Assembly (NCBI GenBank): GCA_016210005.1
Contig: JACQVA010000141.1
Location: forward strand, 1 to 34,190
Reading direction: 5' to 3'
DNA length: 34,190 nucleotides
Source: Deltaproteobacteria bacterium
GTDB lineage: Bacteria > Desulfobacterota > Binatia > HRBIN30 > JACQVA1
In this document: in pieces, positions 1 to 34,190 of the stretch
How positions within the stretch are numbered: the stretch's first letter is position 1
Layout: each line of letters begins with the position of its first letter
Program-made: the position numbers and the translations under genes
Notes under the pieces: generated by a model
Told to the model about the DNA's origin: nothing
The model's input: the letters and a program-made list of their open reading frames with translations, nothing else
Databases searched by the model: none

Positions 1-6
1 CGGTAG

Positions 7-417
<411 letters not shown>

Positions 418-498
418 AGCTACGACGCCGAGCGACGGAAACGGTTTTGACTTCGCGCTGAAGCGACGAGAAGGGCCATCCGCCCGGATCCGCTCTCC

Positions 499-1182
499 TC
501 ACTCGGGCAGGCGGTACATATCAAACGTGCCGCTGAAACCGATCGGGACCGGAACGCCGGCGGCGATGGACAGGGCACCGGAGCTGAAGCGGCCGGTGAC
601 GAGGTCAGGCTCTTTGGTCCAGGCGTAGTAGGCCGCTGCCGCCCCAAGCGTGCCGGGGCCGGGATCGGAGGCCTCGAACGCGAACAGCGAGCCTGATCCT
701 TCCGGCGACTGCTTGTCGCTATCGGAATACGAATCGCGGCCGATGAAACGAAAGCCGGCCTTCACGATCTTTCCGGGATCCGTGCGCAGGCGGTGTGCAA
801 GCGCCGCAAGGTCGACTGGCGTCGGCTTCCATTCGCGCGACTGAGCATCGGCATTGCGGCGATCCTGTTCCAGCTCGTCCGGCAGTTTGAAGGTGAAGCG
901 TTGCGCCAGGAACTGCTCGGCTGTGCTGTCTATGCGGTACAAGGCGGAGAAGTTGGAGACGCGCTTTCCTGTTTCCTTCTCCACGATGACGTGAGTAACC
1001 ATGAACCAGGTGCCGCGCATGTCAGGGATGGTGCCGTAGGTCTTCGTGGTGTCGGCCTCGGGCAGGGTCTCGGGCCGGGTGGCGGCGGGTTGCGGCGGCT
1101 GGCTTTGCTTCGCGCTGCAGCCGGTTGTCACGATGATTACCGCCAGTCCGAGACCACTGATAACGTTACCATACCTTCCCAT
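499..1182 (-). CDS. Predicted lipoprotein of unknown function
   Basis: The 227-residue product starts with a short positively charged stretch and a hydrophobic segment ending in VTTGC, a plausible lipobox with Cys22 as the lipidated residue. The following 20 residues are rich in Pro, Gln and Thr, as in a lipoprotein tether. The mature part has no motif I recognise. It reads as a small globular domain (GTWFMVTHVIVEKETGKR near residue 60, and a C-terminal region rich in Gly and Ser that ends FSGTFDMYRLPE). The start is supported by an AGGAG sequence about nine bases upstream on the minus strand. The gene is convergent with the upstream protease gene and divergent from the VKOR-DsbA gene. The lipobox has Thr at position -3, which is less common than Leu. 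Function unknown. Confidence 0.75.
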   Translation of the reverse strand: MGRYGNVISGLGLAVIIVTTGCSAKQSQPPQPAATRPETLPEADTTKTYGTIPDMRGTWFMVTHVIVEKETGKRVSNFSALYRIDSTAEQFLAQRFTFKLPDELEQDRRNADAQSREWKPTPVDLAALAHRLRTDPGKIVKAGFRFIGRDSYSDSDKQSPEGSGSLFAFEASDPGPGTLGAAAAYYAWTKEPDLVTGRFSSGALSIAAGVPVPIGFSGTFDMYRLPE

Positions 1183-1349
1183 CGTCCGTTGCTCCTGTCG
1201 CGCGAGTATTCCGGCCGCGCCGCTCGCCGCGCGTGCCCACCCTCAGGTACCATGGCCGGTGGCGAGGCTCAACTCGGTCGCCAGAGGGCGGCCATCCTCC
1301 TAAGAGGGGCACGCTTCGTCGCGCCCTTCTTGCGGTAGTCAGTCAGTAG

Positions 1350-1366
1350 GGCAGGCTGTGCCTGCC
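1350..1366. repeat. Short perfect hairpin GGCAGGC/GCCTGCC
   Basis: A 7-bp perfect inverted repeat with a 3-base loop lies between the divergent lipoprotein and VKOR-DsbA genes. It has no T-run on either side, so it is not a convincing intrinsic terminator. It could be a small operator or a remnant of a dispersed palindromic repeat. Nothing else is evident in the 270-300 bases between these genes. Confidence 0.45.
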
Positions 1367-1478
1367 GCTCTTGTCGCGCCCGGAGTCGGCAGGGTCGGCA
1401 CCGTTCGCCGTAAACGCCGGATTAGGCAAGTCAGCCCACGGGTGACAAGCGCTGGTGAACCACGTAGAATCCGCCGCC

Positions 1479-2747
1479 ATGCCGCGGTCGAACCGCACTT
1501 CGATTGTAGCCCTCGCCAGCATCGTCCTATCCCTGATTGGGTTAGGGGTCAGCGTCGCTATCTATGCGCTGCACCGGCAACTGGCGGCGGATCCGAGTTT
1601 CGGAAGTTTCTGCAACGTCAACGAAGTGGTGAACTGCGACGTGGTGCTGACCAGCCAGTACGCCAAGGTGTTGGGGGTGCCGGTGGCAGCGTGGGCTGCC
1701 GGCTATTACCTAACGCTGGCGCTGTTGGCAGCGGTGGCTGGATACGGGGCGTGGCCCGGCGCGGCGGCGGCGTCCGTGCGCAACGCGCGCCAGGCAGCAG
1801 CAGCGGTGTTCGTGCTCGCCGGCTTCGGGTTGGTGTTCTCGGGTTACATGGCGGTGGTAGCGCTGGCGGTTATCCGCGCGGTCTGCCTGATGTGCGGCGC
1901 GCTGTATCTGGTGGCGCTGGGGTTGTTTGCTACGGGGTGGCGGCTGCGCCGGGCGTTCGCGGTTGAGTCGCGGGCGCTGGCCGCAGCGCGTGCTCGCCAA
2001 GATCGCTGGGTCATGGCCGGGGCCGCGGCGGCCACTGCCGCAGTGATTGCGGTGGGGGTGTGGGAGGCAATGGCACCCGCCTTGGCCAGCTTGCCGGCAA
2101 GTGAGATCGCCAAACGCAGCCCGGAGTTCTATCGCTGGTACGTGGCCCAGCCGGTGCTGCAAGTGCCGGCCGATGGCGGCAAGGAGCTGGGTCCGGCCGA
2201 TGCTCCGATCACCATTGTCGAGTACTCCGATTTCGAGTGCGGGCACTGTGCGGCCCTGGCCAAGAGCCTGCACCAAGCCCTGCCACGCTATCGCGGGCAA
2301 GTGCGCGTGGTGTTCCACCATTTCCCGCTCGACCGCGCCTGCAACCCGGCGGTGCCCAACGACTTCCATCGCAGCGCCTGCCGAGCCGCCGTCGCCGCCG
2401 AGTGCGCCGCCGAGCAAGAGCGGTTCTGGCCGTTCCATGACCTCATGTTCGCCAATCAGCAGCGCCTCGATGCCGCCAGCCTGCTGAAGTACGCCGAGCG
2501 AGTCGGCTGCGATCGCTCGCGGTTCGAGGCCTGTATCGAGACCGCCGCCGCTCGGGCGCGAGTCGAGCGCGACGTGCGCGCCGGTGTGGCGTTGGGGGTG
2601 GAATCGACGCCGACGTTCTTCGTCAACGGCCGCATCATCAAGGGCGCGCTCACACCCGAGCTCATGAGTTACGCCATCGCCCTGGCGCGCGCGGCACTGC
2701 CGAGCCTGCAATCCCCTGCACCCAAGCTCGCGGGCAGCACGCCGTAG
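1479..2747 (+). CDS. VKOR-DsbA fusion, membrane thiol oxidoreductase
   Basis: This 422-residue protein joins a vitamin K epoxide reductase domain (VKOR, a quinone-dependent membrane oxidase) to a periplasmic DsbA-like thioredoxin domain. The VKOR part has about four to five membrane segments in residues 8-190. It carries the loop cysteine pair C45 and C53 (FCNVNEVVNC) and the active-site CLMC at C136/C139. The thioredoxin part has the catalytic CGHC at C254/C257 within EYSDFECGHC and a cis-proline at about P378 in STPTFF. The two halves together should introduce disulfides into exported proteins and pass the electrons to quinone, replacing separate DsbA and DsbB. I prefer ATG 1479 to the in-frame GTG 1455 because it directly precedes the basic and hydrophobic N-terminus. 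Neither start has a clear ribosome binding site. The neighbouring exported proteins with paired cysteines are plausible clients. Confidence 0.93.
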   Translation: MPRSNRTSIVALASIVLSLIGLGVSVAIYALHRQLAADPSFGSFCNVNEVVNCDVVLTSQYAKVLGVPVAAWAAGYYLTLALLAAVAGYGAWPGAAAASVRNARQAAAAVFVLAGFGLVFSGYMAVVALAVIRAVCLMCGALYLVALGLFATGWRLRRAFAVESRALAAARARQDRWVMAGAAAATAAVIAVGVWEAMAPALASLPASEIAKRSPEFYRWYVAQPVLQVPADGGKELGPADAPITIVEYSDFECGHCAALAKSLHQALPRYRGQVRVVFHHFPLDRACNPAVPNDFHRSACRAAVAAECAAEQERFWPFHDLMFANQQRLDAASLLKYAERVGCDRSRFEACIETAAARARVERDVRAGVALGVESTPTFFVNGRIIKGALTPELMSYAIALARAALPSLQSPAPKLAGSTP

Positions 2748-2804
2748 ATGCCGGCCGCTGGGCTTGGTTGACCCGGCTGTTCGGCTGCTCTACGCTCGCC
2801 GCCA

Positions 2805-3176
2805 ATGGGCATTACGTACCTGCATGCTCAGTTGCGCCGGCCAGACGGACGCGGCCAGTCCTACGACTTGCGCTTGCTGGTTGACTCCGGGGCGATTTAC
2901 TCGGTGCTCCCGGAAAAGATCTGGCGCGCACTGCGTCTCAGACCCGTACGCAAAGTGGAGTTCACGCTGGCGGACGGCACGGCCATTGAGCGCGGAGTCT
3001 CGGAGTGCCGTTTCGAGATTCGAGAACATTGCGCCACGTCACCGGTCGTCCTCGGCGAAGGGCACGACGGCGCGCTGCTCGGAGCCGTGACGCTCGAGAC
3101 CCTCGGCCTCATGCTCAATCCACTGACGCGCGAGGTTCTCCCGATGCAGATGACCCTTTCACGCCTGCACCCGTGA
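2805..3176 (+). CDS. Clan AA retropepsin-like aspartic protease
   Basis: This complete 123-residue retropepsin-like protein begins MGITYLHAQL, the usual N-terminal strand of the family. It has the catalytic motif LVDSGAIYSVLP at about residues 27-38, the flap-region sequence TLADGTAIERG, the psi-loop-like LLGAVTLETLGL and a final NPLTREVLP. It belongs to the same superfamily as the protein at the window start, but the two are distant: here the second half has VTLETLGL instead of IPMEDMDL. Length and motif order match family members, which are expected to be soluble and dimeric. It follows the VKOR-DsbA gene by 57 bases and may share its transcript. The substrate is unknown, and such genes are often found alone without a conserved partner. 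Confidence 0.85.
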   Translation: MGITYLHAQLRRPDGRGQSYDLRLLVDSGAIYSVLPEKIWRALRLRPVRKVEFTLADGTAIERGVSECRFEIREHCATSPVVLGEGHDGALLGAVTLETLGLMLNPLTREVLPMQMTLSRLHP

Positions 3177-3246
3177 GCGGAGGCGCACACAGCGCGGCGT
3201 TACGCTTCGCAGGCTTGGTGCGCGTCAGGCAGTAGCCCTTTGGAGC

Positions 3247-3400
3247 GGCCCGGGTCGCTTTCGTGTTTTCGAGCTTTCGAGGTGTCGTGATTCTCTCGGC
3301 CGGAGGGCTCACGAAAGCACGAAATGGCGAAAGCACGAAACGGGAAGGCCCGGGTCGCGATCACGAGAGCACGAAACGCAGCGACTTCGGACAAACGAGT
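3247..3400. repeat. Short-period CGAAAGCA-type repeats with a 12-bp direct repeat
   Basis: The 237-base gap between the convergent protease and FG-GAP genes is filled with variants of ACGAAAGCACGAAA on one side and the complementary TTTCGTGTTTTCG on the other, so it can fold on itself. The 12-mer GGCCCGGGTCGC occurs at 3247-3258 and again at 3347-3358, exactly 100 bases apart. No reading frame here looks protein-like: the open frames are rich in Arg, Lys and Ser. It may serve as a bidirectional terminator region or be a degenerate dispersed repeat. Confidence 0.5.
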
Positions 3401-3413
3401 AGCTGCGGAACTC

Positions 3414-5180
3414 CTACAGGTGGAAGAGGCGCCGCAGCAAGTCGGGCACATCGGCGGCGTTGATTCGGCCGTCGTCGTTGGCATCAGCGCCGTCGCAGGG
3501 CGGAGCGGGGTCGAATAGGCGCTCGAACAATGCCGCCAAATCCGCGCTCGTAACCGTTGCATCGCAGTCGGCATCGCCCCGTGGCAGGCGTGGGGTCGGC
3601 GAAGGAGTGGCAGTGGCGGTTGGTGTGCCGGTACGTGTCGGAGTGCCGGTCTTGGTCGGAGTGCCGGTGCGCGTGGGCGTGCGGGTGTTGGTCGGCGTAC
3701 GAGTAGCGGTGCTGGTGCGGGTAGCTGTCGGTGTGCGGGTCGGTGTGGCGGTCGCGGTGAGCGTGGCAGTGCGCGTGGGCGTGCGCGTGGCGGTGGCGGT
3801 GCGCGTGGATGTCGGAGTTATCGTTGGGGTCCTCGTTCGGGTGAAGGTGGGTGTCGCGGTCGGTGTCGCGGTCGGCGTGAACGGCGGCGCCACACCGTTG
3901 CTCAGCACGACCGAGAGCGAGGTGCCGGTCTCGTCTCCGAGATCGACGGCAGCCAGGTCGGTGTAACCGTCGCCGTTGAGATCGGAGGCGCTCAGCGCGC
4001 TCGGCATTTGATCGAGTGCGGAGGCGATGCTGGCCGAGGCGAAAGTGGCGTCGCCGTTGCCCAGCCGGACCGCGATTGCACCATTTGTATCGTCCGGAGC
4101 GTCGAGCACGGCCAGGTCGGTGATCTCGTCGCGATTGAAATCGCCCGCTGCCATGGCCGGCCCGACGCCGGGGGTGAACAGCGGGGGCGCCGTGACGAAG
4201 GGATAGAACATCGGCGCAGCGAAAGCGAAGCCGCCTGGGCTGATGCCGGTATTGCGGTGAATGGCGACGCGGCCGTCGGCATTGAGGGCGGCAAGGTCAA
4301 GGCGGCCGTCGCGATCAAGGTCAGCCGCCACCAGCGTGAAGGGGTCGGCGGCAGTCGCAAGCAGAAGTGCAGGTTCAAACGGCATGCCCGAGGCGCTGCC
4401 GTTGTTGCGGTGCAGGGCGATGGCGTTCTCGCCCTGGAGCGCCACTGCCAGATCGCGCGCGCCGTCGCCATCGAAATCGCCGGCGGCCAAGGCGGTCGGG
4501 AGCGCGCCCGCCGGCGTGGTTGGGGTCGAGCCGGTGCCGAGCAGCGGTGATTGCTTCAGGAGCGAGCCACTTTGGCGCCGATAGAATGCGAGGAAACCGG
4601 TGCCGGAGTCGCCCGCGACCAGATCGAGCAAGCCATCACCACTGAAATCTGCGATCACGAGCGAGTCGAACGAGCAAGGTTGCGGCGGATCGGCCAGCTC
4701 GTTGCACACCGAGTTGGCCGGAAATGCGCCGTGCAATTTCAGCTCGCGGCCCTCGTAGACCCGCAGCACCGGCATGCCGCTGAAGCCCGCGAGGCCCTCG
4801 CCGGCGATGATGACGTCGGCGAGCGCGTCGTCCGGCGCCAGCGCAGCGACGGCCAGCGCATTCATGGCCAAGACGCCGCCGCTCAAAGTGATCTGCAGGT
4901 CCGGCGGTGCCACCGGTGTTTGTACCGCGAAGCTGCCGTCGCCGCGACCGAGAAAGAGATTGAGAGTGTTCTGGGCTTCGCTATTGATGCTGGCGCTGAC
5001 GAGATCGGCAATGCCATCGCCGCTGATGTCGCCGCCGGCAACGCCGACAGCGATAGCGCTGCTGGAGATGGGATAGGTGCGGCGCGGGCCGAAGGTGGCG
5101 CTCGGCGGCGCCGCGAAAAGCGGGCGCGGGAACAACGCGACGAACGCTGCCAGAGCGGTGATGGCTGCTGTTGCACGCAT
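3414..5180 (-). CDS. Secreted seven-bladed FG-GAP propeller with Pro-Thr linker and type I-like dockerin
   Basis: This is an exported protein of 588 residues. It has a signal peptide (residues 1-24, ending LFAA) and about seven FG-GAP/VCBS-type repeats with calcium-loop motifs such as GDFDGDGARDLA and DLDRDGRLDLA, enough for one integrin-type beta-propeller (one repeat, near DDALADVIIAG, is degenerate). A long Pro/Thr/Arg linker (about residues 430-530) follows, then a C-terminal pair of EF-hand-like loops (GDADCDATVTSADL and DANDDGRINAADV). That pair resembles a type I dockerin, the module that plugs into cohesins. I chose ATG 5180 over the longer frame from 5291 because it places the signal peptide at the N-terminus. 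The longer frame would also run over the dnaA promoter. There is no C-terminal membrane anchor. The Pro-Thr tract is highly repetitive and a likely site of length variation. Confidence 0.88.
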   Translation of the reverse strand: MRATAAITALAAFVALFPRPLFAAPPSATFGPRRTYPISSSAIAVGVAGGDISGDGIADLVSASINSEAQNTLNLFLGRGDGSFAVQTPVAPPDLQITLSGGVLAMNALAVAALAPDDALADVIIAGEGLAGFSGMPVLRVYEGRELKLHGAFPANSVCNELADPPQPCSFDSLVIADFSGDGLLDLVAGDSGTGFLAFYRRQSGSLLKQSPLLGTGSTPTTPAGALPTALAAGDFDGDGARDLAVALQGENAIALHRNNGSASGMPFEPALLLATAADPFTLVAADLDRDGRLDLAALNADGRVAIHRNTGISPGGFAFAAPMFYPFVTAPPLFTPGVGPAMAAGDFNRDEITDLAVLDAPDDTNGAIAVRLGNGDATFASASIASALDQMPSALSASDLNGDGYTDLAAVDLGDETGTSLSVVLSNGVAPPFTPTATPTATPTFTRTRTPTITPTSTRTATATRTPTRTATLTATATPTRTPTATRTSTATRTPTNTRTPTRTGTPTKTGTPTRTGTPTATATPSPTPRLPRGDADCDATVTSADLAALFERLFDPAPPCDGADANDDGRINAADVPDLLRRLFHL

Positions 5181-5281
5181 GCGCGCGCCAGATATAGCCG
5201 AGAAGCGCGCCCGAGGCGAAGAAAAAAATCTCGGCACTTCGCGCGCGTGCACGAATTCGCGCGCAATCCGAAAAAAAATTC

Positions 5282-5310
5282 TTGACTTCATTTTCGCGAG
5301 GGACTAATAC
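5282..5310 (+). promoter_or_regulatory. Sigma70-type promoter of dnaA
   Basis: TTGACT at 5282-5287 is separated by exactly 17 bases from TAATAC at 5305-5310. An A-run immediately upstream (5271-5279) could act as an UP element. Transcription should start near 5317 and give a leader of about 240 bases before dnaA. The 5' end of the divergent FG-GAP gene is about 100 bases away on the other side. The region is conspicuously AT-rich relative to the rest of the window. Confidence 0.75.
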
Positions 5311-5379
5311 GGGCGCCTCTTCGTTGTCTTTGACCGGAAATTTTCGAGCAGAAATGACTCTTGTCGGATGCGCGCGCTG

Positions 5380-5397
5380 CCTTCCTTGTGAGGAAGG
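5380..5397 (+). promoter_or_regulatory. Hairpin in the dnaA leader
   Basis: CCTTCCT and AGGAAGG form a perfect 7-bp stem with a 4-base loop within the predicted dnaA leader. The 3' arm is purine-rich (AGGAAGGAAGG) and resembles a ribosome-binding sequence. It could expose or hide an upstream initiation site, or merely shape the leader. No function is proven. Confidence 0.35.
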
Positions 5398-5480
5398 AAG
5401 GGCGGCGAGGTCGGGGGTGAACTGTGTACGAGGGTGTGGAGAGGCGGTGGAAGTTGGCGAGGTGGCGGTGAGTTACTGCG

Positions 5481-5500
5481 TTGTCCCCAGCTGGGGATAA
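5481..5500. promoter_or_regulatory. Head-to-head DnaA-box-like palindrome in the dnaA leader
   Basis: The 20-mer TTGTCCCCAGCTGGGGATAA is an almost perfect palindrome. Its two halves read TTGTCCCCA (plus strand) and TTATCCCCA (minus strand), each close to the DnaA box TTATCCACA with one or two changes. It lies 56 bases upstream of the dnaA start and about 165 bases downstream of the predicted transcription start, so bound DnaA could block its own transcript. I see only these two boxes, not a cluster, so this looks more like an autoregulatory site than a full origin. Confidence 0.55.
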
Positions 5501-5555
5501 CCAGCGCGCGCGCCGACAAGTTCGGGAGCAGATCGGCGCAGGGGGGTTGGGCACG

Positions 5556-6896
5556 ATGGCGGAACTGTGGTCGGCGGCTTTGCCGTTGCTGCGGCAACAG
5601 GTGGGTGAACGAAACTTCGTGACGTGGATCGAACCGATTCGCTGCACCAGCAACACCAGTGGCGTCGAGTTGGAGGTGCCGAATCGCTTCTTTCAGGAGT
5701 GGATCACCCGCCACTTCCTCAATGCCATTCGCTCCACCCTGGCGGCGGTGGCGGGCGAGCCGTGCGCGGTGCGTACTGTCATCAACGAGGGGTGGAGCGC
5801 GCCGCCGCTGCCGCCGCTACCCGCACGGCGCGAGCCCGCCCCGCCGCCGGCGCGGCGCACGGCCAAGATCGGCCACCTGGTGGCCCATTACACCTTCGAA
5901 ACTTTTGTCGTTGGTGACGCTAATCAGGTCGCTTACCAAGCCGCCATTGCCGTCGCCGAAGCTCCCGGCCGGCGCTTCAACCCGCTCTTCCTCCACGGCG
6001 GCGTCGGCTTGGGCAAGACCCACTTGGCCAACGCGCTGGCGCACGAGTTGCTCAAACGCAACCCGCGCCAACGCCTGGCCTCGCTCTCGGCCGAGAGCTT
6101 CATGAACTCGCTCATAACCTCGTTGCGCCAGGACCAGATGGCACAGTTTCGCGACCGCTTCCGTCACGTCGACGCCTTGATCCTCGACGATGTGCAGTTC
6201 CTCGCGGGCAAGGAGCGTACGCAGGAGGAGTTCTTCCACACCTTCAACAGTCTGTACGGCGGCGGCAAGCAGATCGTGCTCACGTCGGATAAAGCACCGG
6301 CGGCGATTGCCGGCCTAGAGCAACGCTTGAAAAGCCGTTTCGAGGGCGGGCTGATCGCCGACATTCACCCGCCGACGCTGGCGATGCGCGTGGAGATCGT
6401 TCGCCAGAAGGCTGCGGCGTTGGCCTGTAGCTTGCCCGAGGAGGTGGCTTGGTTGCTGGCGCGCACGGCCGGGGCGAGCGTGCGCGAGCTTGAAGGGGCA
6501 CTGACGCGCGTCCTGGCAGCGGCCACGCTGCGCGGTGTGGCCGTCACTATGGAGTTGGCGCAACAGGCGTTGCGGCCGCTGGCGCGGCAGGGCGCACCGG
6601 CCTCGGTCGAGCTGGTGCAAGAGGCCGTCAGCCGCCATTTCAAGATCTCGGTGGCCGATCTCAAGTCGCACCGGCGCGAGCGCAGCCTCACCCACGCCCG
6701 CCAGCTTGCCATGTACCTCAGCCGCGTGGTGGCGGATGCCTCGTTTCCCGCAATCGCGGAGAAGTTCGGCGGCCGTGATCATTCCACCGTCATGCATGCC
6801 GTGCGCGTGGTCGAGGAGCGGCGGACGGGTGACCCGGCACTGGCCGATCTCATAGTCTCACTCGAAGGCTCGCTGCGCAGCCGCTCGGCCGCCTGA
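5556..6896 (+). CDS. dnaA: Chromosomal replication initiator DnaA
   Basis: This is a full-length DnaA of 446 residues. Domain I is MAELWSAALPLLRQQ through about residue 85, followed by a short Pro/Ala/Arg-rich domain II. The AAA+ domain has Walker A GGVGLGKT (residues 148-155) and Walker B LILDDVQFL (Asp211/Asp212). The C-terminal DNA-binding domain has the box-recognition signature GGRDHSTVMHA near residue 405. ATG 5556 is chosen because domain I begins there and a G-rich AGGGGGG sequence lies just upstream; the longer frame from 5481 would start inside the palindrome. The protein should open the origin by ATP-dependent oligomerisation on DnaA boxes. No dnaN, recF, gyrB or rpmH is adjacent, which is unlike the classical origin region. 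It could be the only dnaA or a second copy. Confidence 0.96.
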   Translation: MAELWSAALPLLRQQVGERNFVTWIEPIRCTSNTSGVELEVPNRFFQEWITRHFLNAIRSTLAAVAGEPCAVRTVINEGWSAPPLPPLPARREPAPPPARRTAKIGHLVAHYTFETFVVGDANQVAYQAAIAVAEAPGRRFNPLFLHGGVGLGKTHLANALAHELLKRNPRQRLASLSAESFMNSLITSLRQDQMAQFRDRFRHVDALILDDVQFLAGKERTQEEFFHTFNSLYGGGKQIVLTSDKAPAAIAGLEQRLKSRFEGGLIADIHPPTLAMRVEIVRQKAAALACSLPEEVAWLLARTAGASVRELEGALTRVLAAATLRGVAVTMELAQQALRPLARQGAPASVELVQEAVSRHFKISVADLKSHRRERSLTHARQLAMYLSRVVADASFPAIAEKFGGRDHSTVMHAVRVVEERRTGDPALADLIVSLEGSLRSRSAA

Positions 6897-6924
6897 AGCG
6901 TGGCGCGCCGCGCGACGCCGCTGA

Positions 6925-6975
6925 GTCCTCTTGGTCCTCTTGGTCTTCTTCGTCCCTTTAGCCCTTCTTGTCGTC
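6925..6975. repeat. Nine-base pyrimidine tandem repeat
   Basis: Immediately after dnaA, units of GTCCTCTTG occur twice in tandem (6925-6942), followed by degenerate copies GTCTTCTTC and GTCGTCTTT. The plus strand is almost purely pyrimidine over about 50 bases. This might act as a weak terminator, form a triplex, or be a simple-sequence repeat. No coding function is visible in the 146-base gap. Confidence 0.5.
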
Positions 6976-7042
6976 TTTCTTGGCTGAAGATTGACAAACC
7001 CAACCGCCACAGGAAGAGTAGGCGGCCATTCGCGGGAGCACG

Positions 7043-9763
7043 GTGAGAGAAACGGCACAGCGGTTGAGAACAGTCGGCGTGGCAGTTGCCGCGCTGGTGA
7101 TCGGCCTATCAGCGCGCCCCGGCGCGGGGCAGGTCGGGCCGCTGCGCTTTCGCCTGGTGACGCCGACAATCGAAGTCACAGTGCCGCTGGACATCGGCCG
7201 CCCCGCGCTCGCCATCGCTAAGATCAATCGCGACGCCTTCGCTGACATCGTACTGCTCGACGGGGACGGCTTTCTGCTCTTCTCAGGCAACGGTGACGGC
7301 AGCTTCACCAAGTCGGGACCGATCTCGGCCGGTGAGGTGACGTTGGGTTTGGCCGCCGGTGATTTCAACGGCGACGGCGATAACGACGTCGCCGCCATCA
7401 CCGCCGTCGATGAAGTCGCCGTCATGCTCGGTAACGGCGACGGCACCTTCGGCGACCCGCAAACCTTCGGCGTCGGCGGCGCCGGCGTGGTCGCGCTGCT
7501 GGCAGCAAAGATCGACCGCGACGCCGCGCTCGACTTGGCCGTGGTTAGCCTGGACGACACGGTATACCTGCTGCGTGGCGCCGGCGATGGCACCTTCGAG
7601 CCTTTTACGACGGCCACCCTCGAAACCGGTGGTCTGGGCGCCGTTAGCATCGCCAGCGGTGATTTCAACAACGACGGCAATACCGACTTGGTTGTCGTCA
7701 ATGAGGCCTCCGATAACCTCAGCGTCTTCCTCAGCAACGGCGACGGCACGTTCAACAGCCCGCGCCTAAGTTCAACCCAAGCGGGACCGATCGCCGTGGC
7801 CGCCGGCCTGATCAACCGCGACGCCTCGCTCGATCTTGCGGTTGCCAATGGCGGAGAGGACGCCGCCAACACGGTGTCGATCCTCATCGGCCGCACCAAT
7901 GGACAGTTCGGATCGCAGCAGCCATTCACCGGACCCATACAGCCGGTCGACATCGCCCTGGCCGACGTGAACGGCGACGGCATATCCGACGCGGTGACCG
8001 GGAGCCGAGTGGATAGCGCGATAGGTCTCAACATGGGGCTGGGCGACGGTACGTTTGGCGAGACCGAGTCGCCCGCGTTTGTGCCCGGCATCATCGTCGG
8101 CGAAGGCCACATTCAGCTAGCGGTGGCGGACTTGGACAATAATGGGCTGCCGGACATCGTTGTCCTCCGCGAGAACGATGAACACCGGGGCCGCTTGGCG
8201 GTGACGATGAACCGCAGCAGCGACCCGACTCCTACAGCCACGGTCGGCGGCAGTGCGACCCCGACGGTGAGCGGCGCACCGACGCTGACCTTGACGCCGA
8301 CGCGAACCAACACCACCACACCGACCGCGACGGCGACGCCGATTCCGACCGCCCCCTACGGGGTCTGCACTTTCAGCGTAAAGGAAGAGTCCAGTAGCGC
8401 GCAGGGCCGGGCGATCGCCGCGGGCGACTTCGACGGCGACGGTACGCCGGATGTGGCGGTGGCACTGGCCGAGTCGGGCAACGACAGGGTTCACGTCGGA
8501 CTGGTTGACGCCGGCGCGTTGCGCGCGCAGTCGGGCTGTCCGGACGAGTTTACCAAGAACGGTTCGGCCGGCGATTACCCGTTACCGGATACGCCGCTAG
8601 GTCTGGCAGTAGGCGACCTCGGGGCGCCGGACGGCTGGTTGGACATCGTCGTAGTGACCGCCGGCGGTGTGGTGCCTCTGCGCAACCTCCAAGACGGTTC
8701 GTTCGGGATCGGCGAGACCATAAACGCCGGTCCGTCGCCGGTGGCGCTGACCGTGGCCGATCTCGATCGCAACGGCCGCGCCGATCTGATTGTCGCTCGT
8801 GGCGACAACAGCGTCGGCATCCTCAACGGCCAAACCGACGGCACCTACGCCCCGGTGCGGGTGGTGCCGGTGGGTGTGCCACCGGCAGCGTTGCTGGCGC
8901 GTGACCTCAACAACGATGGGCGGCCGGACCTGGCGCTGGTGAGCAATGCCACCAGCGACCTGGTGGTGTTGGTGCAAGACTCGGAGCAGGCGACCGGGTT
9001 CAAGGTGATCCTCACGCTGCGCCTGAGCGGTACGCCGACCGCGATTATCAGCGAGGACTTCAATCGCGACGGCGTGCCGGACCTCGGCGTCACCTTGGCG
9101 TCCAGTGCCTCCGGCCACCTGTTGCTCCTGACCGGGCAGCTAAACGGCGCCCTGCCGAACTACTCTTACGGTTCCCCCACCAGCGGCGGCCGCGGCCCGC
9201 AAGCGCTGGCACCTGCCGATTTCGACCGCGATGGCCGGGCCGACGTGGTGACTGCCGATACCAACGACAACACCCTGTCGTTCTTCATGAATGCCGGCGG
9301 TAGTTTTCCGCTCCGCCTCGAACCGTTGGAAGTTGGGACCGGGCCGGTCGGTGTTGTTGCCGGCGATTTCGACGGCGACGGCGGCCCCGACGCCGTCAGC
9401 GCCAACCGGGACGGCACGGTCAGCATCCTGCGCAGCAGCCAGCCGCCCCCGACGCCGACGCCGACCGAGACCTTGACGCCAACTGTGACGCCGACGCCCA
9501 GCAGCACGGCGCCGCCGACTGCTAGCGCGACTCCGACGGGCACGCCTTCCGCCACAGCCACTGTCACACCAACCCGCACCGGCACCGCGACCCGCACTCC
9601 CACGGCAACCGTTACCAAGAAGGGCATCTACGAGTTGTCCGGACAATCCTGTGCGATCGTGAGCCCGCAGCATTCGCAGGGCGATTGGAGCTTGCTGCTG
9701 CTTGCCGGTGCGGCGATCGGCATCACCCGCTGGCGCCGGCGCAGCGGCTCGGGGGCAGAATGA
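7043..9763 (+). CDS. Secreted tandem FG-GAP propeller protein (7+7 repeats) with Cys-type C-terminal anchor
   Basis: This is a 906-residue surface protein. Residues 1-29 are a signal peptide. I count seven FG-GAP repeats (for example GDFNGDGDNDVA and GDFNNDGNTDLV), a Pro-Thr linker at about 393-438, and then seven more (GDFDGDGTPDVA to DFDGDGGPDAV). A second Pro-Thr linker covers about 801-865. Two complete seven-bladed propellers are the simplest reading. The end has GQSCAIV, a hydrophobic stretch (SLLLLAGAAIGI) and the basic tail RWRRR. This resembles the MYXO-CTERM class of sorting signals, in which the conserved Cys lies before the transmembrane segment. The start is GTG 7043 with GGGAG just upstream. 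Propellers of this type bind ligands or proteins through Ca2+-stabilised loops; the partner is unknown. Confidence 0.9.
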   Translation: MRETAQRLRTVGVAVAALVIGLSARPGAGQVGPLRFRLVTPTIEVTVPLDIGRPALAIAKINRDAFADIVLLDGDGFLLFSGNGDGSFTKSGPISAGEVTLGLAAGDFNGDGDNDVAAITAVDEVAVMLGNGDGTFGDPQTFGVGGAGVVALLAAKIDRDAALDLAVVSLDDTVYLLRGAGDGTFEPFTTATLETGGLGAVSIASGDFNNDGNTDLVVVNEASDNLSVFLSNGDGTFNSPRLSSTQAGPIAVAAGLINRDASLDLAVANGGEDAANTVSILIGRTNGQFGSQQPFTGPIQPVDIALADVNGDGISDAVTGSRVDSAIGLNMGLGDGTFGETESPAFVPGIIVGEGHIQLAVADLDNNGLPDIVVLRENDEHRGRLAVTMNRSSDPTPTATVGGSATPTVSGAPTLTLTPTRTNTTTPTATATPIPTAPYGVCTFSVKEESSSAQGRAIAAGDFDGDGTPDVAVALAESGNDRVHVGLVDAGALRAQSGCPDEFTKNGSAGDYPLPDTPLGLAVGDLGAPDGWLDIVVVTAGGVVPLRNLQDGSFGIGETINAGPSPVALTVADLDRNGRADLIVARGDNSVGILNGQTDGTYAPVRVVPVGVPPAALLARDLNNDGRPDLALVSNATSDLVVLVQDSEQATGFKVILTLRLSGTPTAIISEDFNRDGVPDLGVTLASSASGHLLLLTGQLNGALPNYSYGSPTSGGRGPQALAPADFDRDGRADVVTADTNDNTLSFFMNAGGSFPLRLEPLEVGTGPVGVVAGDFDGDGGPDAVSANRDGTVSILRSSQPPPTPTPTETLTPTVTPTPSSTAPPTASATPTGTPSATATVTPTRTGTATRTPTATVTKKGIYELSGQSCAIVSPQHSQGDWSLLLLAGAAIGITRWRRRSGSGAE

Positions 9764-9786
9764 AACGCAGGCTGGGCAGCAGGGGG

Positions 9787-10029
9787 CGAGTTTCAGCTCA
9801 GGGAGCGGAGCCGGAGAAAGCGCCTCCCTCTCCCCGCATGGTTTTGCTGGGAGAGGGTAGGGGTGAGGGGTTAGTGCGTTTTTCGGTACCAATGGACACG
9901 AAGGGGGCGAAAGACGATCCCCTCACCCCAGCCCTCTCCCCGCACAACGATGCGGGGAGAGGGAGCAACCCGCGAAGGGATGTCGGTAGAGCAATGGCGC
10001 GGAGACGGCGGTCGAGTTTCAGGTCAGGG
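9787..10029. repeat. Inverted CCCTCTCCCC hairpin pair bounded by 17-bp direct repeats
   Basis: Two REP-like hairpins face each other between the FG-GAP genes: CCCTCTCCC...GGGAGAGGG at 9826-9857, and a longer CCCTCTCCCCGCA/TGCGGGGAGAGGG at 9932-9964. Their flanks (AGGGGTGAGGGG at 9860 and CCCCTCACCCC at 9919) also pair with each other. The block is bounded by the direct repeat CGAGTTTCAG(C/G)TCAGGG at 9787-9803 and 10013-10029, one mismatch in 17. CCCTCACCCC/CCCTCTCCCC hairpins are a familiar dispersed intergenic repeat in many bacterial genomes. The right-hand copy runs into the 5' end of the next gene. Confidence 0.75.
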
Positions 10030-11841
10030 GTGAGGGGTTTAGACGCGGAGCGGCGGGGCACTGACAGGACGCTTATCGCGCTTGGCGTACTGGCACTGCT
10101 GGTCCTGCCGGCAACTGCCCACAGCAGCGAAGATCTGCCGAGCTACGTCGGCTGTAGCATCAAGGTGCAGGCCGGGGATGGGACGTTGACGCCGAAGCCA
10201 CAGGCGGTCGCGGCGGGTGATTTCGACCGCGATGGCAACCAGGACTTCGCCGTCGTCGATAACGCCAACAATCATGTTGTCGTCTTCCTCGCTCAGCGCG
10301 AGGTGTTTGCCCGCGGCGACTGCGCCGGGGCGGTGCAGCAGCGAGTTGTAAGTGTCGGCGCGGCACCGTTTGCGCTGACGGTGGCGGACGTGGGTGGAAA
10401 CGGCACGCCCGATATCGTTGTCGCCGAGTCGGCGGAGATCGCCATTTTGAGCGGCAGCGGCGACGGCGACTTCTCGCTTCAGACGGTGTTCATTCCCGGC
10501 GCCGATCCGCGTGCGGTTGCGGTTGCCGATCTCGACGGCGATGCCCTGCAAGACTTGGCGGTTGCCGACGGCGCCGGCAGAGCCGTGCGGCTGTTCTTTG
10601 GCCGCGCCAGTGGCGGGTTTGATACCGCGACGTTATCCCTGGGCCAGACCGCTGTGGGGGCGGCGATTGCCGATGTGAACCGTGACGGGCGCTTAGACTT
10701 AGTGTCGCTGACCGATCAGCAGGCCCTGGTGCAGCTGCAAGACGCGGCAGTCGCGCGCTCCTTCGACGGCCCACAAGTGGCGATGTCCGGATCCGTGCTG
10801 CAAGCCTTCGGCGTCGGCGACTTCGATCGCAACGGTGTACCCGACATCGCGATGGCGAGCGCAACCGGCTTGATTGACCTGGCCACCGGAACCGCCGTCG
10901 GCGATGGGTCAGTCACCTACGCGCAGCGTCGCGTTGACGAGGCCCCGTTTGCAGTGGCGGCGTTGGCGGCCGGTGATCTCAACCGTGACGGCAAGCTGGA
11001 CTTGGTGGTCGCCGGCGAGAACTCGGCTCACCTGTTGCCAGGAAGCGGTGACGGCAACTTCGATAGCCCAAGTGATTACGGCCTGGGTACCGAGCCGACC
11101 GGCTTGGCGCTGGCGGACGTTGATGGGGATGGCTTGCCGGACGTTCTCAGTGCCAACCTGCTGGCAGGTACGGTGACGGTGTTGCTCAGCAGCAACCCGC
11201 CACCGACACCGTCGCGCACCCCCACCGACACGCCCGGGACGGCTACGCCGACCGAGACGCCGAACCGCGACTGCTGTTCGGTGCATAGCGGCGCCGGCTG
11301 CGCCGACGCGATTTGCGAAAACAAAGTCTGCGCCTTGGACCCCGACGGCTTCTGTTGTGTGCAGGGTTGGGACGAGAATTGCGTGGCGCTTGCGCGCGCG
11401 TCTCAGGCCGAGTGCGACTGCCCGGCGCTGACGCCGACACCCACAGACACGCCGCCGGCAACCGATACGCCCACCGACACGCCCACCGCGCCGCCGACTC
11501 TCACACCGACGCCGACAGAGAGCGCAACGCCGACGGCGACCAGGGAAGGTCCGACGCCGTTGGATACACGCACCCCAACCCCGACGTTCACGATTACGGG
11601 CACGCTGCCGCCGACAGCGACACCTAGCGCAACGCCGTCGCTGACACCGACGGTCACCGCAACCGCCACGGCTACGCGCACACCGACGGCAACGTTGACC
11701 CCGACAGTAACCCTGACGCCGATCGGCGGCTTCGGCCTGCAGGGCGAAGGTTGTGCGCTGCACCCGGGCGGCTCCGGTGGCTGGGGTGGCTTGCTGCTAG
11801 CGTTGCCGCTGTGGTTAACGGCGCGGCGGCGCCGGCGCTAA
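9994..11841 (+). CDS. Secreted seven-bladed FG-GAP protein with Cys-rich module and Cys-type C-terminal anchor
   Basis: The product is about 615 residues. A basic N-terminus leads into the signal-peptide core TLIALGVLALLVLPATAHS. Seven FG-GAP repeats follow (GDFDRDGNQDFA through DVDGDGLPDVL), forming one propeller. A Pro-Thr linker is interrupted by a compact Cys-rich module at about 424-479 (CCSVHSGAGC, FCCVQGWDENCV). A second Pro-Thr linker leads to the end GEGCALHPGG, then a hydrophobic stretch and RRRRR. This is the same type of anchor as in the preceding protein. The start is uncertain: ATG 9994 or GTG 10030, both within or next to the REP-like block, with no clear ribosome binding site. 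The frame is open further upstream through the repeat, but that part is repeat-encoded. A role at the cell surface is inferred; the ligand is unknown. Confidence 0.87.
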   Translation: MARRRRSSFRSGVRGLDAERRGTDRTLIALGVLALLVLPATAHSSEDLPSYVGCSIKVQAGDGTLTPKPQAVAAGDFDRDGNQDFAVVDNANNHVVVFLAQREVFARGDCAGAVQQRVVSVGAAPFALTVADVGGNGTPDIVVAESAEIAILSGSGDGDFSLQTVFIPGADPRAVAVADLDGDALQDLAVADGAGRAVRLFFGRASGGFDTATLSLGQTAVGAAIADVNRDGRLDLVSLTDQQALVQLQDAAVARSFDGPQVAMSGSVLQAFGVGDFDRNGVPDIAMASATGLIDLATGTAVGDGSVTYAQRRVDEAPFAVAALAAGDLNRDGKLDLVVAGENSAHLLPGSGDGNFDSPSDYGLGTEPTGLALADVDGDGLPDVLSANLLAGTVTVLLSSNPPPTPSRTPTDTPGTATPTETPNRDCCSVHSGAGCADAICENKVCALDPDGFCCVQGWDENCVALARASQAECDCPALTPTPTDTPPATDTPTDTPTAPPTLTPTPTESATPTATREGPTPLDTRTPTPTFTITGTLPPTATPSATPSLTPTVTATATATRTPTATLTPTVTLTPIGGFGLQGEGCALHPGGSGGWGGLLLALPLWLTARRRRR

Positions 11842-11874
11842 GACTGCGCTGCGGCCGCGCGGGCGGAACACGCG

Positions 11875-13287
11875 ATGGTTGGAATCACCAGTTGGGCCAC
11901 ATACGTACCGCGCTGGCGGCTTGATCGCAGCCTGATCCGCCAGGCCTGGGGCACGTCGCAGCCGGCCGGCAGCCGGGCGGTAGCCAATTTCGATGAGGAC
12001 GCGCTGACCATGGCCGCCGAGGCGGTTCGTCAGGTGGCGGCGGCCGGCGCCACCGCCGTGCGCGGCCTCTACTTCGCCAGCGCCAGTGCCCCATACTGGG
12101 AGAAGCAGTGCGCCGCGGTGGTGGCGACCGCGTGCGATCTGCCGCGGCGGATGGTAACCGCGGATTTCGCGGGCTCGGTGCGTGCCGGCACCGGCGCGCT
12201 GCTGGCTGCCATTAGGGCGGCACAGGCTGGGGCGGCCGACGATGCGGTGGTGGTGGCAGCCGATGCCAGATTGGCGGCACCGGAATCGGAGATCGAGGGC
12301 TTCCTGGGCGATGCCGCCGCCGCCGTGCGCGTGGGCACGCGGCAGGTCGCTGCCGAGTTCCTCGACGCGGTCTCGCTGGCAGAGCAGTTCACTTACCTGT
12401 GGCGTATAGATAGCGATCGCTTCGTGCAGACCCAGCCTGGCAAGTTTTCGAATACCTACGGCTACGGCCGCGATCTGGGTGAAGCCATCGCGGCATTGCT
12501 CAAAGCCAACCAGCTCAAGCCCGCCGACATCGCCAAGCTGGCACTCTATTCGCCCGACGCGCGCGCCGCCGCGGACCTTGCCAAGTCGTTGGGCTTCGAC
12601 CCAAAGCAGCAGTTGCCACCGGCACTAGCCACCACCATCGGCTGCGCCGGCAATGCTGAAGCGTTCTTGCAGCTGGCCGCAGCGTTAGAAGAGGCGAAGC
12701 CGGGTGAACGGATCATCGTGGGCAGCTTCGGCGAAGGTGCCGACGCTTTGCTCTTTCGCGTCACCGAGGCGGTTGGCGCTGCCCGCCCGCAGGCAAGCTT
12801 GCGCGACTGGATCGAAGCCGGAACGCCGTTGCCGTCGTATCAGCGCTACCTGAAGTACCGGAGCATAGTCGCGGGCGACGAGCCGGGTGAGGCCATCGCC
12901 AACGTGCTCGAGTTCAGAGAACTCAAGCAGGACATGCGCTGGTATGGCAGCCGCTGCCGTGTCTGCGGGACCGTGCAGTTTCCGATGGCGCGCGTGTGCA
13001 TCAAGTGTCGCGGCCGCGAGCTCGAAGATCAGCGCTTGGAACGGTGCGGTACGATCTTCACCTTCACGGTCGACCATCTTGCCGCCAGCCTCGAACAACC
13101 GCTGGCGATGGCGGTCGTCGATCTCGATGGCGGCGGCCGGGTGTACTTGCAGGTCAGCGACGCTGCCCCCGAGGCGGTGCAAGTTGGTGCGCGCGTGACG
13201 ATGAGCTTGCGGCACCTGCATGATGGCGGCGGCAACCACAATTATTTCTGGAAAGCCCGCCCGGCGCGCGTGCGAGGTGAGGCATGA
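11875..13287 (+). CDS. HMG-CoA synthase-like protein fused to a DUF35 zinc-ribbon/OB domain
   Basis: This is a 470-residue fusion. Residues 1-310 have the HMG-CoA synthase/KAS III-like thiolase fold (MVGITSWATYVPRWRL; FANTYGYG-like region; IGCAGNAEAFLQLAAALE; GSFGEGADALLF). Residues 355-465 form a DUF35 module with a complete zinc ribbon (C361, C364, C375, C378) and an OB-fold. The segment that should carry the acyl-accepting cysteine reads DFAGSVRAGTGAL, with Ser101 where Cys is expected, so this half may bind CoA substrates without classical catalysis. The stop codon overlaps the start of the thiolase gene (ATGA), so the two are translationally coupled. In archaea, thiolase, HMG-CoA synthase and a DUF35 protein form one complex; in BbsAB and Ltp2-ChsH2, DUF35 proteins partner thiolase-fold enzymes. 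The pathway here is unknown. Confidence 0.85.
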   Translation: MVGITSWATYVPRWRLDRSLIRQAWGTSQPAGSRAVANFDEDALTMAAEAVRQVAAAGATAVRGLYFASASAPYWEKQCAAVVATACDLPRRMVTADFAGSVRAGTGALLAAIRAAQAGAADDAVVVAADARLAAPESEIEGFLGDAAAAVRVGTRQVAAEFLDAVSLAEQFTYLWRIDSDRFVQTQPGKFSNTYGYGRDLGEAIAALLKANQLKPADIAKLALYSPDARAAADLAKSLGFDPKQQLPPALATTIGCAGNAEAFLQLAAALEEAKPGERIIVGSFGEGADALLFRVTEAVGAARPQASLRDWIEAGTPLPSYQRYLKYRSIVAGDEPGEAIANVLEFRELKQDMRWYGSRCRVCGTVQFPMARVCIKCRGRELEDQRLERCGTIFTFTVDHLAASLEQPLAMAVVDLDGGGRVYLQVSDAAPEAVQVGARVTMSLRHLHDGGGNHNYFWKARPARVRGEA

Positions 13288-14429
13288 AAGACCAGGTGGC
13301 TGTCATCGGCGTTGGTTGCACCAAGTTCGGCGACCTGTTTGAGAAGAGCTACGAGGACCTGATCTGTGACGCGGCCTTCGATGCCTACGCCGACGCGGGC
13401 ATCGACCAGGGTGCGATCGATGCCGCCTACCTCGGCACCTACTTGCCGGGTCCGAACGGCGGCAAGGCGGCGGTATCGCTCGCCGATGCCTTGCGGCTTT
13501 ACGATCGGCCGATCACACGCGTGGAGAACTACTGCGCCACCGGTACCGACGCCTTCCGCAACGGCTGCCTGGCAATCGCTGCTGGCGTTGCTGAGGTGGT
13601 GCTGGTGTTGGGGGCGGAGAAGCTTAAAGATCGTGGCGGCCGCGGCTTGCCACGGCTGGGACACCCGTTGCTCGCCAAGGGCAACTCGGCACCCGGTCTG
13701 TTCGCTCTGGCGGCCAATCGCTACATGCACACCTTCGGCATCGGGCGCGAGACCTTGGCGAAGGTGGCGGTGAAAAACCATTTCAACGGCGCCCATAATC
13801 CCAAGGCCCACTTGCAGATGGAGGTCACCGAAGAGCAGGTGCTCAAAGCCCCGATCATCGCTTGGCCCTTCGGGCTGTTCGATTGCTGCCCGACCACGGA
13901 CGGCGGCGCTGCGGCCATCATCTGCCGTGCCGACATCGCCCGGCGTTTTCGCGATGACTACGTGCTGGTCAAAGGCTTCGGCCTGGCGGTGACGCCGGGC
14001 CGGCCTTACTTCGATCCGACCTTCGATTACCTCGGCTTTCGCTCGACGCAGATGGCCGCACAACAGGCCTATGCAATGGCAGGTGTGACGGCTAAGGACA
14101 TCGACTTCGCTGAGGTGCACGACTGTTTCACCTGGACGGAGATCTCTAACACGGAAGACCTCGGCTTCTGCGCCAAAGGTGAAGGTGGGCGGTTGGCCGC
14201 CGAGGGCCGTACCCGCATCGACGGCGACATTCCCATCAACCCCAGCGGCGGGCTGAAGTCGTTCGGCCACCCGATCGGTGCTAGCGGAGTGCGCATGATT
14301 TACGAGTGCGTGCAGCAGTTGCGCGGCCAAGCCGGCGATCGGCAAGTGAAGTCCCCTGAGTTGGGGCTAGCCCACAATGTCGGCGGGCCCGGCGCCGTCT
14401 CCTGCGTCATCATTCTCGGCCGCAACTAG
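13284..14429 (+). CDS. SCP2-type thiolase (acetyl-CoA acyltransferase family)
   Basis: This 381-residue thiolase belongs to the SCP2-like, DUF35-associated branch. It has the nucleophilic cysteine in NYCATGTDAF (Cys84), the HDCF motif (His279, Cys281), the GHPIGASG histidine (His329) and an end of GGPGAVSCVIIL. All catalytic positions appear intact, in contrast to its fusion partner upstream. It should cleave or form a 3-oxoacyl-CoA with CoA. Its ATG overlaps the upstream stop by four bases, implying equimolar synthesis with the HMGCS-like/DUF35 protein and probably a complex. Possible tasks include thiolytic cleavage of an unusual acyl-CoA, as in BbsAB, or acetoacetyl-CoA supply. The sequence cannot decide between them. 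Confidence 0.92.
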   Translation: MKDQVAVIGVGCTKFGDLFEKSYEDLICDAAFDAYADAGIDQGAIDAAYLGTYLPGPNGGKAAVSLADALRLYDRPITRVENYCATGTDAFRNGCLAIAAGVAEVVLVLGAEKLKDRGGRGLPRLGHPLLAKGNSAPGLFALAANRYMHTFGIGRETLAKVAVKNHFNGAHNPKAHLQMEVTEEQVLKAPIIAWPFGLFDCCPTTDGGAAAIICRADIARRFRDDYVLVKGFGLAVTPGRPYFDPTFDYLGFRSTQMAAQQAYAMAGVTAKDIDFAEVHDCFTWTEISNTEDLGFCAKGEGGRLAAEGRTRIDGDIPINPSGGLKSFGHPIGASGVRMIYECVQQLRGQAGDRQVKSPELGLAHNVGGPGAVSCVIILGRN

Positions 14430-14433
14430 CAAG

Positions 14434-14470
14434 TCTCGTTTCGGGACAGTGGACGTCTCGTTACGAGACT
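14434..14470. promoter_or_regulatory. Two tandem 15-bp palindromic operator-like sites
   Basis: GTCTCGTTTCGGGAC (14434-14448) and GTCTCGTTACGAGAC (14456-14470) are near-identical palindromes. Their starts are 22 bases apart, or two helical turns, so both present the same DNA face. They lie 64-100 bases upstream of a sigma54-like promoter, the usual position of an enhancer-binding-protein site. They are only a few bases after the thiolase stop codon. Confidence 0.6.
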
Positions 14471-14532
14471 TCCGACCCCGTTTGCGGTGGAGTTTCACGG
14501 CGGAGGAGCGGACTCGGCCAATTGACTCACTG

Positions 14533-14548
14533 CGGCATGTTTCCTGCT
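14533..14548 (+). promoter_or_regulatory. Sigma54-like promoter
   Basis: GCGGCATGTTTCCTGC contains GG (14534-14535) and GC (14546-14547) separated by exactly ten bases, the essential -24/-12 spacing. The flanking match (GGCAT, CTGC) to TGGCAC/TTGC is partial. A start near 14559 would give a leader of about 38 bases to the gene at 14597. The paired palindromes upstream strengthen the case. Confidence 0.45.
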
Positions 14549-14596
14549 GCGCGAAGCGCTGGCCGGTTGGGCCGAGAAAGGGAAAGGACAAACAGG

Positions 14597-15103
14597 ATGG
14601 AAGCCGCCACTGCCACCGAGACCTGGTCGACTCCTGCCGCAGCCACGTCGGCTGAACGGACGATTCCGAAGTTGGCTGAGCCAGAGGTGCTCATGCCCTC
14701 GCAATATCTGGATTTGTTGCGAGGACACAGTCCTTACGAGGGCGAGAAGCGGCTGATGCTGGCCGTGCTCGAAGACGCTATATCGTGTTTTCAGAAGTAC
14801 GCCGGCGCGAGCAAGGGGCGCCGCCACCGACTTTTCAACGAAGCGCAGGACTGGCTGCTTGATACCGACGGCAGCTGGCCCTTCTCGTTCGAGGGAATTT
14901 GCCAGACGTTGGACCTCAACCCTGACTATCTGCGCGATGGGTTGATGAGATGGAAGGACCGGTTCTTGGCGCGACCCGATGCCGCAGTGGCGCGGGTGGC
15001 GCGCGTTCGCTTGCGGGCTGCGCGCCGGCACAAGATCCTGCCCTTCGTTCCCCGCCGCCGGCACAAGGCCCAAAAGACCGAGCAGGTTGCCGCGGTGGCG
15101 TAA
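14597..15103 (+). CDS. Conserved hypothetical helical protein, sigma54-controlled candidate
   Basis: This 168-residue protein has no family name I can give. After a low-complexity Ala/Thr-rich N-terminus (about 35 residues), a compact helical core reads YLDLLRGHSPYEGEKRLM, AVLEDAISCFQKY and SFEGICQTLDLNPDYLRDGL. This last segment resembles a helix-turn-helix pair. The C-terminus is strongly basic (RLRAARRHKILPFVPRRRHK), compatible with nucleic-acid binding or membrane association. The start at ATG 14597 is chosen for the AAAGGA sequence eight bases upstream and because the extra 25 residues of the longer frame look non-coding. I have an impression of similar short proteins in other deltaproteobacterial genomes but cannot verify it. 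The gene stands alone downstream of a sigma54-like promoter with two upstream palindromes. Confidence 0.75.
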   Translation: MEAATATETWSTPAAATSAERTIPKLAEPEVLMPSQYLDLLRGHSPYEGEKRLMLAVLEDAISCFQKYAGASKGRRHRLFNEAQDWLLDTDGSWPFSFEGICQTLDLNPDYLRDGLMRWKDRFLARPDAAVARVARVRLRAARRHKILPFVPRRRHKAQKTEQVAAVA

Positions 15104-15190
15104 AGGGAAGGGCAATTCACTTCGGTATCTTTTCGTCGCTTTGGTCGAATACGAAGCTGATAATTTATCGTTGAATGATGTAGAGGCTGA

Positions 15191-15216
15191 GTTATCACCG
15201 AACTTCGGTAGATAAC
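15191..15216. promoter_or_regulatory. Hyphenated palindrome GTTATC-ACCGA/TCGGT-GATAAC
   Basis: GTTATC pairs with GATAAC, and inside it ACCGA pairs with TCGGT, with a 3-base loop and one bulged base. No T-run follows, so it is more likely an operator than a terminator. It ends 57 bases before ATG 15274 and just before the alternative GTG 15220, which argues against that earlier start. The 15104-15216 stretch is relatively AT-rich. Confidence 0.5.
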
Positions 15217-15273
15217 CACGTGGCACCTGCGTTGCTGCCCGAACGGGTAGTGGTGACGAACTGGGCGGGTGCA

Positions 15274-16926
15274 ATGAGCAGCCACACATCAGAGCATATG
15301 GCAAGTGGCGTAGGACCGCGCTTGGATAAGCGGCGTACGGTCCTGCTGCTACGTTCGGTGGTGATCTTCACCACCTCCTACCTGGTGCTTTTCGGCGGGC
15401 AGCCGCTGACCCTGAACAACGTCGGTTACGTCGCGCTGCTGATTGCCTCGAACGTTGCGATCGCGCTGTGCCCGGCGTGGATCATCAATGCCCCCCAGTT
15501 TGCGCCCGGCCTTCTGCTGGGCGACACCGCGCTGGTCCTGCTCGGCTTGTATCAGACGGTCGGGTTCTCGCAGGAGTTCCTGATCGTCTACTTCTTCACG
15601 ATCTTTCTGACAACGGCGGCCGAGACGCTGGCGCAGATTGCCATCGGGGCCACGCTGGTGAGCGGGCTGTACGGCTACTGGCTCTATGTCAGCACGCCAG
15701 GGCCGATGGACGCCTCGCACTGGCTGCGCTTGCCGTTCTTCTTCGTGGTTGCGATTTTCTACGCCTTTCTTACCGACGAACTCAAGGTGGAGAAGCGACG
15801 GCGCGAGGAGGCGGAGCGCGAGCGCGAGCACCTGCGGCTCTTGCTACAGGTGGCGGGTGCCCCGCCGGCCTCGTCGGTGGCTAGCGAGTGCTTGAAGGGG
15901 ATCGGGGCTTTCATTGAATCGGCTTTCCCCAACCTGCGTTGCGCCGTGAGCTTGGAGCTAGACGCCGCCCGAGCCGACGACGGCGCCATATGGCTGCCGA
16001 TCGATGCCTATAACCAACACTTCGGCGGTGTGCTGGTCCGGTCCACGCGCGGCGCGGTTACCGACACCGAGCGGACATTATGCGAGCTGGTGATTCACGC
16101 GGTAGCGAGCGCGGTCTACACCGCCCGTCAGGTTGAGGCGGCGCGGGAGTCGTCGCGCCTCAAAGAGGAATTCATCAGCACGCTATCGCACGAGCTGCGC
16201 ACGCCGCTCCATGCCATCTTGGGATACACCGATTTGATCGAAAGCGTGGTCGAGAGCGCGGCTGACCCGTTGATACCGGAGAGCGTCGAACGCCTGCGCG
16301 CCAACGCCCGGCGCCTGCACGACCTGCTCGAAGAAATGCTGGGATTTGCCAGCTTGCGTGCTGGCCAGCTGGCGCCGCTGGTGACGCCGGTCGAGCTTCC
16401 CAATCTGCTGGGCGAGCTGGCCGGTTTTACCAAGGACCTGCTGGCGGGGCGCCCGATCGACTTCGAGATGGATTTGCCCGCTGACTTGCCGCCGCTGCTG
16501 ACGGATGGAGTTAAGCTGCGCCAGGTACTGGCCAGCCTGCTGAGCAATGCTACCAAGTTCACCGAGCGGGGCCAGATCCGTTTGTCGGCGCGGCTGACTG
16601 CGCCCGAGCAAGTCCTTATCACCGTGAGCGATACAGGCATCGGCATTGCCCCGGACAACTTGCAGTTGATCTTCGACGACTTCCGGCAGATCGACGCCTC
16701 GACAACCCGGCGCTTTGGTGGTGTGGGCCTGGGCCTGGCTTTGGCACGCGGCCTACTGGGCGTGCTCGGTGGCACGCTCGATGTGGTCAGCCGACAGGGC
16801 GAGGGCTCGACCTTCCGGGTCGCGCTGCCGCTGGTTCACCCGCTGTCGCGCATTGACCGGCGCGACCGGGTACTGCCGCTGCTGAAGCGCCGTGAGCCGG
16901 AAAAGACCGAGTGGGCCTCGGCGTAA
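15274..16926 (+). CDS. Orphan membrane sensor histidine kinase
   Basis: This 550-residue kinase begins with about six membrane helices (residues 20-165), then a charged coiled stretch (KVEKRRREEAEREREHLRLL). A GAF-like region (about 190-285) leads into a HisKA domain with the phospho-acceptor in LSHELRTPLHAILGY (His306). The ATPase domain has its N-box in LASLLSNATKFTE, G1 in DTGIGI and G2 in GGVGLGLALARG. All catalytic motifs are intact. No receiver domain and no response regulator gene is nearby, so it is an orphan. Its stimulus is unknown, but the polytopic N-terminus suggests sensing within the membrane. ATG 15274 is preferred to GTG 15220 because a palindrome abuts the latter and GGCGGGTGCA precedes the former. 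The gene is convergent with the DUF5658 gene, with only six bases between stops. Confidence 0.93.
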   Translation: MSSHTSEHMASGVGPRLDKRRTVLLLRSVVIFTTSYLVLFGGQPLTLNNVGYVALLIASNVAIALCPAWIINAPQFAPGLLLGDTALVLLGLYQTVGFSQEFLIVYFFTIFLTTAAETLAQIAIGATLVSGLYGYWLYVSTPGPMDASHWLRLPFFFVVAIFYAFLTDELKVEKRRREEAEREREHLRLLLQVAGAPPASSVASECLKGIGAFIESAFPNLRCAVSLELDAARADDGAIWLPIDAYNQHFGGVLVRSTRGAVTDTERTLCELVIHAVASAVYTARQVEAARESSRLKEEFISTLSHELRTPLHAILGYTDLIESVVESAADPLIPESVERLRANARRLHDLLEEMLGFASLRAGQLAPLVTPVELPNLLGELAGFTKDLLAGRPIDFEMDLPADLPPLLTDGVKLRQVLASLLSNATKFTERGQIRLSARLTAPEQVLITVSDTGIGIAPDNLQLIFDDFRQIDASTTRRFGGVGLGLALARGLLGVLGGTLDVVSRQGEGSTFRVALPLVHPLSRIDRRDRVLPLLKRREPEKTEWASA

Positions 16927-16932
16927 GCAGCG

Positions 16933-17262
16933 TCACAGCGAGTAGCTCGCTAGCACCAGAAACTTAGCCAGCCACGGGCCCAGCGACAGCACGCAGTAGA
17001 TCGCCGCCAGGGCGTGCATAACGGTTTTGCCGAGCGGCTGGGGCGCTCTACGGTGCAGCAGCAGCAAGAGCCCGCAAGCCTTGGCCTTCACCAGCAGCAA
17101 CGTCGGCCCGACACCGAGCACCGCGAAGGAATGCTGCAGCAATGGATTGGCCTCCGAGCAGCCAAGCGCCAGGCCGCTGTAGGTGGCCATACCGTCGAAC
17201 ATTTGCAGCACCAAGTTTAGGGCGAAGAGCTGATACAGGTAGGAGTTAACTGCTCTCTCCAT
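16933..17262 (-). CDS. Small DUF5658-type membrane protein
   Basis: This 109-residue protein has about four hydrophobic segments. Its start (LYQLFALNLVLQMFDGMATYSGLALG) followed by CSEANPLL fits the DUF5658 pattern, which is marked by an Asn-Leu-x-x-Gln-x-x-Asp stretch and a later Glu-Ala-Asn-Pro. The function of that family is unknown. A possible minus-strand promoter lies about 24 bases upstream. The ribosome binding site is weak. The gene sits between the histidine kinase (convergent) and the CoA-transferase operon (same strand, 68 bases upstream), with no sign of a shared role. Confidence 0.75.
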   Translation of the reverse strand: MERAVNSYLYQLFALNLVLQMFDGMATYSGLALGCSEANPLLQHSFAVLGVGPTLLLVKAKACGLLLLLHRRAPQPLGKTVMHALAAIYCVLSLGPWLAKFLVLASYSL

Positions 17263-17286
17263 CTGCTCGAACCGGACCGTACCGCG

Positions 17287-17315
17287 AAGATATTCCCGGG
17301 GGCAGGGTTTAGCAA
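17287..17315 (-). promoter_or_regulatory. Possible promoter of the DUF5658 gene
   Basis: On the minus strand, TTGCTA (17315-17310) and TATCTT (17292-17287) are spaced by 17 bases, ending 24 bases before the start codon. Both hexamers are imperfect, so this is a modest candidate. Confidence 0.35.
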
Positions 17316-17330
17316 GCGCGATCTAGCACT

Positions 17331-18548
17331 TCAGGTAAGGATTTGCTGCTGCTTGAGCTGCTGCACTTCTGCAGCGGTGTAGCCGAGGATTTCTTGCATC
17401 ACGTAGTCGGTGTGCTCACCCAAGCACGGGGCGGCCTGGCGCACGGCGGTGGGCGTGCGCGAAAGACGCCACGGGATGCCGGCGTGCTGGCGCGTACCGA
17501 CCTCGGCATGGGGAAGCGACACGAAGAAACCGGCGGCGTTGAGGTGAGCGTCCTCGGCTAAATCGCGGTTACTCATCGACGGAAATGCCGGAATACCGGC
17601 GGCCTGCAGCGTGCGGGTCACGTCTTCGCAGCTGCGGTCGAGGGTCCAGCTGCTCACGATCGCTTCGAGGGCATCCTCGTTCGCCTTGCGGCCCGTTAGG
17701 GTGGCAAAGCGCACGTCGGTTGGCAGGGCGTCTTGATCGATGATCTCTGCCAGCCGCCGCCATTCGCCGTCGCTGCGCACGCTGATGGCGACCCAGCGTT
17801 CATCCCCAGTGCAGCGAAAGACGCCGTGCGGAGCCATGTGGGGGTCGCGGTTGCCGTCACGTGCCGGCTGTTCCCCGGCCATCGTGTAGCGGAGTACCGC
17901 CTCCGCCAGCACCGAGATCGTGGTTTCTTGCTGCGAGAGGTCGATGTACTGTCCGCGGCCGGTGCGGGCGCGATAGTGCAACGCGGCCAATACGGCCACC
18001 GCCCCGTGCAGCCCGCCGTTGGGATCGCCGTAGGATATGCCGACGTGCATCGGTGGCCAGCCGCGATAGCCGGTCACCGACGAGAAGCCGGACAGCGGCA
18101 CCTGCGCCGGCCCGTACGAGACATAGTGGCTCTCCGGACCGGTGGCGCCGTAGCCGGACATGGCAATCATGATGAGGTCGGGTTTAACTTGCCGTAGCGC
18201 TTCGTAACCCAAGCCGATGCGGTCCATGACCCCGGCGGCGAAGTTCTCGCAAACCACGTCCGAGACCGCCACCAGCTCCTTGGCGATAGCCTTCGCGCGA
18301 GCTTCCCGGAGATCAAGAGCGAGGCTGAGTTTGCCCTGGTTGTACTGGTTGAAGTAGCCGCTGCGGTTGACGCCGAACTCGCCGTCAGCCCACGGCGGCA
18401 ACAGCCGCGTGACGCACGGGCGCGCGCTGCTCTCGATGCGAATGACTTCGGCGCCCAGATGCGCCAGTTGCAGGGTGCAATACGGCCCCGCCCAAACCCA
18501 GGTGAAATCGGCCACGCGGATGCCGCTGAGGGGTGCGATGTCTGCCAT
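17331..18548 (-). CDS. Type III (CaiB/BaiF family) CoA-transferase, Asp form
   Basis: This 405-residue family III CoA-transferase opens with LSGIRVADFTWVWAGPYC, the usual Rossmann-like start. It includes GAEVIRIES, the segment YFNQYNQGKLSLALDL, and the acceptor-aspartate region ISYGDPNGGLHG with Asp175. The family moves CoA between carboxylic acids through an aspartyl-acyl anhydride. It is the second gene of a pair: the stop codon of the upstream paralogue (TGA) overlaps its ribosome binding site (TGAAGGAAG), with 13 bases between the genes. That spacing implies co-expression and possibly a heteromer, as in BbsEF or SmtAB. The substrate cannot be read from the sequence. The family's typical length of about 400 residues is matched. 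Confidence 0.93.
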   Translation of the reverse strand: MADIAPLSGIRVADFTWVWAGPYCTLQLAHLGAEVIRIESSARPCVTRLLPPWADGEFGVNRSGYFNQYNQGKLSLALDLREARAKAIAKELVAVSDVVCENFAAGVMDRIGLGYEALRQVKPDLIMIAMSGYGATGPESHYVSYGPAQVPLSGFSSVTGYRGWPPMHVGISYGDPNGGLHGAVAVLAALHYRARTGRGQYIDLSQQETTISVLAEAVLRYTMAGEQPARDGNRDPHMAPHGVFRCTGDERWVAISVRSDGEWRRLAEIIDQDALPTDVRFATLTGRKANEDALEAIVSSWTLDRSCEDVTRTLQAAGIPAFPSMSNRDLAEDAHLNAAGFFVSLPHAEVGTRQHAGIPWRLSRTPTAVRQAAPCLGEHTDYVMQEILGYTAAEVQQLKQQQILT

Positions 18549-18561
18549 CCGTGGTCTTCCT

Positions 18562-19770
18562 TCAAATTACCCGTTCGCTCCGTAGCTCGGCTAAGCCGGC
18601 GGGCGAGAGGCCGAGATGCTGAGTGAGTATGTCGGCGCTGTGCTCACCGAGCCGTGGAGCGGGCGCCGCCAGGGTCCAAGGCGTGCGCGAGAACTGATAG
18701 GGCGCACCGGGGATGGTCACGGCCGCGCCACCAGGGTGCGCCAGCGAGGCAAAAAAACCTCGTGCCTTCAGGTGCTCGGAGTGCAACAGGTCTCCCATCG
18801 TCGAGACCGGAGCGAACGGAATGCGGCGTTGCTGCGCCGCGCGGTAGAGTTCATCGACGCTGTGCGCCTTCACCCAGTCTTGCAATAACAGCTTCAGCGC
18901 ATCCCAGTTCTGCGCCCGCGACAGGCGGTTGTCGAACAGCTCCAGGCTCGCCCAGTCGGGATTACCCATCAACTCGACGAAGCCGCGCCATTGATGCTCC
19001 TCGATGCAGCAGAGAAAGATCCAGCCGTCGCGGCATTCCATGAAGTCGAGTGGCTGGATCGGCTTGATCCCCAGACGCGAGGCGACAACGCCCATGTAGG
19101 GCCAGTAAGAAAAGGTCAACTCCAGCATGGCAGCCAGGGCTTCCTGAATCGAAATCACCACGTGTTGGCCGCGGCCGTCGCGGGCCGCGGCCAACAGGGC
19201 ACCTAGAGTGGCGACGGCGGCGGTGACGCCGCCCTGAAATTCGGCCTGCTGTCCAAACGCCTTGAGCGGCGGCCACTGCTCGCTACCGGGACCGCCGCCG
19301 TTGAGATAGCCGATGCCGCCGGCATTCCACAGCACCAGATCGGTAGCGGCGTAATGGCTGTGCGGCCCCGCTAACCCAAATGGTGTAATCGAGGTCATCA
19401 CCAGCCGCGGGTTGACGGCCGCCAGTGCTTCGTAGTCCATGCCGAGTGCCGCCATCTCTGCCGGCGGGACGTTATGCAGCAGAATATCGGCTCGGGCCAC
19501 CAGCGCAGAAAACAGTGCCCGGCCGCGCTCGGTGCTCAGATTCAGCGTGAGCCCGCGCTTGTTGGTGTTCAGATACAGGAAGAGACCGCTGGCGTTCAGG
19601 TCCGTGCTGCCGTGAGGAAACGGCCCGCGGGTGCGCGCCAAGTCGCCGCCGAGCGGCTCCACTTTGATGACCTCGGCCCCGAGATCGGCCAGCAGCTTGG
19701 CGGCATACGGCGCCGCTACCATCTGGCCATACTCTACCACCCGCACCCCGCTCAGTGCTTGTTCTACCAT
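18562..19770 (-). CDS. Type III (CaiB/BaiF family) CoA-transferase, Glu variant
   Basis: This 402-residue paralogue of the downstream gene starts VEQALSGVRVVEYGQMVAAPYAAKLL and has GAEVIKVEP and LNTNKRGLTLNL. At the position of the catalytic aspartate it reads QAEFQGGVTAA, with Glu177 where the partner has Asp175. Glutamate could still act as the acyl carrier or this subunit may be non-catalytic; both are inference. I chose ATG 19770 instead of the longer frame to 19830 because the CaiB fold begins there and TAAGG lies upstream. The ends of family members (FFASLAHPGGAAV, LGEHSADIL) are present. Together with the next gene it forms a two-gene operon. Confidence 0.9.
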   Translation of the reverse strand: MVEQALSGVRVVEYGQMVAAPYAAKLLADLGAEVIKVEPLGGDLARTRGPFPHGSTDLNASGLFLYLNTNKRGLTLNLSTERGRALFSALVARADILLHNVPPAEMAALGMDYEALAAVNPRLVMTSITPFGLAGPHSHYAATDLVLWNAGGIGYLNGGGPGSEQWPPLKAFGQQAEFQGGVTAAVATLGALLAAARDGRGQHVVISIQEALAAMLELTFSYWPYMGVVASRLGIKPIQPLDFMECRDGWIFLCCIEEHQWRGFVELMGNPDWASLELFDNRLSRAQNWDALKLLLQDWVKAHSVDELYRAAQQRRIPFAPVSTMGDLLHSEHLKARGFFASLAHPGGAAVTIPGAPYQFSRTPWTLAAPAPRLGEHSADILTQHLGLSPAGLAELRSERVI

Positions 19771-19870
19771 GGGCGCCTTACGCGGTGCGCCGCTGTAACA
19801 CGAAGCGCGGCTGACGCCAACGGGGCGCACCCGCTTCTCTCTCTGGGCTAACAGTCCGTTGAAGAACCGC

Positions 19871-20175
19871 CGATGGCTTCGAGACGCCGCTAACGGCGCT
19901 CATCAGCATGAGCGGTTTTTCCTCCTGCCACAACACTTTTCCGCTCGCCCTGAACTACTATGGCCGAAAGTCTTGGCGTCGCGCGCAGATTTCCCTCCGT
20001 CATTCCCGCGAAGGCGGGAATCCATCCGGAGCCCCACCGCCCCTGGATGCCCGCCCCACGCCTTCGCGGGGGCAGGCTCTAAAGATTGCGGGCATGACGG
20101 AATACCCCTGTCGAGCTTTGGGCTGCGGCCAAGCCCGCGCTGAGGAGCGGCGAAGCGGCGTCTCGAAGGGCATCG
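19871..20175. mobile_element. MITE-like element with imperfect terminal inverted repeats
   Basis: The left end CGATGGCTTCGAGACGCCGC (19871-19890) is matched, inverted, by 20155-20175. The innermost 14 bases CTTCGAGACGCCGC are identical, and the similarity continues inward for about 15 more bases (CTCATCAGC against CTCCTCAGC). The 305-base interval has no transposase and encloses a REP-like palindrome. It could be a small non-autonomous element or a composite of dispersed repeats. No flanking target duplication was found. Confidence 0.45.
19995..20098. repeat. REP-like palindromic element (CATTCCCGCG family)
   Basis: CCGTCATTCCCGC at the left pairs with GCGGGCATGACGG at the right (12 of 13), and the inner arms CCCGCGAAGGCGGG and ACGCCTTCGCGGG form further hairpins. 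This is a well-known class of dispersed intergenic repeat. A second, minimal copy occurs at 30541-30566. Confidence 0.8.
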
Positions 20176-20193
20176 CCGTCTTTCAACGCGCTG

Positions 20194-20451
20194 CTAACGG
20201 CGCAACGCTGCCGGCAGCAGATCGAGTAGCTGCTCGGGATCGGTGGGCTCGTCACGGTAGTGCAGGGCAGCCATGAACTCGGTGTGCGAAAAACGCTTGG
20301 CGTCCCACTGGTGGCGCACCTGCCAGCTCCCGTCGGCGCCGCGAATCAGCAGTTGAACCGTTTGCTGTTCGGTGAGGCCGACGGCTGCACGCTCGCTCGG
20401 CGTGGTCGCGAAGAGAACGTAGGGAGCGCGCTTGATGGTCACGAAGTACAT
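20194..20451 (-). CDS. Small hypothetical protein
   Basis: This 85-residue protein starts MYFVTIKRAPYVLFATT and is mixed alpha/beta in character, with WQVRHQWDAKRFS in the middle and an acidic-Leu C-terminus (DPEQLLDLLPAAL). I recognise no domain. ATG 20451 is chosen because AAGG lies six bases upstream; the frame can be extended by 12 residues. The stop codon lies close to a CTGCTAACGGCGC sequence that resembles the adjacent repeat element, so the C-terminus may have been shaped by it. It lies 65 bases after the next upstream gene on the same strand and could be co-transcribed. Confidence 0.6.
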   Translation of the reverse strand: MYFVTIKRAPYVLFATTPSERAAVGLTEQQTVQLLIRGADGSWQVRHQWDAKRFSHTEFMAALHYRDEPTDPEQLLDLLPAALRR

Positions 20452-20516
20452 AGCTGCCTTGTTAGCTGCAGACCCAAAGCGAGGCAAATGGCCGCCTGCC
20501 GGTCAAACCAAGCAGC

Positions 20517-21191
20517 CTAGCGAGCCGGCAAGCGCACTGGGCAGACCCCGAGCGCGCCGTGATGGACGGGCGGCGAGTAGCTCAGAATCTGCATCCCGTT
20601 TTCGCCAAAGCTCCCCACATTGAGATAGCCGTTGTCGAGCGTGCGCGAAGTTGACCAGTCCCAAGCCTGGCCTAGCAGGCGGACGCCGCGGGCGGAGTGA
20701 TAGACGATCAGATCATAGGCGATTTCCACCGCCGAACGCCGGCAGATCAGGGCAGCGGGCAGCCCGAGATCGGCGGCGTAGCGAGCAATCTGCTGGTCCT
20801 GCTCGTCGTAGGGCAGGTTGCGGGTTTCGTCAAGAACCTGCTTGCGCACCAATACCCAGCCCGCGCTACAGTGCTCGCTGCCGGCCAGCGGTTCGAGCGC
20901 GATACCCCATTCGTCCTTCAGCAAATAGCCCGAGTTGCGCAGCAGCCGCGAGTCGAAGGCGGCGGGGAAGCGCTCGATCAACCGTGACAGAGAAAGCGGT
21001 GTGCTGCGGTCGTGGTCCACACGTAGCAGCAGCATTTCGCCGCCGGGGGCGGCCGCCGCTAACTCGCTCTCGGCATAGGGAATCGGGGGGGTGGGCGGAA
21101 CGAAGTCGAATGCAGCCCGGATTTCCTCCGGGCCGAGGAGATCTGCGCCCAGGAGTCGGCGCGCAGCCGCAAGGTCGATGGATGCCGCCAT
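20517..21191 (-). CDS. Hypothetical protein of about 224 residues
   Basis: This is a soluble-looking protein with no signal peptide and no motif I recognise. The N-terminus reads IDLAAARRLLGADLLGPEEIRAAF, like a short helical lead. The rest has the mixed pattern of a globular domain with Trp and Cys residues (EHCSAGWVLV, LIVYHSARGVRLLGQAWDWS) and an end of GMQILSYSPPVHHGALGV. ATG 21191 is preferred over the longer frame to 21239. There is no Shine-Dalgarno sequence, but a good -10 lies only 12 bases upstream, suggesting a very short or absent leader. The gene is divergent from the FG-GAP/dockerin gene at 21460. Confidence 0.7.
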   Translation of the reverse strand: MAASIDLAAARRLLGADLLGPEEIRAAFDFVPPTPPIPYAESELAAAAPGGEMLLLRVDHDRSTPLSLSRLIERFPAAFDSRLLRNSGYLLKDEWGIALEPLAGSEHCSAGWVLVRKQVLDETRNLPYDEQDQQIARYAADLGLPAALICRRSAVEIAYDLIVYHSARGVRLLGQAWDWSTSRTLDNGYLNVGSFGENGMQILSYSPPVHHGALGVCPVRLPAR

Positions 21192-21203
21192 ACGTGGCGG
21201 CGG

Positions 21204-21231
21204 ATCATAACAACTGGCGGCGCCGACACAA
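21204..21231 (-). promoter_or_regulatory. Possible promoter of the 21191 gene, near-leaderless
   Basis: On the minus strand, TTGTGT (21231-21226), 16 bases and TATGAT (21209-21204) lie just before ATG 21191. Transcription would start about six bases before the ATG, consistent with the missing Shine-Dalgarno sequence. The -35 hexamer is poor. Confidence 0.4.
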
Positions 21232-21258
21232 GGCCGCAACGGTTACCCACACTGGGCG

Positions 21259-21279
21259 GCGCTACCATAGCGCTACCAT
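21259..21279. promoter_or_regulatory. Tandem GCGCTACCAT direct repeats upstream of a -35 box
   Basis: GCGCTACCAT occurs at 21259-21268 and 21270-21279, an 11-base period or about one helical turn. The second copy ends four bases before the TTGACA of the promoter described next. This placement suits a regulator binding two adjacent half-sites. Confidence 0.5.
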
Positions 21280-21283
21280 TCCC

Positions 21284-21313
21284 TTGACAAGCTGTTAGGT
21301 GCATCGGTAAATA
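21284..21313 (+). promoter_or_regulatory. Sigma70-type promoter of the FG-GAP/cohesin-like operon
   Basis: TTGACA (21284-21289) and TAAATA (21308-21313) are spaced by 18 bases. The predicted start near 21320 gives a leader of about 140 bases to ATG 21460. It is the only convincing promoter I find for the genes 21460-24716, which end at a strong terminator. Confidence 0.6.
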
Positions 21314-21459
21314 TGGCCGCGGATTTTAGACAGTCAGGCGGGCGGAACTTGCGGACACTCACCGAGCGAATTGCCAAAGCCGCGCCGTTGCGCCGTGCGG
21401 CGAATGCCGCAGCTTGCGGGCGCCGGCGGTGGTGCCCGGCCGAGCACGGAAGGACGACG

Positions 21460-22794
21460 ATGCTACGAGAGTTTGCCATACTGGCACTGGTGGTGCTGCC
21501 CGTGATCGGCCCGGCTACAAGCCGCGCCCAGGTTCCAGCGGTGCGCTTCGCCGAGAGGCTTGACGCACCAGTCGGCGAGGGGCCTTTCGATCTCGTGGTT
21601 GCGGACTTCAATAAGGACAATAACGCCGACGTGGCTACCGCCAATAACGACGGCGGTAACGTTTCCGTGCTGTGGGGAAACGGCGACGGAAGCTTCGAGG
21701 CGGCCGTCACCGCGCAGGCCGGGGAGTTCCCGATCGCGATCGCCACCGGACTGGTGACCAACGACAGCAACCTCGATTTGGTCGTCGCCAACGAAGTCTC
21801 GCAGGAGCTCAGTGTCCTCAAAGGTGGCGGAACCGGGAAGTCGTTTGGCTCGGCAGTGAATACCGAGCCCGTAGCTACCGCCGCCGCTGTCGTGCTGGCG
21901 GACTTCGACAACGACGGCAAGCTCGATGCCGCCACCAGCGAGATCTACGAAGACACCGTCACCGTTCAGCTGGGTAACGGCGATGCTAACGGCACCTTCG
22001 GTCTGGCTCGCTCGCTCTCGGTTCCGGGGGGACCGTTCGGTCTGGCGGTCGCTGATTTCGATGGTGACGACAAGCTTGATCTAGTGACCACGAACAGCAA
22101 TTCAACCACCGTGACCATCCTCAAGGGCAACGGCGATGGGACCTTCGCGCTCGGCGCCAGCCCGTCGGTTGCCTCATCGAGCTGCAGCACGACGGTAACC
22201 CCAGCGGGGGTCACCACCGGCGACGTCAACGGCGACAACAAGCCGGATATCGTGGCGACCAACGAGGACTGTGACAATGTCGCCGTGTTGATCAACGACG
22301 GCGATGGCACGTTCGGCGCGGCGCGCTTCCTCGACAGCGGGCTGTTCGGTTTCCCCGAGGCCGCGAGGATCGCGGATCTCAACGGTGACGGTTACGCCGA
22401 CATCGCTGCGGCCAACAGTTACAACGACAACGTTTCCGTGTTCTTGGGACACGGCGATGGCATGTTCGAGGCTGCCGTCTTCTTCACGGTCGATACCACG
22501 CCGTTCGCTTTGGCCGTGGCCGACGTCAACAACGATACCTTTCCCGATATCGTGACCGCCAACGCCGACGGCAACAATGTTTCCGTGCTCTTGAATGATC
22601 GCGCCGGAGGGTGTACTGGCGATTGCGACGCGAGTGGTGACGTGACCGTGGACGAGCTGGTAAAGGGCGTGAACATCGCCCTGGGGACTTCGCCGTTGTC
22701 GGAATGTTCGTCCTTCGACAAGGACAACAGCGGCGACGTTACGGTGGACGAACTGGTGAGCGCCGTGAATATTGCGCTGGGCGGGTGTGCATGA
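21460..22794 (+). CDS. Secreted seven-bladed FG-GAP protein with Cys-clamped dockerin-like dyad
   Basis: The product is 444 residues. A signal peptide (residues 1-25, ending TSRAQ) is followed by seven FG-GAP repeats with Ca2+-loop motifs (DFNKDNNADVATAN, DFDGDDKLDLVTTN, DLNGDGYADIAAAN), predicting one propeller. The C-terminal 60 residues are two EF-hand-like segments, DVTVDELVKGVNIALG and DVTVDELVSAVNIALG, bracketed by four cysteines (CTGDC, ECSS, GGC). I read this as a dockerin-like module. The start is well supported by GGAAGGA five bases before ATG 21460. It is the first gene of a block that also encodes two cohesin-like proteins and a dockerin-bearing protease. The likely role is a cargo or ligand-binding unit on a surface complex. 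Confidence 0.9.
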   Translation: MLREFAILALVVLPVIGPATSRAQVPAVRFAERLDAPVGEGPFDLVVADFNKDNNADVATANNDGGNVSVLWGNGDGSFEAAVTAQAGEFPIAIATGLVTNDSNLDLVVANEVSQELSVLKGGGTGKSFGSAVNTEPVATAAAVVLADFDNDGKLDAATSEIYEDTVTVQLGNGDANGTFGLARSLSVPGGPFGLAVADFDGDDKLDLVTTNSNSTTVTILKGNGDGTFALGASPSVASSSCSTTVTPAGVTTGDVNGDNKPDIVATNEDCDNVAVLINDGDGTFGAARFLDSGLFGFPEAARIADLNGDGYADIAAANSYNDNVSVFLGHGDGMFEAAVFFTVDTTPFALAVADVNNDTFPDIVTANADGNNVSVLLNDRAGGCTGDCDASGDVTVDELVKGVNIALGTSPLSECSSFDKDNSGDVTVDELVSAVNIALGGCA

Positions 22795-22858
22795 CGGCGG
22801 TGGGGTCTGGTTTTGGGCGACGAGCGGCTCCGGTATGCGGCCGCGGGAGGGTGTCTTG

Positions 22859-23782
22859 ATGCTAAGGCGGGCAGCTTTGAGCGGCTTGGTGGCCGTCGTG
22901 GCCGCATGGGGTGTGGTGCAGCCCAGCGGAGCGCAGTCGCAGCCGCAGTCCTGCAGCACAAATTGCGCGCAGTTGAGCGTAACCGGTGCCACCGGCACGC
23001 CCGGAGGCACTGTTACGATCGGAGTGGCGTTTACCCAAGGCCCGGATGACGGCGAGGCCGCCAAAGGCAATGACGAGACCGCCGCCATCGCCTTCACGCT
23101 CGGCATTCCGGGCGTGGGCTCGGCAACTCCGCTGAGCCTGGCCGACTGCACCGTCGGCAGCGATGGGTTGACGCCGGCGATCAAGGTCGCTGATGCGATC
23201 AAGGACACGTTCAAGGTGGTGCTCGAAAACCTCCAGTGCACCACCGTCACCGGAACTCCGCGTAATCGCTGCTTGTGTCCCGGCGCCGAGCAGCAGCGCG
23301 ACAACTTCATCAACGTGGTTGTCTACGGGCCCAAGGACTTGCCCGCCAGCGGGCCGGTTGATATTCCGGTGCTCCCCAGCGGATCGCTGATGACGATTGA
23401 TCTCAAGATCGATGCGGCGGGCACCACCCCGGTGCACGTGTTCGCCGAGACCGACAACCAGAGTGAAAAGCCGAAACCGCAGTTCGGTGCATTCCTGTCG
23501 ATCGGCGACAAGTCGGCGGTCGATCAAACCTTCAATTCCGAGCGCACCGTGAGCAAGGTGGCGATCACCAACGCCGCGGTCAGCGCAGGAACGGCGTGCG
23601 TTGGCGATTGCGATAGCAGCAACGATGTCACCGTCGATGAGTTGGTGAAGGGTGTGAACATCGCCTTGGGTACCGCCCAGCTGACAGATTGCCCGTCGTT
23701 TGATAAGGACAACAGCGGCGATGTTACCGTGGATGAGCTGGTGACCGCAGTGAATTACGCCCTCGGGAGTTGTCCGTCGTAA
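22859..23782 (+). CDS. Exported cohesin-like protein with Cys-clamped dockerin-like dyad (adaptor candidate)
   Basis: The product is 307 residues with a signal peptide (ending QPSGAQS). The central region (about 30-235) starts LSVTGATGTPGGTVTIGVAF, the opening of a cohesin-like or Ig-like beta-sandwich. It continues to SGSLMTIDLKIDAAGTTPVHVF, similar to late cohesin strands. It contains several cysteines (CSTNC, CLCPG). The C-terminal dyad at about 246-307 (CVGDCDSSNDVTVDEL, DKDNSGDVTVDEL) is almost the same as that of the preceding protein, so a module was copied. Holding both cohesin-like and dockerin-like parts, it looks like an adaptor. The cohesin assignment here is weaker than for the next gene. 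GGGAGG eight bases upstream supports ATG 22859. It follows the previous gene by 64 bases. Confidence 0.8.
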   Translation: MLRRAALSGLVAVVAAWGVVQPSGAQSQPQSCSTNCAQLSVTGATGTPGGTVTIGVAFTQGPDDGEAAKGNDETAAIAFTLGIPGVGSATPLSLADCTVGSDGLTPAIKVADAIKDTFKVVLENLQCTTVTGTPRNRCLCPGAEQQRDNFINVVVYGPKDLPASGPVDIPVLPSGSLMTIDLKIDAAGTTPVHVFAETDNQSEKPKPQFGAFLSIGDKSAVDQTFNSERTVSKVAITNAAVSAGTACVGDCDSSNDVTVDELVKGVNIALGTAQLTDCPSFDKDNSGDVTVDELVTAVNYALGSCPS

Positions 23783-23912
23783 CCGAGGGGTGAAGGATAG
23801 AGGGTACTGAGGTACGGAATCGCGGGTGCCGCCGCGGCACAGGCCGACGCGGTGGCCCCGAATGGGAAAAGTTGGCCGGGCATCTCATAGCTCAAAAGAA
23901 GGAGGGTAGACG

Positions 23913-24716
23913 ATGAGAACGCGGACAGGGAGCAACATGCTTCGGGGCCTCGCAGTCGGCGCGATTGCGTTGCTGGGGGCAGGCACTGCACAGGCGGCAG
24001 TGTCGATCAACGTCGGCAGTGCCTCAGGCAAGGCCGGCGACACGGTGGAAGTATCCGTGACACTGACAGCCGACGGCGGCGAGCACGCGGTGGGGACGCA
24101 GAACGACACGACTTTCGATCCCGCCAGCATCACCGTGGTGGCGAAGGCGAACAAGAAGCCGGATTGCGCAGTCAATCCTGACATCGACAAGACTGCCAGC
24201 TCCTTCGCGTTTCGCACTGCAACCGGAACCTGCGATCCGACCACGACGGCGTGCAGTGTCGTTCGCGCGATCGTGCTGTCCACAGACAACGTGGACGACA
24301 TTCCGAACGGGGCTACGCTTTACACCTGCAAGGTCAAGATCGGTGACAGCACGCCGGAGGGCTCGTACCCGTTGACCGCCAGCGGCGCCATTGCTAGCGA
24401 CCCGAGCGGCACCCGGCTCTCGGGAGTTACCGCTAACAACGGTGCGATCAACGTTACCGCCGATACACCGACGCCAACACCGACGGATACACCGCCGCCA
24501 CCTACGGACACGCCGGTGCCGCCGACCCCGACGGTCACCAACACGGTGCCGCCGACGAATACGCCGGTGCCGTCGACTCCGACAAATACCCGTCCGCCGG
24601 GTGGCGACGACGATGACGACGGTTGCCAGATCGTGGCGACGCAGAAGAGCCACAGCGCATGGCTGCTCTTGCTGCCCGCTGCCGCGTTGCTCTGGCTGCG
24701 CCGGCGCCCGCGCTAA
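23913..24716 (+). CDS. Cohesin-like protein with Pro-Thr stalk and Cys-type C-terminal anchor (anchoring scaffoldin candidate)
   Basis: The product is 267 residues. After the signal peptide (ending TAQA) comes a single cohesin-like domain (about 29-180). It opens VSINVGSASGKAGDTVEVSV, has TFDPASITVV in the middle, then TLYTCKVKIGDSTPEGSYPL, and closes NNGAINV. These are the landmark segments of cohesins: a G-x-A-G-x-x-V start and the final N-G-x-I-x-V strand. A Pro-Thr stalk (about 184-230), an acidic patch (GDDDDDG) and the end DGCQIVATQKSHSAWLLLL with RRRPR complete a surface anchor. AAGGAGG seven bases upstream gives ATG 23913 strong support. A very good terminator follows. It has the parts expected of a protein that holds dockerin-bearing partners on the cell surface. 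Confidence 0.88.
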   Translation: MRTRTGSNMLRGLAVGAIALLGAGTAQAAVSINVGSASGKAGDTVEVSVTLTADGGEHAVGTQNDTTFDPASITVVAKANKKPDCAVNPDIDKTASSFAFRTATGTCDPTTTACSVVRAIVLSTDNVDDIPNGATLYTCKVKIGDSTPEGSYPLTASGAIASDPSGTRLSGVTANNGAINVTADTPTPTPTDTPPPPTDTPVPPTPTVTNTVPPTNTPVPSTPTNTRPPGGDDDDDGCQIVATQKSHSAWLLLLPAAALLWLRRRPR

Positions 24717-24743
24717 CCGGGTAGCAGCTAACACAGCCGGTGA

Positions 24744-24773
24744 AGAGGGGGCCGCAAGGCCCCCTCTTTTTTT
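24744..24773 (+). terminator. Strong intrinsic terminator
   Basis: AGAGGGGGCC-GCAA-GGCCCCCTCT is a perfect 10-bp stem with a GCAA tetraloop, followed by a run of seven T. It ends the cohesin-like operon. The next reading frame opens immediately after it, at GTG 24774. Confidence 0.92.
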
Positions 24774-26978
24774 GTGGCCTGGGTGCGAAGAGTGCAGCGG
24801 CAGAAGTGGCCGCGCCGGCTGAGGCGCGGCGCTGCTGTGCTCGGCTCGGCACTCTACCTGCTTGCCCCGGCCAGAGGTTTGAGCGAGCTAGTCGGCTACC
24901 AAGCGCGTTCGCTTGCGCGCGCGCCGTCAGCCGAGCAGCTCGACCTGCAACTCAAGCGTGTCGCCAGCGGTGCGCAGGCGCCCATAGTGCCGCTTTTCGG
25001 AACTCTGTTGGCGCCGGGACTGGCCGTGGCGCCAACGCGGCTGCCCAAGGTGGCGGTCTTGGCGCGGCTCGAATCAGCGGCTTCAGCGGCTGAGTTGTCG
25101 GCAGCGGGCTACCCGCCGCGCGCGCAGGTCGGCCGCGTGGCCGCGCTCGCGCTGTCGCCAAATGAGCTTAGCTCCGTGGCTAAAGTGCCGGGCGTGCTGC
25201 GGCTCCAGCCGCAGCTACAACATCGGCTGCACCTCGACGTGAACACGGCGAGGAATCACGCGGTCGAAGCTCGTGTCAATAGCGGCGTCACCGGTGCCGG
25301 CGTGCTTATCGGCGTCATCGACACCGGCATCGACTGGCGCCATGGTGACTTCCGCCACGCTGACGGCAGCACTCGTATCCGTGCCGTGTGGGACCAGGTT
25401 GACGACAGTTTCGCCAACTCCGGCGGTGCGGTCGGAAGCCTGCCGCCGGTGGACGATGGGGCAGGGGCCCCGCTGGGTACGGTCTACACCGCGGCGCAGA
25501 TCAATGCCGCGCTGGCAGGTGCCGGCACAGTCAACAGCCGGGACCTCGTCGGTCACGGCACCCACGCGGCCGGCTGTGCGGCCAGCAACGGCCTGGCGCC
25601 TGGCGGTTACATCGGCGTGGCGCCGGCGGCGGAGATCTTGATGGTGCGCGCCGGGGGCGAAGCCGCTGAGGACTTCAACCTCGTCGGGGACGTCCTCGCC
25701 GGGCTGCAGTGGCTCGGTGAGCAGGCCGATCAAAGCGGACAGCCGCTGGTCGTCAGCATGAGTTTCGGCCATCACTTCGGTGCCCATGACGGGACGGATG
25801 CGGAAGAAGTGGCGATTGACGATTTCACCAGCCGTTCGGGCCGGGCTGTGGCAGTGTCGGCCGGTAATGAACGCGCCGCCGCCATTCACACTAGCGGCTC
25901 CGCCCTGGGCAGCCGCGCACTCCAACTCGCAGTCACCAGTGAGAGCAACGATTTCCTGGCGGTCGACTGCTGGCTCGCCGGTGACGATGTCGTCGACTTG
26001 GGTTTCTTCGATCCCGACGGGCTTGGCTTCTCCGATGCCGATGTCACGCCCGGTGAATGCGTGCAAGTGGAGAATCGCACCAACCGCGTCAGTACCTGCG
26101 TTGATACCGTGAACCCACTCAACGGCAGCCGCGAGGTGCTCTTCCTGGCCGAGCCGCGCGACCACGGCGGCACGATTACCACCGGCACTTGGCAGATTGT
26201 CCTACGCGATGAAGGCGGCGTCAGCGACGGACGCTACCACTGTTGGTCGGTCAACTATCAGCCGTTCACCGCCGACGTTGATAGCACTGCCACCGTGGCG
26301 ATGCCCGCTACCGCTCGCGGCGCGCTCGCTGTCGGCGCTGCCAGCCTGCGGGCGAGCTGGCCGAGTGCGGGTAATCCGAACACGCAAATCGACTCGCCGG
26401 TTATCGACGACATCGCTTTCTTCAGCAGCAGCGGCCCGACCCGCGACGGCCGCTTCAAGCCGGACCTGGTCACCGGCGGCAACTGGGTGCTGTCGGCGTG
26501 GTCCGAGGGTGACGGCAGTGGGTCGGCCATGGCCGGCATTCCACGGGATGAGCGGCGCGTGAGCGCGGACGGCACCCACGTGGCGTCACGTGGGACCAGC
26601 TTTTCCGCCCCGCAAGTGGCCGGGGCCGTGGCCTTGATGTTGGAAGCCAATTCGCAGCTGGCTGCCGGAGAGATCGGCGATCGCTTGCGCACGAGCGCTA
26701 GCTCCGATGCCTTTACCGGCACGGTGCCCAACCCGCTGTGGGGCTACGGCAAGCTGGATGTCGCGGCCGCCGTAGCCAAGGCGGCGCTCGCCTGCGTGGC
26801 CGACTGCGATGGCGACGGCGAGGTTACCGTCAACGAGCTGGTGACTGGCGTGCTCATAGCGTTGGGCGACGCCGGCATCGCCGCCTGCCCGCGGGCCGAT
26901 CGCGACGATGACGGACTGGTGACGATCGACGAACTGACCGCCGGGGTCCTGGCGGCGCTGCACGGATGCCGGGCCTAG
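24774..26978 (+). CDS. Secreted subtilase (S8 peptidase) with Cys-clamped dockerin-like dyad
   Basis: The product is up to 734 residues. A basic N-terminus and hydrophobic core (RRLRRGAAVLGSALYLLAPARG) form a signal peptide. A propeptide-like stretch (about 30-150) precedes the peptidase domain. The triad is Asp183 (GVIDTGIDW), His261 (GHGTHAAG) and Ser609 (RGTSFSAPQVAGA). Roughly 200 residues between His and Ser include an extra beta-rich insert (LGFFDPDGLGF, EVLFLAEPRDHGG), as seen in some subtilases with a jelly-roll insert. The end (from about 674, CVADCDGDGEVTVNEL and DRDDDGLVTIDEL) is a dockerin-like dyad with four cysteines. The start is unsure: GTG 24774, 24783 and 24792 are in frame, none with a good ribosome binding site, and the first abuts the terminator. 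An extracellular protease that docks to the cohesin-like partner is the best reading. Confidence 0.9.
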   Translation: MAWVRRVQRQKWPRRLRRGAAVLGSALYLLAPARGLSELVGYQARSLARAPSAEQLDLQLKRVASGAQAPIVPLFGTLLAPGLAVAPTRLPKVAVLARLESAASAAELSAAGYPPRAQVGRVAALALSPNELSSVAKVPGVLRLQPQLQHRLHLDVNTARNHAVEARVNSGVTGAGVLIGVIDTGIDWRHGDFRHADGSTRIRAVWDQVDDSFANSGGAVGSLPPVDDGAGAPLGTVYTAAQINAALAGAGTVNSRDLVGHGTHAAGCAASNGLAPGGYIGVAPAAEILMVRAGGEAAEDFNLVGDVLAGLQWLGEQADQSGQPLVVSMSFGHHFGAHDGTDAEEVAIDDFTSRSGRAVAVSAGNERAAAIHTSGSALGSRALQLAVTSESNDFLAVDCWLAGDDVVDLGFFDPDGLGFSDADVTPGECVQVENRTNRVSTCVDTVNPLNGSREVLFLAEPRDHGGTITTGTWQIVLRDEGGVSDGRYHCWSVNYQPFTADVDSTATVAMPATARGALAVGAASLRASWPSAGNPNTQIDSPVIDDIAFFSSSGPTRDGRFKPDLVTGGNWVLSAWSEGDGSGSAMAGIPRDERRVSADGTHVASRGTSFSAPQVAGAVALMLEANSQLAAGEIGDRLRTSASSDAFTGTVPNPLWGYGKLDVAAAVAKAALACVADCDGDGEVTVNELVTGVLIALGDAGIAACPRADRDDDGLVTIDELTAGVLAALHGCRA

Positions 26979-27036
26979 CTTGGACCAAGGCCCCCAAACT
27001 TGATTGCCGTGATGCGCTCGCGTATGGGAGCCTGCA

Positions 27037-28284
27037 ATGGCCAGAAGTGAGCGGCGAGTAGTGGTTACGGGGCTCGGCCTGGTCACGCCGCTGGGCAGTA
27101 CCGTGCAGAAGAACCTCGACGCCCTGATGAACGGCCGCTCCGGGATCGGGCCGATCACGCGCTTCGACGCCTCGGGCTTCCCCAGCCGAATTGCCGGCGA
27201 GGTGCGCGACTTCGACCCGGCCGCCTTCATCGAGAAGAAGGAAATCAAGAAAATGGATCCGTTCATCCACTACGCCATCGGCGCGGCGCAGATGGCTCTG
27301 GATGACGCCGGCTTCAAGGTCGAGCCCGGCTGCGCCGAGCGGGTGGGCGTGGTGATCGGGGTCGGGCTCGGCGGTATCACCACCATCGAGGAGGCGGTCG
27401 CGACTTATGTGGCTCATGGCTTTAAGCGGATCTCCCCGTTCTTCATTCCGCGGCTGATCGCTAATCTGGCTCCGGGTCAGATCGCGATTAGGTTCGGCGC
27501 CAAAGGGGTAAATTACGCCCCGGCCAGCGCTTGTTCATCGGGCGGACATGCGATCGGCGAAGCCTACCGCTTGATCCGCTTCGGGCTGCAGGACGCGATG
27601 ATCACCGGCGGCACCGAGGCCGCAGTAACGGCATTGGGTGTCGGCGGCTTCGCCGTGATGCGCGCGCTATCAACCCGCAACGAGCAGCCGGAGAGAGCCA
27701 GCCGGCCGTTCGATCGCGGGCGCGACGGTTTCGTGATCGCGGAAGGGGCCGGAGTACTCGTGCTCGAAGCGCTCGAGTGCGCCCAGCAGCGCGCCGCCCG
27801 CATCTACGCCGAGGTCGTCGGCTACGGTGCCAACGCCGATGCCTACCATATCACCGCGCCCAGCCCTGACGGCGAGGGCGCGGCGCGTTGCATGGAGTTG
27901 GCGCTGGAGGACGGCGACGTTAGCCCGCTCGAAGTGGACTACATCAACGCCCACGGCACCTCGACCCCGTACAACGACGCGACCGAGACCCGCGCCATCA
28001 AGCGTGTGTTCGGCGAGGGCGCCGGCCGCCTGGCCGTGAGCTCGACCAAGTCTCTCACCGGACATCTGCTCGGGGCGGCGGGCGCGGTCGAAGCCATCTA
28101 CACCACCTTGGCCTTGCACAGCCAGTGCATGCCGCCGACGATCAATTACACGGATCCCGACCCGGAGTGCGATCTCGACTACGTGCCGAATCACGCCCGC
28201 CCGGCCACCATCCGGGTCGCCCTCTCCAATTCCTTCGGCTTCGGCGGCACCAACGTCTGTTTGGCCTTCCGGCGGTGGCAGTGA
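27037..28284 (+). CDS. fabF: 3-oxoacyl-ACP synthase II (FabF-type KAS)
   Basis: This 415-residue beta-ketoacyl synthase starts RRVVVTGLGLVTPLG. It has the nucleophile in ASACSSGGHAIG (Cys166), the first histidine in NAHGTSTPYND (His306) and the second in STKSLTGHLLGAAG (Lys338, His343), so it is fully catalytic. It closes with NSFGFGGTNVCL. It condenses malonyl-ACP with acyl-ACP in fatty-acid elongation, or in a specialised lipid pathway. No acpP, fabD or fabG is next to it, so it is not in the standard cluster. Its stop codon touches the start of an ArsA-like ATPase gene. A TTGATT...TATGGG pair at 27000-27028 is a weak promoter candidate ending nine bases before the ATG. Confidence 0.92.
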   Translation: MARSERRVVVTGLGLVTPLGSTVQKNLDALMNGRSGIGPITRFDASGFPSRIAGEVRDFDPAAFIEKKEIKKMDPFIHYAIGAAQMALDDAGFKVEPGCAERVGVVIGVGLGGITTIEEAVATYVAHGFKRISPFFIPRLIANLAPGQIAIRFGAKGVNYAPASACSSGGHAIGEAYRLIRFGLQDAMITGGTEAAVTALGVGGFAVMRALSTRNEQPERASRPFDRGRDGFVIAEGAGVLVLEALECAQQRAARIYAEVVGYGANADAYHITAPSPDGEGAARCMELALEDGDVSPLEVDYINAHGTSTPYNDATETRAIKRVFGEGAGRLAVSSTKSLTGHLLGAAGAVEAIYTTLALHSQCMPPTINYTDPDPECDLDYVPNHARPATIRVALSNSFGFGGTNVCLAFRRWQ

Positions 28285-29265
28285 GTGCTGAGTGAGCTGT
28301 TTGAGCGCCGGCTGCTGGTAGTGGTCGGCAAGGGCGGCGTCGGCAAGACCACCGTGGCCTGCGCCCTGGCGCTCGAAGCCGCCCGTGCGGGCAAGCGCAC
28401 GGTGTTGGCGGAGGTCGATGCCAGCGGCCGGGCCGCGGCCCTGCTGGGGGCCGCGCCGATCCCCTTGGGGCAATCGCGCTCGGTCGCCGCCAACTTGCAC
28501 GTCCTGGCGGTTGATGGCAAAGCCGCGCTGCAAGAGTATCTCGGGCTGATCATTCCCCTCAAGCGGCTGCTCGACGCGGTGTTTGCCAGCCGCATCTACA
28601 ACTACTTCGTGGCGGTGGCGCCCGGGCTGCGCGAGCTGATGACCATCGGCAAAATCTGGTACGAGGCCGAGCGCGCCGACGACAGCACGGGCGGACGCCG
28701 CTGGGACGCGGTCATCGTCGATGCTCCCGCCACCGGCCACAGTGTACAGTACTTGCGCATGCCCAAGGCGGCGCATGATGCCTTCGGTGCCGGCTTGGTT
28801 GCCCGCGAGTCACAGCGCGTGATGGATCTGCTGGCCGATCCCTGCCGTACCGCCATCAACTTCGTCACCACCGCGGAGGAGATGCCGGTAAACGAAACCA
28901 TCGAGATGCATCAGCAGTTGTGCCGCGAGTTGGGACTGCCGCCGGGGTACCTCTTCGTCAACCGCGTGCACTACGCCGATTTCACCGCCGCGGAGATCGA
29001 GCGGGTGGCCGCGGGCGGGCAGGGGCTGCAGCCGCGGGAAGACCGCGCAGTGCTGGCCGAGGTGGTGCGGCGTGCGCATGAGGAGAGCGGCTGGGCGGCC
29101 ATCAACGCCGAGTACTTGCGCCGCCTCAAGCGCGAGGTGAGGTTGCCGGCGATAGAAGTTCCCTACTTGTTCACCGAGGAATTCGGAGTCGAGCAGGTGC
29201 AGCAGATTGCCGCAGCTCTGGCCGGAGCTGCGGCCGCGAGCGCTCCTCGGCGGGGCGAGCCATGA
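28285..29265 (+). CDS. ArsA/Get3-like ATPase, first of a pair
   Basis: This 326-residue member of the SIMIBI P-loop class has the deviant Walker A GKGGVGKTT at about 15-23, which carries the signature lysine of ArsA/Get3/MinD ATPases. The switch regions are EVDASGRAAALLG and VDAPATGHSVQYL. It lacks an internal repeat, so it is not a double ArsA. GTG 28285 directly follows the FabF stop codon, and its own stop overlaps the next ATPase start (ATGA). A tightly coupled pair of this kind recalls the mycobacterial heterodimer Rv3679-Rv3680 (BagA-BagB). Whether these are linked to arsenite, tail-anchored proteins or metabolism is unknown. I see no arsenite-type Cys cluster. Confidence 0.88.
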   Translation: MLSELFERRLLVVVGKGGVGKTTVACALALEAARAGKRTVLAEVDASGRAAALLGAAPIPLGQSRSVAANLHVLAVDGKAALQEYLGLIIPLKRLLDAVFASRIYNYFVAVAPGLRELMTIGKIWYEAERADDSTGGRRWDAVIVDAPATGHSVQYLRMPKAAHDAFGAGLVARESQRVMDLLADPCRTAINFVTTAEEMPVNETIEMHQQLCRELGLPPGYLFVNRVHYADFTAAEIERVAAGGQGLQPREDRAVLAEVVRRAHEESGWAAINAEYLRRLKREVRLPAIEVPYLFTEEFGVEQVQQIAAALAGAAAASAPRRGEP

Positions 29266-30377
29266 AGACGCTCGACCGTATCATCCAGCAGCATCGCGTC
29301 ATCATCTGCGCCGGCAGCGGCGGAGTGGGGAAGACCAGCACGGCGGCGGCGGTGGCGCTTTATGCCGCCGAGCGAGGGGCGCGCGCCATGGTGCTGACCA
29401 TCGATCCGGCGCGGCGCTTGGCCGATGCCCTCGGGTTGCGCCAAATGGGCGGCGAGGAATGCATCGTCCCGGTCAGCGGCAGCGGTACCCTCAGCGCGCT
29501 CATGCTCGATCAGAAGGGTGCCTGGGACGCGCTGGTCGAGCGGCACGCGCCCTCGCCGGCAGTTCGCGACCGTATCCTCGCCAATCGCTTCTACCAACAC
29601 CTGTCGCAGAGTTTTGCCGGCTCGCAGGAGTACATGGCGATCGAGCAGCTGTGCGAGCTCTACGAATGCGGCCGCTATGACCTCATCGTGGTCGACACTC
29701 CGCCCACGCAGCATGCCCTCGACTTCCTCGAAGCCCCGCAACGCATCGCCGATTTCCTCGACAAGAACGTGGTCAAGTGGTTCGTTCGACCCTACTTCTC
29801 GGCCGGCTGGGCAACCTTTCGCTTGGTGAACCGCACCGCCGGGGTACTGTTCCGCAAGTTGGAGGAAGCTACCGGGGTGGCGGCGCTGGCCGAGGTCTCG
29901 GATTTCTTCACCTCGATGGCCGGCCTGTTCGAGAACTTCGAGGCGCGCGTTCGCCGAGTCTACGAGCTGTTGCGGGCACGGCAGACTGCGTTCGTGCTGG
30001 TGGTCAGCCCTGAGGAACAGGTGCTGCGTGAGGCGGAGCATTTCTGCCGCATGGTGCGCGAACTGCGGGTGGCGTTGCGGGCGGTGGTGTTCAATCGCGT
30101 CCACACCGAACACAGCGGCGCGCGGGGCGTACTTGAGCGCGAGCGGCTGGAAGCATTGGTGACGCGCGCCGGCGGTGGGGCCGCCACCGCCGCGCTGGTG
30201 GAGAACTTCCTGCGTTTCGAGGCCGTGGCTCGAGGTGACATGGCACGCATCGCAGCCTTCCGGCGCCGCTTGCGCAAGGCCGTAGCGGTGGCAGAGGTGC
30301 CTAACTTCGACGCCGACCTCCACGACGTCGCCGGGCTACAGCGGATGCATCGCTACCTGTTCGGCGCGGCGGCGTAA
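29262..30377 (+). CDS. ArsA/Get3-like ATPase, second of a pair
   Basis: The 371-residue partner has Walker A GSGGVGKTST at about 19-28, a switch I-like TIDPARRLADALG and VDTPPTQHALDFLEAP. It is longer than its neighbour. The additional helical middle (WFVRPYFSAGWATFRLVNRTAGVLFRKLEEATG) may form a hydrophobic groove or dimer contact. Four-base overlap with the upstream gene (ATGA) indicates translational coupling and probably a 1:1 complex. With FabF this makes a three-gene unit. The end of the gene is followed by a 363-base gap and no clear terminator. A heterodimer like BagA-BagB is inferred. Confidence 0.88.
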   Translation: MKTLDRIIQQHRVIICAGSGGVGKTSTAAAVALYAAERGARAMVLTIDPARRLADALGLRQMGGEECIVPVSGSGTLSALMLDQKGAWDALVERHAPSPAVRDRILANRFYQHLSQSFAGSQEYMAIEQLCELYECGRYDLIVVDTPPTQHALDFLEAPQRIADFLDKNVVKWFVRPYFSAGWATFRLVNRTAGVLFRKLEEATGVAALAEVSDFFTSMAGLFENFEARVRRVYELLRARQTAFVLVVSPEEQVLREAEHFCRMVRELRVALRAVVFNRVHTEHSGARGVLERERLEALVTRAGGGAATAALVENFLRFEAVARGDMARIAAFRRRLRKAVAVAEVPNFDADLHDVAGLQRMHRYLFGAAA

Positions 30378-30540
30378 GTGGCTTTGTACAACGGATTGAG
30401 AACGCTGCGCACGCCCACGCAGCCACTTAGCCAACATCCGCAGCCGCCCGTTCTGGCCGTGGCGCGTGAGCGCGACGATGTCGGCAAGTGAGGATGGGTG
30501 CGCGACAAGTTTGTGGGTAACGTGGTTCGGTGTTATGGCC

Positions 30541-30566
30541 GTCATTCCCGCGAAAGCGGGAATGAC
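30541..30566. repeat. Minimal REP-like hairpin (CATTCCCGC family)
   Basis: GTCATTCCCGC-GAAA-GCGGGAATGAC is a perfect 11-bp stem with a GAAA loop. It is a short version of the element at 19995-20098 and belongs to the same dispersed class. No T-run follows. Confidence 0.8.
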
Positions 30567-30601
30567 AGATTGCGTCCCTCCTTTCGGCCATGGGCCTCGG
30601 C

Positions 30602-30624
30602 CTGACAGTACACAGTACTGTCAG
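30602..30624. promoter_or_regulatory. Perfect operator-like palindrome
   Basis: CTGACAGTAC-ACA-GTACTGTCAG is a perfect 10-bp inverted repeat. It lies about 80 bases upstream of the -35 box of the acyl-CoA dehydrogenase operon and 117 bases before its start codon. The lack of GC bias and of a T-run favours an operator for a dimeric regulator, for example a TetR-type one, over a terminator. No regulator gene is adjacent. Confidence 0.55.
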
Positions 30625-30704
30625 ACTGGTGAGGATTTGCCCGGTCGGCTGCACGTTACCCACAGATTTGTCCGCACACCCAGTGGGGGATTACCGCGAC
30701 AGCC

Positions 30705-30734
30705 TTGACTCGGTTTCGGCCTCACGCCTAATAA
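30705..30734 (+). promoter_or_regulatory. Promoter giving a probably leaderless transcript
   Basis: TTGACT (30705-30710), 18 bases and TAATAA (30729-30734) form a good sigma70-type promoter. Only six bases separate the -10 box from GTG 30741, so the transcript should start at or within a base or two of the start codon. Confidence 0.6.
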
Positions 30735-30740
30735 CTGGGC

Positions 30741-31916
30741 GTGGACTTGTCGTACTCATCGGACGAAGAACGCTTTCGCGCCGAGCTGCGCCAGTGGCTC
30801 GAACGCAACCCGCCCGGCACTGAGCCGGAACCTCTGGCCGAGTGGGTGGCGTACGGCAAGGCCTGGCAACGCCAGCTCTACGACGCCGGCTGGTGCGGCA
30901 TCGCTTGGCCGGAGCAATACGGCGGCCGCGGCGCGACGCTGATCGAGCAGGTGATCTTTCAGGAGGAAATGGCGCGCGCTCGCGCACCCATGCTGGTCAA
31001 CTTGGCCGGGCTGACCATGGGCGGGCCGGTACTGATCGCCCATGGCAGCGAGGCGCAGAAGCACCGGCACTTGAAAAACATCCTCTCGGCGGAAGAGATC
31101 TGGTGCCAGGGTTTCTCTGAGCCGAACGCAGGCTCGGACCTGGCCGCGCTCAAGACCCGGGCGGTGCTCGACGGCGACAGCTTCGTCGTCAACGGCCAGA
31201 AGGTGTGGACCAGCTTCGCCCGCTACGCCGACTGGTGCATGCTGCTGGTGCGCACCGATCCGGCCGCTCCCAAGCACAAGGGCATCACCTTCCTGCTCGT
31301 CGACATGCACAGCCCGGGCATCAGCGTGCGGCCGCTGCGGCAGATCAACGGCGCGGAGGACTTCAACGAGGTGTTCTTCGAAGACGTACGCGTCCCGCGC
31401 GCCAACGTCATCGGCGAAATCAATCGCGGCTGGGAGATCGCCATCACCACGCTGATGCACGAGCGCGCCACGCTCACCTTCAGCCGCCAGCTGCAATCAA
31501 GCGTGGCGCTGGCGGACACCGTCGACTTCGCCCGCCAGTGGCAGCGCAACGGCCGCCCGGCCAGCCGCGATCCGCTGGTGCGCCAGCAGCTGGCGCAAGC
31601 CGTAATCGACGGCGCCTGCATCAAGTACACCGCCTACCGCAGCCTCACCAAGACGTTGCGCGGCGGCATCCCGGGCCCGGAGGGTTCGATCGAGAAGCTC
31701 TTCTGGAGCGAAATGTACCAGCGTCAGTTGGAAACCGCGCTGGCGATCGCAGGGCCGTACGCACAACTACTCAAAGGCTCAGCCCGTACCCCGGCGGACG
31801 GGCAGTTTCCTTACCTTTACTTGTACGCCCGCGGCCGCACCATCGCTGCCGGCTCTTCCGAAGTGCAACGCAACATCATCGCCGAGCGCGTGCTCGGTCT
31901 GCCGCGCAGGAGCTGA
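30741..31916 (+). CDS. Acyl-CoA dehydrogenase (FadE-type)
   Basis: This 391-residue FAD-dependent acyl-CoA dehydrogenase has WCGIAWPEQYGGRGATLIEQ in the N-terminal helical domain, CQGFSEPNAGSDLAALKTRA for FAD/substrate contacts, and QKVWTSFARYADW and FEDVRVPRANVIGE in the beta domain. The C-terminal helices end TIAAGSSEVQRNIIAERVLGLPR. The position that holds the catalytic Glu in medium-chain enzymes (YEGT) is AAGS here. A Glu at 241 in LMHERATL lies where isovaleryl-CoA-type and some steroid enzymes carry the base. It should introduce a trans-2,3 double bond, passing electrons to ETF. The substrate is unknown. GTG 30741 has no ribosome binding site, which fits the leaderless promoter. A membrane protein gene starts three bases after the stop. 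Confidence 0.93.
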   Translation: MDLSYSSDEERFRAELRQWLERNPPGTEPEPLAEWVAYGKAWQRQLYDAGWCGIAWPEQYGGRGATLIEQVIFQEEMARARAPMLVNLAGLTMGGPVLIAHGSEAQKHRHLKNILSAEEIWCQGFSEPNAGSDLAALKTRAVLDGDSFVVNGQKVWTSFARYADWCMLLVRTDPAAPKHKGITFLLVDMHSPGISVRPLRQINGAEDFNEVFFEDVRVPRANVIGEINRGWEIAITTLMHERATLTFSRQLQSSVALADTVDFARQWQRNGRPASRDPLVRQQLAQAVIDGACIKYTAYRSLTKTLRGGIPGPEGSIEKLFWSEMYQRQLETALAIAGPYAQLLKGSARTPADGQFPYLYLYARGRTIAAGSSEVQRNIIAERVLGLPRRS

Positions 31917-31919
31917 GCC

Positions 31920-32528
31920 GTGCGCGAGGTGGCGTGGTGGTGTTTGCCGGGCCTGGCCGTCATCGGCCCGCTCGCACTGTTGTTGCAGCCCGCGGCAATC
32001 ACGGCACCCTGGCCGGTGTGGCTAATCGCCTCCGCGGTCCTGGGTGTCCTCCTGCACCAGAGCGTGCGCAGTTGGTTCGAGGCCCAAGGCAACGGGTTTC
32101 GCAGCCCGCACCGGGCGGCGCTGGCAGCGATCATCGAACGCGGCCAGCTGGAGCAGCGTCAGGACCGCGGCGACCTCGCCTACCAGGTCTACGAACTGGT
32201 CTTCTACGAGCAGAGCGAGTGGCAGCCGGTGCGCGACCATCTGCACCGCTGCTGGTTCTACGTGCTGTGGTTTTGGACCATTGCCCTCGGCTGCGCCTTG
32301 GGAGCGGGCTTGAGTCTGCTGGCGCTGCTGTGCGGCGCGCGCCCGTTGCTGGCGCTGCTCTACCTTGCGGCCCTGCCGCCACTGGCGGTGATTCTGCGGC
32401 GCAAGGGCGGGCAAACTCATGCGGCGCTGGAGCTGTTCGATCGCGCCCTGGTGCTGACGCATTGGCCGCTGTACGAGACCAAGCTCGGCGCGCTACTGCG
32501 CTATCCCGGGGCCACGCCCTTGCTATGA
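31920..32528 (+). CDS. Membrane protein of unknown function
   Basis: This 202-residue protein has about four hydrophobic helices in two pairs: residues 5-45 (LPGLAVIGPLALLL, VWLIASAVLGVLL) and about 116-160 (YVLWFWTIALGCALG, LLALLYLAALPPLAVIL). The 65-residue stretch between the pairs is charged and soluble (FRSPHRAALAAIIERG, QDRGDLAYQVYELVFYE). The C-terminal tail (HAALELFDRALVLTHWPLYETKLGALLRY) is amphipathic. I recognise no family. GTG 31920 lies three bases after the dehydrogenase stop, and the aldo/keto reductase follows by 28 bases, so it sits in the middle of an operon. The frame shows consistent hydrophobic segments, unlike the overlapping Arg/Pro-rich shadow frame. Confidence 0.78.
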   Translation: MREVAWWCLPGLAVIGPLALLLQPAAITAPWPVWLIASAVLGVLLHQSVRSWFEAQGNGFRSPHRAALAAIIERGQLEQRQDRGDLAYQVYELVFYEQSEWQPVRDHLHRCWFYVLWFWTIALGCALGAGLSLLALLCGARPLLALLYLAALPPLAVILRRKGGQTHAALELFDRALVLTHWPLYETKLGALLRYPGATPLL

Positions 32529-32556
32529 TGCGCCCGCAACCGCCAGGGAGGTCAAG

Positions 32557-33573
32557 ATGAAACGTCGCCGCTTGGGTCGCACGGGGCTGGTGGTTTCGGA
32601 AATCGGCATGGGCACCATGACCTTCGGCAATCAAGCCGATGAGCGCACCAGCCTCGCCATTCTCGATCGCGCCTGGGACGCGGGGGTGGATTTCATCGAT
32701 ATCGCCGAGGTCTATCCCGTCCCACCCGACCCCAAATACGCCGGCCGCAGCGAGGAGATCTGTGGCAAGTGGCTCGCGGGCAAGAAGCGCGACGCCGTCC
32801 TGCTCGCCACCAAGGTGGCAGGGCCGGGGCAGGGCTGGTTCATCCCTGCCGTGCGCGAGGGCAAGACCGCACTCGATCGCCATCACATCGAGCGCGCACT
32901 CGAAGCCAGCTTGCGGCGGCTGAAGACCGACTACATCGACCTTTACCAGACCCATTGGCCCGACCGTGACGTGCCCATCGAGGAAACGCTGGCAGCGCTG
33001 ACGCGGATGGTTGAAGCCGGCAAGGTCCGCTACCTCGGTTGCAGCAACGAGACCGCCTACGGGCTGACCAAGAGCCTGTGGGCCAGCGACGTGCACGGCC
33101 TGGCGCGCTTCGAGACCATCCAGAACAACTTCAGCCTGCTCCATCGCCGGTTTGAGGACGAAATCGCCGAAGTCTGCCGCCGCGAGCAAGTGAGCCTGTT
33201 AGCTTACAGCCCGATCGCCGGCGGCGTGTTGAGCGGCAAGTATCAGAACGGTGCGAGACCGAAGGGCGCCCGCTTCAGCACGTACGCCGAAGGCAACCCG
33301 CGCTCGCAATCGATGGCCCGCCGCTTCGTCAACGAGCAGACCTTGGCTGCCACCGCCCGCTTCGGCGAGATTGCCGCCGCCGGCGGCATGCCGGTCGCGA
33401 CGCTGGCCACCGCCTGGACGCTCACGCACAGCTTCGTCGGCGCCACCCTCATCGGTGCCACCCGCGTCGAGCAGCTCAGCGAAACCCTGGCCGCCGCCGA
33501 GGTGACGCTGACCGCCGACGTGCTCGAACAGTGCAACAAGGTTTGCAAAGAGATCCGCTACCCCATGGGGTAA
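32557..33573 (+). CDS. Aldo/keto reductase, Tas-like
   Basis: This 338-residue NADPH-dependent TIM-barrel oxidoreductase has the catalytic tetrad Asp48 and Tyr53 (DFIDIAEVYPVPPD), Lys86 (ATKVAG) and His133 (YQTHWPDRD). The AEVYPVPP wording matches E. coli Tas and relatives rather than the usual TADVYG. Other landmarks are YLGCSNETAYGL, the cofactor region (YSPIAGGVLSGKY) and TLIGATRVEQLSETL. GGGAGG before ATG 32557 gives a clear start. As the last gene of the acyl-CoA dehydrogenase operon it might reduce an aldehyde or ketone from the same pathway. The family is broad, so the substrate cannot be named. Confidence 0.93.
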   Translation: MKRRRLGRTGLVVSEIGMGTMTFGNQADERTSLAILDRAWDAGVDFIDIAEVYPVPPDPKYAGRSEEICGKWLAGKKRDAVLLATKVAGPGQGWFIPAVREGKTALDRHHIERALEASLRRLKTDYIDLYQTHWPDRDVPIEETLAALTRMVEAGKVRYLGCSNETAYGLTKSLWASDVHGLARFETIQNNFSLLHRRFEDEIAEVCRREQVSLLAYSPIAGGVLSGKYQNGARPKGARFSTYAEGNPRSQSMARRFVNEQTLAATARFGEIAAAGGMPVATLATAWTLTHSFVGATLIGATRVEQLSETLAAAEVTLTADVLEQCNKVCKEIRYPMG

Positions 33574-34190
33574 CAGCGCCGGGGCCACCGGCACCGCCGA
33601 ACTCTATCGGCGTCTCAGATGCTGTGAAGAGCAGAAAGCGGGTCATTCCGCATCCTGATTTCCTTCGTGGCCTAAGCGCTCGATCACGACCTGATAGGCT
33701 TCGGCCTCGGTCGGCGCGCTCGTTTCGAGCGACTACGGTGCATTGCATTGTGCTCTTCTCCGATGCTGCCTACGCTGCAGCGCTGCTGCTCACTCTCAGA
33801 AACGGCCAACTACCTCTGGCATCTCCCTCTGCTGGAGGGGCCTGCACCGCCACCTTACCCGTGTCAACACCGCCTCCTCGCGCGGAGGCACTGCTGCCCG
33901 CGATCCTCACCATAGCGCGGCTTTCTGGAATACAGAGGGACGCACCGAGCCGCGGCCGGCCCGTACTCCCAGATAGGGGGCAACGCTCTCCTCGCTGGAC
34001 CCGATCGAGAGGTGCATACGCAGAGGGCGGCGGCCTGTGCGCCGGCCAGCTGCCGCCGGAGGTAAATGCTGACGTTGATCAGTACAGCGCGTGATGGATA
34101 ACGGCATCTGTCGGAGGGAAGTTGAGGTCTAGTGCGAGCGGTCGTGCGCTCTAGTCATGGCTCTCAAATGCGTTGGTGTAGTGCCCGGCA
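33574..34190. other. Non-coding or unrecognised right end of the window
   Basis: No convincing gene lies in these 617 bases. The open frames are mixed and have no continuous signal, hydrophobic or family-like pattern. A short frame opening at ATG 34157 runs off the end and is too short to judge. There is no clear terminator for the aldo/keto reductase operon. Confidence 0.5.

Follow-up and report, generated by a model that had tools for sequence, protein, structure and literature searches.

The window analysed here, a stretch of 34,190 nucleotides, probably contains the core gene cluster for a non-cellulosomal cohesin–dockerin-like surface assembly typical of the order that includes HRbin30 (Binatota). 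Four neighbouring genes had originally been predicted to encode the cargo, adaptor, anchoring scaffoldin and enzyme of a cellulosome-like set. The observation was confirmed: all four ORFs (the 21460, 22859, 23913 and 24774 products) and their predicted parts are present. The interpretation was supported in part, since the cohesin fold and the co-occurrence of cohesins with the paired repeats termed dyads here were found, whereas the conserved core comprises three genes, without the subtilase, and the dyads do not belong to the Dockerin_1 class. What we observed is a cohesin fold, a dyad family, co-occurrence and a gene order across the order, and a joint drift of dyads within genomes.

Products of the core cluster

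All features of this locus lie on the plus strand. Core gene 1 (21460–22794) encodes an FG-GAP β-propeller (Pfam FG-GAP_3, PF13517, 2.2e-44) followed by a C-terminal dyad (22609–22788; 125 bits with profile A1, of whose training set it is a member), in line with the earlier reading. Its start is signal-peptide-like, and the reading frame is open from 21313. The signal peptides of the locus products were judged by eye, that of the subtilase being the least clear. No promoter-like sites were found within 20200–27100.

Core gene 2 (22859–23782) encodes a probable adaptor, in which a weakly cohesin-like domain (22940–23587) precedes a C-terminal dyad (23591–23779; profile A1, 132.7 bits, also a training-set member). 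The N-terminal domain had no Pfam cohesin match, and hhalign against the cohesins of the order gave a probability of 21% and an E value of 0.001. When its profile was searched against the PDB, only two matches had E ≤ 1; both were cohesins (0.09 and 0.25) and covered the first strands only, for which reason the grade 'weak cohesin-like' was kept. A structure model of the domain, made from two sequences, was unusable (pLDDT 33.5). Thus, the dyad predicted for this protein is there, and its domain is still to be called weakly cohesin-like.

Core gene 3 (23913–24716) encodes a candidate anchoring scaffoldin with a signal peptide (by eye), a cohesin (24003–24455), a Pro/Thr stalk (24465–24596; 44 residues, 75% Pro + Thr) and a tail of the form DDDDDGCQI–hydrophobic–RRRPR (24597–24713), which is a probable sorting or anchoring signal. 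In Pfam, residues 31–181 matched the cohesin family PF00963 at 7.8e-8, with 33.0 bits against a cut-off of 24.1 (33.3 bits when the whole genome was searched). The structure predicted for this domain was of high confidence (pLDDT 89, pTM 0.86); the model was built on a 13-row alignment, because the search for related loci yielded only 4 loci. Foldseek matched the model to the solved cohesin 6kge_A (4.2e-11), and the best solved match listed by VIA was 6kgc_A (Z 18.3, rmsd 1.8 over 137 residues). The 50 matches listed by each program were, by title, cohesins, scaffoldins or related interaction modules, and the closest solved cohesin among the matches listed by VIA was CaCohA2 of C. acetobutylicum. 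The predicted structure is that of a cohesin fold, a jelly-roll β sandwich, and the domain is a clear cohesin, as had been claimed. Cohesins have an 8-3-6-5 face.

The stalk and the tail were also as predicted, and anchoring by the tail is probable. The Cys and a Trp were invariant and the end was Arg-rich in an alignment of 12 chosen tails, which had the Cys motif, hydrophobic helix and Arg end looked for. Scoring 150 of 234 candidates gave at least six matches, three of which were the window tails used as input; in G009, G013 and G014, the contig end cuts the cohesin gene, and the tail lies outside the stretch seen. The report on myxosortase describes the MYXO-CTERM tail as tripartite, with an invariant Cys, a transmembrane helix and an Arg-rich end (PMC11980579). 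Tails of the 23913 type share the invariant Cys, the hydrophobic helix and the Arg-rich end with it; unlike a MYXO-CTERM, however, the 23913 tail scored 15.4 bits with TIGR03901, under the cut-off of 20. Some multi-cohesin scaffoldin-like proteins of the order have a lipobox.

The dyad family

The dyad is a pair of VTVDEL repeats with a spacing of 32 residues and conserved loop residues; these form two near-symmetric loop–helix repeats with EF-type loops. The window dyads belong to a single tight family, and the number of its members is well above what chance would give: a profile made from the three matched the genome at 66 sites with E ≤ 0.01 and at 61 with E ≤ 1e-6. Of 60 own-genome dyads, the 52 full-length ones were used for the analysis of motifs and codons, and 51 for classing with Pfam. 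The 52 dyads, which reside on 35 cargo clusters, had a mean identity of 61%, and the codons at identical residues differed in 49.4% of the comparisons against 53.4% expected. Codons this near to saturation at 61% identity argue for selection on the protein and not for recent copying, and recent spread or gene conversion was therefore rejected as the source of the uniformity of the dyads.

Asp is the usual twelfth loop residue in dockerins, the recognition residues of which are at loop positions 10–11. In the dyads, loop position 12 is Glu, and four Cys are nearly invariant. Pfam classed 50 of the 51 dyads as EF-hands and matched Dockerin_1 weakly in 6 (best E 0.0075), and none of the three VTVDEL proteins of the window was listed for the type I dockerin family PF00404 up to an E value of 10. 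Likewise, the best 60 of 276 PDB matches to the dyad profile were, by name, calmodulin-type and other EF-hand proteins, with no dockerin among them. The term 'dockerin-like' in the original prediction thus holds for the two-repeat EF-type loop module and not for its Pfam class; the dyads probably act like dockerins though Pfam classes them as EF-hands.

Distribution across the order

The earlier proposal to look for co-occurrence and the same gene order in related genomes was borne out. Both the window-dyad family and the cohesins found with profile A2 occurred in all 15 genomes of the order and in none of 43 other genomes of the class. Gene 2 gave a single match in each of the 15 and likewise none in the 43; in a class-wide search, it was found in 15 of 148 genomes, all from the order (113 of the match-free genomes were counted without listing). 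The order of a propeller with dyad, a cohesin-like protein with dyad and a cohesin, side by side, was found in 13 of 15 genomes when read on fetched stretches, which in G009, G013 and G014 end within the cohesin gene. G008 had gene 2 without a cohesin or propeller alongside, and the cohesin frames of G002 were broken. Since the order is one clade, the 15-to-0 split may reflect a single origin.

The number of dyads per genome ranged from 8 to at least 108. The latter figure is a lower bound in G003, G007 and G009, and in G005, G011 and G013 108 of a larger number of candidates were scored; G002 had fewer dyads (8) than cohesins (12). Scaffoldin-like proteins of the relatives had up to seven cohesins (in G006), while at most two were seen in a single frame of the window genome. 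Outside the order, Dockerin_1 dyads were found with Pfam in 16 of the 43 class genomes; family A2 cohesins were absent from these 16, and 11 of them were also devoid of any Pfam cohesin match. Dyads, therefore, need not imply cohesins. The words cohesin, dockerin and cellulosome are absent from the main text of the paper on the Binatota genomes (PMC8262859), and none of the papers searched combined 'dockerin' with 'Binatia'.

Possible coupling of dyads and cohesins

Across the 15 genomes, the counts of dyads and cohesins correlated with a Spearman coefficient of 0.82, and of 0.69 with genome size removed (dyad count against genome size, 0.85); the counts were those of the dyad profile and A2, with the lower bounds in G003, G007 and G009. 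In 12 of 13 genomes, dyads on two unrelated proteins of the same genome resembled each other more than they did their orthologues from other families, as would be expected if the module were adapted to a common partner. Dyads within a genome were 69% identical, orthologous dyads of the same family nearly equally so (66.5%), and in G014 the two dyads had drifted apart (37%). Repeats 1 and 2 of the dyad change together at loop positions 9–11: no shuffle out of 2000 was as strong for 66 pooled dyads of other genomes, where lineage confounds the signal, and the effect was modest for the 52 own-genome dyads (26 of 2000 shuffles).

The genes also lie close together. In 16 of 34 cases, a cohesin ORF without a dyad of its own had a dyad ORF within 5 kb, against 3.1 expected, and with the core cluster removed the figure was 12 of 30 against 2.7; these values are from four of the 15 genomes, where 61 of the 66 dyad rows of the window genome were used, and they rest on a Poisson expectation, not a contig-aware permutation, and clustered dyads make the P values optimistic. 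With 16 of 34 against 3.1 expected, chance closeness of the cohesin and dyad genes was set aside.

Could the dyads be Ca2+-stabilized, self-folding caps or spacers that do not bind cohesins, with the cohesins binding otherwise and both being mere parts of a surface toolkit? The EF-hand assignment of 50 of the 51 dyads would suit such a role, as would the Dockerin_1 dyads of the 16 genomes without family A2 cohesins and a single spread of dyads and cohesins in one clade. Against it, the numbers of dyads and cohesins scale together, dyads adjoin cohesin genes at roughly five times the expected frequency, and dyads on unrelated proteins co-drift in 12 of the 13 genomes, synonymous codons in the window genome being close to saturation. 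We regard this explanation as improbable. Another possibility is that the cohesins bind each other, propellers or glycans, so that the core is an adhesive complex in which the dyads are structural only. A propeller does lead the core, and cohesin-fold modules are known outside cellulosomes (PMC8542988, PMC9012536, PMC10553843); however, neither the dyad co-drift nor the proximity of dyad genes to cohesin genes beyond the core would be explained, and this possibility appears very slight.

The position of the dyads bears on a further explanation, namely that they are sorting or secretion tags recognized by an export or anchoring system. Although no more than 12 residues separate 39 of the 60 own-genome dyads from the stop codon, more than 100 residues follow 18 of them and several are near the start of the frame; in some scaffoldin-like proteins the dyad is central or lies close to the start. 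A C-terminal sorting tag was set aside on the basis of the 18 dyads that are not C-terminal, and we consider any tag of this kind highly unlikely.

Proposed assembly and its cargo

In the arrangement that we propose, the protein of core gene 3 would be exported, held at the surface by its Cys/hydrophobic/Arg tail and would present its cohesin on the Pro/Thr stalk. Exported proteins with VTVDEL dyads would plug into this cohesin and the other cohesins of the genome, each dyad having two loops predicted to bind Ca2+ and probably two disulfides. The 22859 protein, with a dyad of its own, would probably serve as an adaptor, and the purpose of the assembly may be adhesion and the turnover of matrix and protein. 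Extended to the whole order, the proposal is one of general-purpose, Ca2+-dependent surface display by a distinct EF-hand-type, four-Cys class of dockerin-like module of two-fold symmetry, probably with two binding orientations, through which some 10 to over 100 dyad proteins in each genome would plug into cohesins anchored by a Cys/Arg tail or a lipid, serving in adhesion, proteolysis and possibly electron transfer and not in the breakdown of cellulose; we give this full version about an even chance.

The cargo was examined with Pfam in 52 dyad proteins of the window genome (at 1e-5) and in the three dyad proteins of the window, leaving out five dyad frames shorter than 140 aa. The dyad cargo is diverse and comprises propellers, proteases, lectin-like, adhesive and multihaem-like proteins; 21 of the 52 dyad proteins had no Pfam match at this threshold. 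None of the 55 dyad proteins (≥140 aa) of the window genome matched a glycoside hydrolase family, which agrees with the predicted lack of a carbohydrate-active enzyme, and a cellulosome proper was set aside on this ground.

The system resembles the (type I) clostridial cellulosomes in its cohesin fold, anchored cohesin proteins, multi-cohesin scaffoldins and the presence of one tag on many cargos. It differs from them in the absence of glycoside hydrolase families just described, in its dyads, which score as EF-hands and have the Glu and the four Cys noted above, and in its anchors, which are GC tails or lipoboxes. Candidatus Stygibacter (Cloacimonadota) has a dockerin-bearing S8/S53 peptidase and a tandem-cohesin scaffoldin with a surface CTD (PMC8542988); its cellulosome-like complex thus shares with ours an uncultured lineage, a tagged peptidase and a tandem-cohesin scaffoldin. 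The Stygibacter cargo, however, includes GH18 and GH57 and its scaffoldin has CBMs, whereas in our system no GH was found on the dyad proteins, three genes make up a conserved core, and the dyads of a genome number from 8 to at least 108. In ANME archaea and syntrophic sulfate reducers, many cohesin and dockerin proteins have been described and a role in adhesion or partnership proposed; those of ANME include scaffoldin-like proteins with up to five cohesins, and cargo such as ABC-transporter binding proteins (PMC9012536, PMC10553843). These likewise have many cohesin/dockerin-type proteins outside cellulose degradation, but they are of other lineages, and a conserved core cluster like the present one does not appear in the passages of the two reports that were compared.

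Should the dyads indeed bind the cohesins, cohesin–dockerin assembly would be a general means of decorating bacterial surfaces, of which cellulosomes are one special use. With many dyads per genome, their co-drift and a small core cluster, pair specificity and co-evolution would then be directly testable, and protein engineering would gain a distinct class of dockerin-like modules, probably with disulfides.

Accessory and additional dyad proteins in the window

A fifth dockerin-like protein had been predicted near position 3414. A dyad is indeed present in the product of 3414–5291 (minus strand), together with an FG-GAP propeller and a Pro/Thr stalk, but it is of another class: it scored 23.0 bits with Pfam Dockerin_1, against a cut-off of 22.9, and was missed by the window-dyad profile search.

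The gene behind the core (24774–26978, plus strand) encodes a subtilase (PF00082, 1.3e-30) with a C-terminal dyad (26787–26975; profile A1, 119.6 bits, member of the training set), as had been stated. It has DTG, GHGTH and GTSFSAP, the motifs of the subtilase triad, and its true start may lie further inside the frame. A subtilase gene with dyad was found behind the core only in the window genome (G000) and its family relative G001, that is, in two of 15 genomes and in two of the 10 with readable DNA behind the core cohesin gene. A terminator-like hairpin (24742–24769; 12-pair stem and T run) separates the cohesin gene from the subtilase gene; the scan found seven such sites against 4.4 in shuffles. 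Because of the two-genome occurrence and this hairpin, a four-gene protease assembly was rejected, and the subtilase is regarded as accessory cargo outside the order-wide core.

The 23913 cohesin and its neighbors

The original prediction had described four exported proteins at 21460–26978, and open reading frames together with Pfam recovered all four with the parts claimed. They are an FG-GAP propeller with a dyad, i.e. a paired VTVDEL EF-hand-type repeat (the 21460 product), an unassigned domain with a dyad (gene 2, the 22859 product), a cohesin with a Pro/Thr stalk and a Cys/hydrophobic/Arg tail (the 23913 product), and a subtilase carrying a dyad (the 24774 product). The window is the entire contig C141 of a 5.9-Mb genome (G000) in 268 contigs, 97.6% complete.

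The results showed that the domain of the 23913 product is a real cohesin, as had been proposed. It matched PF00963 at 7.8e-8, above the family cut-off, and its closest single-sequence relative in the PDB was a ScaC cohesin (0.0019). A 20-row profile of the cohesins of the order retrieved eight PDB sequences at E≤0.1, seven of which are named scaffoldins; the eighth, 5nrm_A, is labelled endoglucanase but titled scaffoldin B cohesin with a dockerin. The model of the domain, made with 13 sequences (pLDDT 89, pTM 0.86), resembled solved cohesins with a top Z of 18.3 across 137 residues, and among the matches listed (50 in each of two structure searches) the titles were those of cohesins, scaffoldins, and other cellulosomal or clostridial interaction modules, e.g. 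2o4e. Whether the N-terminal domain of the 22859 product is also a cohesin is doubtful either way.

Three proteins of the window share a probable sorting signal, as two large FG-GAP propeller proteins (7043–9763 and 9685–11841) end in a Cys...Trp...Arg-rich tail like that of the 23913 product. A second cohesin protein, on contig C77, ends weakly in a tail of this form. The propeller protein at 3414–5291 on the reverse strand, predicted to be a fifth dockerin-like protein, does carry a dyad, but one of the Dockerin_1 class that is distinct from the VTVDEL dyads.

Dyads and their cargo

When a profile built from the three window dyads was run on the whole genome, it found 66 places at E≤0.01, 61 of them at E≤1e-6. 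The full copies had the consensus C-x-GDC-xxDGx-VTVDELVxGVNIALG-xxxLxxCPxFDxxxDGx-VTVDELVxAVNxALxGC. C1 and C59 were present in 52/52 full dyads, whereas two lacked both C5 and C32 and a third lacked only C5. This pattern of loss suggests disulfide pairs C1–C59 and C5–C32.

The 52 dyad carriers formed 35 cargo clusters. Pfam scans of the 55 carriers that are at least 140 aa long (52 of these at 1e-5) found proteases (S8 twice, M4, and M10), a CotH kinase-like protein, a phosphoesterase-like protein, a doubled-CXXCH/MtrC-like protein, and LamG lectin-like, CARDB, TSP3, Ig-like, VWA, propeller, and RCC1 domains; 21 of the 52 had no Pfam match at 1e-5. No glycoside hydrolase family was detected by Pfam on the 55 carriers, in agreement with the predicted absence of glycosidases. 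The adhesive, proteolytic, and lectin-like members of the cargo hint at attachment to surfaces and turnover of proteins as a possible role.

The dyad protein with doubled CXXCH motifs (locus L142, 7405–9882) is MtrC/MtrF-like, and a multihaem cytochrome is thus possible as cargo. Short dyad frames (63–159 aa) were clustered together at L127, L146, and L155, and resemble cargo genes that are decayed or present only as fragments. At L135, both dyads lack C5 and C32, yet retain C1 and C59.

Distribution and gene order

Among 58 genomes, dyads, the order's cohesin family, and the gene-2 domain were each found in 15/15 genomes of HRBin30, an order within Binatota (PMC8262859), and in 0/43 other genomes of the class, so the expected co-occurrence of dyads and cohesins in related genomes held. 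Gene 2 was found in 15/148 class genomes, namely the 15 of the order. It is only these specific families of dyad and cohesin that are confined to the order, because plain Pfam Cohesin matches at E≤0.01 occurred also in 6/43 class genomes outside the order and Dockerin_1 matches in 16/43, five of these 16 being among the six with Cohesin. Over the 15 order genomes, dyad and cohesin numbers correlated (Spearman 0.82; 0.69 with size removed), and dyad number also tracked genome size (0.85). The ratio was exceptional in G002, where 8 dyads stood against 12 cohesins. Two stretches of HRbin30 recur letter for letter in G006, a genome of the order.

The one-strand order of propeller with dyad, gene 2 with dyad, and cohesin(s) was kept in 13/15 order genomes; the core cohesin gene was complete with its Cys/Arg tail in 10 of the 13 and cut by a contig end in three. 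G002 had gene 2 followed by cohesins in broken frames, with no propeller within the stretch read, and G008 had gene 2 with neither propeller nor cohesin beside it. The predicted conservation of gene order thus applied to these three genes but not to the subtilase, which, among the 10 genomes readable beyond the core cohesin gene, followed the core only in G000 and G001, a genome of the same family. In the window a terminator-like hairpin also precedes the subtilase gene. The conserved unit is therefore the propeller, the adaptor candidate, and the anchor candidate, with the protease as accessory cargo.

A second unit recurred at L153 (contig C209 of G000), L161 (G001), and L170 (G013), where a lipoprotein (lipobox judged by eye) bearing 2 to 4 cohesins at its C-terminal end adjoins a protein whose dyad lies close to the N-terminus. 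Multi-cohesin lipoproteins were seen in G010 and G012 as well. An HRbin30 scaffoldin-like frame of 1974 residues (L174, 6644–12565) contains seven cohesins and a dyad near the N-terminus.

Indirect signs of dyad–cohesin interaction

The 23913 protein is most likely anchored by its tail, displaying a cohesin on which dyad proteins would most likely dock in a Ca2+-dependent manner, and the gene 2 product would act as a link in the assembly. The case for this interaction is indirect. In four genomes, a dyad ORF lay within 5 kb of 16/34 cohesin ORFs devoid of their own dyad (3.1 expected), and of 12/30 when the core cluster was excluded (2.7 expected); the remaining 12 of the 46 cohesin ORFs carry their own dyad. 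Propeller and gene-2 dyads, which belong to unrelated proteins, were 69% identical inside a genome (13 genomes), compared with 53% for orthologous dyads from different families and 66.5% for those from the same family. In 12/13 genomes the within-genome identity was above the genome's own between-family mean, the exception being G014. The 52 dyads of G000 had a mean identity of 61%, and codons at their identical residues differed in 49.4% of comparisons, against 53.4% expected from codon use, so that protein-level selection, and not recent copying, maintains the likeness. Within a dyad, the two repeats co-vary at loop positions 9–11, as expected if either repeat can face the partner, with lineage contributing in the pooled set and a modest effect in the own genome.

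Against binding, Pfam assigned the dyads to EF-hand rather than Dockerin_1, and the 60 listed of the 276 PDB matches to the dyad profile were EF-hand proteins, none named dockerin. Moreover, Dockerin_1-class dyads exist without the order's cohesin family, which is absent from all 16/43 class genomes outside the order that have them.

Non-cellulosomal cohesin–dockerin systems are already known: those of ANME archaea (PMC9012536), of syntrophic sulfate reducers (PMC10553843), and of Ca. Stygibacter, where an S8/S53 peptidase bears a dockerin (PMC8542988), as well as mucinolysomes (PMC12997984). Among the papers listed in a literature search of mainly open-access sources, there was no report of such a system in Binatota. 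The present system is new in its lineage and scale, in its distinct class of dyad, in its anchors, and in a core cluster shared across the order. At L190 of G014, both repeats of the gene-2 dyad are altered in parallel to VFGNEIT and so have diverged from that genome's propeller dyad.
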